Assembly (NCBI GenBank): GCA_037157565.1
Contig: JAZHRO010000073.1
Span: 18,730,501 to 18,794,500, forward strand
DNA length: 64,000 bases
Direction: 5' to 3'
Origin: Thalassia testudinum
Lineage: Eukaryota > Streptophyta > Magnoliopsida > Alismatales > Hydrocharitaceae
In this document: positions 1-64,000 of the stretch, piece by piece
Position numbering within the stretch: position 1 is the first letter of the stretch
Layout of the letters: each line of letters opens with the position of its first letter
Notes under the pieces: model-generated
Databases searched by the model: none
The model's input: the letters and a program-made list of their open reading frames with translations, nothing else
Told to the model about the DNA's origin: nothing
Made by a program: the position numbers and the translations under genes

Positions 1-1467
1 TCTCAAACTTCGGACAACTCTGTCTAGTATCTGCACTGGTCGCTCGAGGTAGGTCAGGTCGTCACCCACCTCGACACTCTCGTAACTCAGAACGTGACTG
101 GGATCGTTGACGTACTTCCTGAGGTTGGACACATGGAACACATCGTGCACATCAGAAAGTTGGAGAGGAAAGGCAATCCTGTAAGCAATGGGTCCTACCC
201 GCTCTAGGACCTCAAAGGGGCCCACAAACCTCAACGCGAGCTTCCCTTTCACCCCAAAAAGCTGCAGGCCCTTCATGGGCGAAACGCGTAGAAAGACGTG
301 ATCCCCAACCTTGAACTGCACCTCTCTGCACTTCCAATCAGCATAACTCTTCTGTCTGCACCTGACAGTGCGAAGTCATATGTGAATCTGCTCAACTACC
401 TCCTAACTCTACCGGATCAGCCGGGGGCCAACCTCCCACTTGGTCCCCACCTCAACCCAACTCAAGGGCGCAGTACACCTCCGTCCATACAGAGCCTTGT
501 AGGGTGTCATGCCGATGTTCGAGTGATAACTGTTATTATATGCAAACTCTGCTAGGGGCAAGTGCTCCTCCCAAGAAACCCTCCAGTCCAGTACACAGGC
601 ACGCAAAAGGTCTTCAAGTGTCTGTATCGTGCGCTCTGACTGTCCGTCCGTCTGGGGGTGGTACGCCGTGTTGAACCTCAACCGTGTCCCTAAAGCCTGC
701 TGAAACTCAACCCAAAACTGAGACGTGAAACGGGTATCCCGGTCGGATACAATCTCACACGGAACTCCGTGCAGATGTACCACGTCACGAATGTATCTCT
801 CTGCTAACTGCGCTGGTCCCAAGGTGACACGGATCAGCAAGAAACGTGTCGTCTTCGTCAATCTATCTACAATCACCCAGACTACGTTGTGTCTTCGCTG
901 GGTAACGGGCAAACCCACCACCAAGTCCATGGTGATGTTCTCCCACTTCCACTCTGGCACTGGAAGTGGCTGCAATGGTCCTGCAGGCCTCTGATGCTCG
1001 GCCTTCACCTGCTGGCACACAAAACACTGCTGCACAAACTTACCTACATCCCGCTTCATCCCTCTCCACCAAAAGTCATGTCTCAGATCATGATACATCT
1101 TCGTGTTCCCGGGATGTATAGTGAACCTGGAACCGTGTGCCTCAGTCAGGAGCTTTCTCAACAACTACTCGTCTCTAGGAACGCATAAACATCCCCTCAT
1201 CCGCAGTACCTCGTCGATAAAGGAGAAATCTCCTGGGTCCCCTGACAGTACCCTGTCTCGCAACGACTGCAAGTACGAATCTGTCATCTGTCTTGTGATT
1301 ATGCTGTCTATCAGCTCTGGTCTCGTCTGTCGTATCACAGTCACTGCCCCACAGTGTCTCAGTAACTCTAGGGGTCGCTAACTGCCCAACTCCTCCACGA
1401 GTCTCCAACCCTATGCCTGTAAGATGGCTAAGTGGGCTGGCGCCTTCCGACTCAAGGCGTCAACCAC
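1..1467 (-). pseudogene. Element A integrase and start of chromodomain
   Basis: Integrase segment of the A polyprotein. The longest open stretch (1164-409) holds the zinc-binding H-H-C-C module ([13 protein letters not shown], then CFVC) and all three catalytic acids: D in MDLVVGLP, D in VSDRDTRF, E in GQSERTIQTLED. YHPQTDGQSER is the usual gypsy motif. A TAG (406-408) ends this stretch after PRLIR; homology to element B continues past it to the LDRVVRSLR chromodomain start at the left edge. Upstream (1165-1467) the RNase H-integrase linker reads in a shifted frame. Not functional as it stands. Confidence 0.88.
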
Positions 1468-1689
1468 TGATAAACGCCAGTTTATCATCATTCTTATGCA
1501 TTAAAACAAACCTAGCTCTTAGGATTTTTACTCCGCAAACGGGTTTTTGGGCTGCATTTACGCACAAATTAGGTTAGGCATGCATTGCATTTTTATTATC
1601 TTTTTAATGTGTTTTTGTGAGTGTTAGGGATGTACAGATACACAGATCCCTAAAACCCTAGCACTCAAGAAGGCAAATGATGAAGGAGA

Positions 1690-2435
1690 AGCCCAGACTA
1701 GCTGGAACTCAGCTTGATCCAACTCACTACAGCTGGAACCTAGCTTACTTGAACTAGGGTTAGCTCATCCCAGCTCCATTCAGCTAATCTCAGCTGAATG
1801 GCAGCTCAAGAGAGTTCATCTTAGCTCACCCTAGCTCAAGTCAGCTCAGATCCAGCTCAACTTAGCTGAGTCTAGCTCATCTCAGCTCCCACTAGTCCAC
1901 AGGGAGCTCTAGCTAGCTCAGCTAAGTTGACAGGAGTTCACCCCAGCTCAGATCCAGCTACATCCAGCTCCACTCAACTCCAGCCAGCTGAAGAAGAACT
2001 CATCCCAGCTCAGGAAGCCCAAGTCCAGCTCCCGGGGACTCAGCTTAGCTCAACTCAGTTGAGCTAAGCTACTTTAGCTACCTCAACCAGCTTGATTCTC
2101 CCCGGGAGCACCAGACCTAGCTCACCTCAGCTCATTTTGGTAGAATCTAGCTCACTTTAGCTTGGCTTAGCAACTAGTAAAGAACTAGCAAGCTAAGCCA
2201 GCTAGAGTAGCTCCATGCCAGCCTCTTCAGCAGCAGCCAGCTCCAATTTCAGCTCTAGACTTCTCCACCTCAGCTCCTCCCTCCAAACACTAGCTCCAAC
2301 ACCTTCTCCTCTACTCCTCCATTAGATAAGCTAGCTTAGCTTAGCTTAGCTAGCAACCAGCCCCTTGGCCATCCACCACCTTCAAAGTCAACCCTAGCTA
2401 GCTCCACCAACTTAAGCCTACCTAAGCTAGCTACC
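1690..2435 (+). repeat. AGCT-saturated tract in solo-LTR U3
   Basis: About 50 copies of the palindrome AGCT (hand count) lie in roughly 750 bp, mostly as CAGCTC, TAGCTC, CAGCTT and TAGCTA. Only about 3 would be expected by chance. Spacing is irregular, commonly 8-20 bp, so this is motif enrichment rather than a simple tandem satellite. It occupies the distal U3, upstream of the TTGGCGCCAA boxes. Confidence 0.9.
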
Positions 2436-2444
2436 CTACTCGAG

Positions 2445-2691
2445 TTGGCGCCACCTCCTAGCCATCCCTTCACCTCCTAGCCATCCCTTCACCTTATTAT
2501 CACCACCAAAAGACACCTTAAGTTGGCGCCAAGAACTACCCCTAACCACCTCTATATTGGCGCCAACTTTCAGCCCTTAATCCACCCTACACCTACCCAC
2601 ATAAGCCATCCTAGCCATCCACCTACCCCTCCTTCTAGAATCCCTCTTGGCGCCAACTTAGACCACCTTCTAGAACCCTTTTTGGCGCCAA
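2445..2691 (+). promoter_or_regulatory. Five TTGGCGCCA(A) palindromes upstream of LTR TATA box
   Basis: Perfect 10-bp palindromes TTGGCGCCAA start at 2523, 2557, 2647 and 2682; a fifth at 2445 lacks the last base. All fall 130-380 bp upstream of the TATA box at 2825. The core GGCGCC with flanking TT/AA resembles E2F-type sites (TTTSGCGC). Function as an enhancer is inferred from position and repetition only. A 20-bp direct duplication sits at 2452-2491 between the first two boxes. Confidence 0.6.
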
Positions 2692-2824
2692 CATCAAGGG
2701 GTGTCAACCCCCATAACTACCCCCTTGGTGTCTCTTAACACCCTTGGCCATTGGATCCTTAACCACCTCCATCATTCCATCTTGGTCCTCCATTTCAAGG
2801 GACACCTTAGCCCCCTTCCTATTC

Positions 2825-2832
2825 TATAAAAA
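2825..2832 (+). promoter_or_regulatory. TATA box of solo LTR
   Basis: TATAAAAA inside CTATAAAAACCC, about 1360 bp from the LTR start. It sets the LTR direction as plus and the U3/R boundary near 2855. Confidence 0.6.
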
Positions 2833-3725
2833 CCCACCACCTACCACCATTAGGGGGCATCCTCCATTAGTGTAATTTTCTACCTAAACCACCTATACCT
2901 ACGGCCAAGAAGAAGGAGTAGAGAAGGAGATTAAAGGGGCACATCACCAGCCCTTTTGGTGCCTTCTTCTCCCCACTCTCTTCAACTTGAGCCATGCCAA
3001 GGAAGAGGACTCTTCCACTTCAAGGAGGACGGACAGGCAAGGGAGAAGGACCCAGGGTGGATGTCCACCCTTGGAGAGAAGCTTAGGGCATGCCCCCTTA
3101 GGGCTTGCCTTGGAGGATATTACCTTGGCAGAGCACTGCAAGGAAGGAGTTGAAGGATTTTTTTCAAGCTTGGGAGCCACCAACCTTGGAGTAAGAAGCC
3201 CTCTTCTTCACCATCTATCTAGAGGATTTGTGTTTGCTTTTCTTTATTTTAATTTTTCTAGTAGTAGAAGCATTCCTCTACTAGACCTTTTTGTAAAACA
3301 CTTTTCATCAATCTAAGTTGCCTTCTTTGCAATTTTCTATTTTGCATTTCTACTTGCTTTGTTTAGCATTTTCCACTCCCTCTCCCTAATTATTCTAGGT
3401 CTCCACTTACTTAGAGTAAGCTTAGGGAGAGGATTACTTGCCACTTAGAAAGTAGTAGTTAAATTGAAGTGTAAATTACCTTCCCGCCACCATTTCGCAT
3501 GTTGTCTTAATTGAAAAATGAAAAAAAATGATATATTGAAAAATACCAAAAAGAAAGTTGAGATCTATTTGTAAGTAAGATGATTAATTTTACAACCATT
3601 TAGCCTCCTTGGACGACCCTAGATACTTCCCCTATCTAGGATATAAATTTAAAAGTGAAAGCGGATTCACATGTTACAACGACATTAAAAACCCACTTTT
3701 ACAAATCACGCGTATTTCGCTATCA

Positions 3726-4377
3726 GCCACCATGTTGGCCTTCCCCGGATGGTAGGAGATGCTGCAGTCATAGTCCTTCAGGAGCTCTAACCAACGTCTC
3801 TGTCTCATGTTAAGCTCATTCTAATCAAACAAATACCTGAGGCTCTTATGATCTGTAAATATCTCAAAAGTCTCACCGTACAGGTAGTGTCTCCATGTCT
3901 TCAGCGTGAAAACAACAGCTGCTAACTCTAAGTCGTGGGTAGGACAGCTATGCTCATGGGGTTTCAGTTGTCGTGAAGCGTAAGCGACAACGTGACCCGC
4001 TGCATGAGCACACCCCCTAACCCCTGCAATGAAGCGTTCGTGTACACAACGAAACCGCCACTGCAGCCGAAGTCAACCTCTCCTTCAACTCCTGAAAACA
4101 CGTCTCACAAGCGTCTGTCCAAGAAAATGGCACGTCCTTCCAAGTTAACTGTGTCATAGGACGTGCAATCTGCGAGAAACCCCTGATAAATCGCCGGTAG
4201 TAACCTACCAGTCCCAAGAAACTGCGGATCTCTGTCACTGTACGTGGTCTCTCCCACCTGAGCACTGCCGATACCTTGGTTGGATCTACAACCAAGCCAT
4301 CCCCTGAAATCACATGACCTAAGAAGGTCACCTGCCTCAACCAGAACTCGCACTTGCTGTATTTGGCATACAGCCTA
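3726..4377 (-). pseudogene. Element A end of RT and RNase H (first half)
   Basis: Continues the RT from 4380 after a TGA stop (CGA in element B at the same codon). It reads [15 protein letters not shown], the RT connection domain with [12 protein letters not shown], then enters RNase H. A frameshift near 4040 displaces the RNase H core; homologous codons continue in other frames to the solo-LTR junction at 3725. Compare B at 48549-49230. Confidence 0.85.
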
Positions 4378-4379
4378 CG

Positions 4380-5594
4380 TCATCTCAATGTGTCCAAAAC
4401 CATCCGCAAGTGCTGTCCGTGCTGCGCCTGATCCCGCGAGTAGATGAGCACATCGTCGATAAATGCTACCACAAACTGATCCAGATACGGTCTGAACACC
4501 CAATTCATCAAATCCATGAAAGCAGCGGGGGCGTTAGTCAGCCCAAACGACATGACCAAAAACTCGTAGTGTCCGTACTGGGTGTAGAAAGCTGTCTTGG
4601 AGACGTCGGACTCCTTGATCCTCAACTGGTGGTAGCCAGACCTCAAGTCTATTTTGGAGAAAACCGTGGCATCTTGCAACTGGTCAAACAAATCATCAAT
4701 CCTCGGCAGCGGATACCTGTTCTTAATAGTGACCCTATTCAGCTGTCTGTAATCCACACAAAGGCATAGGGTACCATCCTTCTTCTTCACAAATAACACT
4801 GGGACTCCCCACAGCGACGCACTAGGCCTCATAAAGCCCTTCTCCAACAGGTCTTGCAAATGGGACTTGAGCTCTCGCAACTCAAGTGGTGCCATCCTGT
4901 AAGGTGCTGTAGTAATGGGGCTGGTCCCCGGTACCAGTGAGATCTCGAAATCGATCTCACGCTCAAGAGGTAGTCCTGGCAGCTCCTCTGGAAACACGTC
5001 GGGGTACTCTCTGACCACTAGGATGCTCTGAAAGTCTGCCACAGGGCTATGCTCTACCACTACACAAGACAGAAAGCCCTTACACCCCTGGCCCAAAAGT
5101 CTCGCCGCCCGAAGTGCAGAAATGCACCTGAAGCCTCCATCCACCGGTTGTCCGTGAAACTCAAAAGAAGGTATCTCCGGTATGGAGAAGACAATCTTCC
5201 TCTCAAAATAGTCTACCAAAGCGTGGTAAGAGGGCAGCCAATCCATCCCCAGAATCACGCCAAAGTCCTCAATCGGTATCACAATCAAATCAGTGGGGAG
5301 GCTGTGTCCCTCAACACTGACCTCACAGCCTGTGTAAACCTCCTTAGCTACAAACAGCTGACCACCTAAATGTCTGATCACAAAAGGATCCTCTAACAAC
5401 ACACAGTCTTGTCCCAAACTGACAGCAAAACTAGCAGCAACAAACGAGTGCGTGGTGCCGGAATCAAAAAATGTGTAAACTAGTCTGCCGGAAACTGTAA
5501 CCATACTTGCCACCACTGAACCTGAAGCTCTGGCATCTTTATGTGTCAGGGCATTGATACGCCCCTCAGCTCTCGGTGCAGAAGAAGCAGCCAC
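4380..5594 (-). pseudogene. Element A protease-reverse transcriptase
   Basis: A 404-residue open stretch. The aspartic protease is at the N-terminal side (active-site [11 protein letters not shown], about residues 42-52), followed by the linker [13 protein letters not shown] follows: [38 protein letters not shown], and the catalytic box FIDDVLIYS. The frame ends at a premature TGA after DTLR. Element B keeps CGA there, so this is a point mutation. This is the best-preserved part of A's polyprotein. Confidence 0.92.
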
Positions 5595-6858
5595 ACTTTG
5601 CGTCGGATGGGTAACCGCTGGCCTGTACCCTTCCCGTGACTACTGACCTCCCCCACGTGCCTGGGAACCACGGCCTCCTGCTCGTCCTCCAGCGCTTGGT
5701 GCGGGAAGCATCTGCTAACCTTCAGCCCTAAACGGGCAGTCCCTCCTGATGTGGCCCGGTTGGCCACACTGGTAGCAGAGGGGAACTCGACTCCCGCCCT
5801 CGGTAGGTCCCTGCCGACGGCTCGGTGGGGGTTCAGTGATGGCAGCTGGCCCCTGTCGGGGGCCCCAAAAGGCCATTGACGGCCCCGCAAAGCGTGACGG
5901 CTCTCCTACGGGCGTCGCATGCCTCCCCTCTCGCTGGCCCTGTGAGTAGTCTAACTGGTAGGGCCTCTTCCGTCTGCTGTCAGTGTCACGTGTAGCCGGG
6001 TTGGTCTTCTTATAGGTCATAGCTGCCTCCACCACTCTCAAGAACGTGGGCAGCTTCAGGGGTTTGACATACCCCCAAATGGCAAGCCGGAGCCCCTCAG
6101 TGAACCTCCATAGGCACTCCTCCTCAGTAGCCACAGCTGTCGCAGCGAAACGAGATAGCTCCAGAAAACGCGTACGATACACGCTCACAGTCATCATCCC
6201 CTAGCGGAGAGTGTGGAACTCCCGCCTCCTTTGATCCTGCCATGTTTGCGGGAAGTACTGCTCCCAGAAGAGGATCACAAACTGGTCCCACGTCAGCTCT
6301 GCCCCCTCCTGACCTCTGACTGCCCTCCACCACCTGTGTGCCGCGCTCTCCAACTGGTACGTGGTAAAGGCCACGCGGCACTCCGCACAGAGCGAAGGGT
6401 GTCAAACACCTTCTTGATCTGCCCTAACCAGTCCTCCGCCTCAGTCGGGTCCTCATCCCCCTTGAAAGAGGAGGGTTTCAACTTCCAGAACTGTCCGAAA
6501 AGCTCGTAATGTCGCTGAAGTGGGGAAACAGGCACGCCTCCAGTAAGGGAGGGCTCGTGCTTGGAAGTGTCAGAGTGTGGTGGGGGCAGTGGAGGACCAC
6601 CCCCTCCACCACGTCCAGTGCTGTGTCAGTTTCGTGGTCCCATAGAGGACTCCCCCTGCACGTCCCCAGGGAGAGGCACCCGTGGAGGCAGGTGGGCTCC
6701 TCTCGTACTATCTCGCGTATCAGCTGGGCGAGGTCCTGGACCTGAACGCCCGGACGAAGTGGCTGGTCCACTGAAACGTCGGGCTCAACACGTCCACCCC
6801 TCCGACCTCGTTTACGGCCGCGTCCGCGGCTTGCCTCAATGACTTCACGTCGAGGCAT
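5595..6858 (-). pseudogene. Element A gag
   Basis: Start ATG at 6858 opens MPRREVIEASRGRGRKRGRRGG; the equivalent ATG in B also follows its PBS by about 170 bp. The Arg/Gly-rich N-terminus leads to a capsid-like part (FGQFWKLKPSSFKGDEDPTEAEDWL and LSRFAATAVATEEECLWRFTEGLR). A CCHC zinc knuckle (CYQCGQPGHIRRDC) is close to the C-terminus near 5770. At least two frameshifts, near 6500-6290 and near 6200, split it into three frames. Non-functional. Confidence 0.88.
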
Positions 6859-7028
6859 CTCCTGCAAGGAGACGCAAACAACAGAATAGGAAGACGTCAA
6901 TTTCAACGGACATTCAGCAAAAGAACCTCAGAACATATGTCAAAAGGTACGTTGTGGTGGTTACTCTAGTTACAAGCACGTGAATTGGTCATTTTCAAGC
7001 TAGTTGGTTCACTTCTCGGAACGATCTT

Positions 7029-7040
7029 GCTCTGATACCA
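7029..7040 (-). other. Element A primer binding site (initiator tRNA-Met)
   Basis: Minus strand reads TGGTATCAGAGC, complementary to the 3' end of plant initiator tRNA-Met. It lies 3 bp inside the 5' LTR end. Confidence 0.92.
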
Positions 7041-7043
7041 TCT

Positions 7044-9810
7044 TATTACGACCCGGTTCTTGAATCCCTACAGGACACAAGATCGGACCGACTCAACTGA
7101 TCCCAAGACCCAGTCGTCCAACAAGAACCAAAAAGTAGGAAAGTAAACTACATTCACTATGCTAAACAACTAACAGTAAAAACTACTACAGTATATATCA
7201 CCACCACCATAGTAGAAAGTAACAAGGTACAAGACTATAAAGTACAAAACGTAAAAATACAGAACATAAGGGTACAAGAGTCTACTCACTACTACAAACG
7301 AGTACAACAAAAGAGCTACAACTACTGGGCTCTATTGAGCCCAGCACCCTCTACAGCCGTAGGCTCTTGCTGCTCAACACCTGGACCTGAAAAGGGTTAC
7401 AAGTACACGAAGTCAACGAATGCTGAGTAGAGTGGCAACCAACTAACTAAAGCAGTAAAAGTTGACAGGTAACTGTTGTTTTTCAATTTCTTTCTTTAAC
7501 TAATTTTTCTTTTTCACTACTTAGTTTATTTATCAGGTCTCTTTCTTGATCTCGAATGTTCCTCGTGGGAACGATCTTGATTGCAATCATTTCCGAGGAG
7601 TAGAAGGCATACATGGTGCTCTCCTGACCGGGAGAGTCCCCCGTGGTGATCCTACACCCAGTCAACCCTAAGGTCACGGACAGACGTAATAGTGACTACG
7701 GCACGCGTGATAAGCACACAGATAGCTACCCCGCACTAGCACAAGATCAGTCGTTTCCGTTAGCGGGTGCGCCCAAAGTACAGCACGGAACCAGTATAGG
7801 GCCTAGCCCTCTCAGTAACAGGGGTCTAGCCCCTAAGAAACAAACAGGGGTCCCGCCCCTCCACAATCCGCGCATCCTCGCCTAACTACCGTGGTTTGCC
7901 CAGTGGGCCTAACAAGTCAGTGTAGGGTGGCTTGTTAAACCCCAGGCCCCATAGGGTAGCTAGCTCTCTCCCTACACTAGTAGCTCTTCCCGGTACTGTG
8001 TACGCGAGCGCTAAGAAGTCGGTACAGAGTTGCCAATCCTAACCCTGGGTCCCAACCCAAGGGCGACTAGCTCTGCTCTGCACTAAATAGGGGGACAGTC
8101 GCTCTCCTTGGTACTCCGTGCTCAAGGGCCAACTCACTTCCCCACTCACATTTTTAGATACATTCCATTTATTTCCAGGAGCTCTACTCCTAATTCCCTG
8201 TAAAGTTCATGCTCATATTCCTCATGCCATGCCATACCAAGTTTCGTCATTTTTATTTCCATTCTCAGGTTATACATATGCAGCTTTTATTGCTATCATT
8301 CACATTTCCATACACAGGTTATACACAAGTAGCTCGTATTTCCATCATTTACATTCTCATTCCCAATTTATATATATGCAGCTCTTATTATGTCATTTAA
8401 CGTATACAATAGGAAATTTATATGCAACAGTTAGCTAGCACAAGTACTTCATATTTTACAGGCAGTTGTTATTCACTTACAGGCAATTGTTATCATTCTA
8501 TCTACTCATTCAAGACTGCAATTCAATCATCCAATACAGACATTTCAAGTGTTTCTCGTCCTAAGATTCATGCCATATCCTAGGTTCTAATCATTCATTC
8601 CACACATGCATTTAGGTTATAATTAAATTAGGGAAAGCAACTCTACCAGTAAACCCAGAAATATTGAGGGCTTGAACGGCAGGCTCACGTGCCTCAGCAA
8701 GCCCGAACCCGCAACGGAATGAAGTCCTATAATAAGGAACAATCACAAGGGAACTATCAGAATAGTATGGAAAGCCTTCTAACAAGTAGAGGAGCTCACA
8801 AGGAACACATTGGTATCTTATTTGCGTAAAACGGAACTCAAACGGACCCTAAACATGTCAAAAATAGGGTTTCTGTCTCAAATCAAACGTCTGGAACAAC
8901 TTTCAGATGTCTTAAAAGTGTCTAGTATCATACCTAAGTCTCTGCGTCAATCCTCAGACGTCCAAGAACCCTTCTGGACCGTTTGGACCCAGCTCCAGAC
9001 ATCTGACCACCTCTCCGGACATCTGGAAGTATTTTTCGTCGTCTGGTACGTCACCCAGATGTCTGAAATGCATGGTAGGACGTGTCCCATGCCTTCCTGA
9101 AGCGAATCCTGCACGTAGACACTGAATCCTCTCAAAAAGGGCATGCAAAGTGGTAGCAGCAAAGCGACCTGCATGGCCGTATCCGCAAAGGGGATGTACC
9201 TTTGCAAAACTCTCACCTCCAGACGTTCGCACCGTCATCTGGAGGTTACTCCAGTTGTCTGATTCTGGGAAAAACCCAGAACCAGAACCTGCTTCCGCTA
9301 CTCTCGCGCCGCGCGTAGTCGAGCCGTGCCCCCCTCGCCTGCAACTCCAACTGCAGCAGTGTCAGGGAGGACCTCCCCGACGCACTCCTCCGCCTCGCGC
9401 ACGCGCCGCTCTGGCCGTGCGCTCACCGGTGAGCTCCCAGACAAGCTCGCAAACTCACTCTCCTCCTCTCCTCACACCGCTCCTCCTCGACACCACCCGT
9501 GCGCTCTCTCGCTCGCGCTGTCTCTCTCATTGGAGTGGAGAAGAAGAGGGGAAGGGGCTGGTGTGAGGAGAACGTGAGAGGGAAGGGGGGTTTTATAAGA
9601 TCGATGAGTTAGGGTTTCGCTGGAAGCAGGGAGAGAGAGAAGGGGAGGAAAAACGAGAGTACTGTCTGCGCGCAGCCCGCGTGCAGACGCGAGCTCATAC
9701 TCAAAATTTTCGATTTCCAGATATCTAGGAAGGTGTCTAGACATCTGACCAGACGTCTAACCCACAGTCCAGACATCTTAAAAGGCTCAAACAGCACGGG
9801 TCTTAATACA
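7044..9810 (-). repeat. Element A 5' LTR
   Basis: In its own direction it starts TGTATTAAGACCC (9810) and ends GGTCGTAATA (7044), matching the TGTAATGACCC...GGGTCGTAACA ends of B. A TATA box lies at 9597-9591 (minus). A four-box AGACGTCTG-type array is at 9719-9780 (starts 9719, 9739, 9751, 9771; spacing 20-12-20), just upstream of the TATA box. More boxes lie in the transcribed part at 8866-9090 and 9218-9270. Confidence 0.9.
9591..9597 (-). promoter_or_regulatory. TATA box of element A LTR
   Basis: TATAAAA on the minus strand in the context CTTATAAAACC, the same context as the B LTR TATA boxes at 18898 and 51113. Confidence 0.7.
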
Positions 9811-11246
9811 TCATCTTCTTCTAATACCTATAGTCTATATCATCAAAGTATGGAGGATGTCTCGAAGATTGCCTCTCAATGCACTTGGCTTGCAAAGCCA
9901 TTTGTAAGAAGATTCTTTACTTTTACTCGCTACCAAACTCTGATACCACCTGTAGGATCCAAAATGTGCAAGCACACGCACTAGAAGATAGATTTAAGTA
10001 GTGAGGAATAAAATAAAATTGCACAATGAAATGTAGCAGGTAAACCACAAAAGACTACATAAGATGTATAGTGGTTTCCTACCTCAAGTACTCCACTACC
10101 TAAGCCTCTGAGTTTAGGATTTTTTAACCATGATTCCCTCACTTCGAGGGAATTAAATTCACTAATACAAGGTAATTAATGGGTTACCTCTACCCAATTA
10201 CAGAATACAAGATCATTAGAAGATAGCACTAGTGTAAGATAAAATTAAAATGATCTTACAACAATAACCTAGACCTCCCAACAACAATTAAATGGATGTT
10301 ACCTGATTAAGAGCCTAAGGATATAGGTATGTTGCAATCTGAAAGTGATTCTAAGCACGTTTGCAAACTTGTCTCAACAGCGAATAAATAGCAGACATAG
10401 CATAGAGACAAGCTTCTTCTTGTAGAGAAAAATAGTGTAAAGATTCTCTTTCGAGAACAAGTGATGTTTCTTGTTCTTCTTATGCATAAAATAAGGTTCC
10501 AAATGTCTATTTATAGAGTTAGTAACAAGGGATTTCGGATACTAGCCCTTTAGGTTTAAACCCTAGCATTAATAATCTTAAATCCACTTATTTAGGTGTT
10601 CAAATCTTACTCAACGAATAGCTATCGGTACTAAAGGATCGGTATCGATACTTGTGACCCATAATATTAAACGCGAGTGTTGGTACTCGTTACTACCAAG
10701 TTTAAGGATTTAGGCCAAATGACTAATTAACCTAAATCGATAAGCCATGTGCACTAATATTGAGCTTTACTGTCAATACTTGTTGAGTATAGACTTAGTT
10801 CTTTGTCAAGAATTAAAAATGCTCAAACTTGAAACTCACCTGTACCAATACTAACTTGTAATACGAGTACTTGTGAATTATTTAACAAGTACCTTAGTTA
10901 AATATTGATCTTATTTAATCCTCTTTTGAAAACAACTTGATCTTTAAAAAATGATCCAATATTAAAACTTTCTTGCTTATCTCTAGATTATTTTTAGGCC
11001 AACTAGTTTAATGTTATTGGTTAGGAGGCTCACACTCCTCTAATAAACTAAAAAAATATGCAATTAATCATGATTTTCATGTGAAAATCACTTTCATTTT
11101 TGTTATCATCATTTACCTTTTCCTTTCTTCTTTGCATCCTCCGTCATCCTTTCACCTAGCTCAAAATCTACTCACTTACAACTATTAAATAAGGAATTAT
11201 TTTGTTAATATCAAAATTTAAGATAATGTCAAACATGATTCCAACA
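9811..11246 (-). mobile_element. 5' end of a copia-like element truncated by element A
   Basis: On the minus strand an LTR starts TGTTGGAATC (11246) and ends GGATCCTACA (9951), 1296 bp. Three bases later comes the tRNA-Met-type PBS TGGTATCAGAGT (9948-9937). About 126 bp of leader (9936-9811) remain before the element A LTR begins, so A was inserted into this leader. TGTTGG ends and this PBS are typical of Ty1/copia. No coding sequence remains in the window, so the superfamily rests on these signals only. Confidence 0.75.
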
Positions 11247-11581
11247 AAAGGGACAAGGTATCCGTATCACTTGGCTTTTTATTTATTTCATGCCTTATGC
11301 TGCCTTGTGGGTCCACAAATGTGAGGTGATAATGAAAGGAAAGAAGCTAAACCCATTGTTAGTGTGTCAAGCAACTTGAAAGATGGCATGTTTCTACCAA
11401 AAAGGGAGTGATCATGTTACGAGGCAGTAGCGTAGCAGTGCTTGAAGTTCTTCCTCACGAGCAGCTACTGTTGAAGAACAGCAAAGCATACATGCGTGGC
11501 TGGTGATTCTCGTTGCTACTGTAGTGGGGCCAGATTTTGCTATGGCTATTGCAATGCTGATGTATAGAAGAGGCGTGATTC

Positions 11582-11725
11582 TAGAGGCACAAGCTTATAG
11601 ATGCAATACCAAGGAAGCTGGAGGAAGCCCTAGCAAGGGCCATACATCAAGGCTTGCTCTTGACCTTCGAGAAAGTTTATTCAAAGGTGATACTGATCAA
11701 TGACTCCATCAAATCCAATACATTA
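11582..11725 (+). pseudogene. Possible RNase H-fold remnant
   Basis: One frame reads LEEALARAIHQGLL followed by VYSKVILINDSI. This recalls the helix-strand segment (ALARGx..V.SDSKxLI) of plant RVT_3-type RNase H domains found in LINE-derived genes. Catalytic residues are absent and stops flank the segment. Weak evidence; it could be chance. Confidence 0.22.
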
Positions 11726-13490
11726 GATACTCACCCTACAGTAGCTAAGTTAGAGAACCAGGAATTTGGTTTCGTGGTGTAATTCTATCTTAAAAAAATT
11801 TCTAAGGCTTACCATTGTTAAAATGGGAAAGATATAAAGTACTCCTTGCACACAAATTGGCAAGACACCATCTAGAGAATGGATTAGGAGGGTCATCGTT
11901 GAGTCCAACTTTTCCCTATAATTTGAATGGTTGCAAATGAAATCATTCTTCTTGGAAAAAGAAAAAGGAACAACGAAGGTGCACGCATGCTTTAGAGGGG
12001 TCAACGCTGCCGCAAACACAGCCACAGGCGCTGGTGTTGGCAAGTCAACTCCCAGGTCAAACCTAAGGTGCACAATTACGAGGTCCCTTGGTAGCACGAT
12101 TATGAATCAGCCGTCGAAGCAGCAATAAAAAAATAAAACAAATTTAATAAGGTAACATAAACTAATTAAGATGGATAGTTTGATTGTTTAACATGGTATT
12201 TGACCATATTTTCCTATGACAATACCAAGGAATATGCTTAGAGGATCAAGCACCATTCCGTTAAAAAAAGAAAACCTTTAATACCCTAGTTGATCAGGAC
12301 CTTATGGCGTGGGACTTGATTGGTAAATTGCTCTATAAGATATTATGGCTTTTTATTTTAAAAAAATAGATTGTCAAGGGAAAACAACCAATTGACCCCC
12401 AATTGACTCAATTTACGGTGCCCAGGAAGAGATCATCCCTGTTGTGACCCATCTACCGTTTTTGAGATTTCCTCAACGACCACGATATAATTGGCCATAT
12501 GATCCAAGTTAGTTGGAAAAAATTAGGATGCATTTGATTGAGGGAAAGTGCTAACCCAAGATAGATAGAGTGAAATAAGTAAAGGAGGGTGTTTGATGGA
12601 TGAACTTAGCGTGAATGAATATTAATGTTGATGTAATATAGAAAATGATCTTGATGCAATGTAAACGTATATTTCTAACTCACTAGTAAACCTTTATCCC
12701 ATCTGCTAATCCACTGCCAAAAGCAGCCTTAGTATCTGAGCGACCACAACTGTTCTAGGTTTAGAGATCCATGTGACAAAAAGTGTCTGTCTAGCATAGG
12801 CATCATCATCCATCCATCCATCAAGGAGTCGTGTACTGTGCCCGCACTTCCCTCTGCACCGACATAGCAATAGGAGCACAAGCATGTCATTGGCCCCCAC
12901 AAGCAAAAGAAAGAATAAATACAGAAACAAGGCAGCTACAAAAAGAACTGCAAGGTTGCAAGCACCTTGTACATGTTCTACATTCCACAACCAATACACA
13001 AATCTGCATATGTGATGGCAATAGATGCAGATCATTAAATACAATGAGCTCTACCACATGGGGACCTCCTGCATATGGATACAGCACCTACAGTGAAAAG
13101 GAAATTAGCAATCAATTGTTATGTACCGCTAACAAACATGGAAGCTCAAAAGAAGAGGGATTTGAGCGCAAGATACAACTGAAGGCATCTATTTGGTGAG
13201 TAAGCAAAATCGGTAGCATGTGCAAAAGTTGGTAAAACAATTTTTAATGCCAATTTACTAGGGATGCGAACCCACATGATAACTATTTTTGGCTAAGACA
13301 ATTCTGCTAATTAATGTGGGTCAAACTAGGATTAAAGATGCATGTTGTTGAGGGAGAGTGATGAGATAGCCCCTAAGGTGCTCGCCAAATGTGGGATTTC
13401 AAGGCAGCTAAGGGCAAAAGTCTAATAAACACGGACACTACTGAAGTAGTGGTTTCAGACATTAAATTGTCAATATAACCATTAAGGGAT

Positions 13491-13542
13491 TAGCTTAGTG
13501 GTAAAGTATCCCAATAAATTTTAAAAGGTAATGTGATCAAAT
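13491..13542 (+). other. Weak tRNA-like (SINE-like) box A/box B pair
   Basis: TAGCTTAGTGG fits the Pol III box A consensus. About 40 bp further, GTGATCAAATTCC is a poor box B. No cloverleaf folds convincingly and no tail or flanking duplication was seen. Confidence 0.2.
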
Positions 13543-14852
13543 TCCTTGCCCATCATATTTACCTTCTCAAAGAAGAAAAGAAAAGCTAACTTCTAGAATA
13601 AGAGACACTCTCACACAAGTTAAGCCACATGATGTGTACATGGGGATAAAGGAAACCAAATGGGCCTTGCTGGGGAAAGTTATTTTCAGGAAGGACCCAA
13701 ATTTGTAGGTTACAAACAAAGTTCAAAAAATGCAATGAGTAGGGTGGTAAATCTTCCAAAAGAAAAAAAAAAAAGTTAGTATGAAAAGCAGACTTACAGA
13801 AGTGGTCCATGGCATAACATGGTTTATAAACTTGAAAATGTTGCCTTTTTTAAAAAAAAATTGAAATTTAATGCAGAGGGATAAATGAGTACAAATCTCA
13901 TCAAGGAAAACTACAACAAAATACCCAGAGAAGAAAAGTTGAAGCTCACAGATGTTGTAATAACTCGAGAATCTCCAGCCAAAGCCATGGACAAAAGAAC
14001 TGAGTATCAATATACCCTCAAAAGGGTGTTTATTTCCCAATGGAGGAAATAAATACTACTCGGAGATGTCGCCACTGAGGCAAATGATATCTGAAAGCCC
14101 ATGTACATGTGCCTCTCCCATCGACACATTCACAACAAAAGCAAAGACAGCCTAAAGCTGAAGCAACAACAACACAACAAACTGGAATAAAACAACCAAA
14201 CAGACTATGACAACAAAATGATCACAGATGTGGTGGAACGAGGCAAGAAGAGTGAAGGCAACACCAACAAATGGAAATGAGGCATCCCACAATTCCGAGA
14301 AGCAACCATAACAAAGACAATGAGCACGACGAAGGATGGCAACTTCTCGAAGAGAACCACAACCACTGCAACCAATGACAAGGAAGAGAGGTGAAACCAA
14401 CCATCCTCCTCGTTGGAACTACAAAGGAAATGGAACTGCAGCCAAGACAGATCATCAACAGAAGCACCAAAGGAACACGGTGACCTGACCCTCAACAGCA
14501 GCCAAGGATGCAGGCAAGCACACCCTCCCCCAGCAGGGCTTCCACTGTCAGCCTGCAAAACTCTCCACAGCAATGCAAGGAAGGGGAACCAAGGAGACGA
14601 ACAAGGGTGAAGGGTGGGGCTGATGCAGAGAAGGGTGGAAGGGGCTTCAGCCAACAACAAACGGCCGGCTGGAGGCCCTAACGGTGGCGCACTGTTACTA
14701 GGGTTAAGGGAGAATGAACTGAGAGAAGTCTCTCGCATAGAGGTCTGCACAAAGACCTTTTTAAAACGTTGCTTTGAGAGTTATGCTTTTGCCTATCATC
14801 AAACTGGTTTTATAAACCTGTCAACCAACTAACCTTTAAACACTATCTCCAA

Positions 14853-14858
14853 TTTATT
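14853..14858 (-). terminator. Poly(A) signal of the kinase gene
   Basis: AATAAA on the minus strand, about 28 nt past the TAA stop at 14887. Position and sequence fit a plant near-upstream element. Confidence 0.55.
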
Positions 14859-14886
14859 CGGTTTTGATCAGGACTTATCACAGTGT

Positions 14887-17520
14887 TTAACTTTTGTCTT
14901 CCCAAAGTGCGCTTTGAATAGTCGTGCAGAGAGCTTGATTCTGCTTTGCTATTTTCCTCTCCTGCAGAAATAGTTACACCACCACACATTCAAATACAGA
15001 AGCACAATGAAGTAAAGGAAATCAAAATTCAAGTGATTGTGTGGATGAAAACATACGTCATGAAAAATCAAATCATCACTTTCAAACATGTGTATCAGGT
15101 GACCCATCTTGGGCCTTTTTCGTGCATCTGGATCAACGCAGCGAAGAGAGATCAGGAGTGCTCGTTTCAATGCCTTGGGACAAGGCTTCTCAGTGATTCT
15201 AGGATCCAATACTTCTGCAGTTCTCTGATCTGCCACCATGTTCTTTAACCACTCTACCAAGTGTACCTGGCAAATAAAGATTACGGGAAGTTGCTTGGCA
15301 CATTCTGGACAACTTGAGGAGTATGGAGAGACAAATTAGCAAACCTCTGCTGGAGGTCTAGCATAATCTGCAGGTTCTCGACCAGAGATTATTTCCATAA
15401 TAAGTACACCAAAACTGTAAAGATCACTTTTTTCATTCAACATTCCGGTGCTTGCATATTCCGGCGCTACATAACTGCATGGATGCAAATTGAAACATGT
15501 CATTATTTCACAACTTAACACCATTCAACCTGAACCATCTATAGCTTCAAGTTTCAAGGTAAGGCAAAGAAACTAACCCAAATGTTCCCATAACACGTGT
15601 TGTCACATGATTTGCATCGGAACACAATAGTTTGGCTAGCCCAAAATCTGATACTTTAGGGTTCCACTGATTGTCGAGAAGTATATTGCTGGATTTCACA
15701 TCCCGATGTACGACCTTTGGCTCAAGGCCCTCATGGAGATAGGCCAATCTGTAGAAACATTTGCAAACAATTTACAGGAAACAAACGAACAAGAATAACA
15801 AAGTTAACTGTAGCAGTTATCATACCCTTTTGCTGTCCCAAGGATGATATTCATTCTAATATCCCAAGTTAAGGGACTGACTTCACCCACATCCCCGTGA
15901 AGCCACTGAGCTAGATTTCCATTGTCAACATACTCATAGACAAGCATCCTAAGAAGGAGAACGATTGCAGAAGATCTAGTCAACATATTCCTACAGATGA
16001 AAAAAAAAAAACAAAAGAAGCATGACAAACTTACCGATACGCACCCTCAACACAATAGCCAAGCAACCTAACTAGGTTTTTATGCCTCACCCTTCCTATT
16101 GCTTCAACCTCCATTTTGAACTCCTTTTCAGCTTGGCCCCTTGCATTTTTAAAAAAAATAAATAAATTCTGTCAGTTTATCTGCCAAGTCTAGTTGGGAT
16201 AGCACTGAAAGATAAAGCACGAGATGCTGGCCTTTTACAACGAGAAATTCGAAGAATTTGGCATAGTTGAACCCGTGAAACCAACTTAGGAAAACTTCCA
16301 TGTCACATGTTTTCATTATGTCCCAGACTCAAAGAAAGGGACAAATATTAAGGGAAAAACAAATAAACAAAATTTCATATGGTTATGCAGTTTGCTACCG
16401 TCTAAACACCGAAATTAATAATAATAATAATAATCTTTTACTTCAGATCATCTTGCTTGGCAAATTTCCGATGCCAAACATCCCATTTACTTCATCCTTG
16501 CAGGTTTGATTTTCGAAAAAGTCTTTATCTTTAGGAACCGCTTCAGTTCCAAACAGTTTCAAGGACCTCGGATCTCGAATCTGATGACATTAGTTTTTTT
16601 CGGAGATATGTGATCAAGTCTTGTGGAAAGGAAAATCTAATCTACTTTATTGGCAAAATTATGTATTCTCCAGTTGCAAAACCGAACTCGTTAATCTAGA
16701 AACCCTGCTACAAAAATGCATATCACCAGAACCCTTCCTGGAGTTCTTCGAACATCTCGTACAATACAGATCTTCTCACTTATTTCTAAATAACTCAAAT
16801 TCCGCAAGAAAGCGGACTGGACTGAGTAGAAGGAAGCAAAGCAACAACGCAAGAAGGCAAGTAATTAATATAAACAAATAAAAGGGAAAGGGAAGTAAGT
16901 AATTAGGTAGAAAAGAGAAGGCCATGTGTGTACCTGTTGTTGAGCAAGTTCTTGACAGCTACGACGGTGCCGTCGGCAAGGACCCCTCTGTAGACGATGC
17001 CATAACCGCCCTCCCCAATGACATTCTCCGGAGAGAGTCCCCCCGTGGCCTCCTGGAGCTCCCTGAGGGTGTACCAGTGGCCCCACCCCAAGTGCGACAC
17101 TTCGGGTCCTCCCCCCTTCTTCCTTCCCACCACCACGTTCCGCTCTCCCCACGCCCCCACAACCACCCTCTTCTCCGCTTCCTTTGCTGCTGCTTCTTCC
17201 TCTATTTCCACCCTGATCTCGGGACGAGATGAAGGCGGCGCCACCGATGCCGCAGCTGCGGCCAGATGGTCCACTACTACAGGAGGGTCGGATGTCTTGG
17301 CGGGGAAATCACTCGTGGACATGGGTGCGAGCTTCGAGAGGGGAAGGGATTGGTGGGGGCGGTGGCGGCGGGGGCATAGGCGGAGTGGGAGTAATAGCAG
17401 TAGGAGGAGAGCAATGGAAGTGGCAGCAAGGAGGGCGATGACGACCCAGAGCTTGAGGCCGAGGAATGCTGTGGGCTTCGAGAACGTTGACCTCCAGAAG
17501 GAGCTCCAGAGGAGCTCCAT
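14887..17520 (-). CDS. Receptor-like serine/threonine protein kinase (At1g01540/At4g01330 type)
   Basis: Seven exons (minus): 17520-16934, 16139-16035, 15948-15826, 15748-15578, 15474-15345, 15266-15057, 14961-14887. All introns are GT-AG, and the joined frame is open for 466 aa. There is no large ectodomain: a short N-terminus, one membrane segment (about residues 25-46, Leu-rich), a variable cytosolic linker, then the kinase domain. Visible motifs are the P-loop GEGGYG (169-174), Lys190 in [15 protein letters not shown] (Asp288), DFG (306-308) and APE (332-334), so it is an active-type RD kinase. [17 protein letters not shown] before the kinase marks this RLCK/extensin-like kinase subfamily. 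The family phosphorylates Ser/Thr at the plasma membrane; the ligand is unknown. Exon 1 is much more GC-rich than the rest. The only genuine host gene seen. The last short exon (24 codons) is supported only by splice signals and frame. Confidence 0.93.
16413..16434. repeat. (AAT)n microsatellite in intron 1
   Basis: Six to seven AAT/TAA units inside the 794-bp first intron of the kinase gene. Confidence 0.85.
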
Positions 17521-17652
17521 CCCTGCTGATCAGAAGCGCTCTCTCTCTCTCTCTCACTCCTGGATCTCACTCACTCTCTCTCTCCCTCCTTCCGCTCGCC
17601 GGAGCGTCCTCAATAATGAGTTTAAGATGTTTCACACGGAAACCCTTTTATA
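17521..17652 (-). promoter_or_regulatory. Core promoter and 5' leader of the kinase gene
   Basis: TATAAAA (17652-17646, in GTTTATAAAAGGG) lies 126 nt upstream of the ATG. It is followed by a leader containing two (GA)n runs (CT runs at 17539-17554 and 17574-17585 on the plus strand). TATA spacing predicts transcription start near 17615. GA-rich leaders are common in plant promoters bound by BPC/GAGA-type factors; that role here is inference. Confidence 0.65.
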
Positions 17653-18239
17653 AACTAATCCCAGTGTGTTCGGTCCGACGAGGGAAACAAATTACAGAGA
17701 AAGAATGATGTCACACACATGGAGTAACATAATTAATTTTACCTTTAAGATGTATTAAAATTATTAGTTAAAAAAATACATTAAAATATATAATTTATAT
17801 TTTAGGATTATAATTAAATAAAAAAATATTTATTAGGATTATGGTACTGATTTTTTTATTTTCCTTTAATTTGATGAAAGGAAAAAAAAGGGGGGGGGGC
17901 AAGGGAGCAGGGGGAGGGGCATGGAGGTGGGAGGGGTGGGGATAGTGTATGTCATTACTGTGATTTTCACCCCCATTATCCTTGTTTGATTGAAATATAG
18001 CATAGTAATTCTATTATCTATTCTCTTGATTTAGCCCTTTTAATATCTTTAGACTATTTCATCTACGGATTTCAAAAACACCAAAATAACGAAGAAAAAA
18101 AAATAAGTTTCATTATAAGATCTCGTACCTGAAGTGATCCTTCCAAGGACCGTTAGGAGTTTTTTCGGAAAGTTAGATGTGTGAATGAAAATTTTAAATC
18201 CCCTTGGTTTAGTTTGTGAGCTTTCTAAGAAATGAGGGA
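17653..18239. other. Upstream intergenic stretch with homopolymer G run
   Basis: AT-rich non-coding sequence upstream of the kinase promoter. It contains A8 followed by G10 (17882-17899) and a following G-rich patch to 17940. No gene or repeat boundary is recognised. The start of LTR F probably lies in or near this stretch. Confidence 0.5.
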
Positions 18240-18692
18240 AATACGAGGGCGTGTCACACAATTCTTCCCCTCCCTCTCTCTCTCCCCACACACTCACCCA
18301 CACACACACACTCCATCCTCCCCACCCCAAAACCCTAACACCCTTCTATTTGAAACACCCCACACTCCTCTCCACCTACACACCTTCACACCACCACCTC
18401 CTCCATTGTCATCCTCACCTTACTGCCTTTCCACCTCTGCTTGCAACTGCACGTGGAGGAGGAGGAGAAAGGGAGAGAGTGTGAGTGAGGAAGAGGGAGG
18501 GCGTGGGAGAGAAGGAGAGAACCTTGGGGAAGCCCGAGCGTGCGCGGCGTATGAGCTTGAGCAAGAGAGCTCACGCGAGGAGTGCCTTGCTGCGGGTGCA
18601 ACTAGAGCACTTGGAGTTGCGAGGGGAGGAGCCATGATCAGAGGAGCAGTGGGAGCTACGAGAGCTCGGAGGAGCTCGTGCGAGAGGAGGCA
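18240..18692 (+). repeat. LTR F, left part (interrupted by element B)
   Basis: CT-rich tract, TATA-like CTATTTGAAAC region near 18347, then a GA-rich leader. This order matches the B LTR around 18840-19140. The homologous continuation resumes at 62938 after the B insertion. AGGCA (18688-18692) pairs with AGGCG (62938-62942) as a TSD with one mismatch. The true left end is not located. Confidence 0.6.
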
Positions 18693-18723
18693 TGTAAAGA
18701 CCCATTCTGTCCTGAGCCTTTTA

Positions 18724-18785
18724 AGACGTCTGGACTGTCGGTCAGACATCTGGTCAGACATCTGGACCCCTTCCCAGTCGTCTAG
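18724..18785 (+). promoter_or_regulatory. Four-box AGACGTCTGG array (20-12-20) upstream of TATA
   Basis: Boxes agacgtctgg, agacatctgg, agacatctgg and agtcgtctag start at 18724, 18744, 18756 and 18776. The same geometry occurs in the B 3' LTR (50939, 50959, 50971, 50991) and in the A LTR (9719, 9739, 9751, 9771). It ends 113 bp before the TATA box. A promoter role is inferred from position and conserved spacing. Confidence 0.6.
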
Positions 18786-18897
18786 AAATTGAAAATTTGG
18801 TACGTGACTTCGCATCTGCGCGTGGGCTGCACGCAGACAGTATCGCTCTTCTCTCTCTTACCCTCTCCTCTCCTCCATCCGAACCCTAACGCACCCT

Positions 18898-18904
18898 TAT
18901 AAAA
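18898..18904 (+). promoter_or_regulatory. TATA box of element B 5' LTR
   Basis: TATAAAA in CCCTTATAAAACC, followed by a CT-rich leader. Confidence 0.7.
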
Positions 18905-20111
18905 CCTCTCTCACCCTCTTCCTCTCTTCCCCACAAGCCACCTTCCTTCCTCCCTCTCCACTTCAATGAGAGGGGCGAGCGCGATAGAGAGTGCGAGAGC
19001 GAGCGACGAGGAGGAGAGGCGGCGTAAGGAGAGGAGGAAGAGCTTGAGCTCGCGAGCTCGTGGGAGCTCGCCGGAGGACGCACGACCGGAGCAGCGTGTG
19101 CGGAAGGAGGAGAGCGTCGGGGGAGATGTCCTCGACACTTGCTACAGCCGGAGCTGCAGGCGAGGAGGCGAGGCCGCGGCTGCGCGCGGCGCGAAGGAGT
19201 AAAAGTAGTTCTGGTTCTGGGATTTTTCTAGAATCAGACGTCTGGCGTGCTGTCCAGACGACGGGTTGGACGCCTGGTGACAACACCGGACGTCTAAAAG
19301 TAGTGTTCCGGGAAGGTATGTTCCTCTTGCTGATATGGCCATGCAGGCTGCGCCGCTGCTTCGATCTGCATGGCTAAAAGTGATTGATTTGCTTGTCGCG
19401 TGTAGAGATAGCTTTATGAAGGTGCGGGGCACGCCCTCCCACGCGTTTCGAACGTCTAGACAGCTTACCAGATGACCGAAAGCACTCCCAGACGTCCAGA
19501 GGAGAGGTCGGACGACTGGAGCTAGGTCCAGACGGTCAAGAAGAGGTTATGGACGTCTGAGGTCGATGCAGAACCTGAGGTGAGACTCTGGTTACTTTTA
19601 AGACGTCTAGACCTTGTGCCAAACGTCTAATTTAGGTCTACAGTCCTATTTTTGACCCGTTTAGGGTCCATTTGAGGTCCATTTTACGCAAATAAAATAT
19701 CGGTGTTTTCCTTGTGAGTTCCTCGACTTGTTAGAAGGCTTTTTATACTATTCTAAATGTTCCATTGTGGTATGTTCCTTGGTATAGGACTTTGATCAGT
19801 TGTGGGTTCGGGGCTTGCTGAGCCTACTGTTCGAGCCCACAGTACTCCCGGATTATCTGGTAGAGTGGTTTTCCCCTATTTTAATTATAAACCTGAATGC
19901 ATATGTGAAATTAGATAACTAGAATCCTAGGATGTAGTATGAATCGTAGGACGAGAAGTACTTGCACTATTTGTATTAGTATCTGAAATTGCAATCTTAA
20001 ATGAATGAATAGAAATGTGAATAACTGCCTGTTAATAAATAAGAGCTGCCTGTGAAATATGAAATGCCTGTGTTAGTTAAACAGCTACCTGTGACATTAC
20101 TTGTGGTATAT

Positions 20112-22851
20112 TGATGAGAGCCTCATCATGAGCCATAACTAGCTCATTTTCACCTAATAAAGAGAATAAAAGCTCCTACATGACTTAGAAGATGGCATAA
20201 TTGGAGGAATAAGTGTTCTGAGAAGAAAACATGAAATAAAGGTTAAAACTGCAATTTTACCATTTCACTACATAAACGGGATTTCTCAAAGACAAAACAT
20301 AGGTCAAATGGTCTAAATGAGATAAAAAGCGGGTTGATTTAATCAGAAATGGGTTCATATGCTATCTAGGAATTAAATGACATCTGGTGACCCTAAAATA
20401 GATCCGCTTAATTCAACAAAGTTTCGGTCAGGATAAAAATCAAGTAAACTCTCTAAAATTCATGTAAAAATATCCCCTAGAGTTTAGAACATTCAATTTG
20501 GCCTTTGGAACCTAGTTTGACCTAGATTAGGGTCCTAGCTCATCAATTGACCTAATTTGGGTTTTTACACAAAATATCCAGTCAAACGTGGTCAAACCTA
20601 AAATCCAACTTCACCATTGGATTCCTTAGGTCCAAATTAATTTTTTTATCAAAATTTGGACCAAAGGGGAGGTCATCTTGACCTACTTTGCAAATTAGTA
20701 CACCCAAATCACATTTTGGTCCCTATCTTTTGAAAGCCATTGCATAAACCCCCCTAACTTCCTTGTCACTCTTACAAGAAGGTCCCTCCGCCATTATTGG
20801 GGAGAAATCCTACTCCGGCGAGGATTAGAGAGGGAATACTCTCTGATTCCTCAGAGATCTCCCAGATTTGGAAGGGAGATTCTCTGAGGAATGCCCTTCC
20901 ATCTGAACTCAATCACGATCCATGATTTGCACCCAATCTCTCGTATGAACGCATGAGAGATTTGGGTATCTAACTACCTTCCATCTCCAGTGAGACTTCG
21001 GTGGTGGAAGGCTTTCCCTCCACGCACCAGAAGCTCGGCCAGCACCTATAAATTAACCCCCAACTCCGGTCGCACCTCCTTAGCTCAACTTGGCCGGGAT
21101 TCCACCTCAATTTCCTCTTATTCTTCTCCGGCCAAGGGGTCCAGCAAGCTCCGGTGAGCCCCCCTCCTCTTCCTCGTCGCTCTGCCACAAAACCAGTGGC
21201 AGAGTCATCCTCCTCCGCGTCGCGCAACACCCACGCGAGCTGCCTTAGCCCCGTCGTCACCGCCGTCTTCCTCCACTGGATGCTTTCTTCTTCGACGACA
21301 GCAGGTACTGTCGGCAGCCTTCTCGTCCACTTCGTCCCTTTAGTTAGGTTAAAACGGTTCTTCTCTATCCCCTCTTTCATTTCCCTCATCTTATTTCACC
21401 AAACGCCCCTCGATGGCCGCTATCCACCACCATCTTCATCTCCGGCCACCCTCCGGCGAGACGCTCCCATCACTCCACAGCCCCACACGTCTCGCTGACC
21501 ATCGCATAACCTCTGCCTCACCTCACTGAATAACCTCCGCTTGTCCACAGACCCTCTACACCTCCACAACTACCCCCCGATCAAACCCATCCGACCGGCC
21601 ACAGGGCAACCTAGGCACGCACGCCTAGGCTGCCCCGCGGCCTGCCACCTAGCTCCTCACCTTCATCGTGACATGGCGAAGGTGCTCCTGTGGTCTGATT
21701 AAGTCGCAAGGCTCTGTTTGTGTCAGGCAGGTTTCACGCCCCGGCCACCATTAGCAGTGAATCGAGGAAGCTTCTTGCTTGCTCCAGGCTGCAATGCTTC
21801 AGGGCTCCAGGTCCAGCTAACTCGGGGAGGCATTGCGAAGACATCTGTTCTAGCAAGAGACGTCGCAAAGCCAGCAGTTGTGGCAATTGGAGAATTCACT
21901 CCTGCGGGCGTGCGCAAAAGAACAGTGGGACAACAGTCCCACCTCGGTAAGCTGTGAAGAGCTGTAGTGATTTATATTGATTTTGTGTTATTGGTTCATT
22001 GCCTCCAGTTACACTTGGGGTGAGGTCCCTCACCTATACTCAGCGCCTCGTCCGTGATCTCACCACACAGATCTGGCGACCCGACCCGACACCATCCTGA
22101 GCACTCCTCGCGCACCATACTCACGCCGGTGCACCTGGACCTGGGCGCGCGACCCGACCCATTTACCTAGCTCTGGGAGAGCATGCTGAAGAGTGATATA
22201 CAGAGAGAGAGACTTGCGGGTGTGGGTAGAGGGGTAGGTTTTGCTCCTCTGGTTTGTGCAGGGAAGGCAGAAGGGAGAAAAGAAGCTGACACTTTGTTGC
22301 TGCAAGAGAAGGAGAAGAAGCGGAAGGAAGGAAGCCTTCGCAGAGGAAAAAGAGAAGGAAAGGAAGAGGTGAAGGAAAAAGAGAAGAGGAACTGAAGAAG
22401 AAAGAAGAAATAAAGAAAGGTAAAGATAAGTAGGAGAAGAAGAGAAAGCAGAGCCAAAGAGAAGAAGACCCGCAGAAGAAAATAAGAAGAAAGAAGCAAG
22501 GCAACTCAGAGAAGAAAGAAGAAGCATAAAGAAGAAAAAAGGGAGAAAATCAGAAGAAGAAGGACAAGGGAAACATCTTTTAAGACGTCTGATCCCATGA
22601 TCAGACGTCCAAATTCTTTCTTTTTTCCATTATTAATTTTCAAACTCATGCATTTATATATTTTGAATTAAGTTTTGAGTAATTAAGTGTTCAATTACAT
22701 TCTTGATATTAGTAATAAATTCCAATTGCTCCTTATGTTCGACCTCGGATACTTAGGTTTTCGAGTAATAAACTTTTATTTGTTGACAACGCTTGATCAC
22801 CTATACTACGACGTAACTAATTGTTAAAACACGATCGAGCCCGCGTCAACA
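20112..22851 (+). repeat. Element D 5' LTR
   Basis: 2740 bp. It begins TGATGAG-AGC-CTCATCA, a terminal 7-bp hairpin, and ends CGCGTCAACA. TATA-like TATAAATTA is near 21046. A purine-rich AGAAG tract covers about 22290-22560. One 20-bp-spaced box pair (22583, 22603) lies near the end; the 3' LTR lacks it. Confidence 0.9.
22583..22610 (+). promoter_or_regulatory. AGACGTCTGA dyad in element D 5' LTR
   Basis: Boxes at 22583 and 22603 (20-bp spacing). GACGTCTGATC at 22584 is exactly complementary to GATCAGACGTC ending at 22609, an 11-bp stem with a CCAT loop. Confidence 0.7.
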
Positions 22852-22854
22852 TTT

Positions 22855-22871
22855 TGGTGCCGTTGCCGGGG
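22855..22871 (+). other. Element D primer binding site (tRNA-Asp type)
   Basis: TGGTGCCGTTGCCGGGG, one mismatch from the complement of the plant tRNA-Asp(GUC) 3' end. It lies 3 bp after the 5' LTR. The following GAGCAACG can fold back on it. Confidence 0.85.
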
Positions 22872-24042
22872 AGCAACGCGCAATTTATCACTAGTCTCTA
22901 CATTCTTTTTATCATATTGAACACTAACTTGCCCTACTTTGCTTTGTTGTGATCTTGCAGGTATTTCACGAGAAAATCCCTCCCGCAAGTCAACCACTCC
23001 AGGGCAGGTAATTTCTTTTCTTCCTTAAACTATCCCCTAAGCTTTGAAAGACAAAAGGAAGAAATTAATTTAGGAATCAATTGCCTTCTTTCTATAGTAA
23101 TCACCATCTTTAAGGAAAACGTTTCCTGATTTTGCAAAAATTTTTCAAATCTTCTTGAAGTTGGAGCAATTTTTTAGATTCTATCCCACAAAATTCATGT
23201 GCCTAATAGAAATCACGCTTAATCTTGGCGGACAACACACTTCTTGTTTTTGAGTCCAAAGAGAATTTTTGTGAAAAAGAGGATTGGAAATATAACCAAA
23301 TTAGGGTTTCTACAGTAGGATCTTGGAGTGCTAGTCACACATGCCTGCATAAAAGGAAATGAGCCTTCCCGCATCAGTGTGCTACCCAAGCCCTCGATTA
23401 AAAAGACCTAAACAAGACAAACCCTAAGAAAAGTTGAGCTCTAAGATCACTTGAATCTTAAAATCTTGGACCTAATAAACTGAGAGTCAAATCAGGGTGA
23501 TCTCTAGGTCCCAAGCCTAGAATCATTCTGCCATCTATAGGACAGGTCAGGTGAAGTTGACCCCTTGGGTCAACCAACCTCTAAATTAGGTCACAACATC
23601 AAACTATTTAAAGTTCAAGTGAGAACCCTAAAGCACCTTTGAAATAAAAGTGGTAGACTTAAGAGGTCAAGGTCCCCATTCTAGTCTACCTGGAATCTCA
23701 GTGATAAGAGAGGTCGGGTGGGGGAAACCTTGTAACCCGTGGGGACGCTCTACCGTGTAGGGGTCTTTACGAGACTCTCCCTCTCTGGTTTCCCAGGTAA
23801 TTCTCAGGTGGACGATCTTCTGATCCAGGGGTACCATCCGCTCCGAACCTCCATAGTATCCAAACGTCTTTGGGTGTCTTGATTGGGTCAAAAATATCTC
23901 CAATCCCTCATCTTTTCTCTTTAGAGCACACACACACATTTTTAGTGGGACTCGTTATTCAGATCTAATCGCTTCATAACTTGATTCTATATCTTGATTC
24001 AAACTCTGATTCTACTTCTTGATTCCACCACCTGATCCAAAT
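22872..24042 (+). other. Element D leader
   Basis: About 1.2 kb between PBS and ORF with no conserved reading frame. Parts are strongly conserved with the E leader, notably 23690-23850 against 56195-56350 (GGGGACGCTCTACC, GGGGTCTT, ACTCTCCCTCTCTGG and AATTCTCAGGTGGA are shared). Such conservation in an untranslated leader could reflect packaging or translation signals. Confidence 0.6.
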
Positions 24043-25694
24043 ATGCAGCCAAACCACTTAGGACTACCATTCAAGAAACCTGAATATCGGAGATCCGTGA
24101 GAGATAGAATGATTGAGGATGCCCTGAAATTCTATAAAAAAGAAGAAACCTCAACACCAGTAGGAAACATTTAGGTTGATGTCCCAACAACCACAACCTT
24201 TATCATAACTTGTGCCCAAGTACTATTGGCAGAAGCCACAAAAGGATCAACCCGTGACTTGCTCATCACTAGATACATTGAGATAGAAAAACTGCACAAT
24301 CTTGAATACCTTCAATGTATGACAAATCCTCGACTTTGGAAGCAACACCAAGATAGTCTTGAAAAATGGGAAGAGATATGAGATTAGTAAAACAAATTAT
24401 TGAGCAGAAGTACCCGTATATACCACAAACAGAGGATGAAACATCTTGGGACAACATCGAGGATCAATCTGATCTCGGGTTTGAGGCACAAAATGGTTGT
24501 GGATTCCCAACCCAGGTGGAGTACAATGTGCCTGATATTGAAGAAGGTTAGGAAGCTCCAAATGCAGGAAAACACCATGTTGAGCCCACTCTAAACCATA
24601 AATCACCAAGCTTAGAATCCCAAAACTCCTGCAATAATGAGAGTAGAACTGAACCTCTCGAGCGTGTAAATTCCGTCCCTTATTCTAATAAGGTGACCCT
24701 CGAAGGTTATTCAGACCTAGATTCTAGTAATTCAACCCACATCCTAAGCCCAGAATCTAGATATGAAACCTGTTGGGAAGATTTCAAGGCCCCATATGAA
24801 GAAGATCAATCTTGCAATGAAGAATATGATTTTGGGCCTTTATTTAATGAATATCCCTCGCCAACATCCTCAGAGGAACTAATCGATTTTTCGGAAGTCA
24901 AGCCAATTTACAATACAGAAACTGAGGAGTTGGACGAGTGGGGTTTCAATTGGGTCTGTCCTACTAGCTTAGAACCTAAGCCTCTACCAGATAGAGACAC
25001 CTTTTTAAGCTCAGAATTAACATTTAGGCTAGACCTCAGTCAGGCTGCTGAATCTACAACATATGATTTAGTCTATGGTGGAACTCACGATCTTGAATCT
25101 CATTCAGATTTTGATTTTCGCAAACTCTCCGATGATTTCGAATCTAACCATAATATAGGAGAAAATCTGCTTCCTGATTATAACAAGCCAATTCTCTTTG
25201 AAGCCACCTGCTCCACATATACAGAACCAATCAAAACCCATTCTCTACCCCGACCCGCAACCGAACTCAATTTCTATTCCGATTCACCTCTCACTGAGCC
25301 GTTTGCAGATGATTCAACTCCATATCTATACCAGGTATCGGGTATTGATCAGACCGAAAAATAGGAGCCATCATTCTTTGATCACCCCTGTAGGGTTTCC
25401 ACACCATACACTGATTATTTTTCGGAACCCTATTCTGACCAGGCTTATTCGACTCAGCCTAAATCCGAGTTTTCACTTCCATATCCATCTGAGCCACATT
25501 GCATATGGTGGGTTCCTCATCTATTGATCTACATCTATCAACCAACCAGACTTATTGGGTTTGGGCTGCATCATCAGCCCACTGACCTTAACAAGCACCT
25601 GGTTGGACCAACCAGGCTCTTAATCAAGGTGCTTGTTGTACAAAATTCCGCTGATTTGACCACTCCCTCTCCACCCCATGTTCCGCTCGGCTGA
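24043..25694 (+). pseudogene. Element D ORF, protein of unknown family (broken)
   Basis: Begins MQPNHLGLPFKKPEYRRS and ends in the conserved C-terminus YQPTRLIGFGLHHQP, DLNKHLVGPTRLLIKVL, QNSADLT, stop at 25692-25694. Comparison with E shows one original frame of about 550-620 codons. Here it has a stop at 24172 (TAG, E has CAG), a frameshift near 24366, and stops at 24549 and 25362. The longest intact part is 24693-25364. The middle is very acidic and Ser/Asp/Glu-rich (repeated EELDEWGFNW-like and YDLVYGGTHDLESH-like segments). No Gag zinc knuckle, PR, RT or IN motif is visible. I do not recognise the family. Confidence 0.75.
25593..25641 (+). other. Conserved hairpin in 3' end of the D ORF
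   Basis: Outer arms AACAAGCACC / GGTGCTTGTT (10 bp) enclose CCTGGTTGGACCAACCAGG (9-bp arms, 1-nt loop). The segment is identical through its first 46 nt in element E (58397-58442), more conserved than its flanks. The peptide DLNKHLVGPTRLLIKVLV is encoded across it. Confidence 0.7.
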
Positions 25695-25938
25695 AGGCAT
25701 CAAATTTAGCGCTCAACAGGAGGCAACCTATCATTCCAAAAACAGAGATCCGTCTGATTATCCGTCTGTACTCCACGTCCATTGCACCTTGAGTTCAGCC
25801 TTAGACAGTTGATCCCACCTCTAGTACATGTACCAAAGCTTGAAATCATCTACATCAGTCATTTCCGACCTATTCACCCATCCGATGTATCCTGTTCTAA
25901 GTCCCTGACCTCAACACTATTTCACACCCTCTATTTAT

Positions 25939-25975
25939 AATGAGGACATTGCAAAACTTAGGCATGGGGGGGTGA
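25939..25975 (+). other. AATGAGGACATTG plus internal polypurine-like motif
   Basis: AATGAGGACATTGC is followed by TTAGGCATGGGGGGG. The same pair occurs in E (58731-58767) and on the minus strand of C (36722-36687), always just after the coding region. Athila-group elements carry a similar GAGGACAATG...GGGGG block downstream of pol (known for the group). The purine run copies the true polypurine tract before the 3' LTR. Confidence 0.7.
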
Positions 25976-26694
25976 TAAAGTGCATACATACAAAACCAAG
26001 AAAAAAAAATCAGAAGGATTCTCACAAAAAAATTCACATATGCCAAAAATACAAAAAAATTAAAAAATTATGAAAAAATGGAGGGAGGAAATTTTGTGAG
26101 CCACATAATCATAAGGAGGAGAAAAAGAGAAAAAATGACAAAAAGGAGCACAAAATGAAAACGAAAAAGAAATAGTCATTAGTAAAAGATTAAGGAATTA
26201 ACTGAAGTTCTAGACCAGATCAAGAAAAGAGAAAAAGAAAAGTGCTGAGACATAAAAAAGATTAGCAGGAACGCTGATCTTAGGCCTCTTGGGCTAGATT
26301 CTTTAGCTTAATAATTCACGTATCCGCTAAAATCTAAATAATCCTCAAGAGGTTGGAGAAAATGCGAAGCTTAAGTATTAGGTCTAAGGCTTAGGAAGTA
26401 TTCGGCCTCGTTAACTGACCTTCGATTTGCGGGATTCGGTAGCCTAGGCACCTCAATTCACACACAGTCTGGTTCAGTGCGCCTAAATATCAAAATCACG
26501 CAAAAGCGTTTAATGTTCTTAAAAAGTCACCTAGATTAGGAGTAGCCGATCAACACAAGTTGATTTGGATGAGTTCCCAGCGCGGAGAGGCGAGAAATTC
26601 CCCTCGAAGATGCGTAACAACATATCATCTCCTCGGTGCTTGTCTCTTAGGATATTTAAATATCCTATTGAGGGCATGTAAGTACTCTGCTGGT

Positions 26695-26860
26695 TCAAAT
26701 ACCATGGGTGGCATTATCACGAAATGTCGATCGCTAGGGTCAGAATTCGGCCACGGAACGCCATGGGCGGGATTATCTCGAAATCTTGAAAGCCAGGGTT
26801 CTGGGGGTTGCCATGGGCGGTGCTATCTCGAAGCATTGATAGCCAGGGACCCTTGAGGAT
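26695..26860 (+). repeat. Element D 3' untranslated triple repeat
   Basis: Three imperfect units of 50-59 bp begin CCATGGGTGGCATTATC (26702), CCATGGGCGGGATTATC (26761) and CCATGGGCGGTGCTATC (26811). Each is followed by (T/A)CGAAnn...GAnnGCNAGGG. Homologous triple blocks lie in E (59435-59595) and, inverted, in C (35940-36115). Confidence 0.8.
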
Positions 26861-27271
26861 TGATGATGGGGACGAGGAATCCGATACAGACCGTGTTGAG
26901 AAGCTAATCCGAAGCTAGAAATAAAAAGAAAAGAGAGAGAAAGCTCTCCAAACAAATAAATCTTCTGTCTCTCTCTTACAAAAATGCACTACAAATTGAA
27001 CCTAGGCTAAAAATATCTCAAGCACGGGTGCTTTAACCGTGGAGTCCAACAAATCCTAGGTTAGTTTCTGTGGGCCTTAAAAACCTTTCTAGAGGACTAA
27101 GGCTAAAGCGGGTCAGGTCCGGATTTTGGTTGGTACTTGAGTACCTCTAGGCCTATTGTCGGCATTCTGACCAAATCACAAAAGAAAAAGGGAAGCACTT
27201 ATCATAATTGATGACAGACACTTAAGGTCTAGAACAGAAGTTAAAACCTTAAAATTTTGCTAAGGGACTAG

Positions 27272-27292
27272 CAAAAGCTAGGCATGGGGGTA
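27272..27292 (+). other. Element D polypurine tract
   Basis: GCTAGGCATGGGGGTA ends immediately at the 3' LTR start (27293). It is preceded by GGGACTAGCAAAA, shared with C and E. Confidence 0.8.
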
Positions 27293-29946
27293 TGATGAGA
27301 GCCTTATCATGAGCCATAACTAGCTCATTTTGACCTAATAAAAACAATAAAAGCTCCTACATGACTTAGAAGAGGCCTTAATTGGAGGAATAAGTGTTCT
27401 GAGAAGAAAAGATGAAATAAAGGTTAAAACTGTAATTTTACCATTGCAGTATATAAATGGGATTTCTCAGAGACAAAACATAGGTCAAATGGTCTAAATG
27501 AGATAAAAAGTGAGTTGATTCAATCAGAAATGGGTTCATATGCAATCTAGGAATTAAATGACATCTGGTGACCCTAAAACAAATCCGCTTAATTCAACAA
27601 AGTTTCAGTCAGGATAAAAATCAAGTAAACCTTCTAAAATTCATGTAAAAATATCCCCTAGGGTTTAGAACATTCAATTTGGCCTTTGGAACCTAGTTTG
27701 ACCTAGATTAGGGTCCTAGCTCATCAATTGACCTAATTTGGATTTTTACACAAAATATCCAGTCAAACGTGGTCAAACCTAAAATCCAACTTCACCATTG
27801 GATTCCTTAAGTCCAAATTAATTTTTGTACCAAAATTTGGACCAAAGGAGAGGTCATCTTGACCTACTTTGCAAATTAGTACACCCAAATCACATTTTGG
27901 TCCCTATCTTTTGAAATCCATTGCATAAACCCCCCTAACTTCCTTGCCACTCTTACAAAAAGGTCCCTCCACCATTATTGGGGAGAGATCCTACTCCGAC
28001 GAGGATTAGAGAGGGAATACTCTCTGATTCCTCAGAGATCTCCTCCCAGATTTGGAAGGGAGATTCTCTAAGGAATGCCCTTCCATCTGAACTCAATCAT
28101 GATCCCGGATTTGCACCCAATCTCTCGTGCGAACGCATGAGAGATTTGGGTATCTAACTACCTTCCATCTCTGACGAGACGTTGGTGGCAGAAGGCTTGC
28201 CCTCCACGCACCAGAAGCTCGGCCAACACCTATAAATTAATCCCCAACTCCGGCCGCACCTCCTCAGCTCGACTTGGCTGGGATTCCACCTCAATTTCCT
28301 CTTATTCTTCTCCGGCCAAGGGGTCCAGCGAGCTCCGGTGAGCCCCCCTCCTCTTCCTCGTCTCTCTGCCACAAAACCAGTGGTAGAGCCATCCTTCTCA
28401 TCCTCCTCCGCGTCGCGCAACACCCGCGCGAGCTGCCCTAGCCCCGTCGTCGCCGCCGTCTTCCTCCACTGGATGCTTTCTTCTCCGGTGATAGCAGGTA
28501 CTGTCGGCCGCCTTCTCATCCCCTTCATCCCTTTAGTTATGTTAAAACGGTTCTTCTCTATCCCCTCTTTCATTTCCCTCATCTTATTTCACCAAACGCC
28601 CCTCGACCGCCGCTGTCCACCACCATCTTCTTCATCTCCGGCCACCCTCCGTCGAGACTCTCCCATCACTCCACAGCCCCACACGTCTCGCCGAGCATCG
28701 CATAACCTCCGCTTGTCCACAGACCCTATACGCCTCCACAACTACCCCCTGATCAAACCCATCCGACCGGCCACAGGGCGACCTAGGCACGCACACCTAG
28801 GCCACCCCGCGGCCTGCCACCTAGCTCCTCACCTTCGCCGTGACACACCGAAGGTGCTCTTGTGGTCTAATTAAGCCGCAAAGCTCTTTTTGTGTCAGGC
28901 AGGTTTCACGCCCTGGCCGCCATTAATGGTGAATCGAGGAAGCTTCTTGCTTGCTCCAGGTCCAGCTAACTCAGGGAGGCATCGCGAAGACATCTGTTCC
29001 AGCAAGAGACGCCACAAAGCCTGCAGTTGTGGCAATTGGAGAACGCACTCCTGCAGGCGTGCGTGAAAGAACGGTGGGACAATAGTCCGACCTCGGTAAG
29101 CTGTGAAGCGCTGGAGTGATTTATATTGATTTTGTGTTATTGGTTCATCTCCTCCAGTTACACTTAGGGTGAGGTCCCTCACCTATACTCAGCGCCTCGT
29201 CCGTGATCTCACCACACGGACCTGGCGACTCGACCCGACACCATCCTGAGCACTCCTCGCGCACCACACTCACACTGGTGCGCCTAGACCCAGGCGCACG
29301 ACCTGACCCGTTTACCTGGCTCTGGGAGAGCGTGCTGAAGAGTGATATACAGAGAGAGAGACGCGCGGATGTGGGTAGAGGGGTAGGTTTTGCTCCTTTG
29401 GTTTGTGCAAGGAAGGTAGAAGGGAGAAAAGAAGCTGACACTTAGCCGCTGCAAGAGAAGGAGAAGAAGCGGAAGGAAGGAAGCCTTCGCAGAGGAAAAA
29501 GAGAAGGAAAGGAAGAGGCGAAGGAAAAAGAGAAGAGGAACTAAAGAAGAAAGAAGAAATAAAGAAAGGTAAAGACAAGTAGGAGAAGAAGAGAAAGCAG
29601 AGCCAAAGAGAAGACCCGCAGAAGAAAATAAGAAGAAAGAAGCAAGGCAACTGCAGAGAAGAAAGAATAAGCATAAAAAAGAAGAAAGGGAGAAAATCAG
29701 AAGAAGAAGAAGGACAATGTGTCACTATTAATTTTCAAACTCATGCATTTATATATTTTGAATTAAGTTTTGAGTAATTAAGTGCTCAATTACATTCTTG
29801 AGATTAGTAATAAATTCCAATTGCTCCCTGTGTTCGACCTCGGATATTTAGGTTTTCGAGTAATAAACTTTTATTTGTTGACAATGCTTGATCACCTATA
29901 CTACGACATAACTAATTGTTAAAACACGATCGAGCCCACATCAACA
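27293..29946 (+). repeat. Element D 3' LTR
   Basis: 2654 bp, same ends as the 5' LTR (TGATGAG...ATCAACA). It lacks about 55-60 bp containing the AGACGTCTGA dyad (junction near 29717-29726) and has smaller indels elsewhere. Confidence 0.9.
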
Positions 29947-31220
29947 TATATGTTAAATGATGGAAATACGAGCTGCATGTGTATAATCTGAGAATGGAAA
30001 TGTAAATGAAGAAACTTGGTATGGAATGACATGGGGAATACGAGCATGAACCCTACGGGGAATTAGAAGTAGAGCTCCTTTGAATAAATGGAATGGATCT
30101 GGAAATGTGAGTGAGAAGTGTGCTGACCCTTGAGTACGTGGTACCAAGGAGAGTGACTGTCCCCTTTTTAGTGTAGAGTGGAGCTAGCCGCCCATGGGTT
30201 GGGACCCAGGGTTAAGATTGGCCACTCTACACCAACTTCTTTGGCCCTCACGTACACTATACCGAGGAGAGCTACTAGTGTAGGGAGAGAGCTAGCCACC
30301 CCATGGGGCCCGAGGTTTAGCTAGCCACTCTACACCGACTTGTTAGGTCCACTGGGCAAACCAGGGTAGTCAGACGAGGGTACGTGGACTGTGGAGGGGT
30401 GAGACCCCTATTTGGTTCTGAGGGGCTAGACCCATGTTACTGAGAGGGCTAGTCCCTATACTGTTCCGTGCTGTACTTTGGATGTACCCGTTAGCGGAAA
30501 CGACTGACCGCGTGCCAATACGGGTTAGCTACCTGTGCACTTATCGCGCGTGTTGTAGTCACCGCTACGTCTGTCCATGACCTTAGGGTGGTTGACTGGG
30601 TGTAGGATCACCACGGGGGACTCTTACGGCTAGGAGAGCACCACGTGTGCCTTCTACTCTTCGGAAAAGATTGCAATCAAGATCATTCCCACGAGAAACA
30701 TTCGAGATCAAGAAAGAGATATGAAAAATAAACCAATAGGTGAAAAGGAACAACTTGTAAAATAAAGTAATTGGAAAAGATATATTACCTGTTAGCTTTT
30801 ACTGCTTTAGTTAGTTGGTTACCACTCTACTCAGCGTTCGCTGACTTTGTTTACTCATAACCCTTTTCAGGTCCAGGTGTTGAGCAACCCGAGTCATTGG
30901 CTGTAAAGGGTGCTGGGCCTAGTCGAGCCTAGCAGTAGTCTTCTTATTGTTGTACTTTCTTTTGTTAGTGGGTTCAGACTCTTGTTACCGTTTACGTTTC
31001 TGTACTTTGTTTCCACTTTACTGTTGTGGTGCTGATATGTACTATTAGCAGCTTTTACTTCCTTTACTACTTGTACTCTTTTACTGTTAGTTACTTAGCA
31101 TAGTGAATGTGGTTTACTTTCCTGCTTTTTGGTTATTTCTTGTTGGACGACTAGGTCTTAGGATTAGTCAAGTTGAGCCAATCTCGGGTCCTGTAGGGAT
31201 TCGGGAACCAGGTCGTAATA
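29947..31220 (+). repeat. Element B 5' LTR, part 2
   Basis: Resumes with the second TATAT target copy and ends GGTCGTAATA at 31220. It contains the uninterrupted target of element E (GCAAA at 30356-30360 within ACTGGGCAAACCAGGG). Confidence 0.9.
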
Positions 31221-31223
31221 AGA

Positions 31224-31235
31224 TGGTATCAAAGC
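31224..31235 (+). other. Element B primer binding site (initiator tRNA-Met)
   Basis: TGGTATCAAAGC, one change from TGGTATCAGAGC in element A, 3 bp after the LTR. Confidence 0.88.
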
Positions 31236-31401
31236 AAGGTCGTCTCGAGAAATGAACAACTAACTTAAGAATAACCAATTCACGTGCATGTAACTAGAGT
31301 AACCACCACAACGTACTGCTTGACATCTGTTCTGAGTTTCCTTCACTGAAGTCTGTTAGAGTTGACTTCTTTTGTTCTATTTTCTACGTCTCCTTGTAGG
31401 A

Positions 31402-32660
31402 GATGCCTCGATGTGGAGTCCTTGAGGCGGGTCGCGGACGCGGCCGTGGACGAGGTCGGAGGGGCAGACGTGCCGGGCCCAAGGTATCAGTTGACCAGCC
31501 ACTTCTCCTAGGCGTTCAGGCCCAGGACCTCGCTCAGTTGATACGAGACATAGTATGAGAGGAGCTCCACTCGCCTCCACAGGCGCCTCTCCCTAGGGAC
31601 GTGGAGGGGGAGTCTTCTGTGGGGCCGAGAGACCGGTGCAGTGCTGAACAAGGGGGAGGGGGTGGTCCTCCACTGCCCCCACTGCACTCTGACACTTCTG
31701 AGCACGAGCCCTCCCTGCCTGGAGGCATGCCCGTTCCCCCACTGCAGCTGCACTACGAGCTTTTCGGACAGTTCCGGAAGCTGAAGCCCCCCTCCGTCAA
31801 GGGGGATGAGAACCCGTCTGAGGTAGAGGACTGGTTGGAGTAGATCAAGAAGGTGTTTGACACCCTTCGCCCCCCTGCGGAGTGCCATGTGGCCTTTGCC
31901 ACGTATCAGCTGGAGAGTACGGCACACAGGTCGTGGAGGGCAGTCAGAGGCCTGGAGAGGGCAGAGCCAACGTAGGACCAATTGTGACCCTCTTCTGCGA
32001 GCAGTACTTCCCGCAGACTTGGCAGAACTAGAGGAGGCGGGAGTTCCACACTCTCCGCCAGGGGATGATGATTGTTAGCGCGTACCGCTCGCGCTTCCTA
32101 GAGCTGTCACGTTTTGCTGCCACAGCTATGGCTACTGAGGAGGAGTGCCTGTGGAGGTTCACTGAGTGGCTTCGACCTGCCATTCGGGGGTATGTCAAAC
32201 CCTTAAAGCTGCCCACCTTCTCGAGAGTGGTGGAGGAAGCTATAACATACAAGGAGACCAACCCGGCCGCATGAGACACCAACAGTGGATGGAAGAGGTC
32301 CTACCAACCAGAGTACTCACAGGGCCGGCGAGAGAGGAGGCACGCGGCGCCAGTAGGAGAGCCGTCTCATTTTGAGGGGTTGTCAGTGGCCTTTAGGGGC
32401 CCCCGGCAGGGGCCAGCTGTCAGCACTGGACCCCTACCCAGCTGTCAACAGGGACCTACCGAGGGAGGGAGTTGAGTCCCCCTTTGCTACCAGTGTGGCC
32501 AGCCGGGCCACATCAGGAGGGATTGCCCATCTAGGGCTGGAGCACAGCAGATGCTCTTCGCACCGAGCACTGGAGGCCGAGCAGGTGGTCGTGGTTCCCA
32601 GGCGCGTGGGGGTAGACAATAGTCGCGGGGAGGGTACCGGCCAGCGGCTACCCGTCCGAC
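31402..32660 (+). pseudogene. Element B gag
   Basis: ATG at 31402 opens MPRCGVLEAGRGRGRGRGRR, the counterpart of MPRREVIEASRG in A. Recognisable are LHYELFGQFRKLKPPSVKGD (31750-31809), LSRFAATAMATEEECLWRFT (about 32104-32163) and the zinc knuckle CYQCGQPGHIRRDC (about 32483-32525). In-frame TAG stops (near 31557 and 31843) and frameshifts break it. Confidence 0.85.
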
Positions 32661-32667
32661 GTAGAGT

Positions 32668-33882
32668 GTGGCTGCTTCTTCTGCATCGAGAGCTGAGGGG
32701 CATATCAACGCCCTGACACACAGAGACACCAGGGCATCAGGTTCAGTGGTGGCAGCTATGGTTACAGTTTCCGGCAGATTAGTTTACGTACTTTTTGATT
32801 CCGGCACCACGCACTCGTTTGTTGCTGCGAGTTTTGCTGTCAGTTTGGGACAAGACTGCATGTTGTTAGAGGATCCATTTGTGATCAGAGGTCCGGGTGG
32901 TCAGTTGTTTGTAGCTGAGGAGGTCTACACAGACTGTGAGGTCAGTGTTGGGGGACACAGCCTCCCCGCTGACCTGATCGTGATACTAATGGAGGATTTT
33001 GGCGTGATTCTCAGGATGGATTGGCTATCCACTTACCACGCCTTGGTGGACTATTTTGAGAGGAAGATCGTCTTCTCCATACCAGAGATGCCTTCCTTTG
33101 ACTTTCATGAACAGCCGGTGGATGGATGTTTTAGGTGCATTTCTGCACTTCGGGCAGCAAGACTTTTGGGCTAGGGGTGTGAGGGATTTCTGGCTTGTGT
33201 AGTGGTAGAGCCTAGCCCTGTAGTAGACTTTCAGAGCATTCCGGTGGTCAGAGAGTACCCCGATGTATTTCCAGAGGAGCTGCCAGGACTACCGCCTGAG
33301 TGTGAGATCGAGTTTGAGATCTCACTGGTACTGGGGACCAGCCCCATTTCTATGGCACCGTACAGGATGGCACCACTTGAGCTGCGAGAGCTCAAGTCAC
33401 AGTTGCAGGACCTGTTGGAGAAGGGCTTTGTGAGGCCCAGTGCATCCCCGTGGGGAGCCCCGGTATTATTTGTGAAGAAGAAGGATGGTACCCTATGCCT
33501 TTGTGTTGACTACAGATAGCTAAATAGGGTCACCATCAAGAACAAGTATTCGCTGCCGAAGATTGATGATCTGTTTGACCAGTTATGAGGTGCCACGGTA
33601 TTCTCCAAGATAGATCTGAGATCAGGCTACCACCAGTTGAGGATCAGAGAGACCGACATCTCCAAGATAGCTTTCCGCACCCGGTACGGATACTACGAGT
33701 TTTTGGTCATGCCGTTTGGGCTGACCAATGCCCCCACTGCCTTCATGGATTTGATGAACCGGGTGTTCAGACCATATCTAGATCAGTTTGTGGTGGTACT
33801 TATTGATGATGTGCACATTTACTCATGGGATCAGGCACAACACGAATAGCCTTGCGGATGGTTCTGGACACTTTGAGACGAT
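32668..33882 (+). pseudogene. Element B protease and first part of RT
   Basis: Protease with [17 protein letters not shown] is open to 33174, where CAG has become TAG (A keeps CAG). RT continues from about 33202 ([11 protein letters not shown], then [20 protein letters not shown]). TAG stops near 33518 and a TGA near 33586 follow, then [15 protein letters not shown] and the catalytic box LIDDVHIYS. The coding sequence stops at target GCAGG (33883-33887), where element C is inserted. It resumes at 48549 (LYVKYSKCKFWL). Confidence 0.9.
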
Positions 33883-33887
33883 GCAGG

Positions 33888-35569
33888 TGACGAGTTTATT
33901 TTTCGCTTTAAAGTTGTTTGTAGTTTTATGTGGTGGAAAAATCGACTAATCAATATTTAAAAAGAAATAACCACTCGCAGAAGAGCGGGTCGTATCCACA
34001 GGGAGGCAATGACGTATTTAAATTTGCACCGGTTAAAAATATTTGTTCGTAGTTAGTTTAGACATGAATCAAACCAAAATTGCATTCAGATTAAGGTTGA
34101 ATCAAGAAATCATGCTGAAATAGCAATTCTTGATAACTAGAGGATATTTGTTGCAATGCAGATTCAATAAAATATCATTAAAATATGACAATGGCAGAAA
34201 ATGTAATTATTAATGTCATGGATACTGTAGCAAAACAGGGGATTTATTCCCCTTGGCCGTGCACGAAGAGGAGTGGACGGCCAAAGGCGGGAAGCTCGGA
34301 GGAAGTTCTTTGGACCGAGGGCTTCGCAGCGGTGGTGGCGGTGAGTCGCGCGATGGCCGGAGCCGGTTGGATGGAGCTCTGGCAGGGGCTGAAGTGCCGC
34401 AGGCTGTGTGGTGTGGGCAAGCGCGACTGGTGTCCTGGCGAGGAGGGTGCGCACGAGACTGCGCGTGCGCGGAGGTGGTGCTACTGGCGTACGCGGCTGC
34501 TGCTACTGCAGGGTGCACACGGAGGTGGCGCGCATTCTGCAGTGCGCTGGAGGTGCGCTGGAGGAGGGCGTCTCTGCTACAGGCGTGTGAGTGAGCGCTG
34601 CAACCGGTGCTGCACGCTGGCGGGCGCTTGGGGTTGGCGCTGCAGGTGAGTGCGCACACGCACTGGTGTGGCACTGCAGGTAGCGGCGGGGAGGCTGCAG
34701 GCGCGGGAAGGCTACTGGCCGTGCCCGCCTTGCGTGTGGCTGGAGGGCGTGCGGGTGGGCATGGAGTGAGTGGGTGAGGGCTGGCGGTTCAGGTGAGCAG
34801 GCGAGGGCTGGCAATTCAGGTGCTGGAGGTGAAGTGGGCGAGGGTGGTTGCTGCTGGAGTGGGGAGGGTCGAAGCTTCAGACGTCCGGGAAACTTCCCGG
34901 ACGTCTTAACTGGCTGAGGACTGATTGCAGTAACTGCGATGGTGGTTGTTGGTGACGACGGCGAGGGAGGTGCACGGCGAGGTGCTCACGGTAATGCGGA
35001 TGATCTCCTGATGGCGGTGTGGCCTTTCACACCACCCGCCCACGGTGGAGGGTCATCGCCGTGGTTGAGGCCGGCGGTGTGGAATGGAAGAGATGGACTC
35101 TCTGCACAATGTGGGTTGGGGGTGGAGGCCTACTCCGCTCGGCAGCCTCTCTCCTCTTTTTGTAGCTGCCTGCACGAATTTGAATGGAGAAGTGGGAGCA
35201 GATCCACCTTCTCCGCTAATCCATGAATGTGGCTTTAGTGCAGCAGGAGGCGTTGCAGCGGCAGTCGAGCCGTTGCTGAAAAGAAGAAGAATAAAGGATA
35301 TTATTAAAATATTATGATTATTTATATACAAACCCTCAACTTTTATGTTAACTTAAACAATGTACCTAATTGGTTAACTAATTAAATGAATGCCATTCTA
35401 AGTTAATTCTAAATGCATTTAAAATATGAATGCAATACATGAATTATGTAATTAAATTAGAAATATGAATTAATCTATTTACATCCTAATTTATGCTAAA
35501 TAAATGTTAGAATTAACCTAATGTCTAGGTACTTAAATACTTAAATAGCCCACAAATATGGGCTAATCA
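33888..35569 (-). repeat. Element C 3' LTR
   Basis: In its own direction it runs TGATTAGCCC (35569) to ACTCGTCA (33888). GC-rich CTGCAG-containing central part. A box dyad sits at 34879-34906. The 5' LTR copy differs by roughly 5% by eye. Confidence 0.93.
34879..34906. promoter_or_regulatory. 28-bp near-perfect palindrome formed by a box dyad
   Basis: AGACGTCCGGGAA (34879-34891) is exactly complementary to TTCCCGGACGTCT (34894-34906) across a 2-nt centre. Boxes are 20 bp apart. The equivalent in the 5' LTR (47850-47877) and in the family solo LTR (38111-38138) keeps the spacing. Confidence 0.75.
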
Positions 35570-35600
35570 AATACCCCCATGCCTAGTTTTTGCTAGTCCC
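35570..35600 (-). other. Element C polypurine tract
   Basis: Minus strand GACTAGCAAAAACTAGGCAT followed by GGGGGTATT, directly before the 3' LTR. Nearly identical to the tracts of D and E. Confidence 0.8.
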
Positions 35601-36831
35601 TAGCAAAATTAAGCGAAACCTAGCACTCCAAGTAGACTAGTCAACTCACTTGGTCTTCCTTTAGAAGCATATTAAGTTCAGACTCTAGACCCAAGGTTCC
35701 TAAGTAGTTGCTAAGTTACAGACTAGGTCGGCTAAAGACGAGTTGCAGGCATAAGTTTCCCTGATTTCTGACTTTACCGTAAAGTTTATCGATCCCTGAG
35801 ATTAAAGCGTCCGTGCCTGTGCATTGGTCTCAGTTATTTGAGTTAATGGAAAAAGAGTATATATATATATATATTTGTTTGATTCTTCTAAGTCTAACCT
35901 CAGATCAGCTATCAACACGGTACGTGTCGGATTCATTGTCCCCATTACCATACCTCGAAGGGTGCTTGGCTTTCGATGCTTCAAGATAGCACCGCCCATA
36001 ACAACCCCAAGAACTCCTAGTAATCGACACTTCAAGATAGTATTGCCCATGGATTTCTTAAGCAAATTCAGGCCTATGGCAATCGGCACTTCGAGATAGG
36101 GCCGCCCATGGTACCTGAACCGCACAATGCGCTTACATGCCCTCAGTAGGATGGATATCCTAAGAGACAAGCACCGATGAGGTAATATGTTATCATCGCA
36201 TCCTCAAGGTGAGTATATACTCCACCTCTCCTGCGGCGAGCACTCTTCCAATCAAAATGTGTTTTCAAGCCTCTCCTAAGTCAAAACTAAGAGAACCAAA
36301 TATCTTTTCAGAAAGAAAGAAATTAAGTTAATTACCAGACCAAGTGTGTGAAATATGGATGCTTGGGTTACAAGGACCTGTAAACCAAAAGGTAGCACAA
36401 GACTCTAGGTACTACCCCACCTTTTAACTCAAACCCTAGCTTCCCTTCCTCAACCTCTTGAGGAATGGTCCGCAACTTAACTCTTACTTAAGTTCTTAAG
36501 TCCACAAAGGACCCTAAAGGTCTAAAGCTAGCAACTCATTTAGCTTCTAAAGTTTGACCCTAGAATTAATTTAGTCTACCCTAGAGTTCTGATTTGCTTA
36601 AGAATGCAGGGCTTAGCCAGTTAAGCTCAAAACTTCGTTCTTTTTTTTTATGCATGCTATAAACAAAATGCATGCCTCAGGTCCTCTCCCCCATGCCTGG
36701 TTCAAACAATGTCCTCATTGAAAACAAAAATAGTTAAAGGAAGATATTACCTGAGGTGGAGAATGGTAGGAGCTAAGGCTCCTCAAGAGTGACTTTGTCA
36801 ACCAGATGGCCATCTAAAGTTATGTACGGTT
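35601..36831 (-). other. Element C 3' untranslated region with triple repeat
   Basis: Non-coding. On the minus strand three units with CATGGGC(GG/AA)nnCTATCT(C/T)GAAG lie between 36115 and 35940, homologous to the blocks in D and E. AATGAGGACATTG...AGGCATGGGGG is at 36722-36687. An (AT)n run lies at 35859-35874. Confidence 0.75.
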
Positions 36832-37068
36832 TTAACCATTGACGATAAAGGGATTTGCTGAAGAGGAAGGATTTTTGATCTCCACAGCTCCATGCGGAAA
36901 TACTTTGGTGATTATGTAAGGCCCATCCCAACGAGATTTTAACTTCCCAGGAAAAAGCTTAAGTCTAGAATTGAAAAGCCAGACTTGTTGGTTGGGCTCA
37001 AAGGTCTTTCGAAGAATAAACTTATCATGCAAGACCTTAGTTCTTTCTTTATAAGCTTGAGAGGTGTC
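36832..37068 (-). pseudogene. Element C integrase C-terminus
   Basis: Reads DTSQAYKERTKVLHDKFILR then QVWLFNSRLKLFPGKLKSRW, DGPYIITKVFPHGAVEI, the usual Athila/gypsy integrase C-terminal fold (GPF/Y-like DGPYII). It is separated from the rest of IN by the solo LTR at 37074-38808; the codons join at target CTTAT. Confidence 0.88.
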
Positions 37069-37073
37069 ATAAG

Positions 37074-38808
37074 TGACTCGTCGATCTTGTGCTTTTAAGT
37101 CGGTTGCAATTTAATGTGGTGGAAAAATCGACTGATCAGTATTTAAGAAGAAATAACCACTCGCAGAGGAGCAGGTCGTATCCACAGGGAGGCAATGACG
37201 TATTAAAATTTGCACCAGTTAAAAACGTTTGTTCGTAGTCAGTTTGGACAAGAATCAAGCCAAAATTGCCTTCAGATTAAGGTTTAAGCAAGAAACAATG
37301 CTGAAATAGCAATTCTGAGAAACTAGAGGATATTTTCCGCAATGCAGAATCAATAAAATATGATTAAAAAGTGACATTGGCAGAAAATGTAATTTATAAT
37401 TGACGGTTTACTGTAGCAAAATAGGGGAATTTTTCCCCTTTGTCTTGCGCGACGAGGAGCGGATGGCCGGGAAGGGGAAGCTCGGAGGAGGTCCCTTGGA
37501 CCAAGGGCTTCGAATCGGTGGTGGCGGCGAGTCGCGCGACGGCTGGAGGTGGCCGGATGAGCTCCGGCGAAGGTGCTGCAGCCGGTGAGCGTGCGCGGCC
37601 TGTTGGCGTGAGAACTGCTGCGCGCTGCTGCTGGCGGCTCTGCAGGCGCGGGCGGAGGGTGCTGCAGGCGTGGGAGCGGGTGCGCAAGCTGCAGGCGCGG
37701 GTGGAGGCGTGCGTGGTTGTGCGGGTCTACAGGCGCGGGAGGAGGCGTGCGCGGTTGTGCGGGTCTGCAACGCGGGCGGAGGGCACTGCAGGCGGTTCTG
37801 CAAGCGCAGGCGGAGGGTGTTGCAGGCGCGGGAGCGAGTGCGGGTGAAGTTCTGCAGGCGCAGTTGGACGGGTCTACAGGCGCGGGGAAGAGGGTTTGCG
37901 CTGGTCTGCAGGCGCGGGAGGATGGCGTGGGCTGCAGGCGCGTGGAGAGCGGGTGCGGTTGGAGAGTGCTGCAGGCTAAGGAGGGCGTGGGCTGTTGGAG
38001 GTGAGCGGGTAGCTCTGTAGGTGCGGGAAGAGGGCGCTGCATGGAGAGCGGTTGCGGGTGGACTTCAGATGGGTATGCAGGCGAGTGGGTGGAGGTGAGC
38101 GGGTAGCTTCAGACGTCCGGAAGATTTCCCGGACGTCTTAAGTTACTAAAGGGTGGTTGAATCAGTAGCTGCGGTGGTGGTGGTTGGCGACGACGGCGAG
38201 GGAGATGCACGCTAAGGTGCTCACGGTGATGCGGACGAGCTCCAGATGGCGGTGTGGCCTGTCACACCACACGCCCACGGTGGTGGAGACTCGCCGCCAC
38301 AGTAGAGGCCGGCAGTATGGAGTGGAAGAGAGAAGGTCTCTCTGCATAGTGATGGGTCGGTGGTAGAGGCCTCCCGAGCTCGGCTGCCTCCCTCCTTTTG
38401 TAGTAGCCTGCACACATTTGAAATCATCCGCCCGACCAGATCCACCACATCCACTCTCCCTTGAATGGTTCTTCACTGCGACCGTTCGACGTTGGAGCGG
38501 CAGCCAGCCGTTCCTGCAAGGAGAAGAATAAAGAAAATAATGTTAAAATATTAGGGTCATTTATATATAGACCCTCAACTTCTAGGTTAATGAAAATAAT
38601 GTACCTAATTGGTTGTCTAATTAGATGAATGCTATTCTAAGCTAATTCTAAATGCACTTAAGATATGAATGCAATGCATGGATTATGTAATTAAATTAAA
38701 ACTATGAATTAATCTATTTACATCCTAATTTATGCTAAATAAATGTTAGAATTAACCTAATGTGTAGGCACTTAAATACTTAAATAGCCCACAACTATGG
38801 GCTAATCA
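37074..38808 (-). mobile_element. Solo LTR of the C family inside element C integrase
   Basis: 1735 bp with C-type ends (TGATTAGCCC...GACGAGTCA in its own direction). Flanked by ATAAG (37069-37073 and 38809-38813). It resembles the C LTRs throughout but is clearly more diverged from both than they are from each other, so it came from a different family member. A box dyad lies at 38111-38138. Removing it restores integrase ...LRNDAY-DTSQAY.... Confidence 0.9.
37630..38000. repeat. GC-rich CTGCAGGCGCGG minisatellite
   Basis: Irregular tandem array of units containing CTGCAGGCGCGGG, TCTACAGGCGCGG or CTGCAAGCGCAGG, about 25-60 bp apart. The C LTRs contain only sparse related motifs, so it expanded in this copy. 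It produces spurious Ala/Arg/Pro-rich open frames on both strands. Confidence 0.8.
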
Positions 38809-39770
38809 ATAAGCATCATTCCTCAGCTCCTCAAACTCACTTAATTCTAGAAGTCGTGCCTTACCTGCCGTCTCTAAATCCATATTAACACTTCGAATAG
38901 CCCAAAGTGCCTTATGTTCCAACTCAACAGGTAAATGACACGCTTTTCCATACACAATCCGAAAGGGAGAAGTACCCAAAGGGGTCTTATAGGCCGTTCG
39001 ATAAGCCCACAAAGCATCATTGAGCTTTTGGGACTAGTCTTTCCTATCAGGTCTTTTCCAAAATATTTTATATCTCCCTATTTGACACTTCAACCTGGCC
39101 ACTTGTCTGAGGATGGTAAGGGGTAGCAACCTTGTGAGTCACTCCCAAACTCCTGATTAACTGATTGAAGTGGTGGTTTCGGAAATGAGGTCCCCCATCA
39201 CTTATAATAGTCTTGGGGCAGCCGAAACGAGATATGATATTGGCCTTCACAAATTTCAAAACCACAGAGTGGTCATTTGTGCGCGTAGGAATGGCCTCTA
39301 TCCATTTAGAGACATAATCAACTGCCACCAAGATATATCCATAACCATGGGATGACGGGAAGGGGCCCATAAAGTCAATTCCCCACACATCAAAAATTTC
39401 AACAGATTGAATAGGATGTTGAGACATTTCATTCCTCTTCCCAATCGTTCCAGTCCGTTGACATCTAATACAGGCCTTAACAAAATTATGAGAATCCTTA
39501 AATAAGGAAGGCCACCAAAAACCAGACTAAAGAATCTTAAAAGCAGTTTTCTTAGCACCAAAGTGTCCTCCACAATGAAGTTCATGGCAAAAACTCAGCA
39601 TACTTTATTGTTCCTCTTCAGGCACACAACGTCTCAATACTTGGTCTTGTCCAATTCTAAATAATCCTGGCTCTTCCCAATGAAAATATCTTGCTTGAGA
39701 AATGAATCTCTTTCTTTTCTGCTCATCCCAAGAGCCAGGAGTTTGTCCAGTGACCAAGTAATTTACAATG
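38809..39770 (-). pseudogene. Element C integrase zinc-binding and catalytic core
   Basis: The frame through 39427 reads [20 protein letters not shown], then [17 protein letters not shown] and [19 protein letters not shown]. These give the catalytic D, D, E in order. The next segment [21 protein letters not shown] is conserved gypsy integrase. The H-H-C-C part lies in broken frames at 39430-39600 (HELHCGGHFGA, C..CQRTG). Stops and frameshifts separate it from RT. Confidence 0.87.
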
Positions 39771-39778
39771 TCTGCATA

Positions 39779-41494
39779 CTAAGGTAAAGTTGGTGTTATT
39801 GCCATCAGAGTTTCATCGGGAAATGTCTCGCAAATGTCTCCAGAAAGAGAGTCATTAAGAGGAAGGCGAGACAGGTGGTCAGCCACAACATTTTCTACTC
39901 CTTTCTTTTCATGTATTTCTAAGTCAAATTCTTGAAGGAGTAGGATCCACCTAATCAGACGTGGCTTTGAATCTTTCTTAGCAATGAGATGTTTCACTGC
40001 TGCATGATCAGTAAAAATAACCACCTTAGACCCAAGTAGATAAGACCTAAACTTCTCCAGAGCAAAAACTACAGCAAGTAATTCTTTTTCAGTGACGGTG
40101 TAGTTTTGCTGAGGTTCGGTTAAAGTCTTGCTTGCATAATGCAGCACATGAGGTCTTCCCTCAACCCTTTGTCCAAGGACTGCTCCCACTGCATAATCCG
40201 AAGCATCACACATAAGCTCAAATGGGAGTGTCCAATCAGGAGCTTGGAGAATAGGCGCAGAGATCAAGGCCTCCTTTAGAGTTTGAAAGGCCTCGGCACA
40301 CTTTGAATCAAAACTGAAGGAAGATTCCTTCGCCAACAAGTCACAAAGTGGCCTAGAAATCTTACTAAAATTTTTAATAAAGCGTCTATAAAAGCCAGCA
40401 TGGCCCAGAAAGGATCTAATCTGTTTAACATTTGTAGGCAATGGAAGTTTGGAAATAGAATCAATCTTAGCTTTATTTACTTCCAAACCTTGCTCGGATA
40501 CAACTTGCCCAAGTACAATTCCTTTCTGTACCATGAAGTGACTTTTCTCCCAGCTGAGGACTAAACCAGTCTCCTTACATCGTTTCAACACATTCTCCAG
40601 GTGTAGGAGACACTGGTCGAAAGACGAGCCATAAATGGAGAAGTCATCCATAAACACTTCAACACACTCGTTAATCATGTTCGAAAAGATAGACATCATA
40701 CACCACTGAAAAGTTGCAGGGGCATTACATAATCCAAACGGCATACGCCTGAATGCAAAAGTACCGTAAGGACTTGTGAATGTCGTCTTTTCCTGGTCAT
40801 CAGGAATGACTGCCACCTGATTGTACCCAGAATATCCATCGAGAAAGCAATAGTACTTATTCCCTGCCAATTTTTTGAGAATTTGATCAATAAAAGGCAA
40901 AGGAAAGTGATCCTTCTGGGTAGCGGTGTTCAGCTTGCGGTAATCAATACAGACCCTCCATCCAGTTGAGGGTTTAGTGACAACTTGTTCACCATGGTCG
41001 TTGAGTTCCACAGTAAAGCCTGCCTTCTTTGGCACCACATGAATGGGACTAACCCATTTACTATCAGCAATGGGATATATGATCCTGGCGTCCAACCACT
41101 TCAGGATTTCCTTTTTAACCACCTCCCTCATATTAGGGTTCAAACATCTCTGCATGTCCCTAAAAGGCTTGATGGAATCATCCATATAGATGTGGTGCAT
41201 GCAGAGTGTAGAGTCTATACCCTTAATGTTAGCAATGCTCCAAGAAATAGCTTCCTTGTTCCTAGACAGGCATTCAATCAAGTCTCCCTCCTGTGCCTCA
41301 GATAGCACAGTCGAAATGATAACGGGGAGTGTATCATTGGCACCTAGGAAAACATACTTGAGAGTGTCAGGGAGGGGTTTCAACTCAAGGTCAGGGGCTT
41401 GTATGGTTGAGGGTTTCATAATAGATGTCCCCATCTCAGGTAGCAAATCTACCTTCGACGGAAATGATGGGGGAAGAGACTCGGCAGAAACTCC
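39779..41494 (-). CDS. Element C reverse transcriptase and RNase H
   Basis: Native Athila polyprotein sequence from [11 protein letters not shown] on, open for about 570 codons. RT carries [46 protein letters not shown] and the catalytic box FMDDFSIYG. RNase H follows with [46 protein letters not shown] and [13 protein letters not shown], giving the D-E-D-D set. This domain pair still looks catalytically intact. Its frame continues upstream into the copia-like solo LTR (to 41563), which is not native; originally it was continuous with protease. Confidence 0.92.
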
Positions 41495-41905
41495 TGTTGG
41501 TGCTAGAGCACCACGATCATTTGTTTTGATGATAACAAAACACGTGTTATTTAACATTTGCAATTTGAGTCCTAGATTTCAGGTCAATTGCAAATGTGGA
41601 CGTGTTTAGACGGAGTTCGAGCTCGCATCCAGGACGGATTGGAGGAGCTTGACGGAAAACAGAGGAGGTTCGCGTGGAGCGACAGATTGAAGATAGAAGA
41701 CAAGAAGAATATGATAGATTCTTTTTAATCCTTTCTTGTATCTCTTGTCTTTATTTTCTTGCTCTTTTTATTTTCCTTAGAAAATTATGTTAAAGAGCCT
41801 CAAAGAACCCTAACAGTAGTCCTAGGAACACCGGCACAACCTTAGGATACTTAGGTTTTCTGTAGAATACTTAGAAAACCAATATAGGGTTCAAACAGCA
41901 CTTCC

Positions 41906-42435
41906 AGACGTCTAATTCCCAAATCAGACGTCTGATAAAGTATTTTAAGACGTCTGACTGTTGTTTCAGACGTCAGATATCTGTTAGGCTGGGATAGCTA
42001 GTTCTGTCTGATGAAATCAGACGTCCAGACCTTAGACCAGACGTCTGATGACTTTGCCAGACGTCCAATTAGTGGACCGTTGGCTGGCTTAGCAGACACT
42101 CAAGGATTATGACCATTAGAGCCTTATCAGATGTCCTTAGGCCTTTCCAGACGTTTGATAAATGACCGTTTTGCCTCGGCTGACCCAAAATCTCTTCTCA
42201 GAGATTTTCTAGCCGTTGCAACGTTTGGAAATCAATTCCCACAGTAGAAGTAGGTTTCCAGACGTCCAAACATAGTTCCAGACGTCCTGTATGTCGTCTG
42301 ATGAACTTGCGCAAAAACCCTGTTTAGATCTGATCCAAGTCAGGGAGAGACCCGCCCAAAATCAGACGTCTGACCTTGGAATCAGACGTCTTAAAGTGGC
42401 CTTCCAGACGTCTGATGCCAGAGTTAGACGTCTGA
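41906..42435 (+). promoter_or_regulatory. Sixteen-box AGACGTCTG array in strict 20-bp register
   Basis: Box starts: 41906, 41926, 41948, 41968; 42019, 42039, 42059; 42129, 42149; 42260, 42280, 42292; 42364, 42384, 42406, 42426. Steps within sets are 20-22-20, 20-20, 20, 20-12 and 20-22-20. Thirteen boxes contain perfect GACGTC. The intervening 10-bp spacers are unrelated in sequence except that they usually end CC or TC. The array ends 110 bp upstream of the TATA box. Confidence 0.85.
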
Positions 42436-42545
42436 TAACCCTGTCAAATGTAATCATTGTCCTGATTTCGGCCTGATTCTCTTGGGCTTTGTTCCCAACG
42501 GCTATAGAACCTTTCCTAAGCCTTCCAAAGCCTTCCCAAGGCCTC

Positions 42546-42553
42546 TATAAATA
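42546..42553 (+). promoter_or_regulatory. TATA box of copia-like solo LTR
   Basis: TATAAATA in CTCTATAAATAGAGGGG, a strong plant TATA context; start predicted near 42575. Confidence 0.75.
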
Positions 42554-43218
42554 GAGGGGAGCCTTTGACACACCAACATACACACTTAGAGACACAAGAT
42601 ACACACCAAGAGACACCTTGTAATACACTCTCACACTCTTGTGTCCAAGAAGCTCTTGCTCTCCACGCCTTAGCTCCATTCCCTTGAGAGCATCAAGCCT
42701 TCGCGCACCCGCTCTCCCGTCGTTGTTCACGAGAGCGACATTGCGCCGTTGCGTGGCTCACGCACCCGCGTCATCCTCGATGCACTCCTTGCAAAGGGGA
42801 GTTTCCTAATTCCTATAGAAGCTAGGTTCATAATTACTTTGTTGGCTCTATAGGACTTGTTGTTTATTTTATCTTTGTCTTTTAGTTGGGTATTCGCTTT
42901 GCGAATTCCCGTCTCCTTCGTGGGACAAAATCCTTCTCGTGGAGAGAAGGGGTTGAGGAACGCTACCCTCATACTTGTAGCGTTGTTGTACTGAGGTTGA
43001 ATCACCCTCGTTTTAAAGTGATTCGGTTTAGTGGTTTTTGATCAACTTGGTTGATCGGAAAATCCTAACTCGAGAGGGTTAGGTGGTGGTTTTCACCCGG
43101 TTTGGGTTTTCACCTAAAAATTCTTGTGTACTTTGTGTGATTGCTTATTTGTAAGATTATATTTCAATTCCGCATTTTATTACGTCACCCCTCCTAATAG
43201 GGCCAAACCTACAACTCC

Positions 43219-43983
43219 TAGCAATTCCTCAAGTTCTAGTATATCCCCTTCACATTCCTCCAAGAGATGGGAATGCTCATTTAGCATGACATGCTAAAGG
43301 GGGTCATCACATAACATTGCAGGAGTTGCCTCTTCAATCAGGTCATCTATCACCTCAACTTGAGAACAATCCTCAAGTCCGGCTTGTTTGTAAGCATCAA
43401 ACACATTAAGCCGGATTTTCCTGTTCCCAAAGCCCATTTTCAATGCCCCAGTATTGCAATTGATTAGAGCATGCGAAGTTGCAAGGAAGGGGCGACCCAA
43501 AATGATGGAGGGTTTGGTTGGCTTGTTGGTAGGGTCAGTGTCCAAAACTAAGAAGTCAACGGGAAAGAAGAAATCCTCCACTTTTATGAGGACATCTTCC
43601 AAAATTCCCCGTGGTGTCTTAAGTGATCGATCAGCAACTTGAAGGATTACAGGGCTAGGCTTCAGATTGCCTCCCCCAAGTTGTTCATACACGTAGCTCG
43701 GAAGGATGTTCACCCCCGCACCCAGATCAAGTAGAGCCTCATCAATTTGTAAGTCACCAATAACTACAGAGATGTATGGGGCTCTTGGGTCCTTAAGTTT
43801 CGGGGGTGTGCCATGTTGAACAATTGAGCTAACAGAATTAGGCAGGACAACTTTTGATTGGACCTGTTTTCTAGATTGTTGCTTTTTCGTGCATAGGTCC
43901 TTTAAGAAGTGGGCATAAGATGGAATCTGCCTGATAGCTTCAAGAAAAGGCAGGTTAATCTGCACTTGCTTGAAAGTTTCCAT
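43219..43983 (-). pseudogene. Element C protease region
   Basis: Open part 43983-43294: QVQINLPFLEAIRQIPSYAH, then the aspartic protease DEALLDLGAGVNILPSYVY (active-site D-L-G, the Athila variant) and KPSIILGRPFLATSHALI (the ILGRPFL flap/C-terminal motif). A TAG at 43294-43296 interrupts the frame just before the linker to RT, which ends at the solo LTR at 43218. Confidence 0.9.
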
Positions 43984-44049
43984 AGTCTCATCCGTCTTAT
44001 CTTTGGCTCCAGATGAGCCAGCAGAAGTCTGCCCAAAGGTGGATAAGCG

Positions 44050-45636
44050 CTATGGAAAAGGCACTCTCGATCTCTGGGTGGAAGGGTTGTCATGTCGAGT
44101 AAGGGGTGGAACGAGGGCAACTTCTTCCGGTGAGGTGATTTCAAGCGGAGAAGATTTGGGCAAGTCTTCTCTGGAGGGGGTGAAAGTCGGGGTGGATGGT
44201 TTTTTAGGGGGTGAGATTATAGGAGCATCGGGTTTGGAAATTTCTTTCCCACTCCTCAGAATAGTCATCGCCTGAGCATGCTCCCTAAAGACAATCCCTT
44301 TTCCTTTAGGATTTTCCTTAGCAGCACTGGGGAGCTTCCCAGGCTCCCTCTGTCTAACGGCCTCAACAAGGTGTCCAATTTGCAATTTCATCTCATGTAT
44401 AGCCTTGTCATGAGATTGGATGATGACACTTTGACTTTCTTTCATAGTTTTCAACATCTCCTTCAATTCATCCATCTCAGAGGTTTTAGGTTGGGCAAAG
44501 GTCTGAGGTTGGTTCATTTGATGGTTTTGAAAGGATTGTGGTTTGTAATTCCCTGAATTTGAGACATTTCCTTGTCTCCATGAAAAGTTTGGGTGGTTTC
44601 TCCATCCCTCATTATAAGTGTTGGAGAAAGGGTCATTATGAGGTCTTAGACGGAACCCTTGAGCGGCATTCAAATTCGCTTGTACAATCTCAGGGAATTG
44701 GGAGGCCAAGTGGCAATCCACAGTGGCGTGTGTATTGCCTTGACAATTTAAGCATTCGGAAGCTTGGGATGTGGAGGTGTTAGGTACGAATGAACTCGAG
44801 TTCGACATAGGCCTTTCCATGTTTTGATTCAATAATTGGATCTGATAGGCTAAATTCTGGGTGCCCCTTGCCTCATTTGCCTCCAACTTTCTTTGCATGA
44901 GAGTGGGCTTTCTATCCATGTAGGCAGAATTCAAGTGAATAGAATTCTCACTCAAAGTATCAAATAAGTTCCAAGCTTCATCCTCAGTCTTAGATAGAAA
45001 GGTTCCTGCACAGGCACCATCCACAGTTTGCCTATGCGAATCATTAAGTCTGGTGTAGAACCTTTCAACCAGTTGCCATTTAGGCACCTGTTGATGTGGG
45101 CAAAGTCTCAGCAAGTCGTTAAAGCGCTCCCACGCATCATGGAATGCTTCCCCATCCTTTTGAACAAAACTCATAATTTCCCTCCTAAAGTGATTTGTTT
45201 TGATCATGGGGAAGTACTTCTTCAAAAACTCCTTCTTCAGGGCATCCCAAGTATTTATATTATCAAGGGTGTGATACCCATACTTGGCTTTGTCCTTAAG
45301 GGAGAAGGGAAAGAGGGTCCTCATTTGAGCGTCATCAGTAACGCCCTGCAGCTTCATCGTGGAACAGACCTTGGTGAATTCCTCAATATGCCTGTAAGGG
45401 TCTTCCCTACTAGTACCATAAAAGGAGGGTAGCAAGGATATGGTACTACTTTTGATCTCATACGGATTGTCCCCTCCAGGTCTACGTAGTGCAGGGCCAG
45501 CTTGATTGGTTGGGATGAAATATTCCTTAAGGATCCTTTAACCGGCCATTTCTACCTTTGGAAGGTCTCTTCTTAGGATTCTTTCAGGTTCAGGATCAAA
45601 CACAAGTTGTCTCCTAAGAGAACGCCTACCAAGCAT
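44050..45636 (-). pseudogene. Element C gag
   Basis: The ATG at 45636 (MLGRRSLRRQLVFDPEPER) is in frame with the long ORF but followed by a TAA at 45540-45538. The open part (461 aa from 45435) starts LPSFYGTSREDPYRHIEEF. It contains the Athila capsid signature (LFPFSLKDKAKYGYHTL, TWDALKKEFLKKYFPMIKT, FHDAWERFNDLLRLCPHQQV) and ends in a Pro/Ser-rich stretch. A CLNCQGNTHATVDCH sequence is a partly preserved zinc knuckle. Apart from the early stop and the final frameshift near 44050 it is well preserved. Confidence 0.9.
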
Positions 45637-46837
45637 GCACTACAAACACAATTCAAAAGGACTTGTTCATTCTTTACAAATTTAGGCTTTTTACTTTAGT
45701 TCAAATTGTAGGTGACAAAACAAGTTGCCCAATCAATTACGTGCCTATTGTCAACCTTCGAAATGCCTAAAAAGACCTAGTTGGAGCTTAGGTATTCTTC
45801 CCTAAATCTCAAATGGTCAAGTAAATCCAAAGACAAAAGATCGAGGGATGCAAGTAGGCCTAAGCCTTCCTTTGAAGCTGTGCTTTCGCGGTGCTTCTCA
45901 ACTACCCCCAAAAATCCGTGACAGGGTATCCCCCTCTTTGGATTTACAAAACCTTTGATCTCAAGTTCCGAACACTTCAGAATCCAACGGTAGGAGGGCT
46001 CTTGTCCTAGTCGTTTCAAGACTTAGGAGTGTCTAAATGAGTGCTGTGGTGCAAAAGATATAAATGTGCATTCACCGCAAAAGGATTTTGAATTTTGAAT
46101 CACACACCACGTTTTACAATCAAGTCCTTGATTTTTAGATGTCCCTCCTTTAATTAGTCCTTTTTCACAAATATATGTGACCACTTGTTAGATTGCTTCA
46201 AGACAAATTTTGTGGTCTTTAAATTAAATCCAAATGCAATGCGTGATCAAGAATATGTTGCAAAGTAAGAGAATGCGTACCTTGCTTCCAGCAATCAATA
46301 ATGCAAGAATGCACGTAATGCAGAGAAATAAATCTAGAGGCTGCTCATACAGACCTAAATGGTTCATCCTAGGGGCAGGCAGCTCATTTTTTTTTTATTA
46401 TTTTTTTTGAACTACTTATGCACAAGCAAATAAAAGTAATCAATAAACTAAAAACCTAAATCTAAAGAAAAGGGAACAGGCTCCCAAAAATTACCCAACA
46501 TGGGCCTAAAACAAAATCGGGGAACAAACCCCTCAAAATATACCTCAGAACAAGGGTTTCAAACAAAATACAATGAAAAATTAAATCTAAAGTCTTAATT
46601 CTATTCTAATCAGATTAGCGACTAAATATACAATGATGACCGTCGCATCCTCGTCCTTCTCCTCCTTTTCAAAATAGCTCGACCAATTCTCCTCTCGCGA
46701 CGTCAAGGGTCGCGTCTCACAATGGTTGATTCTTGCACAAATTTCTCGCACAGAAAATAAAATAATAAATGGTCAAATCATTGTGCAATTAACAAATAAT
46801 CAAAATAAAATCAGGTGAAATTATTGCGTCTGTTGCC
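45637..46837 (-). other. Element C leader
   Basis: About 1.2 kb between PBS and gag. No conserved reading frame is recognised. A T-rich run lies at 46388-46410. Confidence 0.6.
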
Positions 46838-46855
46838 TCCCCGGCAACGGTGCCA
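46838..46855 (-). other. Element C primer binding site (tRNA-Asp type)
   Basis: Minus strand TGGCACCGTTGCCGGGG, one mismatch from the tRNA-Asp complement, 5 bp inside the 5' LTR. GTTGCC of the PBS and the following GGCAAC form a short stem. Confidence 0.85.
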
Positions 46856-46860
46856 TTTTA

Positions 46861-48543
46861 TGAGTCGATTTTTCGCTTTAAAGTCGTTTGTAGTTTTATG
46901 TGGTGGAAAAATCGACTAACCAATATTTAAAAAGAAATAACCACTCGCAGAAGAGTGGGTCGTATCCACAAGGAGGCAATGACGTATTTAAATTCGCACT
47001 GGTTAAAAATGTTTGTTCGTAGTTAGTTTAGACAATAATCAAGCCAAACTTGCCTTCAGATTAAGGTTGAACCAAGAAATCATGCTGAAATAGAAATTCT
47101 TAATAACTAGAGGATATTTGTTGCAATGCAGATTCAATAAAATATCATTAAAATATGACAATGGCAGAAAATGTAATTATTAATCGCATGGATACTTTAG
47201 CAAAATAGGGGATTTATTCCCCTTGACCGTGCGCGAAGAGGAGAGGACGGCCGGAGGCGGGAAGCTCGAAGGAAGTTCTTTGGACCGAGGGCTTTGCAGC
47301 AGTGGTGGCGGTGAGTCGCGCGGTGGCCGAAGTCGGCCGAACGGAGCTCCAGCGGGGGGCTGAAGTGCCACAGGCCGTGCGACGTGGGCAGGCGCGGTTG
47401 GTGTCCTGGCGAGGAGGGTGCGCACGGGACTGCACGCGCGCGGAGGTGGCGCTGCTGGCGTACGCAACTGCTGCTACTGCAGGGTGCACACGGAGGTGGC
47501 ACGCGTTCTGCAGTGCACTGGAGGTGCGCTGGAGGAGGGCGGCTCTGCTGCAGGCGTACGGGTGAGCGCTGCAGCCGGTGCTGCACGCTGGCGGGCGCTT
47601 GGGGTTGGCGCTGCAGGTGAGTGTGCGCACGCACTAGTGTGGCACTGCAGGTAGCGACGGGGAGCCTGCATGCGCGGGAAGGCTGCTGGCCGTGCCCGCC
47701 TTGCGCACGGCTAGAGGGCGTGCGGGTAGGCGTGGAGTGAGCGGGTGAGGGCTGGCGGTTCAGGTGAGCGAGCGAGGGTTGGCGGTTCAGGTGCTGGAGG
47801 TGAAGTGGGCGAGGGTGGTTGCTGCTGGAGTGGGGAGGGTCGAAGCTTCAGACGTCTGGGAAACTTCCCAGACATCTTAACTGGCTGAGGAGTGATTGCA
47901 GTAACTGCGACGGTGGTTGTTGGTGACGACAGCGAGGGAGGTGCACGGCGAGGTGCTCACGGTAATGCGGACGATCTCCGGATGGCGGTGTGGCCTGTCA
48001 CACCACACGCCCACGGTGGTGGAGGGTCATCGCCGCGGTTGAGGCCGGCGGTGTGGAATGGAAGAGATGGACTCTCTGCACAGTGTGGGTTGGGGGTGGA
48101 GGCCCACTCCGCTTGGCAGCCTCTCTCCTCTTTTTGTAGCTACCTGCATGAATTTGAATGGAGAAGCGGGAGCAGATCCACCTTCTCCGCTAATCCATGA
48201 ATGTGGCTTTAGTGCGGCAGGAGGCGTTGCAGCGGTAGCCGAGCCGTTGTTGAAAAGAAGAAGAATAAAGGATATTATTAAAATATTATGATTATTTATA
48301 TACAAACCCTCAACTTTTATGTTAACTTAAACAATGTACCGAATTGGTTAACTAATTAAATGAATGCCATTCTAAGTTAATTCTAAATGCATTTAAAATA
48401 TGAATGCAATGCATGAATTATGTAATTAAATTAGAAATATGAATTAATCTATTTACATCATAATTTATGCTAAATAAATGTTAGAATTAACCTAATGTCT
48501 AGGCACTTAAATACTTAAATAGCCCACAAATATGGGCTAATCA
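46861..48543 (-). repeat. Element C 5' LTR
   Basis: 1683 bp. The left end reads TGAGTCGATTTTTCG and the right end GGGCTAATCA, followed by target GCAGG. Box dyad at 47850-47877. Confidence 0.93.
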
Positions 48544-48548
48544 GCAGG

Positions 48549-49620
48549 CTATATGTCAAATACAGTAAGTGCAAGTTTTGGTTGAGGCAGGTGACCTTCT
48601 TGGGTCATGTGATTTCAGGGGATGACTTGGCTGTGGATCCAGCCAAGGTAGAGGCAGTACTCAAGTGGGAGAGGCCACGTATAGTGATAGAGATATGCAG
48701 TTTCTTGGGACTGGCAGGTTACTACTGGTGGTTTATCGGGGGTTTCTCGTAGATTGCGCGTCCTATTACTCAGTTGACCTGGAAGGATGCGCCCTTTGCT
48801 TGGATAGATGCTTGTGAGGCGTGTTTTTAGGAGTTGAAGGAGAGGCTGACTTCGGCTCCTGTGCTTACCATCTCAGATAGCAGTGGCGGTTTTGTTGTCT
48901 ACACGAACGGTTCGTTGCAGGGGTTAGGGGGTGTGCTCATGTAGCGGGGTCACGTTGTCTCTTATGCTTCGCAGCAACTAAAGCCCCATGAGCATTGCTA
49001 CCCTACCCATGGCTTATAGCTGGCAGCTGTTGTCTTCGCGCTGAAGACATGGAGGCACTACCTTTACGGTGAGACCTTTGAGATTTTCACAGATCATAAG
49101 AGTCTCAGGTATTTGTTTGATCTGAAGGAGCTTAACATGAGACAGAGACGTTGGTTAGAGCTCCTGAAGGACTATAACTGCAGCATCTCTTACCATCCGG
49201 GGAAGGCCAACGTGGTGGCTGATGCCTTGAGCCGGAAAGCGCCCGCCCACTTGGCCAGCTTACAGGCACAGAGTTGGAGACTTATGGAGGAGTCGGGTAG
49301 TTGGCGACCCCTAGAGTTACAGGAGTATTGTGGGGCAGTGACAGTGACACGAAAGACGAGATCAGAGCTGGTAAACCGCATCATCACAAGACAGATGACA
49401 GATCCGTACCTGCAGTCGTTGCAAGACAGAGTACTGTCAGGGGACCCAGGAGACTTCTCTTTTACAGACGAGGTGCTACGCATGAGGGGACGTTTGTGCG
49501 TTCCCAGGGACAAGGAGTTGTTGAGAGAGCTCCTGACTGAGGCACACGGGTATAGCTTCACCATACATCTCAGGAACATGAAGATGTATCATGATCTGAG
49601 ACATGAATTTTGGTGAAGAG
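48549..49620 (+). pseudogene. Element B end of RT and RNase H
   Basis: Reads [20 protein letters not shown] directly after the C target site. RNase H follows ([16 protein letters not shown], then [38 protein letters not shown]). [15 protein letters not shown] ends it. Premature TAGs near 48751, 48828 and 48943 replace CAG codons. From 49113 the frame is open for 167 codons into the integrase linker. Confidence 0.88.
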
Positions 49621-50866
49621 GGATGAAACAGGATGTAGGTGAGTTCGTGCAGTAGTGTTTAGTGTGCCAGCAGGTGAAGGCCGAGCATCAGAGGCCTGCA
49701 GGGCCATTGCAGCCACTTCCTGTGCCAGAGTGGAAGTGGGAGAGCATCACCATGGACTTGGTGGTGGGCTTACCCATCACCCAGTGGGGACACGGCGTAG
49801 TCTAGGTGATTATGGATAGATTGACGAAGACAACACGTTTCTCACTGATCTGAGTCACCTTGGGACCATTGCAATTGGCAGAGAGGTATATTCATGACAT
49901 GGTACGTCTGCATGGAGTTTCTCGTGAGATTGTATCCGGTCGGGATACCCATTTTACTTCCCAGTTTTGGGCTGAGTTTCAGCAGGCCTTGGGAACACGA
50001 TTGAGGTTCAGTACGGAGTATCACCCCCAGACGGACGAACAGTCAGAGTGCACGGTACAGACACTTGAGGACCTTTTGCATTCCTATGTATTAGACTGGG
50101 GGGGCTCTTGGGAGGAGCACTTACCCCTGGAAGAGTTTGCATATAATAACAGCTATCACTCGAGTATCGGCATGGCACCCTACGAGGCTCTGTACGAACG
50201 GAGGTGTATTGTGCCCTTGAGTTGGGTTGAGGTGGGGACCAAGTGGGAGGCTGGCCCCAGGTTGATCCGATAGAGTCAGGAGGTAATAGAGAAGATTCAC
50301 AGATGACTTCGCACTGTCAGGAGCAGGCAAAAGAGTTATGCCAATCAGAAGTGCAGAGAGGTGCAGTTCGAGGTTGGGGATCACGTCCTTCTTTGTGTTT
50401 CGCCCATGAAGGGCCTACAGCGTTTTGGGGTGAAAGGGAAGCTTGCGCTAAGGTTTGTGGGGCCCTTTGAGGTCCTAGAGCGAGTAGGACCCGTTGCTTA
50501 CAGGCTTGCCCTTCCTCCCCATCTTTCTGGTGTGCACGACGTGTTCCACGTGTCCAACCTCAGGAAGTTTGTCGCCGATCCCAGTCACGTTCTGAGCCAC
50601 GAGAGTGTCGTGGTGGGTGATGACCTGACCTACCCGAGCGACCAGTACAGATACTAGATAGAGTCGTCCGGAGTTTGAGACGGAAGCAGGTACCTATGGT
50701 GAAGGTCTTGTGGAGGAGTCAGAGGTATGAGGAGGCTACCTGGGAGCCTGAGGCGGTGATGCGAGAGCGGTACCCGGAGCTTTTTGAGGGTACGTCTTTT
50801 TGGACCGGCTTCGATCCTCTTCAAGTTTGTTATGCGTATATAGTTCTTTTTCCACACCCTAGCTAG
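49500..50866 (+). pseudogene. Element B integrase and chromodomain
   Basis: H-H-C-C module ([16 protein letters not shown], then CLVCQQVK). Catalytic acids D (MDLVVGLP), D in VSGRDTHF and E in EQSECTVQTLED; YHPQTDEQSE replaces the usual YHPQTDGQSE. After the C-terminal fold (VGDHVLLCVSPMKGLQRFG, YRLALPPHLSGVHDVFHVS) comes a chromodomain: RRKQVPMVKVLWRSQRYEEA then TWEPEAVMRERYPELF. This class defines chromoviruses that target H3K9-methylated heterochromatin (family knowledge). Stops at about 49616, 49652 and 49803 break the frame. Confidence 0.9.
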
Positions 50867-50907
50867 CTCAAGTTTCGGGGACGAAACTTCCTGTAAGTTT
50901 GTTATGA

Positions 50908-52749
50908 TGTAATGACCCGTTCTGTTCTGAGCCTTTTAAGACATCTGGACCGTCGGTCAGACATCTGGTCAGACATCTAGACCCCTTCCCAGACGTCTGG
51001 AAATTGAAAATTTGGTATGTGACTTCGCATCTGCGTGCGGGCTGCACGCAGACAGTACCGCTCTTCTCTCTCTTTCCCTCTCCTCTCCTCCATCCGAACC
51101 CTAGTGCACCCTTATAAAACCCCTCTCCCCCTCTTCCTCTCTTCCCCACTTCACCACAAGCCACCATCCTTCCTCCCTCTCCACTGCAATGAGAGGGGCG
51201 AGCGCAAGAAAGAGCGTGAGAGCGAGCGACGAGGAGGAGAGGCGACGTAAGGAGAGGAGGAAGAGCTTGAGCTCGCAAGCTCGTGAGAGATCGCCGGAGG
51301 ACGCACGACCGGAGTGGCACGTGCGGAAGGAGGAGTGCGTCGAGGGAGACATCCTCGACACTTGTTGCAGCCGGAGCTATAGGCGAGGAGGAGTGGCCGC
51401 GGCTGCACGCGACGCGGAGGAGCAGAAGTAGCTCTGGTTCTAGGATTTTCCCAGAATCAGATGTCTGGCGTGCTGTCCAGACGATGGGTTGGACGTCTGG
51501 TGACAACACCGAACGTCTAAAAGCAGTGTTCCATGAAGGTATGTTCCTCTTACGGATACGGCCATGCAGGCCGAACCCTAGCTTCGATTTGCATGGCTAA
51601 AAGTAGTTGATTTGCCTGTCGCGTGCAAAGATAGCTTTGGGAAGGTGCGGGGCATGCCCTCCCACGCGTTTCGGACGTCTGGACAGCTTATTAGACGATC
51701 GGAAGCACTCCCAGACGTTTGGAGGAGAGGTCGGATGTTTGGAGCTGGGTCCAGATGGTCAAGAAGAGGTTCTAAACATCTGAGGTCGACACAGAACCTG
51801 AGGTGAGACTCTGGTTACTTTTAAGACGTCTGGACCTTGTGCCAGACTTCTGATTTAGGTCTACGGTCCTATTTTTGACCCGTTTAGGGTCCATTTGAGG
51901 TCCATTTTACGCAAATAAAATATCGATGTTTTCCTTGTGAGTTCCTCGACTTATTAGAAGGCTTTTTATACTATTCTAAATGTTCCATTGTGGTGTGTTC
52001 CTTGGTATAGGACTTCGATTAGTTGTGGGTTCGGGGCTTGCTGAGGCACGTGAGCCTGCTATTCGAGCCCACAGTACTCCCGGATTATCTGGTAGAGTGG
52101 TTTTCCCCTATTTTAATTATAAACCTGAATGCATATGTGAAATTAGATAACTAGAATCCTAGGATGTAGCATGAATCCTAGGACGAGAAGTACTTGCACT
52201 GTTTGTATTAGTATCTGAAATTGCAATCTTAATGGAATGAATAGAAATGTGAATAATTGCCTGTTAATAAACAAGAGCTGCCTGTGAAATATGAAATGCC
52301 TGTGCTAGTTAAACAACTACCTGTGACATTACTTGTGGTATATGTTAAATGATGGAAATACGAGCTGCATGTGTATAATCTGAGAATGGAAATGTAAATG
52401 AAGAAACTTGGTATGGAATGACATGGAGAATACGATCATGAACCCTACGGGGAATTAGTAGAGATCCTTTGAATAAATGGAATGGATCTGAAAATGTGAG
52501 TGAGAAGTGTGCTGGCCCTTGAGTACGTGGTACCAAGGAGAGCGACTATCCCCTGTTTAGTGTAGAGCGGAGCTAGCCGCCCATGGGTTGGGACCCAGGG
52601 TTAAGATTGGCGACTCGACACCAACTTCTTTGGCCCTCGCGTACACTATACCGGGGAGAGCTACTAGTGTAGGGAGAGAGCTAGCCACCCCACGGGGCCT
52701 AGGGTTTAGCTAGGCACCCTACACCGACTTGTTAGGCCCACTGGGAAAA
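50908..52749 (+). repeat. Element B 3' LTR, part 1
   Basis: Starts TGTAATGACCCGTTCTG. Boxes at 50939/50959/50971/50991 (20-12-20) and 51465/51485/51497/51517 repeat the 5' LTR arrays. TATA box at 51113. It holds the empty site for D (TATAT, 52339-52343). Broken at 52749 by E. No clear polypurine tract precedes it. Confidence 0.92.
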
Positions 52750-55519
52750 TGATGAGAACCTCATCATGAGCCATAAATAGCTCATTTTGACCTAATACAA
52801 AGGATAAAAGCTCCTACATAACTCAAGGAAAGGCTTAACTCAGAGAATTCTGAGTTTAAGAAGAAAACAAGTCATAAGGGGTAAAAATGCAATTTTACCA
52901 GCACAATCTGCAAACAGGGTAACTCAGGGTCCACATAGGTCAAACTAACCTAATAAGAAGGAATGTGGGGTAATCTGATCTGATAAGGGCTACAACAACT
53001 CCAAGGAATTAAAAGACAATCTATAACTCTAAAACAAACCCACTTCAATTCACGAGGTTCGAGGCAAAGCTAAAATCTACTAAACCCTCTAAAATTCATA
53101 GAAAAATAATCTCTAGGGTTTAGAACCTTCAATTTGGCCTTAGGAACCCCATTTTGACGTACATTGAGAACCATGCCCAGTTAATGATTTAATTTGGGTT
53201 TTTACGTAAATTGGCAGTCAAATAAGGTATGACCTAGAAATAAAATTCACCATTAGAATCCTTAGGTCCCATTTAGTCATGCATAAAAACTTGAGCCTAA
53301 GAAGAGACCTTCTTGACTGACTTTGCATTTTGGTCCTCATCTATTACTTTTTGACCCTCAACTTTTGAAACCCTCGCATTTTGACCCCTAATTCTTCATC
53401 ATTTTTTGCATTTGGGTCCTCCCTGCAAAACCCTGAGCAGCGCCATGCTCCGGCGAGGCATGGCGCCGCGCAGGGTGAGGGCGACCCCCTGCCAGTTGAA
53501 CGGGGTGTTCCCTGCGACGTCTGCTGTCGCAGGGACACCTCCACGATCTCTGCCTTCGCCCACACCTTCCGTGCGAATGCGCGGAAGGTATGGGTCACAA
53601 ACCGGCCATCCTCCGGTGAGGGAGGCACGTCGTCTCCCTCCGCCCTCCTCTCTGATTTCGCCTCTATAAAAATCGCCACCGTCTGCCGCATTCAACAGCT
53701 CGATTCTGACGGAGAACCACCCACAACTTTCTTCTCTTCCCACTCCGGCAGACACCTAGCGAGCTCCGGCGAGCTCCCTTTCCTTTCCTCTTCGCTCTGC
53801 CACAAAACCAATGGTAGAGACTTCTTCCTGATTCTCCTCCGCGTCGCGCAATACCCGCGTGGGCTGCTTCAGCCCTGTCGTCGCCGCTGTCCGCCCCCAC
53901 TGGGTACCTTCTTCTCCGACGACAGTCGACACGACTGCCACCCTGCTCCTCCCCCTTCGTCCCTGCAAGTAGGTAACAGTTACTTCTCTTCCTCCCCTCT
54001 TTCTTTTCCCTATTTTAATTTGCTCAATCAAACCCTCGACCGACCCGACCACCACCATCTTCCACGCCTCCGGCCCACCTCCGGCGAGTCGCTCCCATCA
54101 TTCTGCCACTCCACACGACTCGCTGACTGACCCAAAACCTCCGCCTCGTCCCACTGAACCGTTTCCGCCCCTTCACTGCCACTCCTCACCTCCACATCAC
54201 TCCCCTGAACAAACCCATTCCCCCGGCCACAGTTCGACCTAGGGCAGCCCCTACATGTCGCCCCATGCCTCGCCACCACCCGCACGAGCTTCACCGCACT
54301 CCGGCGAAGCTCCCTGCACCTTCTGACTAGGCCGAGAGGCTGTATCTCAGTGAACAAGTTACCCGTCCTTCGCCGCCATTGCCGAACAGGTGAAGCTGCT
54401 TCAACCTGCAGCTGCAGCTGCGCTTTCGCCCAGGCCTGTGCTCCAGGACGCGCGGATTGCGACCACGCAGCTGCCCAGGCCTTCAGCTAAAGAGAAGACC
54501 TAGCAACAGCCGCGAATGCCTGCAGCTTTCTCAGTTGCAGGCGCCGAAATGGGGTGGGACATTTAGTCCCACCTCAGAAGATCCTGAAGCTGCGCACCCC
54601 TTTAAATTGTTTTTGTGAAATTACCTTATCGCCTCCGAACGCACCGAGGTGAGGTCCTGCGCCCATTCACCCGCCCGGTCCGCGAGCTCACCACGCGGAT
54701 CCGGCGGATCCAACCCGAACTTATCCTGAGCACTCCTTGCGCATCACCCACCTGCCGCTGCGCCTGGTCCCGGGTGCGAAGCCTGACCCGATTACCCGGC
54801 GGCTCTGGGAGAGCGATCCTACGAGCGAAGTCTTGAGAGAGAGAGAGACGTGCGGGTAGAGGGAAAGGGGTAGGTTTTGCTCTGTGCAGGCCGAGGCAGA
54901 GAAGAAGAAGAGAACAGGGTGCAGTGCAGAGAAGAAGAAGAAGCAGAGGAAGAAGAACAGATCGCAAGATGAAGAAGACCGAAGGAAGAAGAAGGTGGAG
55001 CACTGTAGCAACAGCGATTTAAGTCGTCTGATTGGAAAATCAGACGACGCTTTGCAGAAGAAGGACTGCAGAGAAAGAAGGAGAACGAAGAAGCCGTGCA
55101 GCTGAGCAAGGCAGGGGACCGCAATTAGAGAAGCTCTGCAGCTGAGGCAGAAAGAAGAAAGAAGAAAAGAGAAGCTGAAGAAAGACAGAGCTGAAAGAAG
55201 AGAAGAAGACGAGAAGCTCTGAAGAAGAGAAGAAATAAGAAGAACTGAAGGCAGAAGATCAAGGAAAAAGATCCGAGAAAAGAAGAAGAAGATGAGCTAA
55301 GAGAGAGAAGAGAAGCCACAAGACTAAGAGTTATTTCTCCCTCTCTCTCTCTTTTATTTTTGTAGTAAAGAAACATTGTACTTCTAGAATACAACTTACT
55401 CCCTGAGTTCGACCTCGGGAACTCTTTTTCCGAGTAACAAATTGTATTAAATTGGTAACCACTTCTCTATACTATACTACGACGAAATAATAAAAACTAT
55501 AGGGGAGTCGCGTTCACCA
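52750..55519 (+). repeat. Element E 5' LTR
   Basis: 2770 bp, begins TGATGAG-AAC-CTCATCA and ends GTTCACCA. Purine-rich AGAAG tract at about 54840-55330. Box dyad at 55022-55051. Confidence 0.9.
55022..55049 (+). promoter_or_regulatory. Compensated box dyad in element E 5' LTR
   Basis: Boxes AGTCGTCTGA (55022) and AGACGACGC (55042), 20 bp apart. Neither is self-palindromic, but GTCGTCTGATT pairs exactly with AATCAGACGAC (11-bp arms, GGAA loop). The 3' LTR copy (61577-61603) has one arm mutated (GACGAT). Confidence 0.75.
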
Positions 55520-55524
55520 GTTTT

Positions 55525-55541
55525 TGGCGCCGTTGCCGGGG
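55525..55541 (+). other. Element E primer binding site (tRNA-Asp)
   Basis: TGGCGCCGTTGCCGGGG, exact complement of the plant tRNA-Asp(GUC) 3' end. GCCGTTGC-CGGGGA-GCAACGGC (55529-55550) is a perfect 8-bp hairpin that overlaps it. Confidence 0.92.
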
Positions 55542-56627
55542 AGCAACGGCTATTCTAGAAGCTTTGAAATTCTTTTAAACAATTGCTAATCTTTTCTCTC
55601 TTGTGTGCAGGTACAGGAAAATCAAGAAGCAGCCGCTCCAAGGATAGGTAATTTTTTTATTTAACTCTCAACTCTAAAGAGGTAGAAAAAGAAAGAACAA
55701 GCAATATAGGTACAACCTGTCTTCAATACCTAGTAAACCATCAAAGTTGCATGTTTTCAAATTTCAACCCACCATTCCTGCACACACTATTAAGGTAATT
55801 AAGGGCTAACACCTTCTTGCCTGAGCCCTAATTACCAAAGAAGGAGTTAACTGGACCAAGTAAAGTCAACATAGGATTGAAAAGCTAGGGTTTTTAGAGA
55901 CACACCCCTTAATCAAGAATTGAGAAAATCCCAAAAAGAGGTGTGCCTAAACCTTGTTTGAAAATACCTATTCAGAGAAACCCTAAGCAATTGGCTCTCT
56001 AAACACTTGAATCCTAAAAGACAAGACCTAATAAGTTCTCAAAGGAATCAATAGGTGAAGTTGACCCCTTGGGTCAACCAACCTTAAAATTAGGTCACTT
56101 TCTCACTCAAAATACCTAAGAGTTCAAGTGAAACCTTAAGCACCCTGATCTTAAACTAAAATTGGTAGACTTAAGAGGTCAAGATCCCCATTCTGGTTTA
56201 CCTGGAACCGCAGTGACAAAAGAGGTCGGGTGGGGGAAACCCTGTAACCCGTGGGGACGCTCTACCATGTAGGGGTCTTCGTGGGACTCTCCCTCTCTGG
56301 CTGCCCAGGTAATTCTCAGGTGGATGATCTTTCTGATCAAGGGGTCCATCTGCCCCACACCTCTATAGTCACCCAACAATTTTTGGGTGCCTCGATTGGG
56401 TCCAGCACCTGCTTATCTCATCCAGTCCTTCAGTATTTGGCAGGAGGTCCTTGAAACCTCCTTCAGAAATTTATTTCCCTCCCTCCCCGAGGCCGAGCCT
56501 CGCTGCCCTTGTTTGTGCAACCAATCATTCACGTAGCCCCTTTTCTCCTGATTCTGAACAAAGTCCCCTTCTTCCATATTGATTCAAACTTCGACTCTAT
56601 ATCTTGATTCCACCACTTGATTCAAAG

Positions 56628-58498
56628 ATGCAGCCACTACCATTCAAAAAACCTGAATATCAGAGATCCATGAAAGATAAGATAATTGAGGATGCCTTTG
56701 AATTCTATCAAATCAAATATAAACCCTCAACACCGATAGAAAATATTCAGGTTGATGTCCCAACAACCACAGCTTGCATCACAAACTGTGCCCAAATTTT
56801 GTTGACAGAAATTTCAAAGGGATCAACCCGAGATATGCTCATGACAAGATACATTAAGATAGAAAAATTACACCAATCTGAATACCTTCAATGCTTGACA
56901 AATCCTGTACTTTGGGAACAACACCAAGATGACCTGATAAAACGGGTAGAAATGATGTGATCACTAGAACGAATTATCAACCAGAAATACCCGTATATAC
57001 CAGAAACAGAGGATGAACCATCTTGGAACAGTATTAAGGAACAATCCAGTTTCCCAGATCTCGAGACTGAGGCACAAAGTGGTTGTGGAATCCCAACCCA
57101 GATAGAAGACAGCATTGAATTAGGTTGGGATATTGCAGGAGAACACAATGTTGAGCCGAACTTAGACCATGAATTGCCAAGCCTAGAATTCCAAAACTCC
57201 TACAATAATGAGATCAGAACTAAACCTTTTGAGGGTATAAATTCTGCCCCTTATTTTGATAAGGTGGCCCTCGAAGGTTATTCAGACTTAGGTTCTAGCA
57301 ATTCTACCCACATCCTAAACCTAGAACCTAGATCTGATTATGAGGCATCGAAGATTATGAGGCCTCATATGAGAAAGATCAAATTTTTACAGAATATGAT
57401 TCCGGGACTCTATTTGATGAATATCCCTCTCCAACATCCTCAGGAAATCTGATCAATTTTTCAGAAAACATGCCAATTTATGATACAGAAACTGAGGAGT
57501 TGAATGAGCAAGGTTTTAATGGGGTCTATCCTACCAGCTTCGAGCTTGAGCCTAGACAGAACACCTTTTTGAGCCCAGAATTGACATATAGGCTAGAACC
57601 CAGTCAGGCTGCTGATTCCACATCTGATGATTTATGCGACGGTGGAATTCATGATCAAGAATCTCATTTAGAACTCAATTTTCACAAACTCTCCGACAAC
57701 TTCAGATCTGACTATAATTGTGGAGAGACTCTTCTTCCTGAACACACCAGGCCCATCTACGACCTCAGTCCACATGACTCTGACTCCGACTCTGAGGTCC
57801 TGATTCCCGAGATCACTGGTAACACAGAATCATTCCTTTTTGATCCTCAAGAACCAAAAACAGAAAATGCCAAGAGTGATTGCAACACAGAATTCAAATC
57901 TTTTCTCAGTTTAGATTTCCTTCATCCTACAGACACTCTTCAGGCATTTGATAGCTACCCAGAGGACTCTCTACAGAAAACCACCTGTCATTCCTTTCTA
58001 GAAGAGCCCTCATACACGATTGCCACCTCATCCACACACACAGAACGGATCAAGACCTCTTCCCAACCCTGACCTGCAACTGGACTCAATTTCTATTCAG
58101 ATTCACCTCTCACCGAGCCGATTGCATTTCCACATCGGGTTTGGAACACTGATCAGACTACATATCATGCTCCATCACTCTCTGATCACCCCTGTAGGGT
58201 TCCTGCGTCAATCACTGATTATTCTACAGGTCCCTACTCTGACCAGGCTGATTCAACTCAGCCAAACCCTGCATTCACACTTCCACATCCATCTGACCTT
58301 CATAGTATATGGTGGGTTCCACACCTTTTGATCTTCATCTATCAACCCACCAGATTGATTGGGTTTGGGCTGCATCATCAGCCTGTTGATCTGAACAAGC
58401 ACCTGGTTGGACCAACCAGGCTCTTAATCAAGGTGCTTGTCTTACAAAATTCTGCTGATTTGACCATCCCCTCTCCATCGCATTTCCCGCTTGGCTGA
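56628..58498 (+). pseudogene. Element E ORF, same unknown family as in D
   Basis: ATG at 56628 opens MQPLPFKKPEYQRSMKDKII, aligned with the D start at 24043. The N-terminal part is predicted helical (ACITNCAQILLTEISKGSTR, then TRYIKIEKLHQSEYLQ). An acidic middle (VALEGYSDLGSSNSTHILN) and the conserved C-terminus YQPTRLIGFGLHHQP...QNSADLT follow, with stop 58496-58498. Breaks: TGA near 56958, a frameshift between 57350 and 57470, and TGA at 58070 (D has CGA). Original length about 620 codons. No known retroelement domain is visible. Confidence 0.75.
58397..58442 (+). other. Conserved hairpin, element E copy
   Basis: Identical to D over the whole hairpin except the last bases of the outer arm (GGTGCTTGTC instead of GGTGCTTGTT). 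Confidence 0.7.
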
Positions 58499-59434
58499 AG
58501 GTACCAAATTTAGCGCTCAATGGGAGGCAGCCTGTCATTCTCTTTGAAAACCTGAAACATTTTCTGACACCTTTTTGCACTTAAGGTTCACCCTTTAGGA
58601 CAGCCGACTCCACCTCAGATGCTTGCATCTGAGATTAGAAATCGTCCGCAACAATCATCCCAACCCATTCACTCATCAAAACATCTGTCCTAATGTATGC
58701 ACTAAGTTGAATAAAAACCCCCTAGGTTACAATGAGGACATTGCAAATCTTAGGCATGGGGGGGTATGATAGTGCAAAACTTGTAAGAAAATGTTTCAAA
58801 CAAAAAATTTACATATGCCAAAAACACCAAAAAAATTAAAAAATTTTTTAGAAAAAGAATAAAAGAAGGAAATTTTGTGGGAGGAGAAAAAGAAACAAAA
58901 TGAAAAAGGAGCACAAAATTATGAGAAAAAAGTAGTCATTAGTAAGAAACTAAGGAATTAACCCAAGTTCTAGACCCCATTCAAGAAAAGAACTGAAAAG
59001 TGCACAATGGGATTAGTAAGAACGCAAACCTTAGGCATTCTTGGATAGACTCTTAGTACCCATTAAGATCTGGACACTCCTCAAGAGGTTGAGGAAAATG
59101 AAAAGCTGAAGTATTAGGTCTAAGGCTTAGGGAGTATTTGACCTCATTAACTAACTTTTGATCTACGGGACTTAGTAACCTAAGCACCCTAACCTCACAC
59201 ACAGCCTGGTTCAGTAAGCGTAAAAATCAAAATCACGCAGAAGCGTCGCAAAATTCTGAAAAGTACACCTAGAGTAGGAGCGGCCGATCAACACAAGTTG
59301 ATTTGGACGAGTTCCCAGCGCGGAGAGGCGGGAAATCCCCTCGAAGATGCGTAACAAAATATCATCTCCTCGATGCTTGTCTCTTAGGATATTTACATAT
59401 CCTACTGGGGGCATGTAAGCACTCTGCTGGTTCA

Positions 59435-59595
59435 GATTCTATGGATGGCATTATCACGAAGTGTCAATTGCTAGGGTCTGGATTCTGCCACGGAACACCA
59501 TGGATGGGATTATCTCGAAATCTCAATAGCCAGGGTTCCGAGGGTTGCCATGGGCGGTGCTATCTCGAAGCATCGATTGCCAGGAACCCTTGAGG
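59435..59595 (+). repeat. Element E 3' untranslated triple repeat
   Basis: Units near 59440 (TATGGATGGCATTATC), 59499 (CCATGGATGGGATTATC) and 59548 (CCATGGGCGGTGCTATC), each followed by (T/A)CGAA. Colinear with D 26695-26860. Confidence 0.8.
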
Positions 59596-60037
59596 ATTGA
59601 TGATGGGAGCAAGGAATTTGATATAGACCGTGTTGAAAAGCCAATCCTAAGCTAGAATTAAAAAGAAAAAGAGAGAAAAAAACTCTCCAAACAGAAAAAT
59701 TTTCTATCTCTCTCTTACAAAAATGCACTGCGAATTGAGCTAGGGCTAAAATTATTTCAAGCACGGGTGCTTTAACCACAAAGTCCAATAGACCTTAGGT
59801 TAGTTCTTGTAGGCCTTAAAAACCTTTTCTAAGGACTGAGGCTGAGGCTAGACAGATCTGGATCTTGATTGGTACTAGAGTACCTTTTAGGCCTATGGTC
59901 AGCATTCTAACCTAATCTAAGCTCAAATGAAAAAGCACTTATCTGAAGCTATTAAGAACTTCATGGTCTAGAACAAAGGTTGAAACCTTAAGTTTTTTTT
60001 TTTGCTAAGGGACTAGCAAAAGCTAGGCATGGGGGTA

Positions 60038-62071
60038 TGATGAGAACCTCATCATGAGCCATAACTAGCTCATTTTGACCTAATACTAAGAATAAAAGCT
60101 CCTACATAACTCAAGGAAAGGCTTAACTCAGAGAATTCTGAGTTTAAGAAGAAATCAAGTCATAAGGGGTAAAAATGCAATTTTACCAGCATAATTTGCA
60201 AACAGGGTAACTCAGGGTCCAAACATAGGTCAAACTAACTTAATAAGAAGGAAAGTGGGGTGATCTGATCTGATAAGGGCTACAGCAACTCCAAGGAATT
60301 AAAAGACAATCTGTAACCCTAAAATAAATCCACTTCAATTCACAAGGTTCGAGGCAAAGCAAAAATCTACTAAACCCTCTAAAATTCATATAAAAATAAT
60401 CTTTATGGTTTAGAACCTTCAATTTGGCCTTAGGAACCCATTTTGACCTACATTGAGAATCATGCCCAATTAATGATTTAATTTGGGTTTTTACGTAAAT
60501 TGGCAGTCAAACAAGGTATGACCTAGAAATAAAATTCACCATTAGAATCCTTAGGTCCCATTTAGTCATGCATAAAAACTTGAGCCTAAGAAGAGACCTT
60601 CTTGACCGACTTTGCATTTTGGTCCTCATCTATTACTTTTTGACCCTCAACTTTTGAAACCCTCACATTTTGGCCCCTAATTCTTCATCATTTTTTGCAT
60701 TTGGGTCCTCCCCGCAAAACCCTGAGCAGCGCCATGCTCCAGCGAGGCATGGCGCCGCGCAGGGTGAGGGCGACCCCCTGCCAGTTGAACGGGGTGTTCC
60801 CTGCGACGTCTACTGTCGCAGTGACACCTCCACAATCTCTGCTTTCGCCCACACCTTCCGTGTGAACGCGTGGAAGGTATGGGTCGGAAACCGGCCATCC
60901 TCCGGCGAGGGAGGCACGTCGTCTCCCTCCACCCTCCTCTCTGATTTCGCCTCTATAAAAATCGCCACCATCTGCTGCATTCAACAGCTCGATTCTGACG
61001 GAGAACCACCCACAACTTTCTTCTCTTCCCACTCCGGCAGACACCCAGCGAGCTCCGACGAGCTCCCTTTATTTTCCTCTTCGCTCTGCCACAAAACCAA
61101 TGGCAGAGACTTCTTCCTGATTCTCCTCCGCGTCGCGCAATACCCGAGTGCGCTGCCATAAATTGTTTTTGTGAAATTACCTTATCGCCTCCAAACGCAC
61201 CGGGGTGAGGTCCCGTGCCCATTCACCCGCCCAGTCCGCAAGCTCACCACGCGGATCTGGTGGATCCGACCCGAACTTATCCTGAGCACTCCTCGCGCAT
61301 CACCCACCTGCCGGTGCGCCTGGTCCCGAGTGCGAAGCCTGACCCGATTACCGGCGGCTCTGGGAGAGCGATCCTACGAGCGAAGTCTTGAGAGAGAGAG
61401 AGACGTGCGGGTAGAGGGAAAGGGGTAGGTTTTGCTCTGTGCAGGCCGAGGCAGAGAAGAAGAAGAGAACAGGGTGCAGTGCAGAGAAGAAGAAGAAGCA
61501 GAGGAAGAAGAACAGATCGCAAGATGAAGAAGACCGAAGGAAGAAGAAGGTGGAGCACTATAGCAACAGCGATTTAAGTCGTCTGATTGGAAAATCAGAC
61601 GATGCTCTGCAGAAGAAGGACTGCAGAGAAAGAAGGAGAACGAAGAAGCCGTGCAGCTGACAAGGCAGGGGACCGCAATTAGAGAAGCTCTGCAGCTGAG
61701 GCAGAAAGAAGAAAGAAGAAAAGAGAAGCTGAAGAAAGACAGAGCTGAAAGAAGAGAAGAAGACGAGAAGCTCTGAAGAAGAGAAGAAATAAGAAGAACT
61801 GAAGGCAGAAGATCAAGGAAAAAGATCCGAGAAAAGAAGAAGAAGATGAGCTAAGAGAGAGAAGAGAAGTCACAAGACTAAGAGTTATTTCTCCCTCTCT
61901 CTCTTTTATTTTTGTAATAAAGAAACATTGTACTTCTAGAATACAACTTGCTCCCTGAGTTCGACCTCGGGAACTCTTTTTCCGAGTAACAAATTGTATT
62001 AAATTGGTAACCACTTCTCTATACTATACTACGACGAAATAATAAAAACTATAGGGGAGTCGCGTTCACCA
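60038..62071 (+). repeat. Element E 3' LTR with internal deletion
   Basis: 2034 bp. Colinear with the 5' LTR but lacking about 730 bp (5' LTR 53875-54602; junction near 61155). The preceding polypurine tract CTAGGCATGGGGGTA is at 60023-60037. Confidence 0.9.
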
Positions 62072-62937
62072 GCAAACCAGGGTAGTCAGACGAGGGTGCG
62101 CGGACTATGGAGGGGCGAGACCCCTGTTTGGTTCTGAGGGCTGGACCCCTGTTACTGAGAGGGCTAGGACCTATACTATTCCGTGTTGTACTTTGGGCAT
62201 ACCCGTTAGCGGAAATGACTGACCGCGTGACAGTGTGGGTTAGCTACCCATGCGCTTATCGCGTGTGCCGTAGTCACCGCTACATCTGTCAGTGACCTTG
62301 GGGTGGTTGACTGGGTGTAGGATCACCACGGGGGACTCTCCCGACTAGGAGAGCACCACGTGTGCCTTCTACTCTTCGGAAAAGACTGCAATCAAGATCG
62401 TTCCCACAAGGAACATTCGAGATCAAGAAAGAGATCTGAAAAAAATAAACCAATGGGTGAAAAGGAATAACTTGTAAAATAAAGTAATTGGAAAAGATAG
62501 ATTACTTGTTAGCTTTTACTGCTTTAGTTAGTTGGTTACCACTCTACTCAGCATTCGCTGACTTTGTTTACTCATAACCCTTTTTAGGTCCAGGTGTTGA
62601 GCAGCTCGAGTCATCGGCTGCAAAGAGTGCTGGGCCCAGTCAAGCCCAGCAATAGTCTTCTTATTGTTGTACTTTCTTTTGTTAGTGGGTTTAGACTCTT
62701 GTTACCGTTTACGTTTCTGTACTTTGTTTCCACTTTACTGTTGTTGTGGTGATATGTACTGTTAGCAGCTTTTACTTCCTTTACTACTTGTACTCTTTTA
62801 CTGTTAGTTACTTAGCATAGTGAATGTGGTTTACTTTCCTGCTTTTTTGTTATTTCTTGTTGGACGACTGGGTCTTGGGATTAATCGAGTCAAGCTGGTC
62901 TCGGGTCCTGTAGGGATTCGGGAATTGGGTCGTAACA
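62072..62937 (+). repeat. Element B 3' LTR, part 2
   Basis: Resumes GCAAACCAGGG after E and ends GGGTCGTAACA, colinear with 30356-31220 of the 5' LTR. Confidence 0.9.
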
Positions 62938-64000
62938 AGGCGAGTATGCACACGAGGAGGAGGGGCTTGTGGAGAAGAGCCTCTCGACCCCCTGCAGTTG
63001 CTGTAGCTACTGCTGCCATACTGCGGGTGGCGGCAGCGAGGAAGACGAATGTCGCGAGGAGTTCTGGGTACTAGATTTTTCCCGTGTCAAACGTCCAGAG
63101 CACCTACCGGATTTCTGGAACAATAGCGAACGTCTAGAGCTGAAGCCGAACGTCTGAAAACTCGTGGAGTGCCGAGGTAAGTGTCCTGAACGCTCATCCA
63201 TGCACGTACGTGAAGTACGTGGCATGCACTGTCGTGGTTTTGAACCTGCAATTGTATGTGCAGGTACAGGCCTTGGAAAGGCACGCAAGCATGCTCTTCG
63301 AGGTGCTTTAAGACGTTTGGACATCTCCACAGATGTCTGAAAGACCTATCAGACGTCTGGGTGCACTAACAAACATCTGGAAAGACCCAAGATGACTATA
63401 AATGGGTTCCAAACATCTACCAGCAATGCAGGGAAGTAAGGTGAGGTTCTGAGATCGTTTAAGACGTTGGATTCTAGTCCCAGACATTTGATTTTAGACA
63501 GTATGCACGTTTTTGGCCCATTTAGGGCCCAAACGAAGTTGGATTTATGCAAACAAAATACCAATGTTTTCCGCTCGAGTTTCTCTACGTGTTAGTGTCA
63601 ATTATATACCATTTTGAACTCATATGATGTGACTTAGTCACTGGTATAGGTCTCCAACCTGTAGCGTGTTCGTGGCCTGCGAAGACGACAGGACCTACGG
63701 TTCTAGCCCCCATTCCTCCCGTGTTTCCAGATAGAGTGGTTTACTTTAATATTATGATTTAAATAAGTAAAGTGCATGTTTAAAATAACTTGATTAAACC
63801 CTAGGATGTGAAATGAACCTTAGGGCTGAAATGAATGAATATTGTTTGAGCTACACTGTTTACTTTGAGATGCATGTTAAGCCCTAATTACTAGCAAGTG
63901 TATTAATTACTTGATGTGCTGCTTTCTCAATTATTAAAATACGAGCTGCCTGTTATAAGAATGAAGCCCAAGATGTGAACAATGAGATTTGAATGTTGAG
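62938..64000 (+). repeat. LTR F, right part, continuing past the window
   Basis: Related to the middle of the B LTR but clearly diverged: a shared order of GC-rich leader, box arrays, TTAGGGCCCAAACGAAG and AAACAAAATACCAATGTTTT. Boxes start at 63089, 63109, 63128, 63148; 63311, 63331, 63351, 63371 and (after a decayed one) 63411; 63462, 63482. The LTR end is not reached. Confidence 0.75.

Follow-up and report, generated by a model that had tools for sequence, protein, structure and literature searches.

Long terminal repeats (LTRs) of several retrotransposon families in the Thalassia testudinum genome carry a palindromic box, AGACGTCT, that is arranged in pairs: two boxes stand 20 bp from each other, and successive pairs are joined by steps of 12 or 22 bp. 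The sequence of the box, its pairing and spacing, its genome-wide excess, its sharing among families and its preservation between diverged lineages were observed directly. Judged from sequence, the pair is probably a two-dimer operator, which would be bound cooperatively by one factor, most likely the host's, and would act as an LTR enhancer. The array that drew attention to the box was found in a 64,000-nucleotide stretch of DNA (hereafter referred to as the window), for which an initial annotation was available.

Box array in the solo LTR

A solo LTR of family F (41495..43213, plus strand), with TG...CA ends and target-site duplications of ACTCC on its left (41490..41494) and right (43214..43218), carried 16 boxes with at most two mismatches to AGACGTCT, eight of them exact. 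Counted from the LTR start, the array extends from 413 to 940 bp, and it was divided into five modules. Module 1 (41906..41975) comprised two pairs, 41906/41926 and 41948/41968 (steps 20-22-20), and module 2 (42019..42066) three boxes starting at 42019, 42039 and 42059 (20-20). Both boxes of the single pair in module 3, 42129/42149 (42129..42156), were damaged. Module 4 (42260..42299) contained the pair 42260/42280 and a two-mismatch box at 42292 (20-12), and module 5 (42364..42433) the pairs 42364/42384 and 42406/42426 (20-22-20), with all four boxes exact. At the site of module 2, an additional 12-bp box unit was present in 9 of 11 aligned F copies and absent from the window copy. A 17th AGACGTCT-like match at 41975 was off register and overlapped a box. 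The presumed promoter TATA of the LTR, TATAAAT (42546..42552, plus strand), was located 113 bp beyond the last box and 640 bp from the start of the first. The 16 boxes, their steps, their location within an LTR and a TATA box 110-640 bp downstream had all been described in the initial annotation and were recovered here; its description of a C-box GACGTC core with unusual outer bases (A..T) was also agreed with.

Matches to AGACGTCT with at most one mismatch numbered 75 window-wide against 20.8 expected, which was reached in 0 of 100 shuffles. Among the 15 best boxes (42292 omitted), eight had a partner 20 bp downstream, a figure matched by 0 of 20,000 random placements. Chance enrichment, already rejected in the initial annotation, was ruled out by these two tests and by the genome-wide pair and 12-mer counts against controls given below. 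The inner 8 bases of the 12-nt spacers shared 2.14 of 8 matches in direct and 1.89 in inverted comparison, against 2.05 for random LTR 8-mers. A tandem satellite has a conserved unit including its spacer, which the array lacks, and no repeat unit containing the box was detected over the array (TRF); with spacer identity at the random level, a decayed tandem satellite was ruled out. Conserved spacers, named in the initial annotation as a sign of such a satellite, were not found. The spacers had been described there as 10 bp of unrelated sequence; their identity is indeed random, but each box is bordered on its inner side by two constrained bases (YC..GR), which leaves a free spacer of about 8 bp rather than 10. 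The outermost boxes of many clusters (18724, 41948, 42384, 63311 and others) were bordered by TTTTA or TAAAA, as if array ends were marked.

LTRs with 84-88% identity to the solo LTR over nearly its full length were identified in L011, L019, L022 and L002. The L011 element contained two family F LTRs (1763-3461 and 5566-7252; K2P divergence 0.045), a duplication of AAACC, a primer-site-like ATTGGTATCAGAG and a purine tract. Family F was assigned to Ty1/copia because this related element holds a copia-type gag (PF14223, E 1.1e-15, Pfam), encoded in its 2.1-kb internal region. No pol domain was found in the two frames of that region scanned against Pfam. Family F elements with a short gag-encoding inside and no pol domain found were L011 1763-7252 and L022 with L027. 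These features suggest that F may be a non-autonomous copia family of high copy number. Relatives of the gag included Musa textilis and Tasmannia sequences.

The solo LTR was inserted in the coding region of a Ty3/gypsy element, E1 (39068..45537, minus strand; open frames, Pfam), between a protease frame (43294-44049) and reverse transcriptase (39779-41578); the protease frame is putative, the Pfam scan of E1 having covered the reverse transcriptase and integrase frames. Insertions were nested at least three deep in 18692-62939, where a family B gypsy element was split by E elements and by E1, and E1, itself inside this nest, carries the solo LTR with the array. The relatives of an open frame at 16903-17529 were plant protein kinases, from Ensete and others, marking it as a probable piece of a host gene amid the retrotransposons. 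Like those of the gag, these relatives indicate a flowering-plant host.

Pairing and spacing of the boxes

Box spacing was analysed in the window and in a sample of 180 kb, made up of 18 manually chosen 10-kb stretches. Within the sample, AGACGTCT ranked third among all 8-mers and first among palindromes (71 exact occurrences). Its 153 matches at no more than one mismatch compare with 89 for the next and a median of 38 in a set of 36 CpG-containing palindromes of similar composition. When partners with up to one mismatch were accepted, 74 of the 88 exact boxes in sample and window had one partner at 20 bp, two had two and 12 had none; with two mismatches allowed, the numbers became 76, seven and five. 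The sample counts are not independent, because the 48 sampled pairs derive from 7 of the 18 loci. The fixed 20-bp geometry of the initial annotation was retained, but the boxes stand in pairs and not in an open-ended ladder. Of the 176 words lying 20 bp to either side of exact boxes, 78 were themselves boxes (at most one mismatch), against 0 or 1 of 176 at ten other distances. Steps between neighbouring boxes were 20 bp 68 times, 12 bp 15 times and 22 bp nine times, any other step up to 60 bp occurring at most four times. The 12- and 22-bp steps connect pairs to each other; by eye, among the matches listed, the 22-bp step looks specific to family F LTRs. The inner flanks of the boxes were GR and YC.

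For inter-box distances other than 20 bp (16 distinct step patterns), which are not mutually independent, periodicity was strongest at 10.0 bp (R 0.69) and 10.5 bp (R 0.53). At 10.5 bp per turn, steps of 20, 12 and 22 bp correspond to -34, +51 and +34 degrees, so that pairs at 32 or 42 bp are nearly in phase. The location of the boxes on one face, as proposed in the initial annotation, was supported, with deviations of up to about 50 degrees.

Genome-wide abundance

The genome searched comprised 4.26 Gb in 237 contigs, and the repeat counts given for it may be lower bounds. Exact AGACGTCT pairs at 20 bp numbered 212,299, against six for the reversed-word control. The corresponding counts were 54,917 (control 1) at 12 bp, 43,822 (control 2) at 22 bp, 896 (control 3) at 21 bp and, summed over 13-19 bp, 1,391 (control 41). 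The extended 12-mer YCAGACGTCTGR was found 395,866 times, against 992 for its reversed word, and a strict 20-bp pattern extended by a further base 177,192 times forward and 177,544 times in reverse (controls 1 and 2). The excess at 20 bp, which the initial annotation had proposed to look for in other copies, recurs in other LTR copies and across the genome. In a 257-Gb prokaryote collection, the strict pair pattern occurred in 21 stretches, about the number expected by chance, and it was found in 0 viral contigs; a general feature of DNA was ruled out on these counts.

Occurrence in unrelated LTR families

Pairs were found in Ty1/copia family F, in two Ty3/gypsy families (B and E1) and in a further LTR family, E. 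Family B encoded, on the minus strand, reverse transcriptase (4380-5639) followed by integrase (409-1164), and E1 likewise reverse transcriptase followed by integrase (39068-39526), both in Ty3/gypsy order (Pfam). No Pfam match was obtained for the single inside frame of element E that was scanned (24552-25364); this frame and 57344-58072 are related acidic open frames within two E elements, without Pfam match. When the boxes were masked, the reference LTRs of F, B, E and E1 showed no cross-family match at E 0.01. Clustering of 70 array regions at E 1e-4 yielded 14 groups; on closer comparison several single groups fell into B, F, E or E1, two of them weakly, and L010:1194 with L026:9600 matched none of the four families. 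The array had initially been treated as a feature of one LTR family; it is present there and is common to copia and gypsy LTRs.

In the window, the 5' LTR of a family B element (18724..19628, plus strand; TATAAAA at 18898) carried boxes at 18724/18744/18756/18776 (20-12-20) and then at 19236-19628, and the 3' LTR of the same element had boxes at 50939..51851 (plus strand). Further boxes were located in the LTR of another B copy on the opposite strand (8885..9778, minus strand), and three boxes (20-20) in a diverged B LTR (63311..63358, plus strand). The E1 LTR (46862-48543) contained one 20-bp pair (47850..47877, minus strand), with related pairs at 34879/34899 and 38111/38131, and the LTR of element E (element 20112-29947) contained one near its 3' end (22583..22610, plus strand). 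In the E1 LTRs (34879, 38111, 47850), the pair is part of a near-perfect inverted repeat of greater length, and one pair is distinguished from another by matching changes at the inner bases of both boxes (AGACGTCC/GGACGTCT vs AGACGTCT/AGACATCT).

Placement relative to the TATA box varied by family. Family F boxes occupied LTR positions 408-942, with a TATA match at 1029-1062 in four of the five copies inspected. In three window copies of family B, a first group of boxes occupied positions 31-84 and a second 544-936 (750-922 in one copy), the TATA lying between them at 205-217. L008 had no TATA match, and in E and E1 the pair was downstream of the nearest TATA-like match. The initial wording, directly upstream of a TATA box, holds for the solo LTR and is not general, because family B boxes stand on both sides of the TATA.

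Conservation of boxes and spacers

Among six F copies, identity was 92.7% in boxes, 93.3% in flanks, 88.7% in spacers and 89.0% in the remaining LTR, and CpG identity was 89.4% within boxes against 83.8% outside. Between the two LTRs of one B insertion, boxes were less alike (0.86-0.89) than the rest (0.92), i.e., they decay faster, whereas pooled family B comparisons gave 0.834 for boxes and 0.738 for the rest. Diverged B LTRs, 53-74% identical overall, were set against each other in 27 comparisons; boxes were 74-93% identical and exceeded the LTR average in all 27, by only 0.01 and 0.03 in two of them. The inner spacers of these LTRs were identical at 343 of 688 positions (50%). Pair windows were gapless in 78 of 86 cases, against 55% of all windows, a count that is inflated and biased toward selection because conserved boxes anchor the B alignments. 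Selection on the boxes in active lineages is suggested, since boxes and spacing persist across diverged gypsy LTRs while spacers drift, and boxes decay after insertion.

Proposed operator and alternative explanations

We propose that AGACGTCT, extended to YCAGACGTCTGR, would be the binding site of a symmetric dimer and that the functional unit would be a 28-bp operator of two palindromes. As their centres are 20 bp apart, two dimers would lie almost on one helical face and could touch each other. Operators would stack at 32 or 42 bp, about three or four helical turns, and the 16 boxes of the solo LTR would form an enhancer for the downstream TATA promoter. Several unrelated LTR-retrotransposon families may rely on one factor, most likely a host transcription factor. 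Protein binding, a single factor and activation of transcription are what we infer from the arrangement of the boxes. Against this reading stand the A..T outer bases, which misfit the bZIP optimum TGACGTCA (0 occurrences in the window), the gain and loss of whole units in F, the family-dependent placement of the TATA and the 12 of 88 boxes without a partner. A bolder version, in which one trans-acting factor, possibly transposon-encoded or captured, would control copia and gypsy elements through a shared paired-palindrome code, so that most LTR expansion of the 4.26-Gb genome depended on one convergent switch, is considered doubtful.

The best rival is anti-silencing in the style of VANC, in which the pairs would be targets of a transposon-encoded or hijacked protein whose binding lifts repression instead of switching on a promoter, several families exploiting the one factor. 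It would suit short motifs dense in non-coding parts of the elements, their position on both sides of the TATA in family B and the alteration of arrays through gain and loss of units. As described in parts of the VANC report, however, the VANC21 motif is nearly limited to one family and one orientation (PMC5735166), whereas the box is palindromic and common to copia and gypsy, with F, B, E and E1 all carrying pairs. In addition, no candidate accessory gene was detected in 13 frames compared with Pfam (11 from the window and two from L011), and we regard this explanation as unlikely.

Neutral history, in which old tandem duplications would have kept their register as slippage between identical boxes deletes whole units, draws on length differences between 11 F copies, namely three gaps (12, 20 and 20 bp) and one additional stretch of 52 bp, all of them whole array units gained or lost, and on the resemblance, among the matches listed, of 22-bp steps to two recurring F spacers. 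Whole-unit slippage does keep register without selection; it leaves unexplained the recurrence of the 20-bp unit in families without mutual similarity, the survival of near-identical boxes amid spacers of random identity, their outliving of spacers between diverged B copies, and pairing instead of ladders, and such descent was judged distinctly unlikely. A strong predicted fold would fit a third possibility, that the palindromes are RNA or DNA structures such as hairpins, dimerisation or packaging signals: the 561-nt array folded far better than shuffles (z -12.2) and also better than shuffles keeping the boxes (-209 vs -190.4, sd 6.2, 0 of 60), and the second inner flank base covaried across the pair (35 of 55 vs 23.8, P 0.0002). 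The flank covariation, however, may just mirror family usage (GA/TC in F vs GG/CC in B), and inner flanks in F are often non-complementary. RNA structure is disfavoured despite the fold because covariation is lacking in 11 F copies: the covariation term came out unfavourable (+2.29), and a sequence changed on both sides was seen for only 5 of 151 pairs. A structural role appears very unlikely.

Significance

No description of the paired operator was found in the literature searched; among the matches listed for a box-like string, a minority of the total, no title dealt with plant LTRs. A maize LTR paper containing a box-like string was rejected, the string being a lacZ primer. For the terms searched, a recent review on host factors of plant LTR elements showed no mention of bZIP or palindromes in the portions covered (PMC12786077). 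In that literature, each known case of regulatory sites in plant LTRs was limited to a single family or to copia families related to one another. The putative operator described here is common to LTRs of both superfamilies, is spaced to single-base-pair precision and occurs as over 200,000 exact pairs. Were a single factor to recognise it, that factor could couple or permit the activity of a large part of the mobile DNA in this genome; if the operator reading is true, unrelated elements would have recruited a host factor convergently, and the case would be a clean one.

Comparison with known systems

Sections of a study on ONSEN and other Brassicaceae COPIA LTRs describe clustered host factor sites at fixed spacing that were gained separately by several families and grew by duplication (PMC5059998), so that repeated gain of such sites by copia LTRs is already known; the crossing of superfamilies and the scale are unusual here. 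The ONSEN-type heat-responsive elements resemble the present array in being clustered, fixed-spacing putative factor sites in LTRs. They differ in consisting of nGAAn units adjacent within 5 bp in copia elements (PMC5059998, in part), whereas the boxes form a palindrome pair 20 bp apart in copia and gypsy. VANDAL transposons, according to the portions consulted of the VANC report, hold arrays of short VANC target motifs in non-coding DNA that grow by repeat formation (PMC5735166). This likeness as short motif arrays in non-coding transposon DNA is set against a motif YAGTATTAY in the same orientation, in one family of DNA transposons with its own VANC gene (PMC5735166, in part).

Binding of TGA bZIP factors to tandem sites, as described in passages of one study, is spacing-sensitive and involves two dimers; the C-box GACGTC is likewise occupied by TGA paralogues (PMC9360754). 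Like the boxes, the as-1/ocs-type element combines two palindromes, each centred on ACGT, at a set distance. Its palindromes in as-1 reportedly have centres 12 bp apart, the same as the 12-bp step between pairs here. The main spacing here, in contrast, is 20 bp and not 12 (212,299 vs 54,917 exact pairs), the boxes occur in hundreds of thousands of LTR copies, and they read AGACG, with outer bases A..T, where as-1 has a TGACG core. The operator was not classed as as-1 because this TGACG core is missing; on our analysis, TGA bZIP factors on as-1-like elements would be its nearest working model.
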